From Kordia sp. SMS9 (GTDB lineage Bacteria > Bacteroidota > Bacteroidia > Flavobacteriales > Flavobacteriaceae): a stretch of DNA of 64,000 nucleotides. Both the position numbers and the translations under genes were made by a program. Each line of letters starts with the position of its first letter. Positions within the stretch are counted from its first letter, which is position 1. The notes under the pieces were generated by a model that saw nothing but the letters and a program-made list of their open reading frames with translations, searched no databases and was not told where the DNA came from. The stretch covers positions 858,465-922,464 of the forward strand of contig NZ_CP031153.1 of NCBI RefSeq assembly GCF_003352465.1, given 5' to 3'. This document shows, piece after piece, positions 1 through 64,000 of the stretch.

Positions 1-2700
1 TGGACAAGGCTCTTCACATTCATAGAAGAAACAGTCTTGATACACACATTCTTTACCATATTCAATGTTGGTAGCTGTAAAACAAACTGGACCACTCATT
101 GGTAATGGGAAGGCACGCATAGCTCCAAATCCTCCATCAGACCAGCTAAATGTTAGATAATCGTTCGGGTCAATCACGTTTCCAGCAGCATCGACTAATT
201 CAATAAATACAATTCCTAAATCACACGGATCACAATCTTCCCCATTGCTATTGGCTATTGCATCCATATAAGCTCTTACTAAATCAAGTTCTGCTTGAAC
301 TTGCGCTTGTTGTGCATTTACAGCATCCGCTGCTTTTGCTAAAGAAGTTGTTTTTGCTAGTTCTTTTTCTAATGAAACTGCATATTCTTGCACTTGACCT
401 TGAGTTGGGCATTCCAATACTCTGATAAAGATATCTTCATCACAACAATCTTCAAAATACGTAATTATATATTCGCATCCATTCGGATAGGTAATGGTTG
501 CTTGCCAGTTTTCTAATGGAGAAGCATAGATAAAGTCTCCTAGAATATTTTCATCGACAGGTGTATCTAAATTATCCCATGAAATCATAATTCCACCTGC
601 TGAAGTTATTGGAGTTCCGTCACTACTTAGCACATGAATTGGCCACTGATCTGCGGTACATACTACTTCTGGACAAGCTGGATGTTGCCAGTATGGAGAA
701 ATGTACGGCTCATCATTACAACAGTTTGGTACTTCAATGAAGATGTCTTCCAAACAATCAAAATAATCTGTAAGACCAATCCACAATGTCCAATTTCCAT
801 CACTTACATCTATGGATCCTAGCGAATAGTTGGTGACATCACCTGTTACATTGTCGAGAACGATTTCATTACCGTTGCTTACCAATTTTTGTTTCGCCAT
901 CCAAGGCAATCCATTGGTTCCAGTTACAGTTACACTTACATTATAGAAATCATCTGAATAATCTGATGGAGTTCCGTTATCATCACACTCGCCTATTACC
1001 ACCTCAACGTCTAACTCACATGGAGGCGAACATGGTTCTGGTACGGCTACTGCAAGATTAACTGAACAACTCGGATCTGCATCATCGGAAACTTGGAATC
1101 CATATAAATTATTATATCCAGAAATAAGTCCCATATAAATGGTAGAAGTACCTCCATATCCACCAGAATTGCTATTTGGTGTGGTAGCGTTCCAAAAAGT
1201 TCCAGCAGAGTTTGTAACTGTTAAGTCAAAAGACCATGTATCATCACTAGGATCGGTAGTTCCTTGATCATAACATACAACATTGGTTACACTAGCAGCA
1301 ATATCACAACAATCTGGATTGTTGAAAATGTAGTCATTATTTTGTCCTGGAGTTGTTTGTGTATCACTCGCATCTTGTGTACCACTCCCAATATTAAATG
1401 TAACATTTACTCGGAAATCATAACCCCCAGTTTGGGAAGGAAAATCATTTGCGTTTACAGTAAAACAAACTTGATTTCCTGTAATTACTCCGTTGGTTAG
1501 TGTTTGTTGTACTTGTCCATTTTGCAAAATATCCAAAGATGTACTATTAATTGTTCCTGTTTGTCCATTTAATTGCGGTAAGGTAAACGCTGCACATACA
1601 TCAAATGGCAATGTAACTTCACAAGGATCAAAAGGATCTAACTCAATACTTCCTTGGAAATTTGGTCCTCCTTCACACGATTCTGCACAAATATCATCTA
1701 CATACGCATAACCAAAATGCCCACCACGAGCACAATCGGCAGCTATAAATTCAAGATTGATAATGTCACCTGCATTTCCAGAGATATTTAAAATACCACA
1801 TGTCCAATCTTGCCACAAAATAGTTGTATAATTACAATTATTCCCGTTGGGACTGACTGGGTTGTTGATTTGATTGAAAAAAGGATTGTTTGCAGGGTTT
1901 GAGATCACACAAAGACGATCTAATTCAACGCCATTTGCATCTAATGCTCTTGCAATAAAAAATGGATTTTCATTAGGGTGACTAGGAAATTCTGCCACTA
2001 ACGCATAACTAAAACGCACTTGTTGGTCACCTGATTCTTGAAGTGTAATTGGCTTTACCAATCGATCAATTCCGTGGTCTGGTGTACAAGGTGTTGAAGC
2101 ATTGATACGTGCTGCAAAGTTTCCATTATTAACTCTGTTCAATGTACCGCCGTTAGCTGCAATAAGTGGATCAGTCCCAGCTGTTACCATTCCAAAGTTT
2201 GCGGTTCCGCTAAAAATATTTACTGGATTCCAAGCAAAGTTTCCTACACCAGTTGTTGGTACGGCGCCACACTCTCCAAATGTATGCCCTCCTGGATCGT
2301 CAATTGCAGAAAACCCTTGGAAATTATTAAAATTTCCATCTTCAAAATCACCGTTTAAACAAACAGGAGCCATTTCTAGCGTATAACTGTCTGCATCATT
2401 AGGAAAGGTTCTAAAATATTCATTTCTCAGATATCGTACTTTATAAGCATCTAAAGCTTCTCGCTTTTCTTGGTCTGATAAATTGTTAAATAAAAATCCG
2501 TGCTCTCCGAGCTCAAACGAATTTTTATACTTTGTTAGTTGTTCCTCTGGAACATTTTGTATGTTTTTTTGTGTGAATGCTCTAATTTTTTGCTCTACTT
2601 TTTCAATACGTTGCTGTTGTAACGAAATTTCTTGAGCAAATAGTCCGGTGTAAGAACATAGCAAGAATACACAAAACATACTTAAAATAACTTTTTTCAT
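1..2700 (-). CDS. Large secreted Cys-rich surface protein (partial, C-terminus outside window)
   Basis: The reading frame is open from the ATG at 2700 to the window edge, 900 codons without a stop. The N-terminus is a clear signal peptide (MKKVILSMFCVFLLCSYTGLFAQ), followed by a short charged helix rich in Q, E and K at about residues 24-60. The rest is Asn/Asp/Gly/Thr-rich beta-type sequence with regularly spaced Cys and Cys-Cys pairs (for example PDCCDIA, EDCCDED), typical of repeated Ig-like or adhesin-type extracellular domains of Bacteroidetes. Such proteins usually end in a type IX secretion or gliding-associated C-terminal domain, but that part is not visible here. No catalytic motif was recognised, so the function is unknown. 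The 5' leader of this gene contains an element shared with a grasp-with-spasm precursor gene 55 kb away (see the repeat at 2725). The ECF sigma gene is divergent, so the two may be co-regulated; that is inference. Confidence 0.8.
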   Translation of the reverse strand, partial: MKKVILSMFCVFLLCSYTGLFAQEISLQQQRIEKVEQKIRAFTQKNIQNVPEEQLTKYKNSFELGEHGFLFNNLSDQEKREALDAYKVRYLRNEYFRTFPNDADSYTLEMAPVCLNGDFEDGNFNNFQGFSAIDDPGGHTFGECGAVPTTGVGNFAWNPVNIFSGTANFGMVTAGTDPLIAANGGTLNRVNNGNFAARINASTPCTPDHGIDRLVKPITLQESGDQQVRFSYALVAEFPSHPNENPFFIARALDANGVELDRLCVISNPANNPFFNQINNPVSPNGNNCNYTTILWQDWTCGILNISGNAGDIINLEFIAADCARGGHFGYAYVDDICAESCEGGPNFQGSIELDPFDPCEVTLPFDVCAAFTLPQLNGQTGTINSTSLDILQNGQVQQTLTNGVITGNQVCFTVNANDFPSQTGGYDFRVNVTFNIGSGTQDASDTQTTPGQNNDYIFNNPDCCDIAASVTNVVCYDQGTTDPSDDTWSFDLTVTNSAGTFWNATTPNSNSGGYGGTSTIYMGLISGYNNLYGFQVSDDADPSCSVNLAVAVPEPCSPPCELDVEVVIGECDDNGTPSDYSDDFYNVSVTVTGTNGLPWMAKQKLVSNGNEIVLDNVTGDVTNYSLGSIDVSDGNWTLWIGLTDYFDCLEDIFIEVPNCCNDEPYISPYWQHPACPEVVCTADQWPIHVLSSDGTPITSAGGIMISWDNLDTPVDENILGDFIYASPLENWQATITYPNGCEYIITYFEDCCDEDIFIRVLECPTQGQVQEYAVSLEKELAKTTSLAKAADAVNAQQAQVQAELDLVRAYMDAIANSNGEDCDPCDLGIVFIELVDAAGNVIDPNDYLTFSWSDGGFGAMRAFPLPMSGPVCFTATNIEYGKECVYQDCFFYECEEPCP

Positions 2701-2724
2701 AAGTAATATGTTGTTAAATTGGTT

Positions 2725-2775
2725 AGTTCCTACTCTTTTTTTAGGTTAAGGCTTTTCGGAATCCGCCTCGTGAAT
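2725..2775 (-). repeat. Leader element, copy 1 (shared with 58022-58070)
   Basis: On the minus strand this is a G-rich segment containing GGATTCCGAAAA, CCTTAA and AGAGTAGGAACTAA in order. A clearly homologous stretch lies at 58022-58070. Both copies end about 24 nt upstream of the ATG of a minus-strand gene (2700 and 57997), and both sit between that gene and a divergent plus-strand regulatory gene. It could be a conserved 5' leader, a promoter or a structured RNA; the sequence alone does not decide. Confidence 0.55.
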
Positions 2776-2868
2776 GAATTAATTCATAAAATAGTTCCAT
2801 GTAAGAAGTTTTGTTACCCGATTTATTTCATTATTTTTAGTACAGCTTTTTTAGTGATCCCTTTTTTT

Positions 2869-3426
2869 ATGTCAAATGATACTTATTTTATTGAAGGCTT
2901 ACGCACAGGAGATAAAACCGTGTTGCAAGAAGTTTATAATCGATTTTTTTCAAAAGTTAAAACATTCGTGTTGCGAAATAATGGCGCTATCACCGATGCC
3001 GAAGATGTTTTTCACAATGCATTGATTCAATTGTATATTCGACTCAAAAACAGAGAATTGGTTATTAAATCTTCTTTTGAAGCCTATCTTTTTACTACGT
3101 GTAAAAATCTTTGGCGACGAGAATTAAATAAAAAACGGGTAACAAAATCTAAGGTTGTTGAACTTGAAGATAAAGAAACAGAAAATGCGTTTGCATTGCT
3201 TGAACAAGAACAGTGGGAATTGTACATAGAAAAATTTCAATTGCTCTCTGAAAATTGCAGAAAAGTATTAACACTGTTGTTCAACGGCATTTCGTATGAT
3301 GAAATTGTAAACACATTTTCATACGCATCCAAAGTAGTGGCAAGACAACGCGTTTTTAAATGCAAAACCAAATTAACTAAGCTAATTCAGGAAGATGATA
3401 AGTTTTCCAAAATAAAGAAATTATGA
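2869..3426 (+). CDS. ECF-type RNA polymerase sigma factor
   Basis: 185 residues. The frame is open back to 2719, but the 50 extra residues would be a hydrophobic run unlike any sigma factor and would overlap the leader element, so I start at the ATG at 2869. Region 2 is visible at about residues 10-80: a GDKTVLQEVYNRFF start, then AEDVFHNALIQLY, the usual D-V-Q/H-A region 2.2, and LFTTCKNLWRRELNK. Region 4 (about residues 120-170) has LSENCRKVLTLLF and GISYDEIV, the usual helix-turn-helix layout. Family role: directing RNA polymerase to a small regulon under membrane control. The next gene overlaps by 4 bp (ATGA), so the two are translationally coupled. The target regulon is unknown; the divergent secreted protein is one candidate. 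Confidence 0.85.
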   Translation: MSNDTYFIEGLRTGDKTVLQEVYNRFFSKVKTFVLRNNGAITDAEDVFHNALIQLYIRLKNRELVIKSSFEAYLFTTCKNLWRRELNKKRVTKSKVVELEDKETENAFALLEQEQWELYIEKFQLLSENCRKVLTLLFNGISYDEIVNTFSYASKVVARQRVFKCKTKLTKLIQEDDKFSKIKKL

Positions 3427-4226
3427 ATTTTGATGAAACAACATACGAGCAAATAGCGGCGTATTTAAACAATCAAATGGACGAAGCCGAAAAAATTGCC
3501 TTTGAAGCTTCTTTAGAAAATGATACAGAACTCGCATCATTTGTAGCAACGTGTGCTTCTCTGGAAAGTGTATACGACGAACATACCTGGAACATACAAA
3601 GCAATGCTTCTACCGAAGAAGTAAAAGCACTTGCCAATCAATTTCGAACCGACGATGTTGCCAATTTATCAAAGAAAATTCGAGATATTCAACAACAAAA
3701 TACAACGACCAAGAGCAAAAAATCATATTTCTATGTCATCTCTTCTGCCGTTGCAGTGGCGGCGGTAATTACGTTGTTTTATTTTTCGTTTATGCAGTCA
3801 ATTACAGCCAATGAAGCCTTTGAGCAATACCACAATTGGAATGCATTGCCATCGTTTGTAGAAAAAGGAGATACAGAAGATACACGTGCCACAGCACAAG
3901 CATTATTTGAAGCAGAAAAGTATCAAGAAGCATTGACAATTTTCAAAGAATATGCACAAAAAAGTACTACGTACGATCCAAAAATTCAGTTGTACATTGG
4001 AGTTTCTTATTTAGAGCTAGAAAACTATCACGAAGCCATTCAAACGTTTGATGCCTTACAAAATAGCAATACTATTGATCATCACAAAGCGTATTGGTAT
4101 TTGGCACTTACCTATTTAAAACAAAACAATGCCGAAACAGCTAAGAAGATTCTCAATACTTTAGTTAAAAATCCTACTAACTATAATTACGAAAAAGCTA
4201 AAGAATTGCTAAAAAAATTAAAATAA
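3423..4226 (+). CDS. Membrane-anchored TPR protein, probable partner of the sigma factor
   Basis: 267 residues. The N-terminal 90 residues are acidic and helical (MNFDETTYEQIAAYLNNQM, then a DEAEKIAFEASLEND stretch) and resemble the cytoplasmic part of Bacteroidetes anti-sigma-like proteins. One transmembrane helix follows at about residues 101-121 (SYFYVISSAVAVAAVITLFY). The C-terminal periplasmic part holds TPR-like repeats at about 155-265 (AQALFEAEKYQEALTIF, YLELENYHEAIQTFD, YLKQNNAETAKKIL). The start codon overlaps the sigma stop, the usual arrangement of a sigma and its membrane regulator. Anti-sigma function is inferred from gene order and topology; no zinc anti-sigma motif is visible. 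Confidence 0.7.
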   Translation: MNFDETTYEQIAAYLNNQMDEAEKIAFEASLENDTELASFVATCASLESVYDEHTWNIQSNASTEEVKALANQFRTDDVANLSKKIRDIQQQNTTTKSKKSYFYVISSAVAVAAVITLFYFSFMQSITANEAFEQYHNWNALPSFVEKGDTEDTRATAQALFEAEKYQEALTIFKEYAQKSTTYDPKIQLYIGVSYLELENYHEAIQTFDALQNSNTIDHHKAYWYLALTYLKQNNAETAKKILNTLVKNPTNYNYEKAKELLKKLK

Positions 4227-4366
4227 TGCAGCATTGTCCTTCTTTTTTATAAATTTCGATAACATATTTATCATTTTAGGGGCGAATTACTATTGCTTAT
4301 TCTTGTAATAGATTAAAAAAAGCCTTTAATTTGATGTAGACCAAAACTTGAATCACTTGAAAAATT

Positions 4367-5584
4367 ATGAATAAGGAGCTATTAGAAAAAAAGTTAAAAG
4401 AAATTGACCAAATTATTAAATCGAAATACGAAGAAGAAACTCAAATTGGAGTCTTAGCTGGACTTGGCGGAATCTCACTATTTGAGTTTTACTATTCTAA
4501 ATATCTTGATATTGACGATCATGCTGATATTGGCGTAGAAATGTTGACCAATTGTATTGACAAAATCAATGAAGGTTACAGTTATCCTACATTCTGTACC
4601 GGAATTGCAGGCGCAGGTTGGGTATTAGATCATTTGGAGCAAGAAGAATTTATGGATGCCGATAATGACGATTTATTGCCTGAATTAGACCAATACATTT
4701 ACACATTTATGGTCACCGATATGAAGAACGGAAATTACGATTTTCTTCACGGAGCTATCGGATATGCATTTTACTTCTTAAATCGGTACCGAAACACAAA
4801 ATCGGACGAATTAAAAGAAAAATACAGAGGTTTTATCAATGAATTTATCGACCTCTTAGAAGGCTTGTCGGAAGATGCTGGCGATGGAAAATTACGTTGG
4901 GAATCTGAACTAAGTATTGAAACCAAAGAAAGAGGCTATAACCTCAGCTTGTCACACGGAATGTCTAGTATCGTAGGAATCTTAACCAAATTTCACGAAC
5001 AAGACGATTTCAAAGAAAAGTCTGAACCATTATTGAAAGGTGCTGTAAAATACATCCTAAACTTTAAAACAACCAAAGAAGATCCATTCTCTATTTTCCC
5101 AAGTTGGGTAACTGGCAAAGAGGAAGACGAAAACGCACAAAGTCGTTTGGCTTGGTGTTATGGCGATTTAGGTGTTGCCATGCGTTTTTGGTACGCATCC
5201 AAAACCTTGAATGATGAAGCCTTAGGAAAAACAGCTTTGGAAGTACTAAAACATGCTGCCAAAAGAACGGCTGTAGAAGACAGTTTGGTGCGTGACGCAG
5301 GTATTTGTCATGGATCGTATGGAAATGCACAAATGTTCCTAAGAATGTACAAAGAAACGGGCGATCAAGATTTTAAAGACGCATTCGAATTTTGGATTCA
5401 AGACGGAATTAACAGAGGAACTTTTGAAGACGGATATGCAGGATACAAACAATGGAAAGGTGTAGACAAGAGTTGGGCGGCAGAAGTATCTTTACTCGAA
5501 GGAATTGCTGGAATTGGCCTATCAATTTTAGATTACTTAGCAGATTACGATACCAATTGGGATGAATGTTTAATGATAAGCTAA
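4367..5584 (+). CDS. LanC-like lanthipeptide cyclase
   Basis: 405 residues, a usual LanC length. The expected zinc ligands are present: Cys264 in AWCYGDLG, and Cys314-His315 in GICHGSYGN. A further conserved His197 lies in LSHGMSS, and the glycine-rich LanC helices (GVLAGLGGISLFEFYY, FCTGIAGAGWVL, LEGIAGIGLSILDYL) form the alpha-toroid repeats. The known family reaction is Michael-type addition of Cys thiols to dehydroalanine or dehydrobutyrine, making thioether rings; the enzyme is cytoplasmic. It is first in an operon with the split LanB genes: 6 bp to the dehydratase gene, which overlaps the next gene by 8 bp. The precursors are encoded downstream, not in this operon. The start is the only ATG before the LanC repeats. 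The 140 bp upstream show no clear operator. Confidence 0.88.
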   Translation: MNKELLEKKLKEIDQIIKSKYEEETQIGVLAGLGGISLFEFYYSKYLDIDDHADIGVEMLTNCIDKINEGYSYPTFCTGIAGAGWVLDHLEQEEFMDADNDDLLPELDQYIYTFMVTDMKNGNYDFLHGAIGYAFYFLNRYRNTKSDELKEKYRGFINEFIDLLEGLSEDAGDGKLRWESELSIETKERGYNLSLSHGMSSIVGILTKFHEQDDFKEKSEPLLKGAVKYILNFKTTKEDPFSIFPSWVTGKEEDENAQSRLAWCYGDLGVAMRFWYASKTLNDEALGKTALEVLKHAAKRTAVEDSLVRDAGICHGSYGNAQMFLRMYKETGDQDFKDAFEFWIQDGINRGTFEDGYAGYKQWKGVDKSWAAEVSLLEGIAGIGLSILDYLADYDTNWDECLMIS

Positions 5585-5590
5585 CAACAA

Positions 5591-7846
5591 ATGAGTAAAA
5601 ATCCATATAAGAATTTTTCGAAATACATATTACGAACACCACTTTTCTCATTCACTTCCTATAAAGATTTGACAAAAAACAAAGAAATCGCTGATGAAGA
5701 TTTCAAAACCGTTTGTCAAAATCCTATCGTGAGAGAAGCCTTATTTTTAGCCTCACCATCATTGTTTGAAGAAATGAACCGTTGGCTTGCTGGCGAAATG
5801 GACGATGCTAAAAAAGAAGAAAAACTACGCTATTCCATCTTAAAATATATCTCTAGAATGTCTTCCAGATGTACGCCTTTTGGACTCTTTGCAGGATGTT
5901 CGGTAGGTGAATTTGGAGAAGAAACCGATATCAAACTCAAAGGTTCTGCGCAAAACAAACGGCATACGCGTTTGGACATGAACTATTTGGTGGCGCTTTC
6001 GCAAGATTTGGTCACCAATAAAAAAATTAGAGAACAACTACTTTTCTATCCAAACTCAAGTATCTATAAAGCAGGACCGCAATTACGCTACATTGAATAC
6101 AAATATTTTAACAGTAGAAGACATCACCATATTGTAGCGGTGGACGATACGGAATATTTAGCGGTTGTGTTAGAAAAAGCTTCGCACGGAGCCTCTTTAT
6201 CAGATTTGGCAAAACTATTAGTAGATGATGAAATTACAATTGAAGAATCTACCGAGTTTATTGAAGAATTAGTATCGAGCCAGTTACTAATCAGCGAATT
6301 GGAACCATCGGTTTCTGGACCTGAATTCTTAGAGCAAATCTGTTCCGTTTTAGAACGTTTGAAAGGTGTTGAAGGCATTTTGGCAGCACTAAAAGAAGCA
6401 GATAGTAAAATCAATAAAATTGACCAATCTATTGGAAACAATCCAAAAGTATACTTGGAACTCAGTGAGTTTTTACAACAATTAGAAACGGACTTTGAAC
6501 TAAAGTTCATGTTCCAAACAGATATGGTATTACAAAATGCCAAAAATACACTGAGTACACAGGTTGTAGAAGACATTCAAAAAGGTTTTGCCTTACTAAA
6601 TAGAATCACTTTTCCACAAAACACCACCACACTTACGAAATTTAGAGATGCCTTCCACGAACGTTTCGAAGAACGTGAAGTGCCACTTTCTACAGCCTTA
6701 GACGTTGAAATTGGGATTGGTTACAAGCAAGATCAAGGTGCTGGAGACGTGAATCCGCTCGTAGATAATATTGTCATTCCTGGACGTCAAGCAAAAAATC
6801 CTGTGATGGAAGTGCGTTGGTCAGGCATCAATAGTTACTTTCAAAACAAACTGATTGAAGCCTTTAAAAATGACGATTATGTCATTCACATTAACGACAA
6901 AGATTTTGAAAAGTACGATCTCAACTGGCACGATATGCCAGATACACTTTCGTGCATGATTGAAATCTTAGAAGGTGAAAACGGCGAACACAAAATAAAA
7001 TTTAGCGGCGGTGGCGGATCGAGTGCAGCAAACTTACTCGGACGTTTTTGTCATGGTGATGATGAACTTTTCGCGTATACGCAAGAAATGGTGGATTTGG
7101 AAGCCGAAATGAACAAAGACAAAATCCTAGCCGAAATTGTGCATCTTCCAGAATCGAGAGTTGGAAACATTTTAATGCGTCCTGATTTGCGCAAACACGA
7201 AATTCCGTATTTAGCAAAATCGATCAAAGACGAAGAAGATCAATTGCCAATTGATGACTTAATGGTGTCTGTAAAAGGAATGAGCAAAGTATTGCTTCGT
7301 TCCAAAAAGAATGACAAAGAAATAGTGCCACACTTAACCAATGCGCACAACTATTCACATAATTCCTTACCCATCTATCACTTTCTAGCCGATATGCAAA
7401 CGCAAGGCATTCGTAGTGGCGTTGGTTTTGGATTAGGTCCTTTTGCCAACGAATTTGACTTTTTGCCACGTGTAGAATACAATAACTTAATTCTTCACGA
7501 TGCTACATGGAATATGAAGAAAAGTCACATTGAACCGTTGCTAAAAAGCAAAAACGACAATGACAAACTTACGGAAGCAATTCAAACGTTGCGCGATAGT
7601 CTAAAAATTCCGCAATACGTCATGCTTGCCGATGGAGATAATGAATTGCTTGTAAACTTTGGAAACCTTACTTCCGTACGCATGTTACTGGATACCGTGA
7701 GCAAACGAGGTTCATTCAAACTTACCGAATTCCTGTTCAGCGAACGCGGAGTCGTAAAAGAAGGAAATGAATATTACACCAACCAAGTCGTAGTTTCATT
7801 TTATAACGAACAAAAATTAACACAAAGCAAGCAGAGCAATGAGTAA
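5591..7846 (+). CDS. Lantibiotic dehydratase, N-terminal (glutamylation) LanB protein
   Basis: 751 residues, matching the glutamylation part of LanB enzymes without the elimination domain. The LanB signature RMSSRCTPFGLFAG lies at about residues 89-102, and LDMNYL and the later GGGGSSAANLLGRFCHGD follow as in LanB families. Family role: transferring glutamate from Glu-tRNA to Ser/Thr of the precursor, the first half of dehydration. The elimination half is the separate next gene, whose start overlaps this stop by 8 bp, so this is a split LanB of the kind seen in thiopeptide and some Bacteroidetes lanthipeptide pathways. With LanC upstream the expected product is a thioether-ringed peptide. The substrates are inferred to be the Cys- and Thr-containing precursors at 10739, 13086, 13500, 19005 and 60328. 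Confidence 0.88.
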   Translation: MSKNPYKNFSKYILRTPLFSFTSYKDLTKNKEIADEDFKTVCQNPIVREALFLASPSLFEEMNRWLAGEMDDAKKEEKLRYSILKYISRMSSRCTPFGLFAGCSVGEFGEETDIKLKGSAQNKRHTRLDMNYLVALSQDLVTNKKIREQLLFYPNSSIYKAGPQLRYIEYKYFNSRRHHHIVAVDDTEYLAVVLEKASHGASLSDLAKLLVDDEITIEESTEFIEELVSSQLLISELEPSVSGPEFLEQICSVLERLKGVEGILAALKEADSKINKIDQSIGNNPKVYLELSEFLQQLETDFELKFMFQTDMVLQNAKNTLSTQVVEDIQKGFALLNRITFPQNTTTLTKFRDAFHERFEEREVPLSTALDVEIGIGYKQDQGAGDVNPLVDNIVIPGRQAKNPVMEVRWSGINSYFQNKLIEAFKNDDYVIHINDKDFEKYDLNWHDMPDTLSCMIEILEGENGEHKIKFSGGGGSSAANLLGRFCHGDDELFAYTQEMVDLEAEMNKDKILAEIVHLPESRVGNILMRPDLRKHEIPYLAKSIKDEEDQLPIDDLMVSVKGMSKVLLRSKKNDKEIVPHLTNAHNYSHNSLPIYHFLADMQTQGIRSGVGFGLGPFANEFDFLPRVEYNNLILHDATWNMKKSHIEPLLKSKNDNDKLTEAIQTLRDSLKIPQYVMLADGDNELLVNFGNLTSVRMLLDTVSKRGSFKLTEFLFSERGVVKEGNEYYTNQVVVSFYNEQKLTQSKQSNE

Positions 7847-8750
7847 CGAAATACAAAGAAATTTTATCCTAGGAGACAGTTGGTTGTATTATAAAATTTA
7901 TACTGGACCAAAAACCTGCGATGCTGTGTTAACGGAAATCATCAAACCTGTGGCAGAGCAGTTAATGGAGCACGGAATTATTGACAAATGGTTTTTTATT
8001 CGCTATGCCGATCCAAAACACCATATTCGTGTTCGTTTTCACTACACACGACCTGAAAATGTAGGCTTCATCATCAACGGATTGTATCCAAAATTTAAAG
8101 AATTTATCGATCAAGATTTAATTTATAAAATTCAAATTGACACCTATCAGCGTGAAATAGAACGTTATGGCGCGAATACGATGGAGTTGGCCGAAGCGAT
8201 GTTTTATCACGATAGTAAAATGATTGTGGATTTTGTAGACATGATTGAAGGTGACGAAGGCGAAGAATTGCGCTGGTTATTTTCGCTCAGAGCAATGGAT
8301 TCACATTTAGGAAGTTATGGCTACAATGACGATGAAAAACTCGAAATGATGGATCGTTTAAAAACAGGATTCGGAAACGAATTTGGTATGGCGCGACCGT
8401 TAAAAAAACAATTGGACGACAAATTTAGAGCCGAGCGCAAAAAAATTGAAGAATTTATGGTATTTACTGCCGATGAAAATCCTGATTACGAACCTATTTT
8501 GGATGTATTAAAGGAAAAAGAAGAAGGCATTAAAGACATTGCAGCAGCCATTATAAAGCACAAAGAAGACGAAACGCTCATCATGCCAATTAATGACCTT
8601 ATGGGAAGTTATTTGCACATGTTGATGAATCGTTTGTTTAAATCGAAAAACCGTATTCATGAAATGGTGTGTTACGATTTCTTATATCGCTACTACAAAT
8701 CGATGATTGCGCGTAAAAAGCACATGAATAAAAACAAAAACAAGAAGTAA
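7839..8750 (+). CDS. Split LanB elimination-domain protein (thiopeptide-type bacteriocin biosynthesis domain)
   Basis: 303 residues. The N-terminus NFILGDSWLYYKIYTGPKTC and the FFIRYADPKHHIRVRFHY segment (about residues 51-68) match the SpaB C-terminal/thiopeptide-type bacteriocin biosynthesis family. A later RYGANTMELAEAMFYHDS segment is also typical. Known role: beta-elimination of glutamate from glutamylated Ser/Thr to give dehydroamino acids. It overlaps the LanB gene by 8 bp and ends the operon; a strong hairpin terminator follows at 8774. The C-terminus is lysine-rich (MIARKKHMNKNKNKK). Confidence in the family is high; the substrate is inferred from context. Confidence 0.86.
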   Translation: MSNEIQRNFILGDSWLYYKIYTGPKTCDAVLTEIIKPVAEQLMEHGIIDKWFFIRYADPKHHIRVRFHYTRPENVGFIINGLYPKFKEFIDQDLIYKIQIDTYQREIERYGANTMELAEAMFYHDSKMIVDFVDMIEGDEGEELRWLFSLRAMDSHLGSYGYNDDEKLEMMDRLKTGFGNEFGMARPLKKQLDDKFRAERKKIEEFMVFTADENPDYEPILDVLKEKEEGIKDIAAAIIKHKEDETLIMPINDLMGSYLHMLMNRLFKSKNRIHEMVCYDFLYRYYKSMIARKKHMNKNKNKK

Positions 8751-8773
8751 AATTCGTTTGTTTTATAGTACAC

Positions 8774-8817
8774 AAAAGACGGTTTGACGCGCGTTTGACT
8801 TTTCAAACCGTCTTTTT
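8774..8817 (+). terminator. Rho-independent terminator of the lanC-lanB operon
   Basis: A perfect 14-bp stem (AAAAGACGGTTTGA pairing with TCAAACCGTCTTTT) encloses a 15-nt loop and ends in a T-run, 24 bp after the last stop codon. Confidence 0.85.
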
Positions 8818-8865
8818 CATACGCTGTTTTTAATACCTACCGAAAGGTGTTTTGGCGTACTTATT

Positions 8866-8901
8866 TTTTTTCTCTCTCTAAAACTGTTATACTTGTATAG
8901 A
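8866..8901 (+). promoter_or_regulatory. Promoter region of TPR-AraC regulator 1, conserved with regulator 2
   Basis: A T-rich tract with TCTC, then AAAAC-GTTATACTTGTATAGA, about 20 bp before the start codon. Nearly the same string occurs at 11221-11258 before the second regulator gene. Conservation inside otherwise diverged intergenic sequence marks it as functional or as part of the gene duplication. TATACTTG fits the loose Bacteroidetes -7 box TAnnTTTG poorly, so the exact start site is not assigned. Confidence 0.5.
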
Positions 8902-8921
8902 TTGATTTCAACGCCAACTAC

Positions 8922-10652
8922 ATGTATACCAAATGCAAATTCATATCAATAGTTTCCTTTTTACTTAGTACGCTTCTTTTGTTGTCGTCGCTTTCGCTGA
9001 ATGCACAAACCGATTCGTTACAGGGGAAATCGTACAATGAACTTGAACAATTATACAAAATAGAGCGGCACAACAATCCTAAACTTGCAAAAGTATATGC
9101 AGAAATCATTTACCAACGATCAAAACAGGAAAACAATCCTAAAAGAATTGCACAATCTTTATATAAAAAAGCAACGCTTTCCTATAATTTAGGCATCTAT
9201 GACAGTGCTACTTATTATTCCAATACTTCCTTAAAAATTGGAAAACAACTCGCTAACGACTCCTTAATTTTACAAAACTATTGCCTAAAAGGAAATATTG
9301 CGTCCATAGGTGGCGATTATAAAACGGCTATTGACAATTACCTAATCGCCAAAAATGTAGCCGATGAAATGGGGAATATAAATGATGTGTTACAAATTTC
9401 ACACAATATTGGTTTCCTTAAAAAGCAAACCAAAGATTTGACCGAAGCTGCTGCTATTTTCAAGAAAAACTTACGTACCATTCGGGAACATAATTTAAAT
9501 GAGCTTTCAAGGTTAGAAGTCGCCAGCTTGGCATTTTTATCCGAAACATATCTTCGCATGAAAGATTACAATACTGCAAAAACCTATACCGAAGAAGGAC
9601 TACTACTCGCAACCAAAAATAAATACAAAGAATTGTATCTGTATTTAAACGCAAATAAAACCATCATACAATTTCAACAGCAACAGTATCAAAAAAGTAT
9701 TGCTTCGTCCAAAGCTTCCATTACATCCATCCTAGATTTTGGCAACGAGCAATCGCTTACAACGCCCTATTTATATATTGGAAAAAGTTATCTAAAACTA
9801 AAAAAATACGACAGTGCCATTTTCTACTTTAAAAAATTTGAGAATATTGTGCAAACCAAAGAAATAGACACCCCAGAATTGGAGGAAGTATATGAATTTC
9901 TTGCGCTATGCTACGCCAGCACTGGAGACAAACAAAACAGCATTCTCTATTTTAAAAAATTTGCAGAGTTAGACAAGCAAAATGACAGTATCAATACAAA
10001 TATGAACAATGATCTTCATGAAAAATACGACATTCTGCCGCTCAAACAAGAAATTAATTCGTTAGACACCACCAATCAAAAACAGAAAAAACGCGAGACC
10101 TACTTATATATTTCGCTAATTATTTTAGTGATTTCATTACTCGCATTTTTCATTTGGTTTAAACGAAAACAACGTCAAAACAAACTTCGTTTTCAAAAAC
10201 TATTGGTCAAAATTGAAACACTAGAAAAACCCAAGGAAAAAATAATTTCTAAAAAAATCATAAGTAAAGAAACGCACAATCCTATCACAGATGAAAACGT
10301 ATTACAAATCTTAAAAGCTTTGGAAGCATTTGAAGAAAAAGAACTCTATTTACGATTGGATTGTACACTTGGATATGTAGCAAAAAAATTAAAAACCAAT
10401 ACGTCATACCTTTCCAATGTGATCAATACTTACAAAGAAAAACCATTTAGAACGTATCTTTCTGAATTGCGAATCAATGCTGCATTGATCAAACTTAAAA
10501 ATGACGAAAAATTACGTTCGTATACTATCAAAGCTATTGCCGCAGAGTTTGGGTATAAGCGTTCTGAAACCTTCTCCAGAGTGTTTAAAGCACATACAGA
10601 AATGTATCCATCTGCGTACATAAAAAGCCTTGAAAATCAAAAGAATAAGTAG
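8922..10652 (+). CDS. TPR / transmembrane / AraC-HTH regulator 1
   Basis: 576 residues. A signal peptide or N-terminal anchor ends at SLSLNAQTDS (about residue 30). About 340 residues of TPR repeats follow (for example KATLSYNLGIYDSATYY, LAFLSETYLRMKDYNTAKTY, YIGKSYLKLKKYDSAIFYF), predicted periplasmic. One membrane helix lies at about 391-410 (YISLIILVISLLAFFIWF). The cytoplasmic C-terminus carries a linker and an AraC-type double helix-turn-helix (about 480-570: LGYVAKKLKTNTSYLSNVIN, then IKAIAAEFGYKRSETFSRVF). It is therefore a one-protein transmembrane regulator able to read a periplasmic signal. It lies 86 bp before a precursor peptide gene and 170 bp after the lanthipeptide operon. A palindrome overlaps its stop codon (10652). 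Its paralogs at 11284 and 58398 have the same layout. Peptide sensing is inference. Confidence 0.82.
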   Translation: MYTKCKFISIVSFLLSTLLLLSSLSLNAQTDSLQGKSYNELEQLYKIERHNNPKLAKVYAEIIYQRSKQENNPKRIAQSLYKKATLSYNLGIYDSATYYSNTSLKIGKQLANDSLILQNYCLKGNIASIGGDYKTAIDNYLIAKNVADEMGNINDVLQISHNIGFLKKQTKDLTEAAAIFKKNLRTIREHNLNELSRLEVASLAFLSETYLRMKDYNTAKTYTEEGLLLATKNKYKELYLYLNANKTIIQFQQQQYQKSIASSKASITSILDFGNEQSLTTPYLYIGKSYLKLKKYDSAIFYFKKFENIVQTKEIDTPELEEVYEFLALCYASTGDKQNSILYFKKFAELDKQNDSINTNMNNDLHEKYDILPLKQEINSLDTTNQKQKKRETYLYISLIILVISLLAFFIWFKRKQRQNKLRFQKLLVKIETLEKPKEKIISKKIISKETHNPITDENVLQILKALEAFEEKELYLRLDCTLGYVAKKLKTNTSYLSNVINTYKEKPFRTYLSELRINAALIKLKNDEKLRSYTIKAIAAEFGYKRSETFSRVFKAHTEMYPSAYIKSLENQKNK

Positions 10653-10673
10653 TGAGTTTTTATAAAAACTCAC
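10652..10673. promoter_or_regulatory. Perfect 22-bp palindrome between regulator 1 and its precursor gene
   Basis: The layout is GTGA-GTT-TTTATAAA-AAC-TCAC, a perfect inverted repeat beginning at the last base of the regulator stop codon. No T-run follows, so it is a poor terminator. The same GTGA-N3-TTTATAAA-N3-TCAC frame occurs right after regulator 2 (12997) and a related palindrome follows regulator 3 (60241). This makes a regulator binding site upstream of the precursor genes the best guess. Confidence 0.55.
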
Positions 10674-10738
10674 TTGTAATTGCTGGTTTTACAAGGAAAT
10701 TTTCAGATATTGTTAAAGTTAATTAAACACAAACTATT

Positions 10739-10954
10739 ATGAGATCGTTAAAACTTAAGAAAATAAAAATTTCTAGAGTCGGTAATCCACACATGGTTGT
10801 TGGTGGCGCACAAAATGCTGAAAATGCAAACAAGCCAGACCATCCTGTTACCTATACATTAGACACAAAATATGATGATTCATGCAGACCAGGCACAAAT
10901 GGCACTACAACAACACTTGGAAATGCAACAGGACTAAATATTAACAGAGATTAG
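10739..10954 (+). CDS. Lanthipeptide-type precursor peptide 1
   Basis: 71 residues. The leader is basic (MRSLKLKKIKISRVGNPH) and ends in a double glycine, VVGG, at about residues 22-23. The core is rich in Thr and Asn with a single Cys (Cys51 region, DDSCRPGTNGTTTTLG). The leader pattern K-I-x-x-V/I-G-N/D-P followed by GG is shared with the peptides at 13086 and 60328, each of which also sits directly behind a TPR-AraC regulator. Expected path: Thr/Ser dehydration by the split LanB, one ring by LanC at most, then leader removal and export by the C39 ABC exporter at 15175. With only one Cys and many Thr the product could be mainly dehydrated rather than ringed. The terminator at 10997 follows. 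Confidence 0.7.
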   Translation: MRSLKLKKIKISRVGNPHMVVGGAQNAENANKPDHPVTYTLDTKYDDSCRPGTNGTTTTLGNATGLNINRD

Positions 10955-10996
10955 GAATTTAAAATAAAACATCACCAACTAAATACACTTGAAAAG

Positions 10997-11029
10997 AAGC
11001 TACCTCTACTTAGGAGATAGCTTTTTTTT
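10997..11029 (+). terminator. Terminator after precursor 1
   Basis: A stem of AAGCTACCTC with its near-complement GGAGATAGCTT is followed by eight T, about 40 bp after the precursor stop codon. Confidence 0.7.
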
Positions 11030-11070
11030 ATGTCACATCCTTTTATACGAAATGAATCACCTTACAGCTT

Positions 11071-11219
11071 ATACCAATTAAACTATAAAATGTAACATAT
11101 AAACTCGTTCATTTGTCATCCTAGTTCCTTGCGAATACTTTCATGCAAATCATTCACGGCGTCCTAAACTGCCAAAGCAACTTCGTATCCAAAACACCAT
11201 TTTAAATGTAAATTGGTAT
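11071..11219. repeat. MITE-like 149-bp element, copy A
   Basis: The ends are perfect 9-bp inverted repeats, ATACCAATT at 11071-11079 and AATTGGTAT at 11211-11219. The interior contains CTCGTTCATTTGTCATCCT, AGTTCCTTGCGAATAC and CCAAAGCAACTTC, which recur in the same order at 19443-19592. No reading frame is carried. Together with the adjoining terminator and promoter it fills the 328-bp gap between precursor 1 and regulator 2. A non-autonomous mobile element is the likeliest reading. Confidence 0.6.
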
Positions 11220-11220
11220 T

Positions 11221-11258
11221 ATTTTTTTTCTCCGCATAAAACCGTTATACTTGTATAG
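11221..11258 (+). promoter_or_regulatory. Promoter region of TPR-AraC regulator 2, conserved with regulator 1
   Basis: A T-tract with CTC and then AAAACCGTTATACTTGTATA match the block at 8866-8901 before regulator 1. The start codon is about 26 bp downstream. Confidence 0.5.
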
Positions 11259-11283
11259 ACCGATTCACCCTAATACTTAAAGA

Positions 11284-12996
11284 ATGTATCTTACAAAACT
11301 TTCTTCTTCCACACTTCTGTTTACAGGTATTGCAATTCTTTTTTTCTGTTCGCTTTCGCTAAATGCACAAACCGATTCGTTACAAGGAAAATCGTATGAG
11401 GAATTGATTGGGTTGTATGATACAACTTTCTATGAAGATCCTGCCAAAGCCAATATGTATGCTGCAGCAGCTTATGAATTAGCAAAAAAAAATGGTGATC
11501 AAGAGAAATTAGTAATTGCAAAATATTATGTTGCGCGTTCTAAATACTATCTAACCAAATATTCCGAATCTACTAAAGATTTGGAAGAAGTAATTCGTAT
11601 TGCAACTGAAATTAGTGATAATGTATTACTATATAAAAGTCATAGCCTAAAGGGTAATAATTTATTTGAACAAAACAAACATCATGAAAGTTTAGATTTA
11701 TATCTTAAAGCAAAAAAATACGCAAAGCTTACCGATAATCCATTATTTATTGCAAGAATAAATATTAGCATCGCCTTTATAAAAAAGTTCCATAAAGATT
11801 ATGAGGAGGCTATTAATGTTTTATTAGAAAACTTAAAACTTCTAGAGCAGTATGATGGCGATGAAAAAAAGAAAAAAAATAATCAACGTACTGTTTTAAT
11901 GCAATTGGCAGATACCTATCTCAGAATCAAAAAACCTAAAGAAGCTGAACATTATAATGATTTGGCCTTAAAACTATCTCCCAAAGAAGAATTTCACGAT
12001 GCTTATTACTGGGGCTTCATGAATAAGGCTATTATAGAGTATCAAAATAAAAATTTTGAAAAAAGTATTGAATACTCTAGACAAGTTGAAACATATTATA
12101 AAAACACAAATAAACTTTCCAATTTAGCAACACCCTATTTTTACATTGGAAAAAGTTTTTATGAATTGGGAAATAATTCCCAAGCAGTAGAATATTTAGA
12201 AAAAGCAATCGCGATTTCTGACGAGTTCAAATTAGATTTTCAAGAAAAAAAAGAAGTCTACAGATACTTAGATTTGGCGCATTCCCTATTAGGAAATTCG
12301 AAAAAAGCAAATGAATATTCTATAATGTTCTATGAATTAGATAAAAAAAATGACAGCCTCGATATTGCTTTAAATAATAGAATCAATAAAGAACATGACA
12401 TTATTCCACTCCAAGAGGAAATTGAATCGTTAGATAAAAACACCAAATACTTATATGTTTTTTCTGGGATTCTTTTAACCATATTAGTTAGTTTCTTTAT
12501 TTGGTTTAAACAAAGACAAAAACGTAATAAAAAACGCTTCCAAGAGTTGTTAATCACCATTGAAAAATTAGAACAACCTAAAAAAAAGAATTCACAAAAA
12601 ATCATTCCCAAAGAAACTTCAAATACAGTAACTGATAAAAACGCATTACAAATTCTAAAGGATTTAGAAAAATTTGAGGAAAAAGAATTTTACTTACGAA
12701 AGGATTGTACACTAAGCTATGTCGCCAAAAAACTAAAAACAAATACAACATATTTATCGAACGTAATCAACACCCATAAAGAAAAATCATTCAAATCGTA
12801 CCTGTCTGAATTACGCATCAATGCTGCCTTGATCCAACTGAAGAACAATCCTAAATTACGCTCATATACCGTCAAAGCCATCGCTGAAGAATTTGGTTTT
12901 AAACGTCCAGAAACCTTTTCAAGAGCTTTTAAAACACAAACCAATATGTACCCATCAAATTACATAAAAAACCTTGAAAATCAACAAATTACATAA
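11284..12996 (+). CDS. TPR / transmembrane / AraC-HTH regulator 2
   Basis: 570 residues, a close paralog of the 8922 gene. Both share the segment SLSLNAQTDSLQGKSYEEL (with Asn for the first Glu in copy 1) and similar C-terminal halves. A signal peptide ends at about residue 29. Periplasmic TPR repeats run to about residue 385. A membrane helix follows at about 395-415 (YLYVFSGILLTILVSFFIWF), and an AraC double helix-turn-helix ends the protein (LSYVAKKLKTNTTYLSNVIN; IKAIAEEF-type turn reading VKAIAEEFGFKRPETFSRAF). The TPR halves have diverged much more than the HTH halves, as expected if the two copies sense different ligands. Precursor 2 begins 89 bp downstream after a palindrome. Codon use is more A/T-rich than in the LanB operon. 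Confidence 0.82.
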   Translation: MYLTKLSSSTLLFTGIAILFFCSLSLNAQTDSLQGKSYEELIGLYDTTFYEDPAKANMYAAAAYELAKKNGDQEKLVIAKYYVARSKYYLTKYSESTKDLEEVIRIATEISDNVLLYKSHSLKGNNLFEQNKHHESLDLYLKAKKYAKLTDNPLFIARINISIAFIKKFHKDYEEAINVLLENLKLLEQYDGDEKKKKNNQRTVLMQLADTYLRIKKPKEAEHYNDLALKLSPKEEFHDAYYWGFMNKAIIEYQNKNFEKSIEYSRQVETYYKNTNKLSNLATPYFYIGKSFYELGNNSQAVEYLEKAIAISDEFKLDFQEKKEVYRYLDLAHSLLGNSKKANEYSIMFYELDKKNDSLDIALNNRINKEHDIIPLQEEIESLDKNTKYLYVFSGILLTILVSFFIWFKQRQKRNKKRFQELLITIEKLEQPKKKNSQKIIPKETSNTVTDKNALQILKDLEKFEEKEFYLRKDCTLSYVAKKLKTNTTYLSNVINTHKEKSFKSYLSELRINAALIQLKNNPKLRSYTVKAIAEEFGFKRPETFSRAFKTQTNMYPSNYIKNLENQQIT

Positions 12997-13018
12997 GTGA
13001 CGCTTTATAAAACATCAC
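12997..13018. promoter_or_regulatory. 22-bp palindromic site between regulator 2 and its precursor gene
   Basis: The layout is GTGA-CGC-TTTATAAA-ACA-TCAC, starting at the base after the regulator stop codon. The outer GTGA/TCAC and central TTTATAAA match the palindrome at 10652-10673 in the same spacing, while the two 3-bp spacers differ. Conserved arms with free spacers look like a protein binding site. Confidence 0.55.
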
Positions 13019-13085
13019 TCATACTTTTTACATATCTCCATTTTTTTTTAGACATTTAACATATTAAACAAAAACAAAGATTATT

Positions 13086-13331
13086 ATGAAATCACTAAAA
13101 CTGAAAAAAGTAAAAATCTCTCGCATAGGAAATCCCCATATCCTATTAGGAGGAGCAACCAATGGTGTTTGCACAACATTACCACCGCCACCGCCACCTG
13201 TAACATTGGATGAAGAATGCATGAATTCAATACGTAACCCTGAAGAATGTCCCACAAACACGAATACAACTGGAACTCGTACAATTGATCCAGGAGGAAT
13301 AGAAACAGTAGGTTGTGGGATTGGCGGTTAA
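13086..13331 (+). CDS. Lanthipeptide-type precursor peptide 2 with a polyproline core segment
   Basis: 81 residues. The leader MKSLKLKKVKISRIGNPH, ending in LLGG at about residues 20-23, is nearly identical to that of precursor 1. The core has four Cys and many Thr (GVCTTLP, a run of seven Pro, then EECMNSIR, EECPTNTNTTGTRT and ETVGCGIGG). Four Cys plus several Thr make it the best local substrate for LanB/LanC ring formation. The Pro run would separate an N-terminal ring from the C-terminal ones. It sits in the regulator 2 module and is followed by a terminator at 13359. The assignment to this pathway is by leader similarity and position. Confidence 0.72.
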   Translation: MKSLKLKKVKISRIGNPHILLGGATNGVCTTLPPPPPPVTLDEECMNSIRNPEECPTNTNTTGTRTIDPGGIETVGCGIGG

Positions 13332-13358
13332 TCCTTAAAACAAAGTATACAAAGTAAA

Positions 13359-13390
13359 AAGTCTTCAGTATGTTACTGAAGGCTTTTTTT
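13359..13390 (+). terminator. Terminator after precursor 2
   Basis: A stem of AAGTCTTCAGTA with TACTGAAGGCTT (one G-T wobble), a 3-nt loop and a seven-base T-run. Confidence 0.85.
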
Positions 13391-13499
13391 GTTAATTAAC
13401 AATTCGCACATACAATTTCCGTCGTTTCTTCGTTACCTTTATGATTGTTCCCCAAATACCTAAGAATGTATTTTTTATGAACCACAAAAAATTTAAATC

Positions 13500-13745
13500 A
13501 TGAAAAAACAAAAATTAGGATTGAACAAATTAAGTTTGACAAAATCAAGAATTGCAGAATTAAACCAATTAAGTGTTAAAGGAGGAAATCGAGAATCTAC
13601 AGCACCAGGTTGTATTCTTACAGGTGTCATTGATGGCTGCGAAATCACATCAAATTGTCCAGGAGGAGGAACTGGTGGTAATGGTGGCTCAAATGATCCA
13701 ACATGCAATACACAAGCTATTTTATCTTGCTTGTTTGCCTGCTAA
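13500..13745 (+). CDS. Lanthipeptide-type precursor peptide 3
   Basis: 81 residues. The leader is of a second type, MKKQKLGLNKLSLTKSRIAE, continuing to LNQLSVKGG (GG at about residues 32-33). It resembles the class I lanthipeptide leaders of Bacteroidetes, with L-x-L-x-K-x-S/T-I-A-x-L spacing, and the peptide at 19005. The core has six Cys and several Ser/Thr (APGCILTGVIDGCEITSNCP, a Gly/Asn-rich linker, then DPTCNTQAILSCLFAC). There is no regulator directly upstream; its own promoter would lie in 13391-13499. It ends in a bidirectional hairpin shared with the convergent exporter operon. Several Cys/Thr pairs and a Gly-rich hinge suggest two ringed lobes; this is inference. Confidence 0.72.
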   Translation: MKKQKLGLNKLSLTKSRIAELNQLSVKGGNRESTAPGCILTGVIDGCEITSNCPGGGTGGNGGSNDPTCNTQAILSCLFAC

Positions 13746-13753
13746 ATAAAAAA

Positions 13754-13787
13754 GGAAAGCCTCAAAATATGACATTTGAGGCTTTCC
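13754..13787. terminator. Bidirectional terminator between precursor 3 and the exporter operon
   Basis: A perfect 13-bp stem, GGAAAGCCTCAAA with TTTGAGGCTTTCC, with an 8-nt loop between two convergent genes. Confidence 0.8.
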
Positions 13788-13820
13788 ATTTATATAAATA
13801 ATCATGAAAAAATGTAACTC

Positions 13821-15173
13821 TTATTTTCGGCTAAACACTTCGCGCAATTGGTAGAAAATTCGCTGCATTACGGTCAATTCTTCCACAACAATTTCTGCCG
13901 TTCCTTCCATTTCTTGCTTAAAATCAATCGGTTTTTCAAACGAACTTTCTAAAGAATCTACTTTTAAATATGCCACATACATCGGCGGCCCACCTTGCAC
14001 ATCTAATTGTGGAACTCCTGAAATATTGATAATTTCACCCGATAAACTTCCCCATTCTTGGTACGGATAACTGTCTAATTTGATAATAACACGTTGTCCA
14101 ACTTCAATTTTCCCTGAATTCGCTACTGGAAAAGAAACACGTCCTATAATACCTTCAATTTGATCAGGAATTACGGTAAACAAATCTTGTCCCACATTTA
14201 CATTTTGATATTTTGACCAAATGTCAAAAACCGTTACTTCTCCTTTGATGGGCGATTTTAAGACAAATTGCTGTTCCCATTGTAAAATTTGGTTCTCCAA
14301 ATCTTGCTTGGCTTGCTCCAAATTTTGATCGGTCGAAATCTCTGAACTCTTATCGCCAACCGAAGCTTGACGCAGATTTCCTTCTAAGGTTAGGATGGAA
14401 TTTTGATCGTTTTCAATGCTCGATAGCGTTCCTTCGTACGCGCGTTTTGCACCATAATATATATTTTCTTGATCTTTAAATTCACGCTCAGAAACACTTC
14501 TACTCGCATACAAACGCTTAAACTTTTCATACCGCTTTTTGGTATTGGCAACTTCTAATTTTTGATATTCTAATTGATTTTGACTGTTGCGCAATCGGTT
14601 TCGAACTCTATTCAGTTGCAAACGTATATTGGACGCTTGATTCTTTTCGTTATTGAAAATAATATAATTCAAATACGTTAAATACTGCGCTCTAAACTGA
14701 TTGTACACGGCTTGAATCGGTCCTAATTTTAACTTTGATGGAAATGTATAATTCAACGAATCAAAATCGCGCTCACTTGGTATAAAATCTTCTAATTTCT
14801 TTTTTAAAAACTGTACATCCTCAAAATCTGCGGTATTTTCAATCACAGCCAATACTTCATCCACTTGTACTTTTTGCCCAGCTTCTACAAAAATACTTGT
14901 GAGTTTTCCTGAAGCTTTCGCCGTTAAATGTGCGGGCGGATTTTCTGAAGTAATCGTTACTCGTGCCGGAATGATATCGTTGTAACTCAACAAAGAAGAT
15001 CCTACAATAAACATAATAATTATGATAAACACGACCGAAATTCCCCATTGGATTACCCAATTCGGTGCTTGACCAAGGATTTCCTTGACCTGATCGGAAC
15101 GTTCATCAAGATCATTAATTTTCTTGCGTCTCTCTTCCTTCTTTTCTTCTGGTTTATCTTTCTTCTTAGCCAT
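13821..15173 (-). CDS. HlyD-family periplasmic adaptor of the peptide exporter
   Basis: 450 residues. A charged cytoplasmic start (MAKKKDKPEEKKEERRKK) precedes one membrane helix at about residues 40-60 (WGISVVFIIIIMFIVGSSLL). A biotinyl-lipoyl-like half (LTAKASGKLTSIFVEAGQKV) is followed by a long coiled coil at about 120-290 and the returning half (VLKSPIKGEVTVFDIWSKYQ). This is the normal architecture of membrane fusion proteins linking an inner membrane ABC exporter to an outer membrane channel. It starts 1 bp after the stop of the C39 ABC gene. No TolC-like channel gene is in the window. It probably exports the peptides matured by LanB/LanC and possibly other double-glycine peptides. Confidence 0.88.
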   Translation of the reverse strand: MAKKKDKPEEKKEERRKKINDLDERSDQVKEILGQAPNWVIQWGISVVFIIIIMFIVGSSLLSYNDIIPARVTITSENPPAHLTAKASGKLTSIFVEAGQKVQVDEVLAVIENTADFEDVQFLKKKLEDFIPSERDFDSLNYTFPSKLKLGPIQAVYNQFRAQYLTYLNYIIFNNEKNQASNIRLQLNRVRNRLRNSQNQLEYQKLEVANTKKRYEKFKRLYASRSVSEREFKDQENIYYGAKRAYEGTLSSIENDQNSILTLEGNLRQASVGDKSSEISTDQNLEQAKQDLENQILQWEQQFVLKSPIKGEVTVFDIWSKYQNVNVGQDLFTVIPDQIEGIIGRVSFPVANSGKIEVGQRVIIKLDSYPYQEWGSLSGEIINISGVPQLDVQGGPPMYVAYLKVDSLESSFEKPIDFKQEMEGTAEIVVEELTVMQRIFYQLREVFSRK

Positions 15174-15174
15174 A

Positions 15175-17382
15175 TTAATTTCCTAGCTCTAATTGATTTT
15201 TTACTAATGTGTAATATGCTCCGCGTTTAGCGGTTAACTCTTCGTGATTTCCTAATTCGATAATTTTTCCTTTATCCAACACGATAATCTGATCTGCATT
15301 TTTTACCGTACTCAAACGGTGCGCCACCACCACTACGGTTTTTCCTTTGTAGAATTCTTGTAAATTCTCCATAATGACTTTCTCGTTATTCGCATCCAAC
15401 GCACTGGTAGCTTCGTCAAAGAAAATATACTTCGGATCTTTGTACACAGATCGCGCAATTAAAATACGCTGCTTCTGTCCTCCCGAAACATTCACACCAC
15501 TGGAACCAATTTTGGTATTGTATCCCGATGGCAATTCTTCAATAAAATCTTCAATATTTGCCACTTTTACAGCGTGAATCAAACGTTGTTTGTCAATAAT
15601 TCCTTCGGAATCTGATTCGGTAATGTTTCGTGCAATCGTATCGCCAAACAAGAAACCATCTTGCATTACCGATCCGCACGCTCTTCGCCACGTTTTGGTA
15701 CTAATATCACCCAACTTGTGTGGTCCAATGTGCAGTGAACCTTCGTTAAATTCGTAGAATTTCAACAATAACTTAATCAGCGTTGTTTTTCCACTACCAC
15801 TCGCACCAACGATTGCCGTTACTTTTCCTTCTGGAATTTCTACGGTAAGATCATCCAAAATCAATGGCGAACTTTTTCCACCGTAACGGAAACTCGCATT
15901 GGTCATTTTAATGGTTTTATCTTCTGGTAATTCTTTGATATTTTCTTCAAAACGATCTTCTTCATCGTCTTTATTGTGAATCTCCGACAAACGCTCCAAA
16001 CTGATCTTAGCATCCTGTCCAGATTGAATGAACGTAATAAAATTGTTGATAGGTAAGTTTAACTGTCCAATGATATACTGAACCGAAAGCATCATACCCA
16101 AGGTAAACAACGGATCGTCAATTACAGAAGTCGCTGCGATATACGTAATAATGATATTTTTTAACTCGTTGATAAATCGTCCACCTGTATTTTGTGTCTG
16201 CGAAAGCGCCAATCCTTTGATCGAAATTTTAAACAAACGCACTTGAATTGCTTCCCATTCCCAACGTCTTCTACGTTCAGAACCGTTCAATTTAATTTCT
16301 TGCATTCCCGAAATCAACTGATACAAACTACTTTGGTTGTCGGAAGATTGATCGAAACGTTTGTAATCGAGTTCGGCTCTTTTCTTCATAAACAATAATG
16401 TCCATCCAATATATAACGCCGATCCTACAAAGAATACAATAAAGATTTGCATGTTGTAATACGCCAAAACGCCACCAAAAATAAACATATTAAAGGCAGA
16501 AAACAGCGTGTTTAAGGTTGTAGACGATAAGAAACTCTGAATTCGGTTGTGATCGTAAATACGTTGTATAATATCTCCTGTATTTTTAGAATCGAAAAAG
16601 GCAATCGGCAAACGCATCAACTTGATTAAGAAATCGGAAATCAGGTTGATGTTGATCCGACTCGTCATGTGTAGCAGAATCCAACCCCGAATCAGTTCGA
16701 CCGTGGTTTGCGAAATAAATAACGTTAACTGCGCAATTAAGATCAGAAAGACAAAGTTTTTATTCTGATAATTAATACCGTAATCCACTACGGACTGCGT
16801 TAAGAACGGAAATATCAATTGCAGCAAACTCCCGACCAGCAATCCTAAAATTAACTGAAGTATGTATTTTTTATACGGTTTAAAATACCAAAAAAGAAAC
16901 TTAAAACCGTACTCTTTCTTTTCTTCCTTCTCCAATTCGTAAAACTCTGGAGTTGGCTCTAACAGCAACAAATAACCTTCGGCAGCATCTGGATCGGCTG
17001 AAGAACCTATCCAACCTTTTATAAAATCTTCTTTAGAATACTTTACCAAACCGTGTGCAGGATCGGCAACGTACACTTTATTTCTCTTTATCTTATAAAC
17101 TACCACAAAATGACGCTGTCTCCAATGTGCAATACACGGATACGGAACATCATCTACCAACGTTTTATAATCAACACTTACGGCAAGTGTGTGTAATCCA
17201 ATTTCTTCGGCAGCTTCAGCAATTCCGCCAAGGGAAACACCTTCACGGGTAATATTGGCTTTCTTTCGTAGAAAATCAATAGTGTAGGCACGTCCAAAAT
17301 GTTTTGCCACCATCCGCAAGCACGTTGGTCCGCAATCCATTTGATCTAACTGTCGGTAAAAAGGAAATTCTCTCTTTATCAT
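15175..17382 (-). CDS. C39-peptidase-containing ABC exporter (leader-cleaving)
   Basis: 735 residues, the usual length for a bacteriocin-type peptidase ABC transporter. The N-terminal C39 peptidase has Gln11 and catalytic Cys17 in RQLDQMDCGPTCLRM, and the His/Asp region IAHWRQRHFVVVY and YVADPAHG. Six membrane helices lie at about residues 165-440. The nucleotide-binding domain has Walker A GASGSGKTTL, signature VSGGQKQRI and Walker B IFFDEATSALD. The known role is cleaving after a double glycine and exporting the core peptide. It is transcribed with the HlyD adaptor, towards the precursor genes. All peptides with a GG leader here (10739, 13086, 13500, 19005, 60328, possibly the mini-peptides at 52 kb) are candidate cargo; that is inference. 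Confidence 0.92.
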   Translation of the reverse strand: MIKREFPFYRQLDQMDCGPTCLRMVAKHFGRAYTIDFLRKKANITREGVSLGGIAEAAEEIGLHTLAVSVDYKTLVDDVPYPCIAHWRQRHFVVVYKIKRNKVYVADPAHGLVKYSKEDFIKGWIGSSADPDAAEGYLLLLEPTPEFYELEKEEKKEYGFKFLFWYFKPYKKYILQLILGLLVGSLLQLIFPFLTQSVVDYGINYQNKNFVFLILIAQLTLFISQTTVELIRGWILLHMTSRININLISDFLIKLMRLPIAFFDSKNTGDIIQRIYDHNRIQSFLSSTTLNTLFSAFNMFIFGGVLAYYNMQIFIVFFVGSALYIGWTLLFMKKRAELDYKRFDQSSDNQSSLYQLISGMQEIKLNGSERRRRWEWEAIQVRLFKISIKGLALSQTQNTGGRFINELKNIIITYIAATSVIDDPLFTLGMMLSVQYIIGQLNLPINNFITFIQSGQDAKISLERLSEIHNKDDEEDRFEENIKELPEDKTIKMTNASFRYGGKSSPLILDDLTVEIPEGKVTAIVGASGSGKTTLIKLLLKFYEFNEGSLHIGPHKLGDISTKTWRRACGSVMQDGFLFGDTIARNITESDSEGIIDKQRLIHAVKVANIEDFIEELPSGYNTKIGSSGVNVSGGQKQRILIARSVYKDPKYIFFDEATSALDANNEKVIMENLQEFYKGKTVVVVAHRLSTVKNADQIIVLDKGKIIELGNHEELTAKRGAYYTLVKNQLELGN

Positions 17383-17650
17383 GAACGTTCTTTCTAGTGT
17401 AATTTATAATTTGGTTTGCATTTTCATGGAAAATTTTCAGCGACCATCCTCATTTTTAACAATCTATACGACATTTGCGATTTTTCCGTGAATTCTTGTA
17501 GTTTTCTTTTAAAAAAATTGTCTTTTATGAGAAAAACACGCACAAATATATACTTTTATTTCTACTGACCAAAACAAAAAATGCATTTTTATACGATATT
17601 TTCGTATAAATTGATATATTTGTACAGAATAAACCTAAAAAATTACCTCA

Positions 17651-18937
17651 ATGCTCGTAAAATTCACAGTAGAAAACTATTTATCATTCAAAAATAGAAT
17701 GACTATTGATTTTACTGCGACGTCACTTACCGAATTGCGCGATGCAAACTTGCATCAAACTTCCTTGAAAAATGTGACATTGTTGAAGAGTATGATTATT
17801 TACGGCGCCAATTCGAATGGAAAAAGTAATTTATTTAAAGCCATTAAATTTGCACGAAAGTTTATTTTAAATTCTTCCAAAGATTCACAATCGGACGAAC
17901 CGATAGAAGTACAACCGTTTTGCTTATCGACAGAAACAATTGAAAAACCGAGCTTTTTTGAATTGGTATTTGTGTATGAAGCGGCTAAATATCGCTATGG
18001 TTTTGAAGTGGACGACACGGAAGTTCACAAAGAATGGTTGTATATGACAACCAAAAATAAAGAACAACTCCTGTTTGAACGCGATTTTCAAAATATTACC
18101 GTCACTAAAAAATACGATGCCGCAAGTAGCAATTTAACGTCTATCACGCGAAAAAACGCCTTATTTCTTTCAGTTTGCGCACAATTTAATATTCCCACCG
18201 GAATGGCCATCTTAAAAGCGTTGAGCAATGTGCAGTACATTTCGGGAATGCAAGATCGGTATACGGTGAACTTTACCATTGATATGATGGACGATCCTGA
18301 AAAGAAAAAATATATTGACAATTTTATTGCGAGTGCCGATTTAGGATTTACCGAAACTAAAGTAGAACGTTTCAAACTTACAGAAGAAATTTTGGAGAAA
18401 GGAAATGTTCCTAAAGAAATTCGGAAGATGATTTTAGAATCCGATGAAGAAAATGTAGTGGTAAGTACCAAACACATCATCTATGACGAAAACAACGAAG
18501 AAGTAGACAATATTTACTTCAACTTATTTGTCAGCGAATCGTTGGGAACAGGAAAATATGTCGCACTTGCAGGACCCATCATTGATGCACTCATGCATGG
18601 AAAAACCTTGATTATTGATGAGTTTGACGCGCAATTGCATCCACATTTAAGCAAAGCCATTGTAGAACTCTTCAACTCCAAAGAAAACAATCCGAATGGC
18701 GCACAGTTGATTTTCGCATCGCACAATCCGTCGTTGATCAACCCGAAACGCAAACTTTTCCGCCGCGATCAAATCATTATCACGGAAAAAGATCAATTTG
18801 GTGTAACTACGATGGAATCACTCTACGACAAAAAAATCCGCAAAGATGCTTCTTTCGAAAAAGATTACCTAGAAGGCAAATACGACGGAATTCCCGATGT
18901 ACAAATTGACAAAGATTTTCGATTATTTGATGCGTAA
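17651..18937 (+). CDS. AAA15-family ATPase (COG1106 type)
   Basis: 428 residues. The start MLVKFTVENYLSFKNRMTI and Walker A IYGANSNGKSNLFKAIKFA (P-loop around residues 50-57) are typical of SMC/RecF-like AAA15 ATPases. A signature-like SLGTGKYVAL and Walker B KTLIIDEFDAQLHPHLSKAI lie at about residues 295-345, and FASHNPSLI follows as the H-loop. In many genomes such ATPases pair with an RloB-like or other effector gene in defence loci. No such partner is adjacent; the next gene is a convergent precursor peptide. Upstream there is only an A/T-rich promoter region. The function may be defence or DNA maintenance. The family call is solid, the role is not. Confidence 0.8.
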   Translation: MLVKFTVENYLSFKNRMTIDFTATSLTELRDANLHQTSLKNVTLLKSMIIYGANSNGKSNLFKAIKFARKFILNSSKDSQSDEPIEVQPFCLSTETIEKPSFFELVFVYEAAKYRYGFEVDDTEVHKEWLYMTTKNKEQLLFERDFQNITVTKKYDAASSNLTSITRKNALFLSVCAQFNIPTGMAILKALSNVQYISGMQDRYTVNFTIDMMDDPEKKKYIDNFIASADLGFTETKVERFKLTEEILEKGNVPKEIRKMILESDEENVVVSTKHIIYDENNEEVDNIYFNLFVSESLGTGKYVALAGPIIDALMHGKTLIIDEFDAQLHPHLSKAIVELFNSKENNPNGAQLIFASHNPSLINPKRKLFRRDQIIITEKDQFGVTTMESLYDKKIRKDASFEKDYLEGKYDGIPDVQIDKDFRLFDA

Positions 18938-18957
18938 TCACAACTGATTGTAAACAA

Positions 18958-18983
18958 ATAAAGCGAACCGAAGCTCGCTTTAT
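18958..18983. terminator. Bidirectional terminator between the ATPase and precursor 4
   Basis: A 9-bp stem, ATAAAGCGA with TCGCTTTAT, with an 8-nt loop, between convergent genes. Confidence 0.65.
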
Positions 18984-19004
18984 ATCAATTATGTTATTTT
19001 TTAT

Positions 19005-19199
19005 TTAGAAACAGCCTGTTCCGTCGAAAGTTTCACAAGCACGCTCAGCTGCATCTGTAAACCATTCGTGTGGCTCATCACCTGGTCCAGCTGGATCAGC
19101 ACCACAATTGTAAGATGCTGGAGGTTTTCCTCCAAATACGTGTAATTTCGCTACAGACTTCTTGTTTAATCTTAAAGAATTTAAATTTCTCTTTTTCAT
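19005..19199 (-). CDS. Lanthipeptide-type precursor peptide 4
   Basis: 64 residues. The leader MKKRNLNSLRLNKKSVAKLH, ending in VFGG at about residues 21-24, has the L-x-L-x-K-x-S-V-A-K-L pattern of Bacteroidetes class I lanthipeptide precursors and resembles precursor 3. The core has three Cys (SYNCGAD, ERACET and the C-terminal GTGCF) with few Ser/Thr, so few rings are possible. It is transcribed towards the exporter, 1.6 kb from it, and separated by the AAA15 ATPase. About 590 bp without genes lie upstream, filled by two repeat elements. Confidence 0.65.
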   Translation of the reverse strand: MKKRNLNSLRLNKKSVAKLHVFGGKPPASYNCGADPAGPGDEPHEWFTDAAERACETFDGTGCF

Positions 19200-19317
19200 A
19201 ATAAAAATTTAAGTTAATACTATTTATGTTTTGATTATCTCAAAGTTACGACAAACGATATTCATTTTTTTTGATTTATGATTCTTTTAAGAAACTTTAA
19301 CTATACTGTTAAAAAAA

Positions 19318-19440
19318 GATTTTTCCGCTTCCGCAGAAACATTCAAAGACCATTTTTATACTTCTTACCACACTTTTATCCTGTTGATAAAAGTTCTCTG
19401 TAGCACATCGTATTTCAACTAGAGCTACCTTTTTTGGAAA
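19318..19440. repeat. Dispersed intergenic repeat B, copy 1
   Basis: It starts with TTTTTCCGCTTCCGCAGAAA and ACATTCAAAG and includes CACACTTTTA and GATAAAAGT. The same blocks in the same order occur at 23287-23412. It abuts the second copy of the MITE-like element. No reading frame is present. Confidence 0.5.
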
Positions 19441-19442
19441 TT

Positions 19443-19592
19443 ATCCAGTTTAACTATAAAATACAATATATAGACTCGTTCATTTGGCATCCTAGTTCCT
19501 TACGAATACGTTCCTATGCAAAGCATTTGTGGCGTTCTATAATCCCAAAGCAACTTCCCCTCTATAGTCGCTTTTTAGAATCAAATTGGCAT
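19443..19592. repeat. MITE-like 150-bp element, copy B
   Basis: Homologous to 11071-11219 over its whole length (CTCGTTCATTTGGCATCCT, AGTTCCTTACGAATAC and CCAAAGCAACTTC are kept). The terminal inverted repeats are decayed (ATCCAGTTT and AATTGGCAT). With repeat B it accounts for most of the gap 19200-19792; the remaining 200 bp before the next gene hold only A/T-rich sequence. Confidence 0.55.
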
Positions 19593-19792
19593 TAGATGTA
19601 TTCACCTGCCAAAATTCAAGTTTATAACCTTATCATGATAGTGTTCTATTTTTTTCTCTAAAAATAGAATAGAAAAAGTACAATACGAGTTCATTATGTT
19701 AAATTCCTAAAACCGTAACGTATCTTTTTTAATTTCTTTTATTTTTAGAAAATCAACCACTTCGACGAAAGCGTCGGAGTATTCAAATCTCG

Positions 19793-22700
19793 ATGATCAA
19801 TCAAAAAACAACCAAAATGATTAAATTATTCAAGCTAAAAAAGATGACAAGAGTACTAAATGTAACTTTTGCTTTTCTCATGTTAGTTGCTACTAGTTAT
19901 GCACAAAAAAACGATGAGGGAAAAGACAAGAAAAAAGATATCAGTTCCATGTATAATGGTCTAAAATTTAGAAGTATTGGTCCAGCATTCATGTCTGGTA
20001 GAATTGCCGATATTGTGATCCATCCAGATAACGAAAATGTGTGGTACGTAGCAGTGGCTTCTGGTGGTGTTTGGAAAACTGAAAACTCAGGAACTACTTG
20101 GAAATCTATCTTTGACGGTCAAGTAAGTTATTCCATAGGTTGTATTACGCTCGATCCGCAAAATCCAGAAATCGTCTGGGTAGGAACTGGAGAAAATGTA
20201 GGTGGAAGACATATTGGCTATGGCGACGGTATCTACAAAAGTGAAGATGGCGGGAAATCATGGAAAAACATGGGACTTAAAAAATCTGAACACGTATCTA
20301 AAATTATCATTCATCCAACAGATTCTAAAGTAATGTGGGTAGCTTCACAAGGACCGCTTTGGAGTAGTGGTGGCGAGCGAGGTGTGTATAAATCAATAGA
20401 TGGCGGTAACACTTGGAAGCGCACACTTGGTGATGCAGAATGGGTTGGTGCTACAGACATGTTGATTGATCCAAGAAACCCAGACGTGCTATATGCTGCT
20501 ACTTGGCAACGTCACCGTACGGTTGCAGGCTACTTGGGCGGCGGTCCTGGAACCGCGATTCACAAATCAATAGATGGTGGTGAAACATGGACAAAGTTGA
20601 GCACTGGTTTACCTAGTAGCAATATGGGTAAAATTGGTTTGGCAATCTCTCCACAAAAACCCGATATCATTTATGCCGCAATCGAATTGGATAGAAGAAA
20701 AGGTGGTGTATACAAAAGTGAAAATAAAGGTACATCCTGGAAAAAAATGAGCGATGCGGTTTCGGGTGGTACGGGACCTCACTATTATCAGGAATTATAT
20801 GCATCGCCACATCAATTTGACCATCTGTATTTAGCAAATAACTATATGCTAGAATCATTTGATGGCGGAAAGACGTTTACGCAAATGAATGAATCAGAAA
20901 AACATGTAGACAACCACGCTGTAGCTTTCAAAAAAAATGATCCTAACTATATTTTAGTAGGTTGTGATGGTGGTTTGTATGAAAGTTTCGACAAAACTAA
21001 AAACTGGAAATTTATTGACAATTTGCCAGTAACACAGTTTTATAAAATTGCCGTGGATGATGCTAAACCGTTCTATTACGTTTATGGTGGAACACAAGAC
21101 AACAATACACAAGGCGGTCCTTCTAGAACAGATAATAACAATGGCATTCGTAATTCAGATTGGTTTGTTGTATTAGGCGGAGATGGGCATCAGCCAGCCA
21201 CAGAACCTGGAAATCCTAATATCGTCTATGCGCAGTGGCAACAAGGGAATCTCAATCGTCATGACCGAATTACGGGGGAAAACGTATATATCAAACCACA
21301 ACCAGATGTTGGCGAGAAAACAGAACGCTATAACTGGGATGCTCCTATTTTAGTCAGTCCACACAATCCGAAGCGAATTTATCATGCTTCACAGCGCGTG
21401 TGGAAATCTGACGACCGAGGAGATTCTTGGCAAGTAATTTCAGGTGACTTAACCAATAATATTGAGCGTATTCAAACACCTTTTTATGGAAAAAAGCAAA
21501 AATGGGATAATGCTTGGGACATTTATGCCATGTCCAATTATAGCACAATTACATCACTATCAGAATCACCAAAGCAAGAAGGATTACTCTATGCTGGAAC
21601 GGATGATGGAATCATTCAAGTAACCGAAAACGGAGGTGCTACCTGGAGAAAAGTAGATTTTTCAAAAATCAGCGGATTACCAAACACAGCTTTTGTCAAT
21701 GACATCAAAGCGGATTTATATGATGAAAATGTAGTGTATGCTGTATTTGACAATCATAAATATGGAGATTACCAACCCTATCTATTTAAAAGTTCTGATA
21801 AAGGAAAAACTTGGAAAAACATCGCAAGCAACCTTCCAGATCGCACCTTATTATGGCGCCTTGTTCAAGATCATGAAAATAGTCAATTAATGTTCTTAGG
21901 AACTGAATACGGTGTATATTTCACGCTTGACGGAGCTAAAACATGGATGCAACTAAAAGGAGGATTCCCAACTATTTCTGTGCGCGATTTAGCCATTCAA
22001 AAAAGAGAAAACGACTTGATTGCTGGAACATTCGGAAGAGGTATTTATATCTTAGACGATTATGCAGCATTACGTACCATGAATGCTGACAATGAAGCGC
22101 AATTATTCAAACCAAGAAACGGCAAGTGGTATATGCAACGCAGAGTATTAGGAAGAGCCAAAAAAGCTACACAAGGTGATAATTTCTTTATTGCTGACAA
22201 TCCACCGTATGGTGTTGCGTTTACCTATTATCTCAAGGACAGTTACAAATCGAAAGTAGCCCAACGTAAAAAGAAAGAAAGTGAAATTGAGAAAAACAAA
22301 GGAACGGTTGGTGTACCAGAATGGTCTGTTTTGGAAGCAGAACAAAAGGAGCTAAAACCTAAGTTATGGTTATTCATCTCCGATACAAAAGGTAATATCC
22401 TTAGAAGAATTCCGGCAAAAAACACCAAAGGAATTAGCCGAATCAGTTGGGATCTTTCTACAGAACCGACCTATACTATTTCTTCTGGAAACATGAACAG
22501 AAACGGTAGTGGATATATGGCAGCTCCAGGAAACTACGATGCACAACTTTATAAACAAATTGAAGGAAAATATACACGTATTGGCGACAAAGTTTCGTTT
22601 GCTGTAGAAGCATTTGGTAAAAGTGCATTAGCCGGAAGTTCACCCGATACAATAGTGGAACACTGGAAAACGATGGCTTCCTTATCAACGAAAGTCAGTG

Positions 22701-23083
22701 ATTTAGGAACAGATGTTAGAGATACCAAAAACACTATTAACATCATGCTTAAAGCGTACGACCGAGCTCCAAAGAGTAATGAAAATCTGCACAACGAGCT
22801 GCTTGCATTACGAGATCAAATGTTAGATTTAGAGCAACAATTTAGCGGAAGTAAAGCGCGTGGAGAAGTTGGTGAAAAAGATGAATATCCGACCATCAGC
22901 GATTATATGTGGGCTGCGAGTGCCAATACAACGTATGGTCCTACGAAGTCACATCTAAAGTATTTGAACAATGCCAATATGCTCTTCAATGAAATGACCA
23001 CAAAACTAAAGCAAATCAAAGATGCTATAACTCCTTTAGAAGGAAAATTGAAACAAATAGGCGCCCCTAAAATCAAGAAATAA
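19793..23083 (+). CDS. Secreted BNR/sortilin-type beta-propeller protein (VPS10-like)
   Basis: 1096 residues. A signal peptide (MTRVLNVTFAFLMLVATSYA) lies about 17 residues inside the open frame, so the true start may be a later ATG (19817 or 19844). The body carries repeated Asp-box motifs, S-x-D-x-G-x-T-W, for example KTENSGTTWKS, KSEDGGKSWKN, KSIDGGNTWKR, KSIDGGETWTK and KSSDKGKTWKN, from about residue 95 to 740. This builds one or two beta propellers like those in sortilin and sialidase-like proteins. The C-terminal 300 residues are a separate helical domain. Bacteroidetes homologs are often labelled glycosyl hydrolase, but no catalytic motif is evident here. Extracellular or periplasmic; the ligand is unknown. 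A very strong hairpin follows at 23101. Confidence 0.8.
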   Translation: MINQKTTKMIKLFKLKKMTRVLNVTFAFLMLVATSYAQKNDEGKDKKKDISSMYNGLKFRSIGPAFMSGRIADIVIHPDNENVWYVAVASGGVWKTENSGTTWKSIFDGQVSYSIGCITLDPQNPEIVWVGTGENVGGRHIGYGDGIYKSEDGGKSWKNMGLKKSEHVSKIIIHPTDSKVMWVASQGPLWSSGGERGVYKSIDGGNTWKRTLGDAEWVGATDMLIDPRNPDVLYAATWQRHRTVAGYLGGGPGTAIHKSIDGGETWTKLSTGLPSSNMGKIGLAISPQKPDIIYAAIELDRRKGGVYKSENKGTSWKKMSDAVSGGTGPHYYQELYASPHQFDHLYLANNYMLESFDGGKTFTQMNESEKHVDNHAVAFKKNDPNYILVGCDGGLYESFDKTKNWKFIDNLPVTQFYKIAVDDAKPFYYVYGGTQDNNTQGGPSRTDNNNGIRNSDWFVVLGGDGHQPATEPGNPNIVYAQWQQGNLNRHDRITGENVYIKPQPDVGEKTERYNWDAPILVSPHNPKRIYHASQRVWKSDDRGDSWQVISGDLTNNIERIQTPFYGKKQKWDNAWDIYAMSNYSTITSLSESPKQEGLLYAGTDDGIIQVTENGGATWRKVDFSKISGLPNTAFVNDIKADLYDENVVYAVFDNHKYGDYQPYLFKSSDKGKTWKNIASNLPDRTLLWRLVQDHENSQLMFLGTEYGVYFTLDGAKTWMQLKGGFPTISVRDLAIQKRENDLIAGTFGRGIYILDDYAALRTMNADNEAQLFKPRNGKWYMQRRVLGRAKKATQGDNFFIADNPPYGVAFTYYLKDSYKSKVAQRKKKESEIEKNKGTVGVPEWSVLEAEQKELKPKLWLFISDTKGNILRRIPAKNTKGISRISWDLSTEPTYTISSGNMNRNGSGYMAAPGNYDAQLYKQIEGKYTRIGDKVSFAVEAFGKSALAGSSPDTIVEHWKTMASLSTKVSDLGTDVRDTKNTINIMLKAYDRAPKSNENLHNELLALRDQMLDLEQQFSGSKARGEVGEKDEYPTISDYMWAASANTTYGPTKSHLKYLNNANMLFNEMTTKLKQIKDAITPLEGKLKQIGAPKIKK

Positions 23084-23100
23084 ACACACATTACAATATA

Positions 23101-23158
23101 TAGCAAATAGGGCAGTGCAAACTTGGAAGTATATCACTTTCCACTGCCCTATTTGCTA
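23101..23158. terminator. Strong 17-bp-stem hairpin after the BNR protein gene
   Basis: TAGCAAATAGGGCAGTG pairs perfectly with CACTGCCCTATTTGCTA around a loop that can form its own small stem (GGAAGT with ACTTTCC). It lies 17 bp after the stop codon. Confidence 0.75.
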
Positions 23159-23286
23159 CATACTAAATATTGACATGCATTAAAAAATAAAACACACCAT
23201 CGATCCCATTCACAAAACTAAAATTTCGATTTGACAAGTATGGATCTTAGTAAGGTTTTCTTGTATCAAACTGACATCATATATAC

Positions 23287-23412
23287 ACTCTTTTTCCGCT
23301 TTCGCGAGAACATTCAAAGTACAATGCTTTTCTCCTTCCACACTTTTACTAAATTGGTAAAAGTGACCATTGCTATAACATCCTTTCAAGTAGAAATACC
23401 TGTTTTTTAAAA
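23287..23412. repeat. Dispersed intergenic repeat B, copy 2
   Basis: Matches 19318-19440: TTTTTCCGCTTTCGCGAGAA, ACATTCAAAG, CACACTTTTA and GGTAAAAGT in order. It fills part of the 425-bp gap before the PSDC gene; the rest holds the hairpin at 23101 and A/T-rich promoter sequence. Confidence 0.5.
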
Positions 23413-23508
23413 TTAGACGTATGTACGTGCTAAAATAAAGGTTAATTATCTCATATTTATAGGAGTACTATTTATTTCAAATTCATACTAACCTAACCCT
23501 TTAATAGC

Positions 23509-24771
23509 ATGAAAAAATCGAATAATGATGGAGCGTTTATGCCCGTAACGAATCGCATGGGAAATTGGCTTCCAACCAAACAAGATGCCGCAGCTTGGCT
23601 AGAGAAAACAAAGAAAGAAGCCAAAAAGAAAAAGCGCAAACTCGATCCAACCATTAGAAGTTTTAAAAGGCTGATCGAAACCGATCCAATCATCAATATG
23701 TATTTTACGCAGATGTTTCAGCAGCAGCCAAAATTTGCGCCACCAGCAGGAAGTGGTGATGTGAAAATTAAAAATTACCAAGAAATGTTGCTCATTATGA
23801 ACCATGTGTTAAAAACCGCTCCAGAATACAACACCACTGGAATGGTTGGCTTTCCTATCAACGCCATTCTCGATTTTCCAATGATTACGCCAGCAGGTTT
23901 GGCAGCTTTTGCAGATGCTAAAGTAAACCGAGCCTTGATGAGAATCTTAAAAAAATGGCAAAAATATTTAGACACTCCCGATTCATTATATGTCCTAAAC
24001 ACATCTCCAACAGGTTGGATGAGCAAAAGCGCTTACAAAGCATTGAGCATGCAAGATTTTATTCATGATCCTAAAAAACCTTTTTGGGGATTCAAATCAT
24101 GGAATGATTTCTTTATTCGTCAATTCAAAAAAGGAAAAAGACCAGTAGCGTCACCAAAAGATAAAAAAGTGATTGTAAGTGCCTGTGAAGCCGCTCCGTT
24201 GCGCATTAGCGATAATGTACAACGTACAAGTGAGTTTTGGATTAAAGGACAACCGTATTCGCTAGAACACATGCTCGACGGACACAACGTAGATTATTAT
24301 GAAGGTGGAACAGTGTATCAAGCGTATTTAAGTGCGGAAAATTACCATCGTTGGCATGCACCAATTGACGGAAAAATTGTAGAAGTACGACATGTAGAAG
24401 GAACGTATTATTCAGAAGCTGCTTCAGAAGGTTTTGATCCTGCCGGACCGAACAACTCGCAAGCATATTTAGCACAAGTTGCTGCAAGAGCCTTAATTTT
24501 CATTGATAGTGGCGATAAAAAACTTGGAATTGTTTGCGTCATACCAATTGGAATGGCAGAAGTATCTTCCTGTTTGGTTTCTGTAAAAGTAGGTGACAAA
24601 GTGAAAAAAGGAGAACAAATCGGCTATTTCCAGTTTGGCGGTTCTACACATTGTGTAGTATTCCAAAAAGGCGCGATTGCCAATTTTACGCTGCCAGCCA
24701 TTCCGCAAGGAGCACAAGGTGAAGATTCTAAAATTGTCCCTATAAACTCAGCTATTGCTGTTGCAAATTAA
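23509..24771 (+). CDS. PSDC-type phosphatidylserine decarboxylase-like enzyme
   Basis: 420 residues, longer than ordinary bacterial phosphatidylserine decarboxylases. The N-terminal 150 residues match the extra PSDC domain seen in a soluble branch of the family that also includes fungal tryptophan decarboxylase PsiD. The catalytic half has KSWNDFFIRQFKKGKRPVAS, the conserved SAENYHRWHAPIDGKIVEV (catalytic His) and FGGSTHCVVF at about residues 376-386. Ser379 is the expected self-cleavage residue that becomes the pyruvoyl cofactor. No signal peptide or membrane helix is seen, so it is probably cytoplasmic. It is first of a three-gene plus-strand cassette with gaps of 34 and 20 bp. The substrate may be an amino acid or a lipid; the sequence does not tell. 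Confidence 0.8.
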   Translation: MKKSNNDGAFMPVTNRMGNWLPTKQDAAAWLEKTKKEAKKKKRKLDPTIRSFKRLIETDPIINMYFTQMFQQQPKFAPPAGSGDVKIKNYQEMLLIMNHVLKTAPEYNTTGMVGFPINAILDFPMITPAGLAAFADAKVNRALMRILKKWQKYLDTPDSLYVLNTSPTGWMSKSAYKALSMQDFIHDPKKPFWGFKSWNDFFIRQFKKGKRPVASPKDKKVIVSACEAAPLRISDNVQRTSEFWIKGQPYSLEHMLDGHNVDYYEGGTVYQAYLSAENYHRWHAPIDGKIVEVRHVEGTYYSEAASEGFDPAGPNNSQAYLAQVAARALIFIDSGDKKLGIVCVIPIGMAEVSSCLVSVKVGDKVKKGEQIGYFQFGGSTHCVVFQKGAIANFTLPAIPQGAQGEDSKIVPINSAIAVAN

Positions 24772-24805
24772 ACCAACCATAACGAACCATTAAATAACCG
24801 AAATA

Positions 24806-26635
24806 ATGAAAAGAGTACTTACAATTGTGCTACTATTAGCCGTTTTTGGTTTGCTTTTGATGAACATGTCAACATCACAAACAAGCACTCCTAGTTTTGT
24901 ATTTGATACACCAGCATATCAAGGCAATAAAGATTTTAAAGATGCTGAAAAACGCGCTGCTTTTGCAGATGCTTGGGATAAATATGTTCATCGCTACACC
25001 GTAACTTCTGCCAACTATAATTTGAGTGGTGGTTACGATTATACCGTTCCCGGGAAAACCTATGTAGATCCGAAAGAATATCCAGATTTTTTTGAAGACG
25101 CCGCACAAATTCCTGTACGTTGGGAAGCATTTCCTGGGCGTGTTTTATACTATTTGAAACAGAAATTTATAGATACCTACGGATTTGTAAAAGGCACCAA
25201 CAGAATGTATGAAATGGTTGATATTGGTCCAGAAGCCTATCAAGCTACATATAAAGATAGTATTGTGTACATTCCTCAAAACCCTTGCAATCCGAATCCG
25301 AATGAGGTAAAATTGTTTGATCCGCTTGGGCCCAGAGGTTGGCTAGATGAATATTGCGAAATGGGTATCAAGCGAAATACTGCTAAAAAAATCACACGGT
25401 TGCATTTTACTTGTGAAAACCCGGAGTATTATTGGACGATGTGGAAAATAGACCCGAACAAAGTATTGGAAATTTATCAAACCACATTAAACAATACCAA
25501 CATTCAACTAGAAGATTTATACTTAACAGACGCACAAGGAAATGCTGTGATTGATAGAACGACACAGTTACCTGCGTATAATCCTATTAACAAATGGAAT
25601 AGCGGTACAGAAATGTTAGCAAACAGTGGTGGTGCCATGCATTTAACAAGTCCGCCAAATGAATTGAGTGCAGAAATTGTCTTGGCTGGCGGCGGCGCTG
25701 TATTGCGAAGTTATAATGTGGAAGAAAACGCAGATGCCAACACCTTGATTTGCTGTAGTAAATACGGAAGACGCTTTCGTCATAGCGATCCGCATATTGG
25801 GCAAAACGTGTATCAAGCGGTGCAAGAAGGTTTGGAAGTAACCTTGTTGAATCCTGTGGGATTGTATTTGCAAGAACCTTTGTACCAATATTTTGAATTG
25901 CCTGCAAACGCTCCAAAAGATGCTAAAATACAAGATTGTTTCAAGTTTGTACGTGGAGAAGTTCAGAACAAACCTAATCAAATGGCATATCCAAACAACA
26001 TGATTTTACACATGATTATGGAAGTACCAGAAAGTTGGGACGATAGCATTACGCTGGAAGACTTTAAAGTATTTGGTAAAAAAATAACCTACGGTTCTCA
26101 AGTGATGGAAACCATCAAAGTACAATTGGCAGCCGCTGGGAAACCTGCTTCTGTAACAACCAAAGCCAAAGAACTCGATTGTACTTCCGATAATGGAATT
26201 GTAGGTGTTGACTATTTTGTAGATGCCAATATTTTGAAAACAAGTATTAGCAATTACAACAAGCTGAATGTGTATGCAAATGTAACGTGTAATATTACAC
26301 AAGTTGCCCAAGGAACTACCGTGGACAATCTTGCCGTAGTAATTAGCAATGTAGTGGATAAGTTTGGCAATGGAATTCCTCCGAATAAATTTGACCCTAA
26401 AAACTTCAATATTAGTTTTCCAGATACCAATATAGAAGTGACTTCGAGCTATGTTGGAAATGACCCAGCGTATGCAACACTGACTAAAAATGAAGAATAC
26501 ACATTCAATATTAGTGTAAACGTTCCTGAGGATTTGCCTGTGGGACAGTACCCTATTTTAGTAACACATACTAATTTTGGACTCGCAGTTCCACACATGC
26601 TTGAAGTGGTCGCTGCGGATGCCATCGCACAGTAA
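24806..26635 (+). CDS. Secreted protein of unknown function in the PSDC cassette
   Basis: 609 residues. An N-terminal signal or anchor (MKRVLTIVLLLAVFGLLLMN) is followed by a globular region with several Cys (NPCNPNPNEV, DEYCEMGIKR, LHFTCENPEYYWTMW, LICCSKYGRRF). The C-terminal 120 residues look like a beta-sandwich (YANVTCNITQVAQGTTVDNL onward, ending VPHMLEVVAAD). I recognise no family. The Cys-rich centre and the HSDPHIG segment (about residues 330-336) might bind metal. It lies 34 bp after the decarboxylase-like gene and 20 bp before the haem-site lipoprotein, so the three are probably cotranscribed and work on one pathway. Exported to the periplasm by its signal sequence. Confidence 0.7.
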   Translation: MKRVLTIVLLLAVFGLLLMNMSTSQTSTPSFVFDTPAYQGNKDFKDAEKRAAFADAWDKYVHRYTVTSANYNLSGGYDYTVPGKTYVDPKEYPDFFEDAAQIPVRWEAFPGRVLYYLKQKFIDTYGFVKGTNRMYEMVDIGPEAYQATYKDSIVYIPQNPCNPNPNEVKLFDPLGPRGWLDEYCEMGIKRNTAKKITRLHFTCENPEYYWTMWKIDPNKVLEIYQTTLNNTNIQLEDLYLTDAQGNAVIDRTTQLPAYNPINKWNSGTEMLANSGGAMHLTSPPNELSAEIVLAGGGAVLRSYNVEENADANTLICCSKYGRRFRHSDPHIGQNVYQAVQEGLEVTLLNPVGLYLQEPLYQYFELPANAPKDAKIQDCFKFVRGEVQNKPNQMAYPNNMILHMIMEVPESWDDSITLEDFKVFGKKITYGSQVMETIKVQLAAAGKPASVTTKAKELDCTSDNGIVGVDYFVDANILKTSISNYNKLNVYANVTCNITQVAQGTTVDNLAVVISNVVDKFGNGIPPNKFDPKNFNISFPDTNIEVTSSYVGNDPAYATLTKNEEYTFNISVNVPEDLPVGQYPILVTHTNFGLAVPHMLEVVAADAIAQ

Positions 26636-26655
26636 TAACCATTAAAATTTATACA

Positions 26656-28056
26656 ATGAAGACAAAAATGATCAGTTTCGTAACTGTTGTAGCAATCCTT
26701 ATGGTTATTGGCTGCAAAAAGAAAACTACAAAGTATACAGATTTAACAGCTTCTAATGCCTGTGGTGTTGGTTGTGACACCTTGGTTTTTTTACCAAACA
26801 ATCCTATTGATGTAAAATTGTTGAATCAGCAATGTGCAAACACCTTTGCTTGGCAATCGTTTATTGCGTTGACATGGCCGTCGAGTCCTGTTGAAGCTGG
26901 ACAACCAGATCGATCAAAAACTATTGAAGATTGGGGAAAACCGGGCGATTTAACGCCGATGGCTTTAGGAACGTATAAAAGTGCTGAAAATATTTTTACC
27001 AAGCACAAACCTACCCAATGGGGAAGCAATCTCGATCAATTGATGGACACCAATCCAGACGATAATATTTCGCACAGAGAAGTAGCCGATTTTAGTAAGT
27101 TTGATGATGATAAGGAAGTGGTAAACGAGTTGTTTCAGGCTTCTGGTGGAACTTCTTGGCTTACCGATCAGAATGGAAAGTTGATTTGGTATGAGATTAA
27201 AGTAAATCATACCGAGTTTGATTTTATTACGACGAATATGTTATACGATCCTGTGCATCAAAATAAAATGGCGGAAAATGGTGGTATTTGGATGCCAAAT
27301 GGTTCTATTGAAATTAAAGCTTCTTGGCGTGAAATAGCGGATGAAGATTATGAAAAACTTAAAAATCGCTATAAGATTATTACGGCGTGGGTTCCACAAA
27401 ATGTAGTCGTGAAAAGCAGAGAAGATGTAACAATGACCGATTATAAGGAAACAAAACTAGGTTTGGTAGGATTGCATATTATTCAAAAAACACCGACCAT
27501 GCCACAGTTTCATTGGGCAACTTTTGAGCATGTAGATTTAGCACCTGAAAAACAATTGAAAGAATCTGAGGTTGATTGGTTATTGTACAATCCGGAGAAG
27601 TATACCGAAACACCTAATCAGACACCAACTGTTGGAAAAGATCCAATTGATCAACCAGTTCAAGTAATCAAAGAACATGAAGCTACCGTTGGGTTGGATG
27701 CGAAAGTACTGAACAAATTTGTACATGAACGCATTGCCGAATTGGCTCCAGAAAGTGTGTTTAAGTATTATAAATTGGTGGACAGTCAATGGCCTTCCAG
27801 TGCAGTTTCTGACGATGATAATGTAACGTTTACACCGTTGAAAGATGGAGGAAAAACACCCATAATTATGACCAATGTAACCATGGAAACATACATTCAA
27901 AAAATTTCATGCTTGGATTGTCATGTGGGCGCAGGAATTAATCACACTAAAGATGGACAAGAGTATGCTTCTGATTATAGTTTTATTTTCGGAATGGCGC
28001 AAACACAAGATTCCACCTCAGTGATGGCAAAGAAAAAGGTAAAAGCTTTAAAATAA
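26656..28056 (+). CDS. Lipoprotein with a single c-type haem site
   Basis: 466 residues. A lipobox (VIGCKKK, Cys20) makes it a lipoprotein. One CxxCH haem-binding motif, CLDCH, lies at residues 419-423 within KISCLDCHVGAGINH. The region before it has Trp-rich motifs (CANTFAWQSFIALTWPSS near residue 60) seen in uncharacterised cytochrome-like proteins. The single haem and the envelope location suggest electron transfer for the neighbouring secreted protein. I cannot name the family. The stop codon overlaps the left end of a short repeat related to the MITE-like element. Confidence 0.72.
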   Translation: MKTKMISFVTVVAILMVIGCKKKTTKYTDLTASNACGVGCDTLVFLPNNPIDVKLLNQQCANTFAWQSFIALTWPSSPVEAGQPDRSKTIEDWGKPGDLTPMALGTYKSAENIFTKHKPTQWGSNLDQLMDTNPDDNISHREVADFSKFDDDKEVVNELFQASGGTSWLTDQNGKLIWYEIKVNHTEFDFITTNMLYDPVHQNKMAENGGIWMPNGSIEIKASWREIADEDYEKLKNRYKIITAWVPQNVVVKSREDVTMTDYKETKLGLVGLHIIQKTPTMPQFHWATFEHVDLAPEKQLKESEVDWLLYNPEKYTETPNQTPTVGKDPIDQPVQVIKEHEATVGLDAKVLNKFVHERIAELAPESVFKYYKLVDSQWPSSAVSDDDNVTFTPLKDGGKTPIIMTNVTMETYIQKISCLDCHVGAGINHTKDGQEYASDYSFIFGMAQTQDSTSVMAKKKVKALK

Positions 28057-28081
28057 TACCAATTTACATTTAAAATGGTAT
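28056..28081. repeat. Short inverted copy of the MITE-like element end
   Basis: ATACCAATTTACATTTAAAA followed by TGGTAT is, with few changes, the reverse complement of the right end of the element at 11196-11219, and is itself flanked by ATACCA/TGGTAT. Confidence 0.5.
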
Positions 28082-28127
28082 AAAAATCAGTCAACTACAA
28101 CAACGTGTTATCAAACGATAACTATAC

Positions 28128-28158
28128 AAAAAGGTCGCTCACTGGAGCGACCTTTTTT
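28128..28158. terminator. Bidirectional terminator between the haem lipoprotein and the amylase
   Basis: A 13-bp stem, AAAAAGGTCGCTC with GAGCGACCTTTTT, and a 4-nt loop, flanked by A and T tracts. Confidence 0.88.
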
Positions 28159-28259
28159 AAACACTTTGTTCTCAATTTTTAAAGTTGTAATAACACTAGC
28201 TACGAACAAGTTTAGTCAAATAATGATAATATAGCTGATTCATTCATCAGAAAAAAGTG

Positions 28260-31136
28260 TTAGTCTATTAATAGTCTTTTAGTAGCTGTTCCTTGATTGG
28301 AAACAATTTTTACTAAGTATAAAGCGCGTGTCAATTCTGCCACATCAAAAGAGTGTCCGGCATTGAAACCGCCTGTAAATGTCTTGATTTGCTTTCCTGT
28401 AATATCGAAAATCTGAACTTCTTCTACGTTTTTGTCTAGTTTAAAACTGTCAGAAGCTGGATTTGGATATAATGAAAGTGTGTTGGAGTTTAGTTGGAAT
28501 TCTTCCGTACTCAACACTGATTGTTGGTTTCCAAAGATTCTAAATTGTCCCGCAGGAATTGAAATTGGATCGGCCGTATTGCTGACGCTGATGCTTGTAC
28601 TTCCTGTATCGTCCATTAAATCATACCAAGTTCCTGGATAAGGAAAATCTGGAACAATGGTCAAATCTGCCACAGAGAAGTTACATAAAATCACCACATT
28701 TTTTAAATCCGTAGCTGGAATGTTGTCATCAAAAATATAAATACGTTGTCTGATGTCATTGATATACGGACTGATAGCATAGTTTCCTTCAAATACAGGT
28801 TCATCTATTTTAAGTTGAATCAATCGTGCCCAATCATCGTAAATTTTAGCTCTGTTTGGATCGCCTAGCCAATTGTTTGTCCATTGCGGTTGTGGTTTTG
28901 TGTCTAGTTTACAATCGCCAGGTGTTGGATCGGCAGGTGTATTTACACTTCCATTGTTACACGTAAAGATAGAATTTTCCATTCCCAATGCTCCAAAGTG
29001 CCAAATCATTTTTGGTCCAGGAATCGTTAAAGAAGCCGCACCTAAAGCTGACATTCTTGATAAAGAAGTATTTAAGTCTTGCACATTATGAGAAGCTAGT
29101 GCAGCGTTTCCAAATTGCAAGTTTCTGTACATGATACGTTCTTCATCATGACTTTCAGCATACCCAACCAAACGTTTTCCGTTGAAACCTCTACTGGTGT
29201 GTCCCATTCTGGTTATGTCTGCATTGGAAGCAAATCCCATCGTTAATTGGTTGTACTGATCGGTCATTTTTCCCCACATCATAATTCCTTTTCCTTCGCC
29301 TAAACGGTAATCTGCCCATTCTTTTTCTTCGTTGTCTTGCCCTAAGTGTTCAAAGATTACATAGTGCGTATCGTCTAAACTCCATGAATAATCTGCATAT
29401 TGTTTTAAGATGGCTACACGGTCGTTTCTGTATCCGTTGGTGCAACCTTCATCTGATGCAGTACATTCTTGTGTGAATCCTTTGGTTAAATCCCAACGAA
29501 AACCATCAATTTTGTATTCTTCAATCCAATGTTTTACTACACGTTCTGTATAGTATTGCGTTCTTGGTTGTTGGTGATTAAAATCAGAACCAACACTGTA
29601 ACTGTGCGTTGCCACTTGGTTGAAATACGGGTTTTCTGAGCTTGGTTCTCCCCAACCATCGTTGTCTGGATCGTTCATCCACATACGTACCATTGGGTTT
29701 CTTCCAAAAGCATGATTTAACGCAATGTCTAAGATAACTGCAATTCCATTTTGATGGCATAAGTCTACGAATTCTTTGAATTTATCGGCTGTTCCGTAGT
29801 ATTTGTCTAATGCCAAGTGGAACGATGTATTGTATCCCCAACTTTCATTGCCTTCAAACTCCATGATTGGCATGAGCTGAATGGCATTTACGTTTAAGTC
29901 TTTAAAGTAATCAATACGATCAATTAAATTTTGATAGTTTTTATCCGCATCAAAATCACGAATTAATACTTCATAAATGATTAAGTCTTCTTTTTTAGGC
30001 TTTGCAAAGTTTGGCACTTGCCAGTTGTAAGGTGTTTGACCTGTTTGTAATACTGTAACTTCGCGTTCTTGTCCCGCAGGATACGCAGGTAAGTTTGGAT
30101 ACGTCGTTGCCGGAATGAAAGGATCATCAAATGGTGATAATACTAAGGTAGAATATGGATCAGCCGCTTTCACTAATGATGGTGAATTTGCAATTGGGGT
30201 TTCGTCCACTACCCAATATTGGTATGTGTAGTTTTGTCCTGGTGTTAATCCTGTAAGTTCTATCCAGAATTTTCCAGAAGCTCCATCTTTTTTCATTGCA
30301 TAACTTCCGTCTGGTTGCCAGTTGTTGAAGCTTCCTGCAACGTATACGAAATCTTTGTTTGGCGCATCTAAGACTAAGGTTGCTTTTGAAGTATCTGCAT
30401 CATAATTGATTCCGTCTTCTAAACCTGCTGCCATGGATTGTGTTACCGTTCCAGGATTGATAACTACACTAAAAGTTCTTGTAATGGTTGTTCCACCTAA
30501 CGTAACTTCTAATGCATAGTTTGTATTTTCTGTAATGTTAGTGTCTGTATATGAATACGATGTTCCACTACCGGAGTTGATCGTTGTTCCATTTGCTTTT
30601 AATACATACGCGGCACTTCCACCTGTGTTGTTTGCTGTAATTGTTAGGTTTGATCCTGAAGCTAATATGGTTGTGCTCCCATTATCTGGCGTTACCAATG
30701 TAGTTTGAAACGCTCCTACATCAAAGAAGAAGTCAGAACAACCGTTATCTTTAAATTCTTGTGTTCCGTTTTCGTTTCTGAACACCATTCCCATTTTGGT
30801 AATGGTTGCTGCTTGTGCAGTGGTTAATCCGTAGTGAGTTTCAGGCACAATGGTAATTTGCCATAGTCCGCCACCCATATCTGTCATTTCTCCAACGCCA
30901 TCGTCTTGTCCCCAGTTTCCTGTAACATAGGTCCAAGGGTTGGCATCGGTTCCTACACCTGAGTGTAGGTATACTTTACCTGGATTAGTGATTCCGTCAC
31001 AATCCGTTGCTGTACTATTGATATCAACCGTAATCGTGATCGATTGGTTTACCTCAAAAGGATTTGGTGAAATGGTTACTTGACCAAATGCAATACTCGC
31101 AAACAGCAAACATACAATAAGTAATTTTTTTTTCAT
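28260..31136 (-). CDS. Secreted GH13 alpha-amylase with T9SS sorting domain
   Basis: 958 residues. A signal peptide (MKKKLLIVCLLFASIAFGQ) is followed by beta-sandwich domains to about residue 230 and a CBM48-like domain (VYVAGSFNNWQPDGSYAMKK-type, reading FVYVAGSFNNWQPDGSYAM) at about 260-330. The GH13 barrel follows from about 380. Conserved GH13 pieces are visible: VILDIALNHAFG, IDGFRWDLTKGF (nucleophile Asp), VIFEHLGQ (acid Glu) and YAESHDEERIMY (third Asp). The last 75 residues are a type A type IX secretion sorting domain (LSLYPNPASDSFKL to RLLID), so the enzyme is exported through the T9SS to the surface or medium. It is the last gene of the susCDE arm, separated from susE by a terminator-like hairpin. 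Role: cutting starch-like glucan outside the cell. Confidence 0.92.
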   Translation of the reverse strand: MKKKLLIVCLLFASIAFGQVTISPNPFEVNQSITITVDINSTATDCDGITNPGKVYLHSGVGTDANPWTYVTGNWGQDDGVGEMTDMGGGLWQITIVPETHYGLTTAQAATITKMGMVFRNENGTQEFKDNGCSDFFFDVGAFQTTLVTPDNGSTTILASGSNLTITANNTGGSAAYVLKANGTTINSGSGTSYSYTDTNITENTNYALEVTLGGTTITRTFSVVINPGTVTQSMAAGLEDGINYDADTSKATLVLDAPNKDFVYVAGSFNNWQPDGSYAMKKDGASGKFWIELTGLTPGQNYTYQYWVVDETPIANSPSLVKAADPYSTLVLSPFDDPFIPATTYPNLPAYPAGQEREVTVLQTGQTPYNWQVPNFAKPKKEDLIIYEVLIRDFDADKNYQNLIDRIDYFKDLNVNAIQLMPIMEFEGNESWGYNTSFHLALDKYYGTADKFKEFVDLCHQNGIAVILDIALNHAFGRNPMVRMWMNDPDNDGWGEPSSENPYFNQVATHSYSVGSDFNHQQPRTQYYTERVVKHWIEEYKIDGFRWDLTKGFTQECTASDEGCTNGYRNDRVAILKQYADYSWSLDDTHYVIFEHLGQDNEEKEWADYRLGEGKGIMMWGKMTDQYNQLTMGFASNADITRMGHTSRGFNGKRLVGYAESHDEERIMYRNLQFGNAALASHNVQDLNTSLSRMSALGAASLTIPGPKMIWHFGALGMENSIFTCNNGSVNTPADPTPGDCKLDTKPQPQWTNNWLGDPNRAKIYDDWARLIQLKIDEPVFEGNYAISPYINDIRQRIYIFDDNIPATDLKNVVILCNFSVADLTIVPDFPYPGTWYDLMDDTGSTSISVSNTADPISIPAGQFRIFGNQQSVLSTEEFQLNSNTLSLYPNPASDSFKLDKNVEEVQIFDITGKQIKTFTGGFNAGHSFDVAELTRALYLVKIVSNQGTATKRLLID

Positions 31137-31300
31137 TTGTGTCTTTTTTTGTCAGACAGAAGTTGCCATCCGAACGCAATTCGTCATGGCTATTTCATAG
31201 CTTTTGTTTGAACATTGATTGATTACTACCTTTTCTATGAAATATGATTCACTATCAGTTTGTCTCTCTGAATGATATAGTAGAATTGGTATAAGGATAA

Positions 31301-31336
31301 AAAAGGCTGTAACAGTTTGAGTAGTTACAGCCTTTT
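31301..31336 (-). terminator. Terminator between susE-like gene and amylase
   Basis: A 13-bp stem, AAAAGGCTGTAAC with GTTACAGCCTTTT, with a T-run on the minus strand. It probably lowers amylase transcription relative to susCDE or marks a separate amylase promoter. Confidence 0.8.
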
Positions 31337-31350
31337 GGATGATCATTATA

Positions 31351-32412
31351 TTAATTTTGCGTCAGTGTGTATGTGTATTCTCTTGGATTGCTCAAGTCTA
31401 ATACCACTGTATAGTTTCCTGCTGCAGGCACTGGAATGTTATCACCTCCAGGATTTAAACGTCCGTCTGCTCCAGTATCTCCGTAGTTCCAATCCCAACC
31501 ATCGTTTGCTCTAAACTTGATTTCGTCAGCTGTTAAATCAATTGTAATTGAGAATGTTTGTGTTGCTGGGTCATACGTCATGTCGTTATCACTATCCCAA
31601 CCTGTTGGTGTTCCAGATCCAATTAATCCCCAGTTTGAGTACTGAGCAGCACTGTATGTTAAGTTTTCAGTATCTACTTGTAATAAGTAGTATCCTGGTG
31701 TTGCTGGCACATTTGATTCTCCATCATCTACTAAGATTCCAGAGAAACTTCCGTCATCTCCCCAATCTGTATTTCCCCAAGCGAAGTTTCCTGTTTCGTC
31801 TGGTGCTACAAATTTGTATTCAGTTTCTAACCAAACATATCCTTCATAATCAGAAGCTCCAAAGTCAGAAGCTGCTAATCTTGGTGCTGTTGCTGGATCC
31901 CATCCTTGGTGATCTCCTGGTACAGCGATCATTGGTAATGACGTTGTATATGGAGTTACATTTAATGTGATTGTTTCAGAAACTTGCTCTTGTGCATCTT
32001 GTGTTCCAATAGAAGAAATTACACGCACATCAATGTCACCTGCTACAAAAGGGCTCAATCCTAAGCCGATTGCTGCATCGTTTAATTGTAAGTGTGTCCA
32101 AGAAAGGAATCTTTCATTGGTAGATCCACCTAAAACTGGTACTGCAAAGTCTGTTCCTCCAAGTGCAATTTCTACATTGTATGTGATTGCAGTTTGCGCA
32201 TCATAGTCTGCATCGTCCCAAACAAGGGTTGTTGCTACATCTTGTTCATTGTCAGCATTTAAAATTAATGCTGTTCCTGAACTTGGAGTTCGTAATTCTG
32301 GTCCTCCTTGAGGAGAAGCTATAATAAAGTTGTCATCATCGCTACATGCGTTAAATCCAACAAAGGCAACTATTGCCAAAAAGCCTGTAGTTATTTTGTT
32401 TAATTTTTTCAT
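31351..32412 (-). CDS. susE: SusE-like outer membrane glucan-binding lipoprotein
   Basis: 353 residues. A lipobox (GFNACSDDD, Cys23) is followed by a SusE-type N-terminal domain (EQDVATTLVWDDADYDAQTA) and two starch-binding-like domains at about 150-350 with repeated W-N/D-Y and GxYTV pieces (ending AAGNYTVVLDLSNPREYTYT). Known role: surface glucan binding with SusD. It follows susD by 12 bp. The symbol is given by position and domain type. Confidence 0.82.
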   Translation of the reverse strand: MKKLNKITTGFLAIVAFVGFNACSDDDNFIIASPQGGPELRTPSSGTALILNADNEQDVATTLVWDDADYDAQTAITYNVEIALGGTDFAVPVLGGSTNERFLSWTHLQLNDAAIGLGLSPFVAGDIDVRVISSIGTQDAQEQVSETITLNVTPYTTSLPMIAVPGDHQGWDPATAPRLAASDFGASDYEGYVWLETEYKFVAPDETGNFAWGNTDWGDDGSFSGILVDDGESNVPATPGYYLLQVDTENLTYSAAQYSNWGLIGSGTPTGWDSDNDMTYDPATQTFSITIDLTADEIKFRANDGWDWNYGDTGADGRLNPGGDNIPVPAAGNYTVVLDLSNPREYTYTLTQN

Positions 32413-32424
32413 TTTTATTTTTTT

Positions 32425-34008
32425 TTAGTAACCTGGGTTTTGAGTTAAATTAGGGTTTGCGGTAATGTCTGTAGCTGGAATTGGGAATAAATCTCTGAAT
32501 GCTTCAGTAGTTGTTCCAGTTTCTACATTTCCTTTCCATGGCCATACACCTTGGTCTGAGAATTGTCCAAAACGAATTAAATCCGTTCTTCTGTGTGCTT
32601 CCCAGTGTAATTCTCTTGAACGTTCTGCTAGTAAGAATTCGTCTGTAACATCTGCAAAACCTCCAATTGGGTTTGCGTTTGAACGCTGTCTTACCATATT
32701 GATGTATTGTACTGCTAATCCTTGATCGCCTTGACCACTTCTTTTTACTGCTTCTGCATACATTAAATACGCATCTGCTAAACGGAATAATGGGAAGTCT
32801 GTATCGATGAAATCTCCTCCTGCATCAGATCCAGGAACACCTTCACTTGTTACATTTTTAAACTTTTCAACAGCATAACCATCATTAAAGTTGAATACAT
32901 CTTCGATTTCTAATTCTTGTCCGTCTGTAAAGAAATTTGCTCTAGCATCCGTTGCTAATTCAGAAGCTGAGAATTGATTTACGAATGCTTTCGTAGTTCT
33001 AATTCCGCCCCAACCTCCGTTGATACCGAATGCTGCTGCGCTCATGTTTCCTCCAACTGGTGCGTGTACCAAGAATGTCATTGCCCCAAATCCTTGCGTG
33101 TTTAATCCGTCAGAATTCAGCGTGAAAATCATTTCGTTTTGGGCTCCGTTGGTATCATTATCCGCTAAGAATAATTCATCATAATCATCATGCAAGGTAT
33201 ATCCTGCACCGATAATGTTTTCTAGGAGTGGAATTGCTTGTGCACTTTGATCAGTTCCTGTATACACTTCTGCATTCAAATACACTTTTGCTAATAACAT
33301 CCAAACCGCTGCTCTATCAGCTCTTCCGTATACATTTTGGCGTGCGCCTACCATTAATGGTTCAATTTCTGTTAATTCAGAAACGATAAAATCATAAACT
33401 TCTTGGCGGCTTCCTTGTTCAGGCAAAAATGCGCCAATAGGATCTGCTTCTGTTACAAAAGGAACATTTCCAAACATGTCGATTGCATGCCAGTAGCTCA
33501 TTGCTCTTAAGAAGCGAACCTCAGCTTTAAAAGCTGCTGGAAAGAATTCTGATTCTGGAATATCGGCAGTACTTCTTAGAAATTCATTCGAGATTGAAAT
33601 CTGAAAGAAAATTCTATTATACATTGCCGTAATAAATTCGTTTGCTGGCGTCCAAACTTGCCAGTTAAGGTCATGGATAGTACCGTCGTTCCAAGCAATT
33701 AAGGCTTCATCTGTCGTTAATTGTTGGTGTTTCCAGTATTGTCTCAAATAGTTTGAGAACCCTTCATCAATTCCTGAAATATCAGGATTACCAGCAGGAC
33801 CTTGTTGTCCACTTACAACAAAACCTGCATAAATTCTCGCAAGGAATTGTTCAATGGCTGCAGGATCGTCAAAAACGTTCGCTCCAGTCACTTCTATTAC
33901 TGGCTCTAGGTCAAGTTCGCTTTCACAAGAAGTGAAACCAAAACTCGCTACGAGCAGTAATAGTACAATACCGATACGATTTGATTGTTTTCTAATTGTT
34001 TTCATCAT
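32425..34008 (-). CDS. susD: SusD/RagB-family glycan-binding lipoprotein
   Basis: 527 residues. A lipobox (FTSCESELDL, Cys28) and the SusD fold are clear: the N-terminal EVTGANVFDDPAAIEQFLAR, the helical TPR-like part, and the C-terminal EFLLAERSRELHWEAHRRTD followed by DLIRFGQF. It forms the lid over the TonB-dependent SusC pore and captures glucan at the surface. It follows susC by 28 bp and precedes susE by 12 bp. Specificity for alpha-glucan is inferred from the neighbouring amylases and maltose phosphorylase. Confidence 0.92.
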   Translation of the reverse strand: MMKTIRKQSNRIGIVLLLLVASFGFTSCESELDLEPVIEVTGANVFDDPAAIEQFLARIYAGFVVSGQQGPAGNPDISGIDEGFSNYLRQYWKHQQLTTDEALIAWNDGTIHDLNWQVWTPANEFITAMYNRIFFQISISNEFLRSTADIPESEFFPAAFKAEVRFLRAMSYWHAIDMFGNVPFVTEADPIGAFLPEQGSRQEVYDFIVSELTEIEPLMVGARQNVYGRADRAAVWMLLAKVYLNAEVYTGTDQSAQAIPLLENIIGAGYTLHDDYDELFLADNDTNGAQNEMIFTLNSDGLNTQGFGAMTFLVHAPVGGNMSAAAFGINGGWGGIRTTKAFVNQFSASELATDARANFFTDGQELEIEDVFNFNDGYAVEKFKNVTSEGVPGSDAGGDFIDTDFPLFRLADAYLMYAEAVKRSGQGDQGLAVQYINMVRQRSNANPIGGFADVTDEFLLAERSRELHWEAHRRTDLIRFGQFSDQGVWPWKGNVETGTTTEAFRDLFPIPATDITANPNLTQNPGY

Positions 34009-34036
34009 TGTGTGTATATAATTTGGTATTACTTTA

Positions 34037-36967
34037 TTATAGGTTAAAATTCAATCCCATCAAAATATTTCTTTGTCTAGGGTAGAAGTTGTTATCAATT
34101 CCTCCATTGATTTCAGGATCTAATCCATCATAATCTGTAATCGTGAATAAATTTTGTCCTGATACATACACTCTCAATCGCGCTTTATCGAATAAATCAT
34201 CAATAGTGTATCCGATTGAAATGTTATCTAGTTTTACAAATGATGCATCTTGAACATAATAATCTGAAAATAATTGTTGGTTTTGAAAACCAGTGTCTAA
34301 AATAGATGTATTTACGTTGTTGATTGAGTTTGCACCAAATAAAGATTGTACGTTTCCTGTGTTTGAAGCTACGTTGTTGTATGCATAGTTTCCAATATTA
34401 GCTCTTAACGTAAAAGCAAAGTCAAAGTTTCCATATTGCATGTAGGAAGAGAATCCAATTACAGCATCTGGATTTGGGCTTTCACCTATATATCTATCAC
34501 TATCGTTCACAACACCATCTCCGTTAATGTCTACATAAGCACCTTCAATTGGCGCACCATTCGCATCATATATTTGTTTAAATGTGTAGAAAGAGTTGAT
34601 TTCATTACCTACAGAGTTAATTTGAATGGTATTACCAACACCACCTGCAATTCCTCCAGTTAAAACACCTGGTGAATCTGTATTGTCTGTTAAGAATAAT
34701 TTTGTGATTTCATTGTCAAAGAAAGAAACATTGAAGTTGGTATCCCATGTGAAGTTTTCAGTTTGAACAATAGAAGCATTTAAGCTAATTTCTAAACCTC
34801 TTGCTTCTAAGTTACCAACATTGGTCAATAACATGTTAGAAAGGTTGGTTCCTGCTGGAATTGGAATATTATTTAATAAGTCCTCTACTTTGTTTTCATA
34901 TACTTCTATGGAACCTGTTAAACGATCGTTGAAGAATCCGAAATCTACACCAAGGTTGATTGATTTAGAACGTTCCCAACGTAAGTTTTCGTCATATTCT
35001 TCTGGACGAAGTGTGGTTACAAAACGAGGAGAACCATCTGAATTGTATCCAAATTGGTATTGAACGCGTGCATCTCCAAACGTAAAACGTGGAAGGTATC
35101 CATAATCTTGTCCTGCAATTTCTTGCTGACCTGTTTCTCCGTAACCTGCTCTTAATTTTAATTGAGAGAATACTTTTGAATCTTTCATGAAGTTTTCTTC
35201 AATTATATTCCATCCTAAAGAAACACCTCCAAAAATATCAGAACGATCATCTGGATTTAAACGTGAAGAAATATCATTTCTAAGATTTACATTGAATAAA
35301 TATTTACCATCATAATCTACATTTATTCTACCAAAGTATGATTCTATGGCGTTTTCTCCAATACTCTTAAATTGGTTTGTTACACCAACTCCCGTAGTTG
35401 ATTCAGAGATGTTTGATCTGTAATAACGTTGAAATGAGTGTCCAACCGTTGCATCAACCGTAGTTTTAATGTCTTCAAAAGTTTGCTTGTAGTTCGCATA
35501 TACATCTAAAAGTCTGTTTCTACTCAAGTTATCGTAGAATCCTGTAACTCCTTGTTGGTTAAAGTTAGAAGCCGCTTCCGCTGGAATAAACGTATTTCCT
35601 TTCACTTCATTATAGTCATACCCTCCAAGAGCTGTTAATTTTACATTTCTGAAAAATGGTAACGTATAGTCAATTTTCAAACTTCCTGTACTTCTTCTCG
35701 TGTCTGCGATATTACTGTTTTGTTCTAATAATCCAACTGGGTTACGTACTGCTATTGGATTGATGTCTCCATTTTGATCTACAATTTCAGTGTAGCCACC
35801 AAATGGGCTGTTTGGATCAAATACAGATTGCGTAGGATCAAAAGAAACCGCTGCTCCAATAGCACCAGTATTTGCAAAGGTATCTTCAACCAAAGCTCCT
35901 AAAACATTTGCTTCAATACGTAAATCATCATCTAATAGGCGCTGAATAAACTTTATAGAACCAGACCAACGATCTACTCTGGAGTTTCTTAAAGTTCCTT
36001 CTTGTGTTACATACCCAACAGAAGCTCTATAGCTAGAATTGCCAAAACCTCCAGATACAGTTACATTAGTATCCGCAGTTAACGATCCTCTATAAATTTC
36101 ATCTTGCCAATCAGTACTTGTGCTTCCTAATTGTGAAATTTGGTTTGCATTTCCATTAGCGGTTACTAAATCTCTAAATTGAGTCGCCGATAAAACATCT
36201 ACTTCATTAAAGTTATCTCCAACTGCCGTGTAGTGATTTACACTAATATTAAATGGTGACCCTGATTTTCCTTTTTTCGTCGTAATTAAAATGACACCTG
36301 CTGTTGCTCTAGATCCGTAGATAGAAGCGGCAGAGGCATCTTTTAATACTGTAAAAGATTCAATATCGTTAGGGTTAATGTAGTTTAATCCTCCACTTGT
36401 AGGATCTAAAGGAACTCCGTCAACAACAATTAAAGGATTTGTGCTTGCTGCTAATGAAGAAACTCCACCTCTTACTCTAATAGTAGAACCAGAACCTGGC
36501 GCTCCACTAGGAGGTGTTACTTGTACACCAGCAGTTTTACCCGCAATTAACTGTTCTGGCGAAACAATAGCTCCACCATTGAAGTCTTCTGTGCTTACCG
36601 ATTCAACGGAACCTGTAACGTCTTTCTTTACAGCAGAACCGTAACCGATAACGACAACTTCATCAAGTTTGGAAGCATCTTCTTCCATCGCTACATTAAG
36701 AGTAGCCTGTCCTGTATATGCGATTTCCTGAGTTTTGTATCCCACATACGTAAATACAATGGTTTGGCCATTTGTAGCACTAATTTGATAATTACCATCA
36801 AAATCAGTGGTTGTTCCAGTGGTTGTTCCTTTGATAACCACATTCACTCCTAATAAGGGAGTTCCTGTAGATTGCTCAGTAACAACACCTGTCACTTTTG
36901 TTTGGGCAAGCATTCCGATGGGAATCAAAAAAGCCAAAAACAAAATAAATTTTTGCATTTTCTTCAT
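34037..36967 (-). CDS. susC: SusC/RagA-family TonB-dependent outer membrane transporter
   Basis: 976 residues. A signal peptide (MKKMQKFILFLAFLIPIGML) is followed by the carboxypeptidase-like domain (KVTGVVTEQSTGTPLLGVNV at about 24-100), a TonB-box/plug domain (VVIGYGSAVKKDVTGSVESV, then LIVVDGVPLDP and ITTKKGKSG) and the 22-strand barrel ending in RQRNILMGLNFNL. It imports oligosaccharides through the outer membrane using TonB. First gene of the minus-strand arm. Its promoter region faces the LacI gene and contains an operator-like palindrome at 37150. Known flavobacterial maltodextrin loci have this same order. Confidence 0.94.
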   Translation of the reverse strand: MKKMQKFILFLAFLIPIGMLAQTKVTGVVTEQSTGTPLLGVNVVIKGTTTGTTTDFDGNYQISATNGQTIVFTYVGYKTQEIAYTGQATLNVAMEEDASKLDEVVVIGYGSAVKKDVTGSVESVSTEDFNGGAIVSPEQLIAGKTAGVQVTPPSGAPGSGSTIRVRGGVSSLAASTNPLIVVDGVPLDPTSGGLNYINPNDIESFTVLKDASAASIYGSRATAGVILITTKKGKSGSPFNISVNHYTAVGDNFNEVDVLSATQFRDLVTANGNANQISQLGSTSTDWQDEIYRGSLTADTNVTVSGGFGNSSYRASVGYVTQEGTLRNSRVDRWSGSIKFIQRLLDDDLRIEANVLGALVEDTFANTGAIGAAVSFDPTQSVFDPNSPFGGYTEIVDQNGDINPIAVRNPVGLLEQNSNIADTRRSTGSLKIDYTLPFFRNVKLTALGGYDYNEVKGNTFIPAEAASNFNQQGVTGFYDNLSRNRLLDVYANYKQTFEDIKTTVDATVGHSFQRYYRSNISESTTGVGVTNQFKSIGENAIESYFGRINVDYDGKYLFNVNLRNDISSRLNPDDRSDIFGGVSLGWNIIEENFMKDSKVFSQLKLRAGYGETGQQEIAGQDYGYLPRFTFGDARVQYQFGYNSDGSPRFVTTLRPEEYDENLRWERSKSINLGVDFGFFNDRLTGSIEVYENKVEDLLNNIPIPAGTNLSNMLLTNVGNLEARGLEISLNASIVQTENFTWDTNFNVSFFDNEITKLFLTDNTDSPGVLTGGIAGGVGNTIQINSVGNEINSFYTFKQIYDANGAPIEGAYVDINGDGVVNDSDRYIGESPNPDAVIGFSSYMQYGNFDFAFTLRANIGNYAYNNVASNTGNVQSLFGANSINNVNTSILDTGFQNQQLFSDYYVQDASFVKLDNISIGYTIDDLFDKARLRVYVSGQNLFTITDYDGLDPEINGGIDNNFYPRQRNILMGLNFNL

Positions 36968-37149
36968 TTGTCTAATTTTTTATTTTCAAAATTGTCGTAA
37001 AATAATCACGTTTTTTTCAATCATTTCTGATTCTTTTTTTTGACAAAATCCGTGATATTTTTGATTAAATACTTTATATTTTTACCTCTCGATGTTAAAA
37101 CTATGTAAAATTTGAGGAAATCAAAATCTAGGCACAACTTTTGATTCCA

Positions 37150-37164
37150 CGCAAACGTTTTCGT
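37150..37164. promoter_or_regulatory. LacI-type operator candidate in the susC-lacI divergent region
   Basis: CGCAAACGTTTTCG contains the CG-centred palindrome AAACGTTT typical of LacI/CcpA-type operators. It lies about 185 bp upstream of the susC start and 107 bp upstream of the lacI start, in the 303-bp divergent region, the rest of which is A/T-rich with no other feature seen. Confidence 0.5.
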
Positions 37165-37270
37165 GTTGAAAACTTTTATAAACATTGGGGTTTATCCATT
37201 TAAAACAGTGTATTTTTAACAAAAAAATAAAAAATCGTAGCTTTAATTATTGATCTTATAATAAACCCGT

Positions 37271-38311
37271 ATGAAGCGAAAAGTAACTCTCAAACAAATA
37301 GCCAAAGAATTAGATGTTTCTGTATCAACTGTTTCGAAAGCATTAAGAAATAGTAAAGAGATCAGTTTGGACACCAGAACGAAGGTTCAGGCATTTGCCA
37401 AACTCTATAATTACCGTCCAAATAACATTGCGTTGAGTCTCAAAAATAAACGCACCAAAACTATTGGCGTCATTATTCCCGAAATTGTTCACCATTTTTT
37501 CTCTAAAGTCATTAGCGGAATTGAAAAAGAAGCCAACAATCGAGGATATAATGTTATTATTGGACTTTCCAACGAGTCTTTTGACAAAGAAGTTATTAAC
37601 ATTGAAATGCTTGCCAACGGAAGTATTGATGGTTTTATCCTCTCTGTTGCTAAAGAAACACTGCTTTTACAGGATTACCATCATTTCTATGAAACGATTA
37701 ATCAGGGAATGCCAATTGTGATGTTTGATAGAGTTGTAAATGAAATCGCGTGTGATAAAGTGGTGGTGGATGATAAACTCGGTTCAAAAAAAGCAGTTGC
37801 CAAACTGATTGATAGTGGCTGTAAAAACATCGCACTCATTACAACCAAAGATTATGTAAATGTTGGAAAACTGCGTACACAAGGATATCTCGAAGCTTTA
37901 GAGGAACACAAAATTGCACCCAAAGCATCGCTTATCATTAAGGTAGAAGAAAACAAAGACAAGGAAGTAGAGATTGAAACGCTAGAAAAAGAAATTTCAG
38001 CCTTGTTAGAAAAAGAGAAAGATATCGATGGAATTTTTGCTGTAAATGAACTCTATGCCATCTCTGCCATGAAAATAGCAATTCACAAAGGTTATAAAAT
38101 TCCAGAAGAAATGTCAATCGTAGCTTTTACAGATGGAGTATTGTCCAAACATTCCATTCCTTCATTAAGTACCATCAGTCAGCATGCAGAAGAAATGGGC
38201 TCAAAATCAGCTACGATGTTAATTGACAAGTTAGAAGAACTAGTGGATGAAGAAAAATACCAAACAGAAGTCATCAACACCACATTAATTGAACGAGATA
38301 CCACACGGTAA
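37271..38311 (+). CDS. LacI-family transcriptional regulator of the alpha-glucan locus
   Basis: 346 residues. The N-terminal LacI helix-turn-helix is textbook (VTLKQIAKELDVSVSTVSKA at residues 4-23), followed by the periplasmic-binding-protein-like sensor domain (TIGVIIPEIVHHFFSKVISG, NGSIDGFILSVAK, IVMFDRVVNEIACDKVVVDD, DGIFAVNELYAISAMKIAIH). It sits between the two divergent arms and probably responds to maltose or a derivative. Candidate operators are at 37150 and 38463. Whether it represses or activates cannot be read from the sequence. Confidence 0.9.
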   Translation: MKRKVTLKQIAKELDVSVSTVSKALRNSKEISLDTRTKVQAFAKLYNYRPNNIALSLKNKRTKTIGVIIPEIVHHFFSKVISGIEKEANNRGYNVIIGLSNESFDKEVINIEMLANGSIDGFILSVAKETLLLQDYHHFYETINQGMPIVMFDRVVNEIACDKVVVDDKLGSKKAVAKLIDSGCKNIALITTKDYVNVGKLRTQGYLEALEEHKIAPKASLIIKVEENKDKEVEIETLEKEISALLEKEKDIDGIFAVNELYAISAMKIAIHKGYKIPEEMSIVAFTDGVLSKHSIPSLSTISQHAEEMGSKSATMLIDKLEELVDEEKYQTEVINTTLIERDTTR

Positions 38312-38462
38312 ACCTATGATATTCAAGTGCTAAATTGTTAAATTTTGACCCAATTACCGTTCAGAATTGCAATTTTTTAGTGGCTGTTTCAAAAAAACAA
38401 CTATATTTACAGAACAAAAATCAAGACTTATATTTTTACTTCTCACCCAAAAAGTAAGTTTT

Positions 38463-38482
38463 GATAAGTGTAAACGCTTATC
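38463..38482 (+). promoter_or_regulatory. Operator candidate before the MFS transporter gene
   Basis: An inverted repeat, GATAAG and CTTATC, around TGTAAACG, with a LacI-like TGTAAACGCTTA core. It lies 31 bp before the start codon of the maltose importer gene and resembles a degenerate LacI or cre-type site. Confidence 0.45.
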
Positions 38483-38512
38483 GTATAGAGTACTAACTAA
38501 TACATTACGATA

Positions 38513-40120
38513 ATGGAAAAGCGTAGATTAAGTTTCTGGGAAATATGGAACATGAGTTTCGGTTTCTTGGGAATTCAGTTTGGATTTGCCCTGCAAAATG
38601 CCAATGTCAGTAGAATTTTTGAAACCTTAGGAGCCAGTAAAGACGAATTGCCCATTTTATGGCTAGCTGCGCCAGTGACAGGCTTATTGGTTCAACCCGT
38701 AATTGGGTATTTTAGTGACCGCACTTGGCATCCAAAACTAGGAAGAAGAAGACCTTATTTCTTAGTGGGAGCCATTCTGGCTTCAATTGCGTTGATCATC
38801 ATGCCAAATTCACCCATGCTTTGGATGGCGGCAGGTACGCTTTGGATTATGGATGCGTCCATAAATATATCTATGGAACCTTTTAGAGCATTTGTTGGCG
38901 ACTTATTACCTAAAGAGCAACAAACCAAAGGTTATGCCATGCAAAGTTTTTTCATAGGAATTGGAGCTGTCGTGGCATCAATGCTTCCTTATATGTTAAA
39001 AAACTGGTTTGGTTTTGTAGATGATCCAAGTGAGACAGGAATTCCCTCGTCTGTAAAATGGTCTTTCTATTTAGGTGCAATTGCTTTTTTTGGTGCTGTA
39101 CTTTGGACTGTTATTTCTACAAAAGAATATCCTCCCGAGGATATGGAAGAACACGAAAAAGAAAAAAATGTGGGTGTTTTTAAAGGGCTTAAAGAATCAT
39201 TCTTAGGAATCTTTAAGATGCCTAAAACGATGCAACAATTATCGTGGGTACAATTCTTTAGCTGGTTTGCATTATTTTCTATGTGGATTTACACAACGAC
39301 CAGTATTACAAGTCACGTATACGATATGGACGTTTCTCAAGAACAATTTACTGAGATGAAACAAAGTTTTGATCCCTTAATGACTGAGGAAGTGAAGAAA
39401 AAAATCATAGAAGTAGAAAATCTTAGCTTCTCAGAAAAGATCAAAGGAATGTTTGTTCCCAATCCTGAACGAAGTAACCTAAAAAAACTAAGTGCTATTA
39501 ATGGCGAATTGAATGCTACTGCCGATAAATATGCAAAGGAAGATAACGTTCTTCTATCAAAAGGACTCATTAGTTTCTTTCTAAGTAAAGACATCACCAT
39601 AAGCGATACACTAAAAGAACGTCTTAACTACAACAATTCACAATACGAAACAGGAGCCGACTGGGTAGGAATTTGCTTTGCCGTATATAATGGTATTGCA
39701 GCTTTATTTGCGCTACTCCTTCCTTTTTTAGCAAGAAGATTGACTAGAAAAGTCACGCACATGCTATGCTTAATAGCTGGTGGACTCGGGTTAATTTCCA
39801 TTCTATTTATTAGTAATGATTGGTATCTTCTTATTTCAATGATTGGCGTTGGAATTGCTTGGGCAAGTATATTGTCCATGCCGTATGCCATGCTTGCGGG
39901 CGTTTTACCAACAAATAAGATGGGATATTATATGGGAGTTTTCAATTTCTTTATTGTCATTCCACAAATAATATCCGCAGGAATTTTAGGATACTTATTG
40001 AACAAGCTATTTAATGGCGATTCAATTTATGCCTTAGTCATTGGAGGAATTATGATGATTCTTGCTGGAATATTAACATTACGAGTAAATGATAACCCAA
40101 CAGCAGAAATTAATGAATAA
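38513..40120 (+). CDS. Maltose-type MFS sugar transporter
   Basis: 535 residues with about 12 predicted membrane helices and a long hydrophilic loop at about residues 280-380. The N-terminus WNMSFGFLGIQFGFALQNAN and the pair PVTGLLVQPVIGYFSDRTWH / LGRRRPYFLVGA identify the SLC45/GPH-like MFS sugar importers used for maltose in Bacteroidetes. The stop overlaps the next gene by 8 bp, placing it in an operon with beta-phosphoglucomutase and maltose phosphorylase. Role: moving maltose or short maltodextrins across the inner membrane. The acidic/charged loop is longer than in many homologs. Confidence 0.88.
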   Translation: MEKRRLSFWEIWNMSFGFLGIQFGFALQNANVSRIFETLGASKDELPILWLAAPVTGLLVQPVIGYFSDRTWHPKLGRRRPYFLVGAILASIALIIMPNSPMLWMAAGTLWIMDASINISMEPFRAFVGDLLPKEQQTKGYAMQSFFIGIGAVVASMLPYMLKNWFGFVDDPSETGIPSSVKWSFYLGAIAFFGAVLWTVISTKEYPPEDMEEHEKEKNVGVFKGLKESFLGIFKMPKTMQQLSWVQFFSWFALFSMWIYTTTSITSHVYDMDVSQEQFTEMKQSFDPLMTEEVKKKIIEVENLSFSEKIKGMFVPNPERSNLKKLSAINGELNATADKYAKEDNVLLSKGLISFFLSKDITISDTLKERLNYNNSQYETGADWVGICFAVYNGIAALFALLLPFLARRLTRKVTHMLCLIAGGLGLISILFISNDWYLLISMIGVGIAWASILSMPYAMLAGVLPTNKMGYYMGVFNFFIVIPQIISAGILGYLLNKLFNGDSIYALVIGGIMMILAGILTLRVNDNPTAEINE

Positions 40121-40769
40121 AAAAGGATTTATATTTGATTTAGATGGTGTCATTGTTGATACTGCAAAATACCATTACCTCGCTTGGAAACAACTTGCCA
40201 ACGAGCTTGGTTTTGACATCACACTAGCACAAAACGAACAACTCAAAGGAGTCAGCAGAATCCGATCACTAGAAATTATTCTAGGATGGGGAAATAAAAC
40301 ACTTTCCGAAGAAGAGTTCAACAAATACATGGCAGAGAAAAACGATAACTATTTATCGCATATTGCACAAATGGACGCAGGAGAAATTCTACCTGATGTT
40401 CCAAAAACACTCAACTATTTACAAGAAACACAGCAAAGAATTGCACTTGGATCCGCCAGTAAAAACGCGCGCAAAATTCTACAAAAAGTAGGCTTATTCG
40501 ATGTTTTTGAAGGTATTGTAGACGGAAATGACGTCAGCAAAGCAAAACCCGATCCAGAAGTATTTCTCATTGCTGCCGAAAAACTAAACATCACACCGAA
40601 AAATTGTATTGTATTTGAAGACTCTGTCGCTGGCGTTACTGCCGCAAATACCGCCGACATGATTTCTATCGGAATCGGTTCCGAAGAAGCACTCGGTCAT
40701 GCCGATTATGTCTTCAACGATTTTACCGAAATACAAACCAATTTTATAAACGAATTAATAAATAGATAG
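40113..40769 (+). CDS. pgmB: Beta-phosphoglucomutase
   Basis: 218 residues from the ATG at 40113, which overlaps the MFS stop by 8 bp; an earlier in-frame ATG at 40089 would add eight residues. HAD signatures are present: GFIFDLDGVIVDTAKYHY (nucleophile Asp9, acid/base Asp11), LGSASKNARKIL, KAKPDPEVFL and IVFEDSVAGV. KGVSRIRSLEIIL is the PGM cap substrate loop. Reaction: beta-glucose-1-phosphate to glucose-6-phosphate, using the product of the GH65 phosphorylase encoded 100 bp downstream. Confidence 0.93.
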   Translation: MNKKGFIFDLDGVIVDTAKYHYLAWKQLANELGFDITLAQNEQLKGVSRIRSLEIILGWGNKTLSEEEFNKYMAEKNDNYLSHIAQMDAGEILPDVPKTLNYLQETQQRIALGSASKNARKILQKVGLFDVFEGIVDGNDVSKAKPDPEVFLIAAEKLNITPKNCIVFEDSVAGVTAANTADMISIGIGSEEALGHADYVFNDFTEIQTNFINELINR

Positions 40770-40779
40770 CTTGGAATCA

Positions 40780-40865
40780 GATCGCTTCTCGCAAAAAGCC
40801 TAAAAGCGTTCACACTGAGCGCAGCCGAAGTGAAGCGATCTAACATCTAATATCTAACATCTCAT
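40780..40865. repeat. Flavobacterial REP-like intergenic repeat (pgmB-mapA gap)
   Basis: Contains CACTGAGCGCAGCCGAAGTG, a near-palindromic unit common between flavobacterial genes, followed by simple CATCTAATATCTAACATCTC. Related units occur at 43310-43530 and 45500-45715. Confidence 0.55.
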
Positions 40866-40871
40866 AAAATA

Positions 40872-43178
40872 ATGAATCAGAATTATATACAGCCAGACAA
40901 CTGGTCAATCATCGAAGAAGGATTTGATATAGAAAGTGTTAAATCTTCGGAAAGTCTCTTTAGCATCGGAAACGGCGCTATGGGACAAAGAGCTAATTTT
41001 GAAGAATACTACTCTGGACCAACGTTTCAGGGAAGTTACATCGCTGGAGTATATTATCCAGACAAAACAAAAGTAGGTTGGTGGAAAAATGGCTATCCCG
41101 AATACTTCGCCAAAGTACTCAATGCACCAAACTGGATTGGTATTAATGTAAAAATCAATGACGAAGCACTCGATTTGAATGCCTGCAAAGAAGTCAAAGA
41201 TTTTCGCCGCGAACTCAACATGAAAGAAGGTTGGTACGAGCGTACATTTATAGCTACTTTACAAAATGATATCGAAGTAGCAGTTTCCGCAAAACGATTT
41301 CTAAGTTTAGACATTGACGAAGTTGGTGCTATCGCGTACAGCGTACAACCACTCAACAGCGACGCAACCATCAAATTGACACCCTATTTAGATGCCGGAA
41401 TCAAAAATGAAGATGCCAACTGGGAAGAAAAATTCTGGGAAACCATTCAAGTCAAAGAAGAAAACAATCAAGCATTTATCGTTGCCAAAACCCTAAAAAC
41501 AGATTTCTACGCATGTACATTCATGCACACAGAACTCAAACTAAATGATAAAAAACTTGACTTACCAACGAATGTTTCGCAAAAATCAACAGACATTTCG
41601 TTTCACTACACACAAGAAGTCAACGCAAACGAAACATTGACCATTCATAAATATGGTGGGTATACTGTTTGCACAAATCACGATAAATACGAACTCATTG
41701 CCGCAGCAAAAAAAGCATTGTGTGAAGCAACTTCACTAGGATTTGACACATTACTCGAAAACCAAAAAGAAGCCTGGGCAAAAATTTGGGAAATGGCAGA
41801 CATTACCATTGAAGGTGATGTAAAAGCACAACAAGGAATTCGTTTCAATATCTTCCAACTCAACCAAACGTATTTGGGGAAAGATTCGCGCCTCAACATC
41901 GGTCCAAAAGGATTCACCGGCGAAAAATATGGCGGAAGTACCTATTGGGATACGGAAGCCTATTGCATTCCGTTTTACATGACTACAAAAGATCAACAAG
42001 TAGCACGAAACCTATTGCAATACCGTTACAATCACTTAGAAAAAGCCATTGAAAACGCGCAAAAACTTGGATTCAACAATGGCGCGGCACTCTATCCAAT
42101 GGTAACGATGAACGGCGAAGAATGTCACAACGAGTGGGAAATCACCTTTGAAGAAATTCACCGAAATGGTGCTATTGCATTTGCCATTTACAACTATACA
42201 CGTTATACGGGCGATTACAGTTACATTCCAGAAATGGGACTCGAAGTCATGATCGGAATTGCACGTTTTTGGCATCAAAGAGCTACCTTCTCTACCGCAA
42301 AAAACAAATATGTAATTCTCGGTGTTACAGGACCCAACGAATACGAAAACAACGTCAATAACAATTGGTACACAAACTACACCGCACAATGGTGTATCAA
42401 ATTTGCCAAAGATCACATTGAAAAAGTAAAGCAAGAATACGCAGGCGATTACAAACGCATCATGCAAAAAGTAAGATTGTCCGATCAAGAAATCTCTTCG
42501 TGGATGGAAGTTGCCGAAAACATGTATTTCCCATACAGTGAAGAATACGGCGTATACTTACAGCAAGATGGTTTCCTAGACAAAGACTTGGTGAGTGTTG
42601 CCGATTTAGACCAAGCACACCGACCAATCAATCAAAAATGGAGTTGGGACAGAATTCTGCGTTCACCATACATCAAGCAAGCAGATACCTTACAAGGATT
42701 CTACTTCTTTGAAGATCATTTCACCAAAGACGAATTGGAAAAACACTTTAACTTTTACGAACCATTTACCGTTCACGAATCCTCATTGTCTCCTTGTGTG
42801 CATAGCATTCAAGCGGCAAAACTGAACAAAATGGACATGGCGTATACGTTCTATCTGCGTACATCGCGACTCGATTTGGACGATTACAACAAAGAAGTCG
42901 AAGAAGGGTTGCACATCACCTCCATGGCAGGAACTTGGATGAGTATTGTAGAAGGTTTTGGTGGCATGCGCATGAAAAACGATACGCTCTCTTTTGAACC
43001 ACGAATTCCGTGGCAATGGAAAGGCTATTCGTTCAAAGTCAACTATCGAAATCACATTCTCAAAATCAACGTCACACACAACGGAACCTCGTTCGAGCTT
43101 GAAAAAGGCGATGATTTAGTCATTCTAGTCGATGGAAAAAAAGTAGCAGTTTCACCAAACGATTTGGTAACTGTTTGA
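40872..43178 (+). CDS. GH65 maltose phosphorylase
   Basis: 768 residues, the standard GH65 length. Conserved pieces include ESLFSIGNGAMGQRANFEEY at the start, YWDTEAYCIPFYM, the catalytic VTGPNEYENNVNNNWYTN with Glu490 as general acid, and HESSLSPCVHSI followed by the C-terminal GMRMKNDTLSFEPRIP. Reaction: maltose plus phosphate to glucose plus beta-glucose-1-phosphate, cytoplasmic (no signal peptide). The neighbouring pgmB supports a beta-glucose-1-phosphate product. Trehalose or kojibiose phosphorylase are the alternatives; the maltodextrin context favours maltose. Confidence 0.92.
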   Translation: MNQNYIQPDNWSIIEEGFDIESVKSSESLFSIGNGAMGQRANFEEYYSGPTFQGSYIAGVYYPDKTKVGWWKNGYPEYFAKVLNAPNWIGINVKINDEALDLNACKEVKDFRRELNMKEGWYERTFIATLQNDIEVAVSAKRFLSLDIDEVGAIAYSVQPLNSDATIKLTPYLDAGIKNEDANWEEKFWETIQVKEENNQAFIVAKTLKTDFYACTFMHTELKLNDKKLDLPTNVSQKSTDISFHYTQEVNANETLTIHKYGGYTVCTNHDKYELIAAAKKALCEATSLGFDTLLENQKEAWAKIWEMADITIEGDVKAQQGIRFNIFQLNQTYLGKDSRLNIGPKGFTGEKYGGSTYWDTEAYCIPFYMTTKDQQVARNLLQYRYNHLEKAIENAQKLGFNNGAALYPMVTMNGEECHNEWEITFEEIHRNGAIAFAIYNYTRYTGDYSYIPEMGLEVMIGIARFWHQRATFSTAKNKYVILGVTGPNEYENNVNNNWYTNYTAQWCIKFAKDHIEKVKQEYAGDYKRIMQKVRLSDQEISSWMEVAENMYFPYSEEYGVYLQQDGFLDKDLVSVADLDQAHRPINQKWSWDRILRSPYIKQADTLQGFYFFEDHFTKDELEKHFNFYEPFTVHESSLSPCVHSIQAAKLNKMDMAYTFYLRTSRLDLDDYNKEVEEGLHITSMAGTWMSIVEGFGGMRMKNDTLSFEPRIPWQWKGYSFKVNYRNHILKINVTHNGTSFELEKGDDLVILVDGKKVAVSPNDLVTV

Positions 43179-43309
43179 ATATAAAATAACGATTTGGAGC
43201 TAATTCCTGCTTTCCGTTGTATCTTTTTTTGCCACTTATAAAAGCAAAAAAAGGATGCCACTGCAATCAGGGCTAGTCAGAACCTTAAAGGTTTCAAACA
43301 AAATGTTGG

Positions 43310-43530
43310 AATATAGTAGTGAGTAGTGAGATATTAGTATTGAGATTTGAGATTTTTTGAAACGTCATTGCGAACAAAGTGAAGCAATCCGTTTCCTAAA
43401 AAACGAAAATCATCACTTCGAGTGATTTTTTGTCATTGAGCTTGTCGAAATGAAAAAATTTAGTATCGAGAAGTACTATGAAACGAAAACATCTCATTAC
43501 GCAATACTAACATCTCATTACTAACACACA
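43310..43530. repeat. Composite flavobacterial intergenic repeat (mapA-amylase gap)
   Basis: AT-rich units of the type GTGAGATATTAGTATTGAGA on both flanks (inverted at the right end: CTCATTACGCAATACTAACA) enclose CGTCATTGCGAACAAAGTGA and then TCACTTCGAGTGA, TTGAGCTTGTCGAAATGA and TATCGAGAAGTACTA. The last three recur at 45642-45715. This explains the 357-bp gap before the amylase gene. Confidence 0.6.
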
Positions 43531-43535
43531 ATCAG

Positions 43536-45497
43536 ATGAAAAAAATAATCCTAGTTACACTATTAGTATTTTGCTTCTCTTGCAACACAAAAGAAGAAAA
43601 AACAAACATTGACACAACTGAAGTTTCATCATCAAAAGTGACAGAAGTCAAAAACGACCTCGAACGTGTTGAACCTCCCTATTGGTGGACAGGTTTCAAA
43701 AACACAAAACTCCAACTCTTAGTCAATCATCCAAGCATTTCAAAAGCAACACCAAACATCGCAAATGCAAATATCAAACTAGAAAAAGTTGAAAAAGGCG
43801 AAAGTCCCAACTATCTATTCATTGATCTAGATATTGCAAATGCCAATGCAGGACAATTCAATATCGAATTCAAACTTGAAAATGGTGAAACACTCACACA
43901 AACCTACGAACTCAAAAAACGCGCAAAAGCAGCCAACGACTATGTAGGTTTCGACAGTTCAGACGTTTTATACCTCATTACGCCTGATCGTTTTGCAAAT
44001 GGCAATGCAAACAACGACATTCCTATCAAAAAAACAGGCACTGACGAGGTCGGAAAAAAAGTAAGCTTTCTAAAAGAAGCAACAATCAATCGTAAGGACG
44101 ATTATGCGCGTCACGGTGGTGATATCACAGGAATCACACAACATTTAGACTATATTGACGAAATGGGTTTCACGGCAATTTGGTCGTGTCCGTTACTCAC
44201 AAACGACATGCCACGCAGTTCCTATCACGGATATGCTATTACCGATTATTATGAAGTTGACCCGCGTTTTGGAACCTTTGATGAATACAAAGAATTGGCA
44301 GACAAAGCTAGAGAACGCGGTATGAAACTCATCATGGATCAAGTGGCAAATCATTGCGGATTGGGACATTGGTGGATGAAAGATTTACCTTTTAGCGATT
44401 GGGTAAACTATCAAAAAGACTTTGAAAACAATGAAAAAGTAAACTTTTCAAACCATCGAAGAACTTCAAACCAAGATTTATATGCTTCTAAAAGTGACAA
44501 AGAAGGCATGACAAAAGGTTGGTTTGTCCGTGCCATGCCCGATCTCAATCAGCGCAATCCATACATGGCAAACTACATCATTCAAAACAGCATTTGGTGG
44601 ATTGAATCTCTAGGATTAAGCGGAATTCGCCAAGATACCTATCCATATCCCGACAAAGAATTTATGAGCAATTGGGCAGGCGCCATCATGACGGAATATC
44701 CTAACTTTTCTATTGTTGGGGAAGAATGGAGCTACAATCCGTTGTTAATTGGCTATTGGCAAACTGGCGCCAACAACAAAGACGGCTACGAAAGCAATTT
44801 AAAATCATCCATGGATTTTGCCATGCAAAGGAACACGGTACAAGCCCTCAACGAAGAAGAAGCTTGGGACAGAGGTTTGGTGAAAATTTATGAAGGTTTG
44901 GCAAATGACTTTCAGTACGCAAATCCAAAAGACATCATGATATTTCCAGATAATCATGATATGAGTCGCATCTTTACACAACTCAACGGTGATGTTGCCA
45001 ACACAAAAATGGCGTTGAGCTATCAATTGATGCTTCCAAGAATTCCACAACTCTATTATGGAACGGAAATCTTAATGAACGACTTTGCAAAACCTGGTGA
45101 TCACGGATTAATCCGAACCGATTTTCCTGGTGGTTGGGAAGGTGATAGTGTAAACGCATTTACTGGCGAAGGTTTGACTTCGGAACAAAAAGACATGCAA
45201 GCATATCTTAAAAAACTATTGAATTTCCGCAAAACTAGCAAAGCCATTCACGAAGGGAAAACAGTACACTTTGCACCATTTTTAGGAACCTATTTCTTAT
45301 TTAGAACGTTGGGCGACGAAACGATTGTACACATCATCAACAAAAACGAAAAACCCATCTCTATAGATTTAAAACGCTATGCTGAAATGAATTTGACAGG
45401 AAAAACCTTGACAAATGTAATCACTGGTGAAAAATTTACATGGAACGATGAAATTGAGTTCAAAGAAAAAGGAAGCATCATATTAACGACGAAGTAG
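43536..45497 (+). CDS. GH13 lipoprotein, neopullulanase/cyclomaltodextrinase type
   Basis: 653 residues. A lipobox (CFSCNTK, Cys16) places it in the envelope. An N-terminal beta domain (about 45-130) of the cyclomaltodextrinase N type starts VEPPYWWTGFKNTKLQLLVN. The GH13 catalytic residues are readable: Asp367 in GIRQDTY, Glu396 in IVGEEWS and Asp475 in DNHDMSR. LIMDQVANHCGLGHWW is conserved region I. Role: hydrolysing maltodextrins or cyclic glucans in the periplasm, comparable to SusA/neopullulanase. It is one of a run of four plus-strand genes that continue the sugar pathway. Confidence 0.9.
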   Translation: MKKIILVTLLVFCFSCNTKEEKTNIDTTEVSSSKVTEVKNDLERVEPPYWWTGFKNTKLQLLVNHPSISKATPNIANANIKLEKVEKGESPNYLFIDLDIANANAGQFNIEFKLENGETLTQTYELKKRAKAANDYVGFDSSDVLYLITPDRFANGNANNDIPIKKTGTDEVGKKVSFLKEATINRKDDYARHGGDITGITQHLDYIDEMGFTAIWSCPLLTNDMPRSSYHGYAITDYYEVDPRFGTFDEYKELADKARERGMKLIMDQVANHCGLGHWWMKDLPFSDWVNYQKDFENNEKVNFSNHRRTSNQDLYASKSDKEGMTKGWFVRAMPDLNQRNPYMANYIIQNSIWWIESLGLSGIRQDTYPYPDKEFMSNWAGAIMTEYPNFSIVGEEWSYNPLLIGYWQTGANNKDGYESNLKSSMDFAMQRNTVQALNEEEAWDRGLVKIYEGLANDFQYANPKDIMIFPDNHDMSRIFTQLNGDVANTKMALSYQLMLPRIPQLYYGTEILMNDFAKPGDHGLIRTDFPGGWEGDSVNAFTGEGLTSEQKDMQAYLKKLLNFRKTSKAIHEGKTVHFAPFLGTYFLFRTLGDETIVHIINKNEKPISIDLKRYAEMNLTGKTLTNVITGEKFTWNDEIEFKEKGSIILTTK

Positions 45498-45499
45498 AT

Positions 45500-45715
45500 T
45501 AGATATGAGAAGTGAGTAATGAGTATTGAGAGCAATTCAAATGTCAGTTCGAGCGCAGTCGAGAAGCCAATGAAACCAAAAAGGTAAAATAGCCTTGTCT
45601 CAATTCTCAATACTAAAATCTAAATACTAAAAAAACAAAACGTCACTTCGAGTGATTTGCTGTCATTGAGCTCGTCGAAATGAAGAAAATTGTATCGAGA
45701 AGTACTTGGAAAACC
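45500..45715. repeat. Composite flavobacterial intergenic repeat, second copy
   Basis: Contains GAGAAGTGAGTAATGAGTATT, here cut to its pattern (short GTGAG/ATTGAG units), TCGAGCGCAGTCGAGAAG, and TCACTTCGAGTGA, TTGAGCTCGTCGAAATGA, TATCGAGAAGTACTT as at 43400-43490. Confidence 0.6.
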
Positions 45716-45722
45716 AAATATC

Positions 45723-47789
45723 ATGAAAACAAAACTAGTCTTACTTATAATTCCGCTTCTTTTCTTCTCCTGCAAAGGACAACAAAAAGACGACAATACT
45801 GATGGTAAAAAATCGGTCACATTTGTGATCACTAATTTTCCAAGCGATCATGATTTTTCAAAAGACATCTATATTTCAGGCGATTTTGAAGGTTGGTCTG
45901 GCGGACGACCTGAGTTGAAACTAGAACAAAAAGACAGCACTTACTACAAAATAACATTGCCAAACCATCGGGAAACCATCAATTTCAAATTTACATTGGG
46001 AAATTGGGAAACTGTGGAATTGGATGAAAAACGTCAAAATATTGAAAATAGAACCTATACTTTCAAAGAACATCCTGAAATGATACAAGTTGTTATTGGC
46101 GCTTGGTCCAACGGAAGTAACAATGAAACTATTTCTAGCAAACAACCCAACGTAGAAACGTTTTCAGAAAACTTCAAAATTCCGCAGCTCAACAAAACTC
46201 GAAAAATTCAAGTGTATTTGCCGCCGAATTATGAAAGTACTGAAAAATCGTATCCTGTTTTGTACATGCACGACGGACAAAATGTATTTGACAAAGCAAC
46301 GTCGTATGCTGGCGAATGGGAAGTAGACGAAACGCTCAATACGCTACATTATACGCATGGTTTACATATAATTGTGGTGGCTATTGACAACAGCGAAGAA
46401 CGCATGCAAGAATACACGGCTTGGACACATGAAAAATACGGAACGCCGCAAGGAAAACAATATGTTGAATTTATTGCAAAGACTTTAAAACCTGCAATTG
46501 ACGCAAAATACAGAACTAAAAAAGATGCCAAAAACACGGGCATCATGGGAAGTTCTATGGGTGGATTGATCTCACAGTATGCTGCATTTGCGCATCCAGA
46601 CGTATTTGGAAAAGCAGGTATTTTCTCGCCATCGTTTTGGTTTTCTGAAAATACATTTACGTTCACAAAGGCAAATCTTGCGAAAGCCAAAAACTCAAAG
46701 TTATACTACGTAATGGGCGAAAAAGAAGGTGAAAATATGGTGAACAATCTCAATAAAATGCGAACACTTTTAGAAAAAAATAATTTCCCAAAAGACAATT
46801 TCACTTCCAAATTTGAACCAAATGGCACACACAGCGAAGTCTTTTGGCGAAGCGAATTAAAAACCGCATTACTTTGGCTATTTTCAGAAGATGTGACCAT
46901 ACAAACAAGTCAAAAACCAATCATTCGAGAAGCTAAAAATGTGCAATTGGCGAGTGGAAAACTAATGCGTGTTGTGGATTTTCCATCCAACTATATTCGT
47001 CCGCGAAATGTAGATGTTTGGATTCCTGAAAACTATTCAAAAGATAAAAAATACAATGTGTTGTACATGCACGACGGACAAATGTTATACGATGCTTCTA
47101 CTACGTGGAACAAACAAGAATGGCAAGTGGACGAAGTCGCTTCAAAATTACTCAAAGAAGGCAACGTGCAGGATTTTATCGTGGTGTCTCCTTGGAATAT
47201 TTCTGAAATTCGCTGGCAAGATTATTTTCCACAAAAAGCATTTGACTATTTGCGCGAAGATGTACAAAATAAATTTCGTGAAGAAGCCAAAAAGAATAAT
47301 TTCTCTTTAAATTTTAATGCGGATAACTATTTAAAATTCTTGACGGAAGAATTAAAACCATTTATTGACGAAACATTCAATACCAAAACCGATCGCGAAC
47401 ATACGTTTGTGGCAGGTTCTAGCATGGGCGGACTCATTTCGATGTACGCCATGTGTGAATATCCAGAAGTTTTCAGTGCTGCAGCCTGTATTTCAACACA
47501 TTGGGTTGGCATTAGTCCAATGGAAAACAATCCAATTCCAGATACGTTTTTTGCCTACATGAGCGATCATTTGCCATCGCCAAAAACGCATCGTTTCTAT
47601 TTTGATTACGGAACCGAAACCTTGGATCAACATTATCCACAATATGCACCAATCGTAGATACAATTTTCAAGAAAAAAGGATATACCAAAGCAAACTTTC
47701 AAAATTTAAAATTTGAAGGAACCGATCATTCGGAAAAATCGTGGCAAAAACGATTGCACATTCCGTTTACATTCTTACTAAAGAAATAA
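45723..47789 (+). CDS. Lipoprotein with two tandem esterase domains and an N-terminal E-set/CBM domain
   Basis: 688 residues from the ATG at 45723, chosen because it gives a good lipobox (LLFFSCKGQ, Cys17). A glycogen-binding-like beta domain (DIYISGDFEGWSGGRPELKL) occupies about 40-120. Two esterase-D-type alpha/beta hydrolase domains follow, about 145-400 and 410-688, each with MHDGQ-x-x-(F/Y)-D, a GSSMGGLIS nucleophile elbow (Ser278 and Ser567) and a late His (GTHSEVFW; GTDHSEKSW). Internal duplication is clear. Family members cleave esters; in an alpha-glucan locus they may remove acyl groups from decorated starch-like glucan. The substrate is not known. Confidence 0.83.
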   Translation: MKTKLVLLIIPLLFFSCKGQQKDDNTDGKKSVTFVITNFPSDHDFSKDIYISGDFEGWSGGRPELKLEQKDSTYYKITLPNHRETINFKFTLGNWETVELDEKRQNIENRTYTFKEHPEMIQVVIGAWSNGSNNETISSKQPNVETFSENFKIPQLNKTRKIQVYLPPNYESTEKSYPVLYMHDGQNVFDKATSYAGEWEVDETLNTLHYTHGLHIIVVAIDNSEERMQEYTAWTHEKYGTPQGKQYVEFIAKTLKPAIDAKYRTKKDAKNTGIMGSSMGGLISQYAAFAHPDVFGKAGIFSPSFWFSENTFTFTKANLAKAKNSKLYYVMGEKEGENMVNNLNKMRTLLEKNNFPKDNFTSKFEPNGTHSEVFWRSELKTALLWLFSEDVTIQTSQKPIIREAKNVQLASGKLMRVVDFPSNYIRPRNVDVWIPENYSKDKKYNVLYMHDGQMLYDASTTWNKQEWQVDEVASKLLKEGNVQDFIVVSPWNISEIRWQDYFPQKAFDYLREDVQNKFREEAKKNNFSLNFNADNYLKFLTEELKPFIDETFNTKTDREHTFVAGSSMGGLISMYAMCEYPEVFSAAACISTHWVGISPMENNPIPDTFFAYMSDHLPSPKTHRFYFDYGTETLDQHYPQYAPIVDTIFKKKGYTKANFQNLKFEGTDHSEKSWQKRLHIPFTFLLKK

Positions 47790-47792
47790 TAT

Positions 47793-50177
47793 ATGAAATT
47801 ACTTAGAATACTATTGATATCATGTTTATGTGTTCAGTTTTCGCTGGCACAGAATACCAATCGAAAATTTGTCAGTTACACCGAAAGTGCCAACGTTCAT
47901 ATGATTGAAGTGTCTGATGGACGCTATTTTATTCGACTGATTAACAACGATATTATTGGCACAACCTTCATCCCAAAAGGACAAAAAATTACAGCGAAAA
48001 GTCATGCTGTTATTTTAAAAGATATTCAAGAAATGAAGTCAGCTACGGAAACGGATACTTCTGTAGATTTACTTTCGGAAGGAATTTCAGCACACATTCA
48101 AAAATCACCGTTTCAAATTTCATACAAGTACAAAGGACAACCCATTATTTCTGAAAAAACGGGCTATCAAAAAGTAGCAGACGGTGAAGCGATTCAATTC
48201 AATTTGACAGAAGATGAAGTTCTCTATGGCGGCGGCGCGCGTGCATTGGGCATGAATCGTCGTGGAAATCGTTTGAAACTCTACAACCGCGCACATTACG
48301 GATACGAAACACGTTCAGAATTAATGAATTTTACGCTGCCAATTGTGATTTCGTCCCACAAATACATGCTGCATTTTGACAATGCGCCTATTGGATATTT
48401 GGATTTAGACAGTAAAAAAGACAATACACTCACATACGAAACCATTTCTGGACGCAAAACCTATCAAGTGATTGCGGGCGATTCTTGGGAAAGTATTGTA
48501 GCTAATTATACGGATTTGACAGGAAAACAACCATTACCGCCACGTTGGGCGTTTGGAAACTTTTCAAGCCGATTCGGCTATCATTCACAAACAGAAACCG
48601 AAGCAACTATTAAAGCATTTAAAGAGGAAGAAATTCCTGTTGACGCCATCATTTTGGACTTGTATTGGTTTGGGAAAGAAATCAAAGGCACGATGGGAAA
48701 TCTACAAGTCTACAAGGATTCCTTTCCAGATGTTAAGCAGATGATTCAAAACTTAAATGATCAAGGTGTGAAAACGGTTTTCATTACCGAACCTTTTGTG
48801 TTGACGACTTCCAAACGTTGGTATGAAGCATCTAATTTGGGAATTTTAGCGAAAGATTCTATCGGAAATCCGTTTAAATTCGATTTCTATTTTGGAAATA
48901 CAGGCTTAATTGATATTTACAATCCGAAAGGTGAACAATGGTTTTGGAGTATTTATAAAGAACTCGCTGATTTAGGCGTTGCAGGCGTTTGGGGCGATTT
49001 GGGTGAACCCGAAGTTCATCCTGAAAAATTAATTCATCATACAGGAACGGCGAATGAAGTTCACAATATTTACGGGCACGATTGGGCGCGATTGGTATAT
49101 GAAGGCTACGCTAGAGATTTTCCAAACGTACGACCGTTTATTTTGATGCGTGCAGGCTATTCAGGTTCGCAGCGTTACGGACTCATTCCTTGGTCTGGTG
49201 ACGTGAATAGAACTTGGGGCGGATTGCAATCGCAACCAGAAATTGCACTGCAAATGGCAATGCAAGGTTTGAGCTATATGCACTCGGATTTGGGTGGTTT
49301 TGCGGGTGCGAATTTGAATGATAATTTATACATCCGTTGGTTGCAATACGGCGTTTTTCAACCCATTTACCGACCGCATGCACAAGAAGAAGTGCCGAGT
49401 GAACCTGTGTTTCGTTCCGATAGAGCAAAAAAATTAGCCAAACAAGCCATTGAATTGCGCTATCAGTTATTGCCGTATAATTATACAATTGCCTTTCAAA
49501 ACAATCAAAAAGGAACACCGTTGATGCGTCCATTGTTTTTTGAAGAAAGCGACAACAATGCGTTATACACGAATGCTTCCACCTATTTATGGGGACATGA
49601 TTTTTTGGTGACTCCGATTGTAAAAGATAGTGTGGAAACCAAAGAAGTGTATTTCCCGAAAGGTTCCGTTTGGTATGACTTTGAAACCGACGAAAAAGTG
49701 ATTGGTGGACAAGCAAAAATGGTCAATACGAAAGAAAACTCAATTCCTGTATACGTTCGTGGTGGCGCGTTTATTCCGATGGCAAATCTGATGCAAACTA
49801 CAGTAGAATATAACCCAAATGTATTTCAACTTCATTACTATCACGATGAAAGTATTGCCGAAAGCGAACGCGAATTGTATATCGACGATGGTAAAACCAA
49901 GAACGCGTACGAAAAAGGAATGTACGAATTGTTGGAATTTGAAAGTGAATTTAACAACAATCGTTTGGACATTGAATTGGAAGCTGAAACGGGCAAAAAC
50001 TATGCAACAAACACCAAAAATATAGAAGTGATACTTCACAACATTACGAAACAACCTAGAAAAATAAAATTTCGCGGAAAGCGTGTCGATTTTAAGTGGA
50101 ATGAAACGTATAAAACGGTAAAATTCGCAATTACTTGGAACACCAAAAAAGAACGTGAAATTACGATCAAATTATAG
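47793..50177 (+). CDS. GH31 alpha-glucosidase
   Basis: 794 residues with a signal peptide (MKLLRILLISCLCVQFSLAQ). GH31 signatures: PLPPRWAFGNFSSRFGYHSQ, PVDAIILDLYWFG, the nucleophile Asp402 in GVWGDLGEPE, and the acid/base Asp470 in PWSGDVNRTW. IYRPHAQEE and the C-terminal beta domain follow. Role: release of glucose from the non-reducing ends of maltodextrins in the periplasm. It starts 3 bp after the esterase gene and ends 18 bp before the second GH13 lipoprotein, so it is cotranscribed. Confidence 0.93.
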   Translation: MKLLRILLISCLCVQFSLAQNTNRKFVSYTESANVHMIEVSDGRYFIRLINNDIIGTTFIPKGQKITAKSHAVILKDIQEMKSATETDTSVDLLSEGISAHIQKSPFQISYKYKGQPIISEKTGYQKVADGEAIQFNLTEDEVLYGGGARALGMNRRGNRLKLYNRAHYGYETRSELMNFTLPIVISSHKYMLHFDNAPIGYLDLDSKKDNTLTYETISGRKTYQVIAGDSWESIVANYTDLTGKQPLPPRWAFGNFSSRFGYHSQTETEATIKAFKEEEIPVDAIILDLYWFGKEIKGTMGNLQVYKDSFPDVKQMIQNLNDQGVKTVFITEPFVLTTSKRWYEASNLGILAKDSIGNPFKFDFYFGNTGLIDIYNPKGEQWFWSIYKELADLGVAGVWGDLGEPEVHPEKLIHHTGTANEVHNIYGHDWARLVYEGYARDFPNVRPFILMRAGYSGSQRYGLIPWSGDVNRTWGGLQSQPEIALQMAMQGLSYMHSDLGGFAGANLNDNLYIRWLQYGVFQPIYRPHAQEEVPSEPVFRSDRAKKLAKQAIELRYQLLPYNYTIAFQNNQKGTPLMRPLFFEESDNNALYTNASTYLWGHDFLVTPIVKDSVETKEVYFPKGSVWYDFETDEKVIGGQAKMVNTKENSIPVYVRGGAFIPMANLMQTTVEYNPNVFQLHYYHDESIAESERELYIDDGKTKNAYEKGMYELLEFESEFNNNRLDIELEAETGKNYATNTKNIEVILHNITKQPRKIKFRGKRVDFKWNETYKTVKFAITWNTKKEREITIKL

Positions 50178-50195
50178 AAATTAATACATACACCA

Positions 50196-51635
50196 ATGAA
50201 AAAACTAAGTCTATTTTGTATTTCAATCTTGTTTTTTTTCTCGTGCGATACGAAAAAGAAAGAAGCTGAAAATACGCCAACACCAAAAGAAGTCGCAATC
50301 GCGGATGTTTCTCAAGACATGATGGAAAGTGCCGTGATTTATGAAGCCAACATTCGTCAGTATTCGAAAGAAGGTTCTTTTGATGCATTCACCAAAGATA
50401 TTCCACAACTGAGAGAATTAGGCGTAAAAGTGATTTGGCTTATGCCAATTTTCCCAATTTCAGAAACCAAGCGTAAAGCTACTGGTGGCGAATTTGCTAG
50501 TGAAATTGAAGATCCTGAAGAACGAAAGAAGTATTTAGGAAGTTACTACGCCGTGTCTGATTTTAGGAAAATAAATCCTGAATTTGGAACGATTGACGAT
50601 TTTAGAAAGCTTGTAAAAACCGCGCATGATAATGATATTTATGTGATTTTGGATTGGGTTCCAAATCATACAGGTTGGGATCATACTTGGTTGAAAACGA
50701 ATCCTGAATTTTATACTAAAAACGACAAAGGTGAGATTACCGATCCGTTAAATGAAGACGGAGTGCCTGTAGGTTGGGCTGATGTGGCTGATTTAAACTA
50801 CGATAATAAGAAATTGCGCAAAGCCATGGTAAAAGACATGCAATATTGGTTGACGGAAGAAAATGTTGATGGTTTCCGTTGCGATGTGGCAGGTTCAGTT
50901 CCCACTGATTTTTGGGTAGAAGCAATTCCACAATTACGCGAAAAGAAAGCTATTTTTATGCTTGCAGAAGCTTGGGAACCGGAATTGTTGAAAGGGAATT
51001 TGTTTGATATGGCGTACGGATGGGACACGCATCATAAAATGAATCATATTGCAAAAGGTGAAGAAACCGTTGCCGATTGGGACAAGCGTATGCAACAGAT
51101 TGATTCTTTGTACGAAGCTGATGATATTTTGATGAATTTTGTGACCAATCACGATGAAAATTCATGGAATGGAACGATTGAAGAACGTATGGGCGAAGGT
51201 GCCAAAGCGTTTACGGCTTTGAGTTTTGTAGCGCCAGGAATGCCGTTGATTTATTCAGGACAAGAATACGATATGAAACATCGTTTGAAATTCTTCGAGA
51301 AAGATGAAATTCCAAAAACCAAAGGTGACATGTGGCCTTTGTTGGCAAAATTAGGAACGCTTAAAAATACACATGTTGCCTTACACGGCGGAAAAAATGC
51401 CGCTTCATACACAAAACTTACTACAGGCGAATCCACTAAGGTATTAGCATTTAAACGTGAAAAAGACGGTAAGAAAGTGTACTATATTGGTAATCTGTCA
51501 AAAGAGCACACAAACGCTACTATTGATCTTTCTGGAGCGTTTACGGACTATATAACAGGAGAAAAAATAACTTTTGCCAAAAACGAAGATTTCGCATTAC
51601 GTCCTTGGCAATATATGGTATTGCTTGCGGAATAA
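50196..51635 (+). CDS. GH13 alpha-amylase lipoprotein
   Basis: 479 residues. A lipobox (FFFSCDTKK, Cys17) anchors it. The GH13 core is complete: VILDWVPNHTGWDH, Asp230 in DGFRCDVAG, Glu258 in MLAEAWEPE and Asp320 in TNHDENSW. It is compact, without extra carbohydrate-binding domains. Role: cell-surface or periplasmic endo-hydrolysis of alpha-1,4-glucan, comparable to SusG. It closes the plus-strand arm of the locus; no perfect terminator follows within 100 bp. Confidence 0.92.
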   Translation: MKKLSLFCISILFFFSCDTKKKEAENTPTPKEVAIADVSQDMMESAVIYEANIRQYSKEGSFDAFTKDIPQLRELGVKVIWLMPIFPISETKRKATGGEFASEIEDPEERKKYLGSYYAVSDFRKINPEFGTIDDFRKLVKTAHDNDIYVILDWVPNHTGWDHTWLKTNPEFYTKNDKGEITDPLNEDGVPVGWADVADLNYDNKKLRKAMVKDMQYWLTEENVDGFRCDVAGSVPTDFWVEAIPQLREKKAIFMLAEAWEPELLKGNLFDMAYGWDTHHKMNHIAKGEETVADWDKRMQQIDSLYEADDILMNFVTNHDENSWNGTIEERMGEGAKAFTALSFVAPGMPLIYSGQEYDMKHRLKFFEKDEIPKTKGDMWPLLAKLGTLKNTHVALHGGKNAASYTKLTTGESTKVLAFKREKDGKKVYYIGNLSKEHTNATIDLSGAFTDYITGEKITFAKNEDFALRPWQYMVLLAE

Positions 51636-51798
51636 TGTAACCACTAAGAAATACTCTCTGAAAGACTGTTTGAAAAGTTTGTGTAAAAGCTACTTTTTGG
51701 ACAGTTTTTATTTTTTAAAGAAATATGATGGGTTCGATGTTGAAAAAGTCTGAAAATCTTTCAGTTGTCCCTTTTTGGAAACATTGTTGAAACAGTTA

Positions 51799-51893
51799 TA
51801 CCAAATATATTTTGATTGAAATACCTAGCGAAGCTTACGAGATTCAATAAAAACAATAGATTTCCTATGTTTCGCGTGAACTTCCCTTGGTAT
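51799..51893. repeat. Possible degenerate MITE-like element
   Basis: ATACCAAATATA on the left and CTTGGTATTT on the right form imperfect inverted ends like those of 11071-11219. The interior does not match. The preceding 51636-51798 holds nothing I can name. Confidence 0.3.
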
Positions 51894-51909
51894 TTAAAAA
51901 TTGCAGAGT

Positions 51910-52002
51910 TTATATACCTCCGATTTCTTCAATGATTGAACCGCCAACAATAAGTTGTGTGTTTTCGATTTGATACTGTGCTAATTGCTCTATTGTTTTC
52001 AT
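51910..52002 (-). CDS. Tandem 30-residue double-glycine mini-peptide, copy 1
   Basis: 30 residues: a leader MKTIEQLAQYQIENTQLIVG ending in GG at residues 20-21, then a nine-residue tail SIIEEIGGI. The two genes upstream (52033, 52174) code for clear paralogs of identical length, with K-x-I-x-Q-L-x-x-Y-Q-x-E-N-x-Q-x-I-V-G-G and I-I-E-E followed by G-I all kept. Many third-position and spacer differences with few amino-acid changes argue for a translated peptide. A GG motif at this place is the usual cut site for C39 peptidase exporters, and one is encoded at 15175. Only nine to ten residues would be released, the size of a signalling peptide. I recognise no named family; the function is unknown. 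Confidence 0.6.
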   Translation of the reverse strand: MKTIEQLAQYQIENTQLIVGGSIIEEIGGI

Positions 52003-52032
52003 GTGAATGTGTTTTAAGAATTTATAATACGG

Positions 52033-52125
52033 TTATATACCGTCATTTTCTTCAATGATTGAACCGCCAACAATCTGTTGTACATTTTCAATTTGATATT
52101 CTTCTAATTGATGTATTGTTTTCAT
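52033..52125 (-). CDS. Tandem 30-residue double-glycine mini-peptide, copy 2
   Basis: 30 residues, leader MKTIHQLEEYQIENVQQIVG then G and the tail SIIEENDGI. It differs from copy 1 at nine positions, none of them in the Y-Q-I-E-N, I-V-G-G or S-I-I-E-E blocks. The spacer before its start codon (CACATTCAC just upstream of ATG, with a TTAAAA tract) is shared with copy 1, so gene plus spacer were duplicated with a 123-bp period. Each copy probably has its own translation start; no strong Shine-Dalgarno is seen, as usual in Bacteroidetes. Confidence 0.6.
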   Translation of the reverse strand: MKTIHQLEEYQIENVQQIVGGSIIEENDGI

Positions 52126-52173
52126 GTGAATGTGTTTTTAAAATTTGTAATAGAATTAATGCTACTGAAAAAA

Positions 52174-52266
52174 CTAAATTCCTCCGCCTTCTTCTATAAT
52201 AAAACCACCAACAATGAGTTGTGTGTTTTCGGTTTGATACTGTTGTAATTGATCTATTGCTTTCAT
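52174..52266 (-). CDS. Tandem 30-residue double-glycine mini-peptide, copy 3
   Basis: 30 residues, leader MKAIDQLQQYQTENTQLIVG then G and the tail FIIEEGGGI. It is the most upstream copy and so probably lies nearest the promoter, which would be in 52267-52400. It lacks the CACATTCAC spacer of the other two copies. The Ser after the GG is replaced by Phe, while I-I-E-E and the final Gly-Ile are kept, which points to a conserved C-terminal tail rather than a chance frame. Confidence 0.58.
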   Translation of the reverse strand: MKAIDQLQQYQTENTQLIVGGFIIEEGGGI

Positions 52267-52400
52267 ACTAAATAAGTTTATATGATTTATATTGAAAACT
52301 AAAGTATTAAAGTGCCATGACAGATACTAATAATGCATCTGACGATTCCGTGAATTATATGAAATTTGTAGTGGAAAAATATGAAATGCCTTTTTTCAGG

Positions 52401-52653
52401 GGAATCAGTTCGACTGACACAATTATATACACCTAACAGCCTCAAAACTAGCGCTTCACAAATGTGTTGAGTTTGTCAAAACCAAAGAGGAAAAAAGGAT
52501 AAGATTCTTTCCTGCGAAGGAATCAACTCAACTATCATAATTATATACGCCTGATAGCTTCAAAATTGGCACTTCATAAAACGTGTTGCCTTCGTTAAAA
52601 TCTAGGAGGAAAAAAGACTAAGATTCCTTCCTTCGAAGGAATCAACTCAACTT
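52401..52653. repeat. Degenerate tandem repeat, period 118-119 bp
   Basis: Units start at 52401, 52519 and (partial) 52638 with GGAATCA-(G/A)-(T/C)-TC-(G/A)-ACT. Each full unit contains ATTATATAC-(A/G)-CCT, TCAAAA, CTTCA-AA, GTGTTG, a GAGGAAAAAAG block and AAGATTC. No reading frame continues through it. It lies immediately upstream of the mini-peptide genes (minus orientation). The following 52740-53098 is A/T-rich and holds only the msrA promoter. Confidence 0.6.
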
Positions 52654-52703
52654 GCGGTTTTGTGTGCGTCTTCGACTTCTCAAAACCGAGTTTCGTTGAA
52701 TCA

Positions 52704-52733
52704 AAAAGAGCCTCCTTACGGAAGCTCTTTTCT
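52704..52733. terminator. Hairpin terminator
   Basis: AAAGAGC pairs with GCTCTTT around an inner TCC/GGA stem and a TTAC loop, followed by T-rich sequence. Its cognate gene is not evident, which hints at a small transcript or a lost gene upstream. Confidence 0.6.
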
Positions 52734-53098
52734 CTTACCAAAAATTGGTTATTATTATTTGGGGTCTTAGGGTAATAAGGGAAATAATTTATAACCAATA
52801 AATTACTTTAACCATGAAAAAAAGTTAAGTCCAAATATAACACCTCTAATTCATAAAACCCTATATATTAGACAATAACTTACATTCCTTCGATGAATGT
52901 CTAGTTTTTGTAGATGAATGTATATGCTTGTGTCAAATTAATGTTAAATCTTTTGCGCCGCGTGGGTTTCCAAGGTTCCTATTTGCTGTAATTTGCGCTA
53001 TTTATGACAGAAAATAGCTGTTTTGTTGTCTTTCGTATCTTATAAAAAAAGAAACAGTTTTATCAGTATCTTTACAACCTTGTTATGAAGCATAAAAT

Positions 53099-53638
53099 AT
53101 GGAAGAAAAAAATTTACAAACAGCTACGATTGGCGGCGGTTGTTTTTGGTGTACGGAAGCCGTTTTTCAGGAAGTAAAAGGCGTGGAAACCATTGTTTCT
53201 GGATATACAGGCGGAACAGCTCCTGGTGTACCAACGTATAGAGAGATTTGCTCTGGACTTACAGGGCATGCCGAAGTGGTACAATTGACATTTGATTCGG
53301 ATGTGATTTCGTATCAAGAGATTTTGATCATTTTTATGGCTACGCACGATCCTACGACATTGAATCGGCAAGGTGCTGATGTGGGAACGCAGTATCGCTC
53401 GGTTATTTATTATCATACTGAACAACAAAAGCAAACAGCCGAAGTTGTTATCAAAGAACTTTCTGAATATTATGATGATCCTATTGTAACCGAATTAACT
53501 GCGGCTGAAACTTTTCATAAAGCCGAAGCTGAACATCAAAATTATTACAGACAACACCAACAGCAAGGATATTGCAGTTACGTGATTACGCCTAAGCTAA
53601 CAAAACTTCGCAAGCTGTTTGCCAACAAGTTGAAGTAA
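53099..53638 (+). CDS. msrA: Peptide-methionine (S)-S-oxide reductase MsrA
   Basis: 179 residues, full MsrA length. The active-site motif IGGGCFWCTEAVFQ is present with catalytic Cys15 and Cys18, along with ETIVSGYTGG and GHAEVVQLTFD. Late FHKAEAEHQNYYRQH and the YCSYVI segment provide the resolving Cys. It repairs oxidised methionine; cytoplasmic, no signal peptide. It stands alone with its own terminator at 53660. A housekeeping gene between two peptide loci. Confidence 0.95.
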   Translation: MEEKNLQTATIGGGCFWCTEAVFQEVKGVETIVSGYTGGTAPGVPTYREICSGLTGHAEVVQLTFDSDVISYQEILIIFMATHDPTTLNRQGADVGTQYRSVIYYHTEQQKQTAEVVIKELSEYYDDPIVTELTAAETFHKAEAEHQNYYRQHQQQGYCSYVITPKLTKLRKLFANKLK

Positions 53639-53659
53639 TTTATAATACCGTTTTTACTA

Positions 53660-53692
53660 AAAAAGAGTACTAAATAAGTTAGTACTCTTTTT
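53660..53692. terminator. Terminator between msrA and the grasp-with-spasm operon
   Basis: A 14-bp stem, AAAAAGAGTACTAA with TTAGTACTCTTTTT, and a 5-nt loop, between convergent genes. Confidence 0.88.
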
Positions 53693-53735
53693 AACCACCT
53701 TTAATTTAAACTCTAGTCACTAAGGTTCTAGATTC

Positions 53736-54356
53736 TTAAAGCTCTTTATGCAATGCGTAGTTATGGGTTTTGGCATATTCTTCAATGGAATTGAGTCCTA
53801 TGGCTTTTCTCCTTTCGTTTACTTTTTTGAAATTGGCAATTGGATATATGTATGTGAATCCTAATTTTTTATCTTTTTTTACTTGAGTTCCGTACCATTG
53901 TTTTTCACCTCGGCGCATTAAAATTCGATCTTTTAGAAAGGCTAAGTACCAACCGTCAGATTCATTATTTGCTACAGATGTTTCTAAGTAAGGCAGGTAT
54001 TTTTCTTGGGTTTCAATTTCTGCATGTTGTACTACCAACCACAAGGTTTGATTTGCCATTTCGCCTACATTATTTTTACTGAGCCAACCATAGGTGTCAA
54101 TGATTGCTAATACCTTTTTTTCGTTGATACTATCTTGATAATGGATCAGTTTCCAAACGTATCGTAACTCCTCAGAATCCATTCCGAATTTAACTTCTGC
54201 TTCCGGAAGCAATTGTCGCAACGTTTGATCTTCAACACGTATCGTTTCTAGTTGCATTTTGAGTAGCGTATAATCTACTGGTTTTGTTTTTATACTTGTT
54301 TGACTTTGCATAGTTATAAAACTGAAAATAAGGATAATGAATATATATTTTTTCAT
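53736..54356 (-). CDS. Exported DUF6624-type protein, last gene of the grasp-with-spasm operon
   Basis: 206 residues with a signal peptide (MKKYIFIILIFSFITMQSQ). The body has YGWLSKNNVGEMANQTLWLV, QHAEIETQEKYLPYLE, KDRILMRRGEKQWYGTQVKK and a Y-x-Y-P-I block. These match the DUF6624 proteins of Bacteroidetes as I remember them (G-W-x-S/P, V-Q-H-A, D-R, Q-x-Y-G-T-Q). The biochemical function is unknown. It starts 14 bp after the SPASM gene and is probably cotranscribed with it. A role in export or sensing of the modified peptide is possible but not shown. Confidence 0.72.
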   Translation of the reverse strand: MKKYIFIILIFSFITMQSQTSIKTKPVDYTLLKMQLETIRVEDQTLRQLLPEAEVKFGMDSEELRYVWKLIHYQDSINEKKVLAIIDTYGWLSKNNVGEMANQTLWLVVQHAEIETQEKYLPYLETSVANNESDGWYLAFLKDRILMRRGEKQWYGTQVKKDKKLGFTYIYPIANFKKVNERRKAIGLNSIEEYAKTHNYALHKEL

Positions 54357-54370
54357 AATAGCACAGGATG

Positions 54371-55444
54371 TTATGCAAAAACAGTATTTACACTTTCTTC
54401 CTTATCTGCCCAAACTCCCGTGTAAGGATCGTATTGACATTTTGCAGGTTTGGAATGTAAGTCTCCATCAGTAGTGTAGGCTCTACAGTCTGTACAGATG
54501 TATCTGTATTCGCAGTCTTTACAGCCATCAATATTGTCTTTGTTGATATTCCATGGTTTTTGGAATTCTGTATCATCTGCAATTTTTGTCAAGGAAATGT
54601 TGTTTACATGTCCGTATGATTTTTCCATAGAAGGGCAGTTTTTGATGTTTCCAGTTTCATCAATTGAGATTTTTCTATTTAGGCATCCGTTGTGTTTTAT
54701 GTTTTCGGTAAATCCTTTTACATCTCTAATTCGCATTGAGTTGATATTGACCAATCCGCAACCTTCACAACCGCTCACTTTTTGTTTGGTATAGCCCAAA
54801 CTTCCATGATATACTTTTGCTCTGTTTTTAGCTTCAGGTTCTTCATCAAAAAGCTCCATTTCATAAGTGTGGTACGTAACTTGAGCAATTTCATATTTGT
54901 CTAATAGTGCTTTTATTTCTGCTTCTTTCCCGTCGTATTCAATTAAAAAGTCAACAGATCTAAAGTTTTTTCCAACAGTGAGTGCCAATATTTCTTCTAG
55001 TTTGGAAACTGGTAATTGACAATATGCTCTAATTTGGATATGGTAACATGCCAAGACTTCTAATTCGTTAAAAATCTTATTAAAATCGTGCATTTCGTCA
55101 CGAATGTCTATGATAGAATTGATAATTTTTGATGGATGATCCCATTCTAATTCCATTGACGGGAATCGATCTAGAGTATCCACAACAATTGCCAACTCAA
55201 TATCTAATAAGTAATCAATAAATTCTTTAAAGTAGATGAGATCTTCTTCTCCGTCGAGCATTTGGGCAACTGTCCCAATATTGTTGTCTTTTAATACTGA
55301 TAATAATTCATAGTATGAATTATCTACAAAGTATACTTTTTGTCTAGAAACATCGCATAGCATTGTTCTTGTGTGTCCTTTTACAGGAAAACAATCTGCG
55401 AATAGATAGAGATATTTATCTTGTATGGTGGCTAATTCTTTCAT
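54371..55444 (-). CDS. gwsS: SPASM-domain peptide maturase, grasp-with-spasm system
   Basis: 357 residues. The C-terminal SPASM-type Cys cluster is clear, with SGCEGCGLVN, HNGCLNRK, KNCPSMEKS, DGCKDCEYRYICTDC and PAKCQYDP from about residue 230 to 345. The N-terminal half looks like a degraded radical-SAM barrel: I see no C-x3-C-x2-C motif, only isolated Cys18, Cys30 and Cys at about 133 and 142. The known family is the SPASM partner of the ATP-grasp ligase in Bacteroidetes peptide systems. It starts 4 bp after the small ORF at 55449. Whether it still uses S-adenosylmethionine or only binds iron-sulfur clusters or the peptide is open. Confidence 0.85.
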   Translation of the reverse strand: MKELATIQDKYLYLFADCFPVKGHTRTMLCDVSRQKVYFVDNSYYELLSVLKDNNIGTVAQMLDGEEDLIYFKEFIDYLLDIELAIVVDTLDRFPSMELEWDHPSKIINSIIDIRDEMHDFNKIFNELEVLACYHIQIRAYCQLPVSKLEEILALTVGKNFRSVDFLIEYDGKEAEIKALLDKYEIAQVTYHTYEMELFDEEPEAKNRAKVYHGSLGYTKQKVSGCEGCGLVNINSMRIRDVKGFTENIKHNGCLNRKISIDETGNIKNCPSMEKSYGHVNNISLTKIADDTEFQKPWNINKDNIDGCKDCEYRYICTDCRAYTTDGDLHSKPAKCQYDPYTGVWADKEESVNTVFA

Positions 55445-55448
55445 CTTA

Positions 55449-55655
55449 TTATCTTTTAATTTCTGTGGTATCTACAATTTTTGAAATTGGTTTATCGGAT
55501 CCTGAATAGAAAATAATACTACTGTATTTTTCACTGTAAGCGGTTCTATAAAAAGGATCGGAAGGCAGCATCTCATTATATATAAGGTAATTATAAAATA
55601 ATGGTAAGTTTTCTAATTGTGGTTCGCTAATTGGTAATTTCTTTAATTTTATCAT
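55449..55655 (-). CDS. Small conserved-position protein between gwsG and gwsS
   Basis: 68 residues: MIKLKKLPISEPQLENLPLF at the start, then NYLIYNEMLPSDPFYRTAYS and IIFYSGSDKPI. No signal peptide, double glycine or Cys. It is packed with gaps of 2 bp to gwsG and 4 bp to gwsS, so it belongs to the maturation operon. It could be a recognition or chaperone subunit, as small partners do in other peptide pathways; that is inference. Confidence 0.65.
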   Translation of the reverse strand: MIKLKKLPISEPQLENLPLFYNYLIYNEMLPSDPFYRTAYSEKYSSIIFYSGSDKPISKIVDTTEIKR

Positions 55656-55657
55656 GG

Positions 55658-56659
55658 TTACAAGATTTTAGCAATTTTTCGTTCTAAGTAGTAGTTACAA
55701 GGCGCCGACGTCATTCCAAATTGTCCAACAGGATTTACTTCTAAAAAGATGTAATTATTGTCTTCATCGACCAAAATGTCTATGGATCCTGTGTTTAATT
55801 GCAGCTCGTTCATGATATCAATCAATCCTTGTTTTACATGATGTGGTAAATTATATGGCACTTTCCGTTGTGGATTTTCTTGATCGGTATGTTTTCTAAA
55901 ATCAACTACCGTATCTGCACGTTTTTGCGAGAAAATTGCCATTGAGTAGAATTCTTCATTGAGATAAAAAACTCTGAGTTCGTATTTTTTCTTGATTTCT
56001 TCTTGGAGTAATGATGGGAAGAAACGATCTGGTAGTTGGTCCAAACTCTCTTCTGTAATTCGCTCGGTATATGAATAATATCCGTACGAATCTGTAAAGT
56101 GATATACACCTTGACTGATGGCTTTGGTAACTACAAAATTTGCATCTGTATTTGCTAAAATTCTACGAATTCCGTCTTTAGTTGTAACTACATAACTTTT
56201 TGGAATAGGAACGTTGTACTTTTTAGCAATTTCTAATACAATGAGCTTGTTTACATCTGTACTGATATAATTTCCAATTGCTGTTACATCTTGTTGTAAG
56301 ATATAGTGAAAATACTCCATGAGTACTTTATACTCTGAGTTGATGTGATTTTTGTGATAGTTTGGTGTATCAAATAGGATTCCTTTTTCAAGTTCGTCAA
56401 AGTTGATGGCTACATTTTTTAATGAAAAACCTCGTCTTCTATGCCAAATGGATGAAATATTGAACAAGTTATGCTCTTCTCCATGTTTGGAAACGGTCAA
56501 TTCTCTATCGTCAATATCAAGAAAATGCAAACGTGCTTTGTCATCGTCCGTATTGAGGCGAATGTATGGCTTGTTGTATTTTACAAGCCATTCTATTACA
56601 TTGCTTGTACTTCCATCATCTTGACGGCTAAGTACTAGTATTTTTTCATCGTTTTCCAT
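55658..56659 (-). CDS. gwsG: ATP-grasp ligase, grasp-with-spasm system
   Basis: 333 residues. The N-terminus KILVLSRQDDGSTSNVIEWL and the ATP-grasp core (VTAIGNYISTDVNKLIVLEI; PSLLQEEIKKKYELRVFYL) match graspetide-type ligases. The metal-binding motif SIDILVDEDNNYIFLEVNP carries the expected D and E-x-N. Known relatives join Asp/Glu side chains to Ser/Thr or Lys of a precursor, giving ester or amide rings. It starts 4 bp after the stop of the nearest precursor gene. The acidic and Ser/Thr-rich cores at 56664-57997 are suitable substrates. Confidence 0.88.
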   Translation of the reverse strand: MENDEKILVLSRQDDGSTSNVIEWLVKYNKPYIRLNTDDDKARLHFLDIDDRELTVSKHGEEHNLFNISSIWHRRRGFSLKNVAINFDELEKGILFDTPNYHKNHINSEYKVLMEYFHYILQQDVTAIGNYISTDVNKLIVLEIAKKYNVPIPKSYVVTTKDGIRRILANTDANFVVTKAISQGVYHFTDSYGYYSYTERITEESLDQLPDRFFPSLLQEEIKKKYELRVFYLNEEFYSMAIFSQKRADTVVDFRKHTDQENPQRKVPYNLPHHVKQGLIDIMNELQLNTGSIDILVDEDNNYIFLEVNPVGQFGMTSAPCNYYLERKIAKIL

Positions 56660-56663
56660 GTTG

Positions 56664-56846
56664 TTAAAATTTTCCAGGAGTCATTGACTCATACTCAAGA
56701 TCAACTTCCGTTTCTGCCATCGCTTTTAACGTATGGGTTTTTGAGTAGGTGTCTTGTGTACTTTTAGTTGGTTCAATAGCACCAGCTCTGATCGCTGATA
56801 ACTCCATTTTAGACATTTCTTTGATTTCTGATTTTGCTAGTTTCAT
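56664..56846 (-). CDS. Grasp-with-spasm precursor peptide 1
   Basis: 60 residues from the ATG at 56846; the frame extends upstream to 56921, but this start gives the family leader MKLAKSEIKEMSKMELSAIR followed by AGAI in place of GG. The core has Thr/Ser and Glu/Asp (STQDTYSKTHTLKAMAETEV, then DLEYESMTPGKF). It is directly before gwsG (4 bp), so it shares that transcript. The leader block K-E-M-x-x-x-x-L-x-x-I-x-(G/A)-G is common to all five precursors. Confidence 0.78.
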   Translation of the reverse strand: MKLAKSEIKEMSKMELSAIRAGAIEPTKSTQDTYSKTHTLKAMAETEVDLEYESMTPGKF

Positions 56847-57101
56847 AATGACTGATTTTTGTGGTTTAAAGATGTGTTTGTAATACAAATTTGAATCAGT
56901 AATACGTGTAAGCAACAGCAAATAATCTGTTGTTAGGAATACATAGCAAAGTGATGTAGAAGATTAGCGTTTCGCTTAAATTAGTGTGGTAAATATCGTT
57001 AGATCACTTGTGTGCTTGCTTTCTAATTTCCTAAGTTTTTAAGAAGAATATACTGTATTAACTTTGTGTTACGTACTGATGATTCTTTGTGTGTTTTGAA
57101 A

Positions 57102-57133
57102 TGTGTAGGCAATACTATTTACATTGCCTACAC
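57102..57133 (-). terminator. Hairpin between precursor genes 2 and 1
   Basis: An 11-bp stem, GTGTAGGCAAT with ATTGCCTACAC, with a 10-nt loop but only a weak T-run on the minus strand. It could attenuate read-through from the precursor cluster into the maturation operon. Confidence 0.55.
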
Positions 57134-57188
57134 GTACAATATTTAGTAAATAGTTTGATAATTACTGGTATTTTAGGCAAATTCAAGA

Positions 57189-57350
57189 CTAGTTTCCGTA
57201 TTCTCCTTCCGCTTCAGCTTCAGAAGATGAACGTGCACTGTATGAATCTGTGTTTGTTTGTGTTTGTCCATCTGAACTTTTAACACCACCAGCAATCACT
57301 TTTAGTTTTTCTGGTTGCATTTCTTTGATGCCTTTTTTGTTGATTTTCAT
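57189..57350 (-). CDS. Grasp-with-spasm precursor peptide 2
   Basis: 53 residues from the ATG at 57350. Leader MKINKKGIKEMQPEKLKVIA then GG at residues 21-22. The core is Ser/Thr/Gln-rich then acidic: VKSSDGQTQTNTDSYSARSS and SEAEAEGEYGN. Alternating hydroxyl residues followed by Glu clusters suit ester ring formation by the ATP-grasp enzyme. The upstream 20 bp (AATCAATTCT before ATG) match those of precursor 3, showing tandem duplication. Confidence 0.75.
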   Translation of the reverse strand: MKINKKGIKEMQPEKLKVIAGGVKSSDGQTQTNTDSYSARSSSEAEAEGEYGN

Positions 57351-57385
57351 AAGAATTGATTTAATAGTTAGTATAGCAATCAATA

Positions 57386-57556
57386 CTATTTTGTTGATGT
57401 AGGCATAGGTGTCTCGTATTCCGTTTCTATGGGCGCACGAGCACTTGCTCTTCTCGAAATAGTTTGTGTATCACTATTTTCTTCTTTTTTTCCACCACGA
57501 ATTACTTTTAATTCTTCTGGCTGCATTTCTTTGACCTTCTTATTATTAAGTTTCAT
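57386..57556 (-). CDS. Grasp-with-spasm precursor peptide 3
   Basis: 56 residues, start at 57556. Leader MKLNNKKVKEMQPEELKVIR then GG. The core begins KKEENSDTQTISRRASARAP and ends IETEYETPMPTSTK. Compared with precursor 2 the leader is nearly the same while the core is quite different, with Arg-rich and Pro-rich parts. Confidence 0.72.
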   Translation of the reverse strand: MKLNNKKVKEMQPEELKVIRGGKKEENSDTQTISRRASARAPIETEYETPMPTSTK

Positions 57557-57592
57557 GAGAATTGATTTAAATAGTTAAGATTTCAGTAAGCA

Positions 57593-57760
57593 CTAGCATT
57601 TTGGTGCTGGTGTTTCACAGTCTGCCTCTACTGAACTGGTAGCTTTTACCCTTATGGTAACTGTATAGGTATCATCATCAGAATGTTTTTTTATACCGCC
57701 ACGAATTGCTTTTAGCTGCTTTGGTTTCATTTCTTCGATACCTTTTTTACTGATTTTCAT
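57593..57760 (-). CDS. Grasp-with-spasm precursor peptide 4
   Basis: 55 residues, start at 57760. Leader MKISKKGIEEMKPKQLKAIR then GG. The core is IKKHSDDDTYTVTIRVKATS followed by SVEADCETPAPKC, the only one of the five with Cys (two). The end ETPxP is shared with precursor 3. The two Cys raise the possibility of a disulfide or a thioether made by the SPASM protein. Confidence 0.72.
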   Translation of the reverse strand: MKISKKGIEEMKPKQLKAIRGGIKKHSDDDTYTVTIRVKATSSVEADCETPAPKC

Positions 57761-57790
57761 ATTGTTGGGTTTTGTTTGATTGTTATATAC

Positions 57791-57820
57791 TAATGACTGC
57801 TTTGTTGGAAGCAGCCATTA
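57791..57820 (-). terminator. Hairpin between precursor genes 5 and 4
   Basis: TAATGACTGCTT pairs with AAGCAGCCATTA with one mismatch around a 6-nt loop. Confidence 0.55.
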
Positions 57821-57835
57821 GTTATAAATTAACTA

Positions 57836-57997
57836 TTACTTAGAAGCTTCTGCTTCTGCTTCTGCTTCTGCAGATGAGCGAAAACTTGCTGTTGCTGTTG
57901 CAGTTGCAGTATCACCGTCAACTTTGCTTAATCCTCCAGAGATTGCTTCTAATTCTTGAGATGTCATTTCCTTTACGTTCTTTTTATTTAATTTCAT
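57836..57997 (-). CDS. Grasp-with-spasm precursor peptide 5, low-complexity core
   Basis: 53 residues, start at 57997. Leader MKLNKKNVKEMTSQELEAIS then GG. The core is almost pure repeat: an (Ala-Thr)n stretch, ATATATASF, then SSAEAEAEAEASK. At the DNA level the Ala-Glu part is a (TTCTGC)n hexanucleotide run at about 57847-57872, and the Ala-Thr part is a related GTTGC(T/A) run at 57889-57910. Its 5' leader carries the element shared with 2725-2775. Confidence 0.74.
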   Translation of the reverse strand: MKLNKKNVKEMTSQELEAISGGLSKVDGDTATATATASFRSSAEAEAEAEASK

Positions 57998-58021
57998 AAT
58001 ATTAAAGTTTTAAAAAATTTT

Positions 58022-58070
58022 GGTTCCTACTCTGTTTTAAGGTTTTTCGGATTCCACCTTTTCGTGATTG
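58022..58070 (-). repeat. Leader element, copy 2 (shared with 2725-2775)
   Basis: On the minus strand it has GGAATCCGAAAAACCTTAAAA and AGAGTAGGAACC patterns in the order of copy 1 and ends 24 nt before the start of precursor 5. It lies in the 400-bp divergent region between the precursors and regulator 3, whose remainder holds the sites at 58136 and A/T-rich promoter sequence. Confidence 0.55.
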
Positions 58071-58135
58071 TTGCAACGAATCGACAGTGCTAATTAATGG
58101 CGGAATTTTGTCATTTTCAAGTGGTTAGCACTGAC

Positions 58136-58175
58136 GTTTATAAATCTCATGCAACGGATTTATAAATATCATGAT
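58136..58175. promoter_or_regulatory. Two direct TTTATAAA-type sites in the precursor/regulator 3 divergent region
   Basis: GTTTATAAATCTCATGCA at 58136-58153 and ATTTATAAATATCATGAT at 58158-58175 are direct repeats 22 bp apart, two helical turns, as expected for an AraC-type dimer. The second matches ATTTATAAATATCACGAT at 60245-60262, downstream of regulator 3, at 17 of 18 bases. Confidence 0.55.
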
Positions 58176-58397
58176 GCCAAATATTACGCAATCGCACTAT
58201 ACATAATAGCTTTATGAATATGTGTCTTTATTCTTGCATAAAATGATATCTTTATACACATTTGTAGTAATTTTAAAAATATTGCTGTTTTTAGCAATTA
58301 ATTTATATGTATTAACCTACAATTTTTATTGAATTTTAATCGTTATAGTTCTTGTTCAGTATCTTTTTTAGGTTGGATTTTAAAAAAAACGTGAAAA

Positions 58398-60209
58398 GTG
58401 AAAAATTATACTCAAAATTTAGTCCCTTTTGCATGCATTTTCGCAGGTTTTTTCCGCGAAAAACGCAAGGTTACGTTTCAATTCTTCACTTTTTTATTGC
58501 TTTTTTCTTCAATTTCAGTGCATGCACAACTTAGTTCGGGTACTTTTGAGGATCTAAAATCAGCGTTTCATAATGCTCCTAAAGGTTCTACAGCAGCCTT
58601 AAACGCAGCAAATATGTATCTGGCGAAAGCCAAAGAAGTGAATGAAGTACGGCGAATTGTAGCTGGTTATGAGTTATTTATTTCCTATCATAGTCATACC
58701 CCAAAAGCGGTTTCTTATACAGATAGTATCATTTTATTAACCAAAAACACCAAGCTTGAAACGTATCAAGCGGAAGGTTATTTGTTGAAAGGAATTCAGC
58801 TATACTACAATTCTCAGTACAATGATGCACTTACCAATTTTGCAACCGCGAATGATATGGCGCTTGCTACTAAAAACATTAGACAACAAATTTCCATTAA
58901 ACATTATATAGGATTGCTTAAAAATGTAAGCGAAGAACGTGAAGAAGCTTTGAAGATTTTTCAAGAGAATATTGACTTTATTCGCAAGAATAATTTTGAA
59001 AAGAAAAACCCTGAACAATATTTAAAGTCATTATTTGCATTGGCGAACTCCTATAATAAGAATCGTGTATTAGATTCTGCCGAAGTTGTAAACCAGCGCG
59101 GTATTAAAGCCAGTCTACAACATCCGAATCAATATTTGTACCCTTGGTTTTTAACCTCTTATGGTGTTACTTCTTATTATAAAGAGAATTATAATTCTGG
59201 GATTGACAGCCTACTGAAAGCCACTAAATTTTTAAAAAATAACGAAAAAGCCTTGTGTTCTAATTACCTTTATATATATAGGTGTTTGGAAAAGCAAGGT
59301 AAAAACGATGCTGGAATTAATTATTTGTATAAGGTAGATTCTATATATCAGCAAAAACCAAAGGTTATTTTTCAAGCTAGGGAAGCGTATGAGTTTTTAA
59401 ATAGAGAATATAAAGCCGCAAACAATCCGGAGAAACAATTGGCAACTATTGAAAAGTTGTTGGCTGTAGATGAAAGTATTACAGACGAATATCAAAATTT
59501 AGGAAAAGAAATCGTTCAAAAGTATGATACACATTTAATGATTTCGGAAACAGCCGTTTTACTCAATCAAAAAGAAGAACTCATCCATCAATTACAAGAC
59601 AAAAACTTTTTATCACAGAAAAAAGTAACGGTACTTATTATTATATCTATCTTATTTTTGTTGATCATTTTTTACTTTTTTAGAAGAAATGTGGTGTACA
59701 AAAGACGCTTCAAAATATTGATGCAAACCTATGACCAAAAGAAACTTGAAAAAGAAAATGCACAAAAGGAAACCACTACTAGTATTGAAAAAGAAATTGT
59801 AGTCTCATCTGCTCAAAAAGAAAGTATTGGATTGCCAAAAGAAATTGTAGCACCAATTTTAGTGAAGCTTAAAAAGTTTGAAGACACACATCGTTATACC
59901 AAAAAAAATTACACACTTACTAAACTGGCAAAAGAGCTTGATACCAATAGTACCTACTTGTCAAAAATTATCAATATGACCAAAGGAATGAACTTTGCCA
60001 AGTATATGAATGAGATCAGAATTGATTATGCAATTACACGATTGAAGGAAGATAAACGCTTTCGTTCCTACACAATTAAAGCTATTGCACAAGAAGTTGG
60101 TTTCAATAATGCACAGTCATTTTCCATCGCTTTTCATAAAAAAACAGGGATTAATCCATCGTACTTTCTAAAGCAACTTGAAAATCAAAAACAAGTATTA
60201 ACTACTTGA
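58398..60209 (+). CDS. TPR / transmembrane / AraC-HTH regulator 3
   Basis: 603 residues from a GTG at 58398, chosen because the first in-frame ATG would remove the signal sequence (KVTFQFFTFLLLFSSISVHA at about residues 24-43). TPR repeats fill about residues 55-400 in the predicted periplasm (for example EGYLLKGIQLYYNSQYNDAL). A membrane helix lies at about 416-434 (VTVLIIISILFLLIIFYFF). The C-terminal AraC double helix-turn-helix reads LTKLAKELDTNSTYLSKIIN and IKAIAQEVGFNNAQSFSIAF. The layout matches the regulators at 8922 and 11284, but similarity is lower. It is divergent from the grasp-with-spasm precursors and followed 118 bp later by a lanthipeptide-type precursor, so it may control both. 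Confidence 0.8.
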   Translation: MKNYTQNLVPFACIFAGFFREKRKVTFQFFTFLLLFSSISVHAQLSSGTFEDLKSAFHNAPKGSTAALNAANMYLAKAKEVNEVRRIVAGYELFISYHSHTPKAVSYTDSIILLTKNTKLETYQAEGYLLKGIQLYYNSQYNDALTNFATANDMALATKNIRQQISIKHYIGLLKNVSEEREEALKIFQENIDFIRKNNFEKKNPEQYLKSLFALANSYNKNRVLDSAEVVNQRGIKASLQHPNQYLYPWFLTSYGVTSYYKENYNSGIDSLLKATKFLKNNEKALCSNYLYIYRCLEKQGKNDAGINYLYKVDSIYQQKPKVIFQAREAYEFLNREYKAANNPEKQLATIEKLLAVDESITDEYQNLGKEIVQKYDTHLMISETAVLLNQKEELIHQLQDKNFLSQKKVTVLIIISILFLLIIFYFFRRNVVYKRRFKILMQTYDQKKLEKENAQKETTTSIEKEIVVSSAQKESIGLPKEIVAPILVKLKKFEDTHRYTKKNYTLTKLAKELDTNSTYLSKIINMTKGMNFAKYMNEIRIDYAITRLKEDKRFRSYTIKAIAQEVGFNNAQSFSIAFHKKTGINPSYFLKQLENQKQVLTT

Positions 60210-60240
60210 TTTTCAGTTTTTTAAAATTTTATTTTCATCA

Positions 60241-60262
60241 TGATATTTATAAATATCACGAT
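60241..60262. promoter_or_regulatory. Palindromic TTTATAAA site between regulator 3 and its precursor gene
   Basis: TGATATTTATAAATATCA at 60241-60258 is a perfect 18-bp palindrome. It occupies the same place as the palindromes behind regulators 1 and 2 and shares the TGA-TTTATAAA-TCA scheme. It overlaps the copy of the 58158 site. Confidence 0.6.
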
Positions 60263-60327
60263 ACTTCGTTATAATTGAAGCGTGTTTTGATATACATTTA
60301 CATCGTAATCAAAATAACTTTAACACC

Positions 60328-60501
60328 ATGAAAACTACAAACAGAACTTTAAGAAAACTAGCACTCTCAAAATTAATGATCGCTAAAGTTGGAGACCCAA
60401 AAAAAATATGTGGAGGATCACTTCCAAAAGCCACAGAGAATTGTACTAGCCAAAATATATGCACATTACTTTGTGGAGAAGACACTATAGACACACAATA
60501 G
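60328..60501 (+). CDS. Lanthipeptide-type precursor peptide 5, behind regulator 3
   Basis: 57 residues. The leader MKTTNRTLRKLALSKLMIAK continues VGDPKKICGG (GG at 29-30) and keeps the K-x-x-x-A/S-K/R-V-G-N/D-P spacing of precursors 1 and 2, 47-50 kb away. The core has three Cys plus Thr/Ser (SLPKATENCTSQNICTLLCG), with one more Cys just before the GG. This is a good lanthipeptide substrate, yet no LanB/LanC lies nearby; the enzymes at 4.4-8.8 kb would have to act in trans. The grasp-with-spasm enzymes next door are the alternative. Confidence 0.66.
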   Translation: MKTTNRTLRKLALSKLMIAKVGDPKKICGGSLPKATENCTSQNICTLLCGEDTIDTQ

Positions 60502-60620
60502 TAGAAAGAATTTATATTTCTCTTTTTTCATAATCAAAGAATGCTATTTCAAGTGTGATGCACACCCATCATCTTGATGTAGCATTTTTTTTTGAAAGCA
60601 TAACGTTAAAAAACTACCAA

Positions 60621-62780
60621 ATGAAATACATATCGGCTCTTTATGTAGTACTCTTTATATGGAGTACAGGGTGCAATACCAGCAAAAAAAAACCTTTTCT
60701 TGCCACTGAAAAACCTGTTACTAACACTTATTTTTCAACCACGGTAGAAGATCCGTATCCATATTTGGAAAATTTAAAAGACTCCGCAGTATTGTCGTGG
60801 CTGGTTTCACAAAATACACACACTGAAAACACACTACAACAAATTCCTGGTCGTCAGCAACTTATTGATAAGATTCGTTTGCACGACGAAATGCGCTCGG
60901 AAAGTATTTTTGATTTAAAAGTGCTTTCTCCAGAAGCGTATTATTATTTGCGATATTCTGAAAATCATGAAGCCAATATTTTGTATTTTAAAGCTGGAGT
61001 TGACGGTGAAGAACAAGAAATTTTTAATTCAGAACAGTACAAGTCAAACTCAAAAGAGACGTATATTATTAATTATTTTCAGCCAAGCTGGAATGGACAA
61101 AAAATAGCCATTGGTTTTACAAAAAATGACGAAGAGTTTTCAGAGATCGTTATTTATGATGTGCTTACAAAAACTTTTCATAAAGAAATCATAGATCATT
61201 CATGGCCATCAGAATTGGGTGGTGTGCATTGGTTGCCTGATAATACGGGCTTTACGTATTTACATATTCCTGATATTGATACAACTTCCCCCAACTATAT
61301 TTTAAATTCGGCAACCGTTTTATATCGCTTAGGAACTAATCCGAAAGAGTTACACATTCTTTTTTCCAGAAAAACACATCCAGAACTCAACTTAAATCCT
61401 GAAGATTTCCCCATTGTGAATATTTTTGGGCAACATCCCAACTATATGTTTGGTCGCGTTGGTGGTATTGGATTTAAAGATTATTACTATGCACCAATCA
61501 CTGAATTAACCAAAGAAACAGTCACCTGGAAACCACTATTTCAGAAAAAACATAAGGTTGAAAAGTTTCTCCCGTTCAATGACAGCATTTATTATACAAG
61601 CGCGCAAGAAGCATCTAATTTTGGTGTATATGCCACTTCTTTGACGGAGGTAAATTTTGATGCTCCAATCGAAATTATTCCTCCATCGACCGACGAAATT
61701 TTAAAAGATTTTACTATTACTACTAATGGATTATTTTATACAACCGCAAAAAATGGTGTACAAGCTCATTTGTATCAGCGAAAAAATCAACAGATTGAAA
61801 AATTAATATTGCCAAGTGCCGCAGGAAGCATCAGCCTTTCAACAATTGGAACTAAGTTTCCGCAGTTATGGATAGAAACCCAAGGCTGGACAAGTCACCA
61901 AAACAGATATCGTTTTCATGCGCAAAAGAAGATGTTTACGAAAGAGAATATTTCCAAAGTGGTAAGTTATCCAGAATTAGCAGATGTCGTTGTAAAAGAG
62001 ATTGAAATTACGTCCCATGACGGTGTAAAGGTTCCATTGTCAATTATTTATAAGAAAGGAATGGTTCAACACGGTAACAATCGTGTATTGCTCAACGGTT
62101 ATGGTTGTTATAATTGGATTAATGCGCCTATGTTGTATCCGTATTTGCTGTATTGGTTGTCTGAAGGTGGTGTGTATGCCGTTGCACATGTGCGCGGCGG
62201 TGGCGAAAAAGGCGAACAATGGCATAAAGCAGGGTATAAAACCACCAAATCCAATTCGTGGAAAGATTTTATTGCGTGTACTGAATATTTGATTGACGAA
62301 GGCTATACTTCTCCTGAACGATTTGCCGTTTGGGGCGGAAGTGCTGGCGGAATTACCATTGGTCGTGCTATGACAGAACGCCCTGATTTGTATGCTGCCG
62401 TCGTGATTAGAGTTGGTTTGTTGAACACTTTACGTTCAGAAATTGCGCCAAACGGACAGAATAATGTAAAAGAATTTGGCACCGTGAAAGATTCTATTGA
62501 GTTTGAAGGTTTGTTAGCGATGGATTCGTATCATCATATTGAAAAAGATGTGCCGTATCCTTCGGTTTTTTTGACGTCTGGCATTAACGATTCGAGAGTT
62601 GCTGCATGGCAACCTGCAAAGTTTGCAGCACGTTTGCAAGCGGCTACCAGTTCCGATAATCCTATTTTGTTATCTGTCAACTTTTCGGAAGGTCATGGTT
62701 TTGACAGAACTCAGAAAAGCAAGCGTGAAGAATTGGTGGATATTATTTCGTTTGCGTTGTGGCAGACGGGGAATGAGTGA
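60621..62780 (+). CDS. S9A prolyl oligopeptidase lipoprotein
   Basis: 719 residues from the ATG at 60621, which gives a lipobox (IWSTGCNTS, Cys18); an earlier ATG would add 22 residues before it. The N-terminal part has DPYPYLENLKDSAVLSWLVS, then the beta propeller, then the catalytic domain with WGGSAGGITIGRA (Ser574), a SGINDSRV Asp and an EGHGFD His. Known activity: cleaving short peptides after proline. It is anchored to the envelope. Coming just after a RiPP precursor, it could trim exported peptides, but such enzymes are also ordinary digestive peptidases. Confidence 0.88.
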   Translation: MKYISALYVVLFIWSTGCNTSKKKPFLATEKPVTNTYFSTTVEDPYPYLENLKDSAVLSWLVSQNTHTENTLQQIPGRQQLIDKIRLHDEMRSESIFDLKVLSPEAYYYLRYSENHEANILYFKAGVDGEEQEIFNSEQYKSNSKETYIINYFQPSWNGQKIAIGFTKNDEEFSEIVIYDVLTKTFHKEIIDHSWPSELGGVHWLPDNTGFTYLHIPDIDTTSPNYILNSATVLYRLGTNPKELHILFSRKTHPELNLNPEDFPIVNIFGQHPNYMFGRVGGIGFKDYYYAPITELTKETVTWKPLFQKKHKVEKFLPFNDSIYYTSAQEASNFGVYATSLTEVNFDAPIEIIPPSTDEILKDFTITTNGLFYTTAKNGVQAHLYQRKNQQIEKLILPSAAGSISLSTIGTKFPQLWIETQGWTSHQNRYRFHAQKKMFTKENISKVVSYPELADVVVKEIEITSHDGVKVPLSIIYKKGMVQHGNNRVLLNGYGCYNWINAPMLYPYLLYWLSEGGVYAVAHVRGGGEKGEQWHKAGYKTTKSNSWKDFIACTEYLIDEGYTSPERFAVWGGSAGGITIGRAMTERPDLYAAVVIRVGLLNTLRSEIAPNGQNNVKEFGTVKDSIEFEGLLAMDSYHHIEKDVPYPSVFLTSGINDSRVAAWQPAKFAARLQAATSSDNPILLSVNFSEGHGFDRTQKSKREELVDIISFALWQTGNE

Positions 62781-62913
62781 TTTAGTTTGAAGTAGTTTTG
62801 GTTGTTAATTTGCTGGTTTGTTTTTACTCTTAACTTTTATCTGTTGTCAGTTTGTCGCTCTTTTTTGCCCGTTTATTTTTATTCGTGTGAAAAGTAAACT
62901 CATAAATATGAGA

Positions 62914-62944
62914 AACCAGTACTTATATTTTATAAGTACTGGTT
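62914..62944 (-). terminator. Terminator of the small minus-strand gene at 62954
   Basis: A perfect 14-bp stem, AACCAGTACTTATA with TATAAGTACTGGTT, and a 3-nt loop. Confidence 0.8.
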
Positions 62945-62953
62945 ATTGAAGTT

Positions 62954-63178
62954 CTATTCTTCTTCTGGGATTTCATACATTGGACTCATATCATTTTTCT
63001 CTTCGTCTGTAAATGCACGAAAGCCACCTCCTACCAAGCAGTTATGTTCTTCTGCCCATGAAATTATCATTTCTAGGAGTTCTGATGGAACACTTCTTTT
63101 AAGTGTTCCATCATCGGAGTCATGATGTAAAGAGAATCCAAAATTCCATACTTCTTGTTCTTCTTCAGTTTCTTTCAT
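62954..63178 (-). CDS. Small acidic protein, possibly YggL/DUF469-like
   Basis: 74 residues, very acidic. The stretch WNFGFSLHHDSDDGTLKRSV, then EEHNCLVGGGFRAFTDEEKN, resembles the G-F and N-G-L-x-x-G-G-G pieces of the 50S-binding YggL family, though shorter. It is not a HicB antitoxin: no HicB fold or ribbon-helix-helix is seen, although a HicA-like remnant lies just upstream. A weak family call; expression is supported by its own terminator. Confidence 0.45.
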   Translation of the reverse strand: MKETEEEQEVWNFGFSLHHDSDDGTLKRSVPSELLEMIISWAEEHNCLVGGGFRAFTDEEKNDMSPMYEIPEEE

Positions 63179-63190
63179 AATTTTAATTTT

Positions 63191-63368
63191 TTAAAACCCT
63201 GCCTGTTTCATAATGTCTTCAATTATTTTCTTGTTTGTTTTATTACCTTTAGGACTGTGTGGTATTATAGTTACTAATTTTTTTCCATCATATACTTTAA
63301 GATGTTTTCCTCCAGCCTTAATAGTAAAGCCTGCATTTCAATAAAGTTGAGATGCTGACTTTTATATT
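63191..63368 (-). pseudogene. Frameshifted HicA-like toxin remnant
   Basis: On the minus strand, KVSISTLLK in one frame continues after a one-base shift as NAGFTIKAGGKHLKVYDGKK, then LVTIIPHSPKG and KIIEDIMKQAGF with a stop at 63191. The order and the G-x-H, I-P-H-S and final Q-A-G-F match HicA mRNA interferases. No ATG precedes it (an ATA lies at the expected place) and no HicB partner is seen, so the gene is dead or badly eroded. Confidence 0.6.
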
Positions 63369-63405
63369 AGTTTAAATAAATGATTTTACTTTAGCTCATT
63401 TATTT

Positions 63406-63795
63406 TTAAGGAAAATCTAGACTTTGAAAATCTCCAGTCCATTCTTCTACAGGGATATAATTATTATTTTTTATGTGTTCTAAAAAGCTTTTTGGTATAG
63501 CAACATTATATTTTTTAATGTAGTAAGGTAAATTATTAAGCCATAGCCATACACCATCTGTTATATATGTATCACTGCCAAACATTATTTCACCAGTAAA
63601 TGCGTCAGGATAGCTACTTGTTGCTGCCAATTCTTGTGAATTGAGCAGATATTTTTCTATATCATTTAAAGAATATGTACTTACTAAATCTGCATCTACA
63701 AATTCTTTGACACTTGGGCAAGTTTCATACCCTTCTCCATACTCTTTCCACATACCAAACCACTTATGAGGCCAATTATTGATTAATTTATTCAT
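63406..63795 (-). CDS. Hypothetical protein, immunity-like, coupled to a toxin-like tail
   Basis: 129 residues, no signal peptide, Trp-rich (MNKLINNWPHKWFGMWKEYG; ITDGVWLWLNNLPYYIKKYN). No family recognised. Its start overlaps by 8 bp the end of a short frame that looks like the C-terminal tail of a polymorphic toxin (63788-63961). Such tight coupling is typical of a toxin followed by its immunity gene, so an immunity role is the best guess from context. Confidence 0.5.
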   Translation of the reverse strand: MNKLINNWPHKWFGMWKEYGEGYETCPSVKEFVDADLVSTYSLNDIEKYLLNSQELAATSSYPDAFTGEIMFGSDTYITDGVWLWLNNLPYYIKKYNVAIPKSFLEHIKNNNYIPVEEWTGDFQSLDFP

Positions 63796-63961
63796 ATATC
63801 AAAAATAGAAAATTATACAAAAGTCCTAGGGAAAAACCTTTAAAAACTCCCGTATTTACATATTCATTACCAATGCGCCAAGCCCCTTTCCACATATAAA
63901 TTATACGATTAGGCGCAATAACAGGTACTCCTAATTTATTTGATAAATTTTTTATAGTTGG
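63788..63961 (-). pseudogene. Toxin-tail-like fragment (57 codons, no start)
   Basis: The frame reads PTIKNLSNKLGVPVIAPNRI, then IYMWKGAWRIGNEYVNTGVF and an end at LYNFLFLIYE. N-K-L-G-V-P-V-I-A-P-N is like the end of many Rhs/polymorphic toxin C-termini. The frame is continuous with the window edge except for a TGA inside the palindrome at 63961-63981, so either the gene was interrupted or this is an alternative tail. Confidence 0.45.
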
Positions 63962-63981
63962 TCAGAGTCTGAGACTCTGAC
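63961..63981. repeat. Perfect 21-bp palindrome at the window edge
   Basis: GTCAGAGTCT-G-AGACTCTGAC, two 10-bp perfect arms around one base. On the minus strand it gives S-Q-S-L-R-L-stop to the frame coming in from beyond 64000, so it ends that protein. Confidence 0.7.
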
Positions 63982-64000
63982 TAGCATTTTCAATACTAAT
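63962..64000 (-). CDS. C-terminal end of a gene entering from outside the window
   Basis: Only 12 codons and a stop are visible (ISIENASQSLRL). The frame is the same as that of the toxin-like tail after the stop, so both may once have been one gene. Nothing more can be said from this window. Confidence 0.35.
   Translation of the reverse strand: MSIENASQSLRL

What the first reader, a model, noticed from the sequence alone, without database searches (positions are those of the whole stretch)
51910..52266. Three tandem 30-residue double-glycine mini-genes without a known family
Three paralogs of identical length share M-K-(T/A)-I-x-Q-L-x-x-Y-Q-x-E-N-x-Q-x-I-V-G-G and a 9-residue tail x-I-I-E-E-x-x-G-I. 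Two share their 5' spacer too. The tails are too short for classical bacteriocins and contain no Cys, which fits a small secreted signal or a Glu-modified peptide. The genes are below the size limits of most annotation programs, so they may be generally missed.
Basis: seen in the sequence. Interest (0 to 1): 0.8.

Follow-up and report, generated by a model that had tools for sequence, protein, structure and literature searches.

The report
Orphan genes for nine-residue secreted peptides
Three tandem mini-genes in a Kordia-group marine bacterium belong to a scattered gene family that shares one leader sequence but carries many different short tails; a conserved export pump is predicted to cut off the leader, which would release nine-residue peptides, likely used as signals between cells.

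Summary
In detail: three 30-residue ORFs on the minus strand share a leader ending in Gly-Gly and a nine-residue tail xIIEExxGI. They are protein-coding (dN<dS in 28 of 28 pairs of eight copies from three genomes). They are one branch of a family seen in 10 of 11 Kordia-group genomes and 13 other Flavobacteriaceae genomes: stand-alone mini-genes with one leader (M[LI]EKLxxFxIxNxxxIxGG) and many cargoes. In 397 Flavobacteriaceae genomes, 15 of 16 with such a gene encode a C39 peptidase/ABC exporter, against 104 of 381 others; the graspetide ATP-grasp is in only 6 of those 15. The same leader occurs in exporter operons of two other genera. Nine of 20 tails of this branch lack S, T, K and C, so the Glu-modified reading fails for them. 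Best reading: unmodified peptides exported in trans by the conserved exporter at 13821-17382; cleavage, secretion and a signalling role are inferred. The leader departs from the textbook C39 leader at -7/-8, so this is a new variant and not filed as a canonical member.

The parts
52174..52266 (-). mini-gene 1 of the array (30 aa, tail FIIEEGGGI)
   Evidence: ORF; purifying selection
52033..52125 (-). mini-gene 2 (30 aa, tail SIIEENDGI)
   Evidence: ORF
51910..52002 (-). mini-gene 3 (30 aa, tail SIIEEIGGI)
   Evidence: ORF
52204..52266 (-). 21-codon leader of mini-gene 1, ending Gly-Gly
   Evidence: leader family alignment
52177..52203 (-). nine-codon tail of mini-gene 1 (predicted mature peptide)
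   Evidence: tail statistics
52063..52125 (-). 21-codon leader of mini-gene 2
52036..52062 (-). nine-codon tail of mini-gene 2 (predicted mature peptide)
51940..52002 (-). 21-codon leader of mini-gene 3
51913..51939 (-). nine-codon tail of mini-gene 3 (predicted mature peptide)
52299..52306 (-). TACTTTAG, candidate -7 promoter box of the array (untested)
   Evidence: same box upstream of the G001 array and of the G005 copy; relaxed boxes in 16 of 43 first genes against 39 of 371 larger genes, the strict box in 4 of 43 against 23 of 371 (pattern chosen after looking)
15175..17382 (-). C39 peptidase/ABC exporter, the candidate exporter in trans (about 34.5 kb from the array)
   Evidence: PF03412 over cut-off; orthologue in all 11 Kordia-group genomes; Cys17 in DCGPTC
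13821..15173 (-). HlyD-like adaptor next to the exporter
   Evidence: TIGR01843 E 1e-23, below that family's curated cut-off

Best explanation
Each mini-gene encodes a 30-residue precursor with the leader and Gly-Gly ending of a scattered gene family; the leader is predicted to dock on the C39 domain of the conserved exporter encoded at 13821-17382 and to be cut after Gly-Gly, which would release an unmodified nine-residue peptide, likely a signal to other cells. Shown here: the genes are under purifying selection; the leader is shared by dozens of stand-alone genes in Kordia and some other Flavobacteriaceae; genomes with such genes nearly always also have a C39 exporter; the same leader sits in exporter operons of two other genera. 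Inferred: recognition by this particular exporter, cleavage, passage through the HlyD-like adaptor and an outer-membrane channel, absence of modification, and the signalling role, which rests on cargoes kept across species, no maturation or immunity gene recognised next door, and tails that often lack any residue for the usual peptide cross-links.
For: Purifying selection. One leader, many cargoes, in 10 of 11 genus genomes at E<=1. C39 exporter in 15 of 16 peptide-positive genomes against 104 of 381 others, Fisher 9e-8; 15 of 15 and 7e-9 without the weakest hit; 10 of 10 against 78 of 227 genera. Exporter orthologue in 11 of 11 Kordia-group genomes, 93.6-98.2% identical over about 626 residues in the ten others. 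Leader-family precursors in operons with a C39 exporter in G299 and G401, and 3.5 kb from one in G177: 3 of 16 non-Kordia loci. Two precursors beside the window's own exporter share the V/I(-10), N(-8), P(-7), V/L(-4) pattern. Nine of 20 tails have no S, T, K or C.
Against: The leader lacks the canonical Leu(-7)/Glu(-8): -7 is hydrophobic in 31%, -8 is Asn in 89 of 118. The exporter is 34.5 kb away and lies beside lanthipeptide-type precursors that could by themselves explain its conservation; G007 has the exporter but no family match at E<=1. In the window's own branch the tail is less conserved than the leader, 0.64 against 0.75. Two copies are broken by an in-frame stop. The genomes compared are related, so the p-values are too small. 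No receptor was found; no expression or secretion data.
Confidence: 0.55

Rival explanations
1. The tails are interference peptides (unmodified mini-bacteriocins) exported by the same pump, the tandem copies raising dose or variety.
For: One relative is named 'Bacteriocin' in UniRef (P0006). Tandem arrays with varying tail ends: 3 genes here, 4 in G001.
Against: Nine acidic residues without Cys; no exporter or immunity-like gene recognised beside the array, though neighbours elsewhere were judged by eye from a cut listing; several sister cargoes are held nearly fixed across species.
Confidence: 0.2
2. The tails are precursors of modified peptides, matured in trans by the grasp-with-spasm enzymes or another maturase, and only then exported.
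For: The array lies 2-4 kb from the grasp-with-spasm genes here and in G001, and in G004 a family gene lies next to them. In G299 leader-family precursors share an operon with the ATP-grasp and SPASM enzymes, in G401 with the ATP-grasp.
Against: Nine of 20 tails have no S, T, K or C. The ATP-grasp was found in only 6 of 15 peptide-positive genomes. Of 27 ATP-grasp loci in the genus, 24 have no convincing family gene within the stretch scanned.
Confidence: 0.15
3. The ORFs are untranslated or decaying relics, or tiny intracellular proteins that are never exported.
For: Two copies of the branch carry an in-frame stop (G000 C1:1174474, G008 C6:117837). No sigma-70-type promoter site and no terminator on the array's strand was found. 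No expression data.
Against: dN<dS in 28 of 28 pairs; Gly-Gly kept in 55 of 60 family ORFs and a shared 5' element; co-occurrence with C39 exporters.
Confidence: 0.07

Closest known systems
Double-glycine leader peptides of C39 peptidase ABC exporters (substrates of ComA, LahT, PCAT1; PMC6363468 and PMC6959990, passages)
   Same: Short leader ending Gly-Gly, hydrophobic -4 and -12, small cargo, co-occurrence with C39 exporters.
   Different: Asn at -8 and mostly P/A/T/S at -7 instead of Glu-Leu, hydrophobic -10, -15 and -18; the gene stands alone, far from the exporter; nine-residue cargo.
Grasp-with-spasm graspetide precursors (TIGR04192/TIGR04193 systems; branch 5 of PMC8939145, passages and part of section 6)
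   Same: Gly-Gly precursors in Bacteroidetes; in G299 and G401 such operons hold precursors with this leader.
   Different: Nine of 20 tails lack any S, T, K or C; 9 of 15 peptide-positive genomes have no such ATP-grasp; the window's own grasp-with-spasm precursors have a different, canonical leader.
Bacteroidetocins (PMC6671954, passages)
   Same: Bacteroidetes peptides with a Gly-Gly leader and a C39-type exporter; often missed by annotation.
   Different: Bacteroidetocins have 15-16-residue leaders, mature peptides of 42 residues with four Cys, and a dedicated locus with the exporter.
Prochlorosins (recalled, from no call)
   Same: One leader, many scattered genes with different cores.
   Different: As recalled, their cores are hypervariable and carry Cys for lanthionine rings; here no tail of this branch has Cys, and several sister cargoes are better conserved than the leader.

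Membership tests
Canonical C39 double-glycine leader peptides | Leader ends in Gly-Gly (or Gly-Ala/Gly-Ser) | tested here: met
   All three window peptides; 55 of 60 family ORFs
Canonical C39 double-glycine leader peptides | Hydrophobic residues at -4 and -12 | tested here: met
   118 of 118 at -4, 93% at -12, over leaders chosen for having Gly-Gly
Canonical C39 double-glycine leader peptides | Glu(-8)-Leu(-7) | tested here: not met
   -7 hydrophobic in 31%; -8 Asn in 89 of 118; consensus from PMC6363468 and PMC6959990
Canonical C39 double-glycine leader peptides | A C39 exporter in the same genome | tested here: met
   Window 15175-17382; 15 of 16 peptide-positive genomes
Canonical C39 double-glycine leader peptides | Cleavage after Gly-Gly and export | not testable with these tools
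   Needs a cleavage assay or mass spectrometry
Grasp-with-spasm graspetides | Core with Ser/Thr/Lys to bond to Asp/Glu | tested here: not met
   9 of 20 tails, FIIEEGGGI of the window among them, have none
Grasp-with-spasm graspetides | ATP-grasp in genomes with the peptide | tested here: not met
   6 of 15
Grasp-with-spasm graspetides | Precursor gene next to the ATP-grasp/SPASM genes | tested here: inconclusive
   2-4 kb away here and in G001, with other genes between; 1 adjacent and 24 without among the other 25 loci of the genus
Lanthipeptides | Cys in the core | tested here: not met
   No Cys in any of 20 tails
Bacteroidetocins | Mature peptide of about 42 residues with Cys, dedicated exporter locus | tested here: not met
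   Nine residues, no Cys, exporter 34.5 kb away

The most novel reading that the evidence does not exclude
Kordia and some other Flavobacteriaceae use a genome-wide vocabulary of short secreted peptides: up to 19 stand-alone mini-genes per genome, one non-canonical export leader, one shared exporter, and a set of distinct cargo words (IIEExxGI, ATEYIILL, TATDDLWKWRTN, SSQGxHCDAYG, KMADKAMNAMTQYISS), some nearly fixed across species or genera, which work as linear peptide signals in Gram-negative bacteria.
Probability: 0.33. Interest if true: 0.87.

Novelty: new variant of a known kind. Interest (0 to 1): 0.65.

Why it matters
Signalling by exported Gly-Gly peptides is best known from Gram-positive bacteria (my background knowledge). 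Here is a dispersed family in Gram-negative marine bacteria with a recognisable but non-canonical leader, several conserved cargoes and one likely exporter, mostly unnamed in databases because the genes are about 30 codons long and stand alone. It makes it testable whether these bacteria communicate by linear peptides, and it gives a leader profile with which to find more.

Tried and rejected
Pfam and NCBIfam scans of the three peptides: no match at E<=1. Promoter/terminator scan: no sigma-70-type site on either strand; one terminator-like site on the + strand, none on the array's strand. The Bacteroidetes-type -7 box is only weakly enriched. A downstream hairpin of the type GCGAAC..GTTCGC is within 70 nt of only 14 of 60 family genes, so it is not a family feature. 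Neighbour genes shared between loci were, as far as I could see, orthologous synteny and not a common partner (whose listing was cut). Grasp-with-spasm as the needed partner: rejected on counts. TPR-AraC regulators as receptors of this family: no close pairing, and the per-genome counts follow genome size at least as well (rho 0.74 against 0.81), so not claimed. AlphaFold model of the peptide: mean pLDDT 63, helix 2-13, too weak to use. Genome-collection scan: 84 stretches matched a pattern, 2 were confirmed, both uncultured Kordia.

Rows dropped and choices made after looking. In the co-occurrence test I dropped 5 of the 21 positive genomes (G087, G116, G328, G360, G384) because the match lay in an open frame above 200 aa; with all 21 kept it is 17 of 21 against 102 of 376, p 1e-6. 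The cut that removes G175 (E 0.0095, no exporter) was set after seeing it; both figures are given. The 20 tails were picked by a pattern that requires IxEE, so the constancy of those residues is partly by construction; one further copy with this leader, in G005, has the tail FIGATDGDI and was left out. Sister cargo groups were picked by a cargo motif, which favours cargo over leader. Leader statistics are over leaders picked for Gly-Gly.

Prior work was sought (open-access library only; listings seen, no paper on this family among them). Passages only were read of PMC6363468, PMC6959990, PMC6671954 and PMC11118758, and passages plus the first of three parts of section 6 of PMC8939145.

Full report
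1. What is there. On the minus strand the window holds three ORFs of 30 codons, 52266-52174, 52125-52033 and 52002-51910, with spacers of 48 and 30 nt. They are 77-80% identical to the last one, with 20 invariant columns. The flanking genes are an amylase-like gene (50196-51635, +) and an msrA-like gene (53099-53638, +) (both names are mine, from reading the translations). No Pfam or NCBIfam family matches the three at E<=1.

2. They are genes. A first search of 60 genomes, the window's own included, gave matches at E<=1 in 7; two of the 7, G014 and G019, are weak and unconvincing. Over nine copies, differences fall 248/193/395 on codon positions 1/2/3, and dN is below dS in 28 of 28 pairs of the eight closer copies, which come from three genomes (small sample, some dS near saturation). 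Two further copies are broken by an in-frame stop, one in the window's genome (C1:1174474) and one in G008 (C6:117837).

3. They are one branch of a larger family. A profile of 16 members has matches at E<=1 in 10 of 11 genomes of the genus: 13 in the window's genome, 19 in G001, 10 in G008, 9 in G005, 7 in G004, 4 in G003, 3 in G009, 2 in G010, 1 each in G006 and G002, 0 in G007 (the weakest are marginal). A second profile of 32 members finds 12 of the 13 places in the window's genome at E<=3e-7, the thirteenth being the broken copy, and 5 in G002 at E<=0.01. The genus is Kordia by source names of relatives on contigs of matching length: K. antarctica, K. algicida, K. periserrulae, Kordia sp. 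YSTF-M3 and two uncultured Kordia. Members share M(L/I)EKLxxFxIxNxxxIxGG followed by tails of 9 to about 48 residues. In the listings that I saw they sit alone or in short arrays among unrelated genes (cut). An upstream element ATTAAT-N(0-6)-TAAAA is found in 20 of 60 family ORFs against 6 of 374 larger genes from the same loci, and TTAAAA in 40 of 60 against 28 of 374 (patterns chosen after looking).

4. The cargo. For the window's branch I took 20 distinct 30-residue sequences, picked by a pattern that requires IxEE; one more copy with this leader, in G005, ends FIGATDGDI and was left out. In the 20, tail position 1 is F (11), S (8) or L (1), position 2 is I in all, position 8 is G in 17, position 9 is I, L, V or F. 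None has Cys; nine have no S, T, K or C. In four sister groups the cargo is better conserved than the leader: TEYII 0.94 against 0.72 (5 sequences), ATDDL-KWR 0.86 against 0.62 (26), HCDAYG 0.83 against 0.70 (7, one from another genus), KMADKAM 0.88 against 0.46 (17, some with unrelated leaders). In three groups it is not: the window's own branch 0.64 against 0.75 (20), NPECF 0.51 against 0.73 (5), GIPPD 0.59 against 0.62 (4). The sister groups were picked by cargo motif, which favours the cargo; the TEYII genes are, however, orthologues at one syntenic locus, and one more of that locus, ending VASTEYIIVF, fell below the cut.

5. The exporter. The C39 exporter at 15175-17382, next to an HlyD-like gene (13821-15173; below NCBIfam's cut-off for that family), has an orthologue in all 11 Kordia-group genomes, 93.6-98.2% identical in the ten others over about 626 residues. 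In 397 Flavobacteriaceae genomes, leader-family matches in small open frames were found in 16, three of them Kordia. Of the 16, 15 have a C39 exporter at E<=1e-15, against 104 of the 381 others (Fisher 9e-8). The exception, G175, is the weakest hit. Leaving it out, 15 of 15 against 104 of 382; by genus 10 of 10 against 78 of 227 (4e-5). With the five matches in long frames kept it is 17 of 21 against 102 of 376 (1e-6). The grasp-with-spasm ATP-grasp was found in 26 of the 397 and in 6 of the 15.

6. Same leader in exporter operons. In G299, leader-family precursors lie in a run of ATP-grasp, SPASM protein, C39 exporter and an unmatched 209-residue ORF. In G401 the run is ATP-grasp (just under its family's cut-off), a 135-residue ORF that reads like the end of a SPASM protein (not scanned), C39 exporter and an HlyD-like gene. 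In G177 a family gene lies 3.5 kb from a C39 exporter on the other strand. That is 3 of 16 non-Kordia loci fetched. In Kordia, of 27 ATP-grasp loci, one (G004 C56) has a clear family gene next to it, two (the window and G001) have the array 2-4 kb off, and 24 have none that is convincing in the stretch scanned. The leader therefore goes with the exporter more than with the modifying enzymes.

7. The leader differs from the textbook. Structures show leader residues -4, -7 and -12 in the peptidase groove and the consensus L(-12)xxxE(-8)L(-7)xxxxGG (PMC6959990 and PMC6363468, passages). Over 118 distinct leaders picked for Gly-Gly, -4 is hydrophobic in all, -12 in 93% (mostly F or Y), -10 in 91%, -15 in 98%, -18 in 97%, but -7 in only 31% (mostly P, A, T or S) and -8 is Asn in 89. 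Two longer precursors near the window's exporter (10739-10954, 13086-13331) share V/I(-10), N(-8), P(-7), V/L(-4), though not the aromatic -12, while a grasp-with-spasm-type precursor of the window (57836-57997) has the canonical Glu(-8)-Leu(-7). I call the family a variant and do not file it as a canonical member.

8. Why not a modified peptide or a bacteriocin. No Cys rules out lanthionines for the 20 tails, and nine of them have no side-chain partner for an ester or amide to Glu. No exporter or recognisable immunity gene is beside the array. The peptides are acidic and tiny. The signalling role is my inference from these exclusions and from cargo conservation; it is not a result, and the window's own branch is not among the groups whose cargo outdoes the leader.

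9. Limits. No expression, cleavage or secretion data were available. The genomes compared are related, so the p-values are too small. The family search can miss members, since at most 19 candidates per genome were scored. The exporter could be conserved for the lanthipeptide-type precursors beside it, and G007 keeps it without a family match. Prior work was sought in an open-access library only.

Noticed in passing
window 8922-10652 with 10739-10954, 11284-12996 with 13086-13331; loci L237-L256: TPR regulators with a C-terminal AraC-type HTH (14-47 matches per Kordia-group genome at E<=1e-20; Pfam) very often have a Gly-Gly, mostly Cys-rich precursor ORF close by: 42 such ORFs (3 counted twice because two regions overlap) in 38.3 kb within 800 nt of a regulator, against 13 in 205.8 kb further than 2.5 kb. 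These look like peptide/sensor or peptide/regulator pairs.
   Followed up: partly
P0002-P0021, L058:8384-8527: The cargo VTVNKAKMADKAMNAMTQYISS is nearly fixed while its leader changes completely, up to a Cyclobacteriaceae MAG (P0019).
   Followed up: no
window 54371-57997: A grasp-with-spasm operon: SPASM protein, ATP-grasp, and upstream at least four Gly-Gly precursors rich in Glu, Ser and Thr, with a TPR/AraC-type gene (58398-60209) divergent from them.
   Followed up: partly
window 4367-8750 and 13500-13745, 19005-19199: LanC-like and LanB-like genes (named by eye) with Cys-rich Gly-Gly precursors nearby: a likely class I lanthipeptide locus next to the C39 exporter.
   Followed up: no
window 28260-51635: A starch/maltodextrin utilisation locus (SusC/SusD-like, transporter, phosphorylase-like and several amylase-like ORFs, named by eye) lies beside the array.
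   Followed up: no
L052:9493-9552 (G000 C1:1174474) and L070 near 8835-8930 (G008 C6:117837): Broken copies of the window's branch, each with one in-frame stop in the leader.
   Followed up: no
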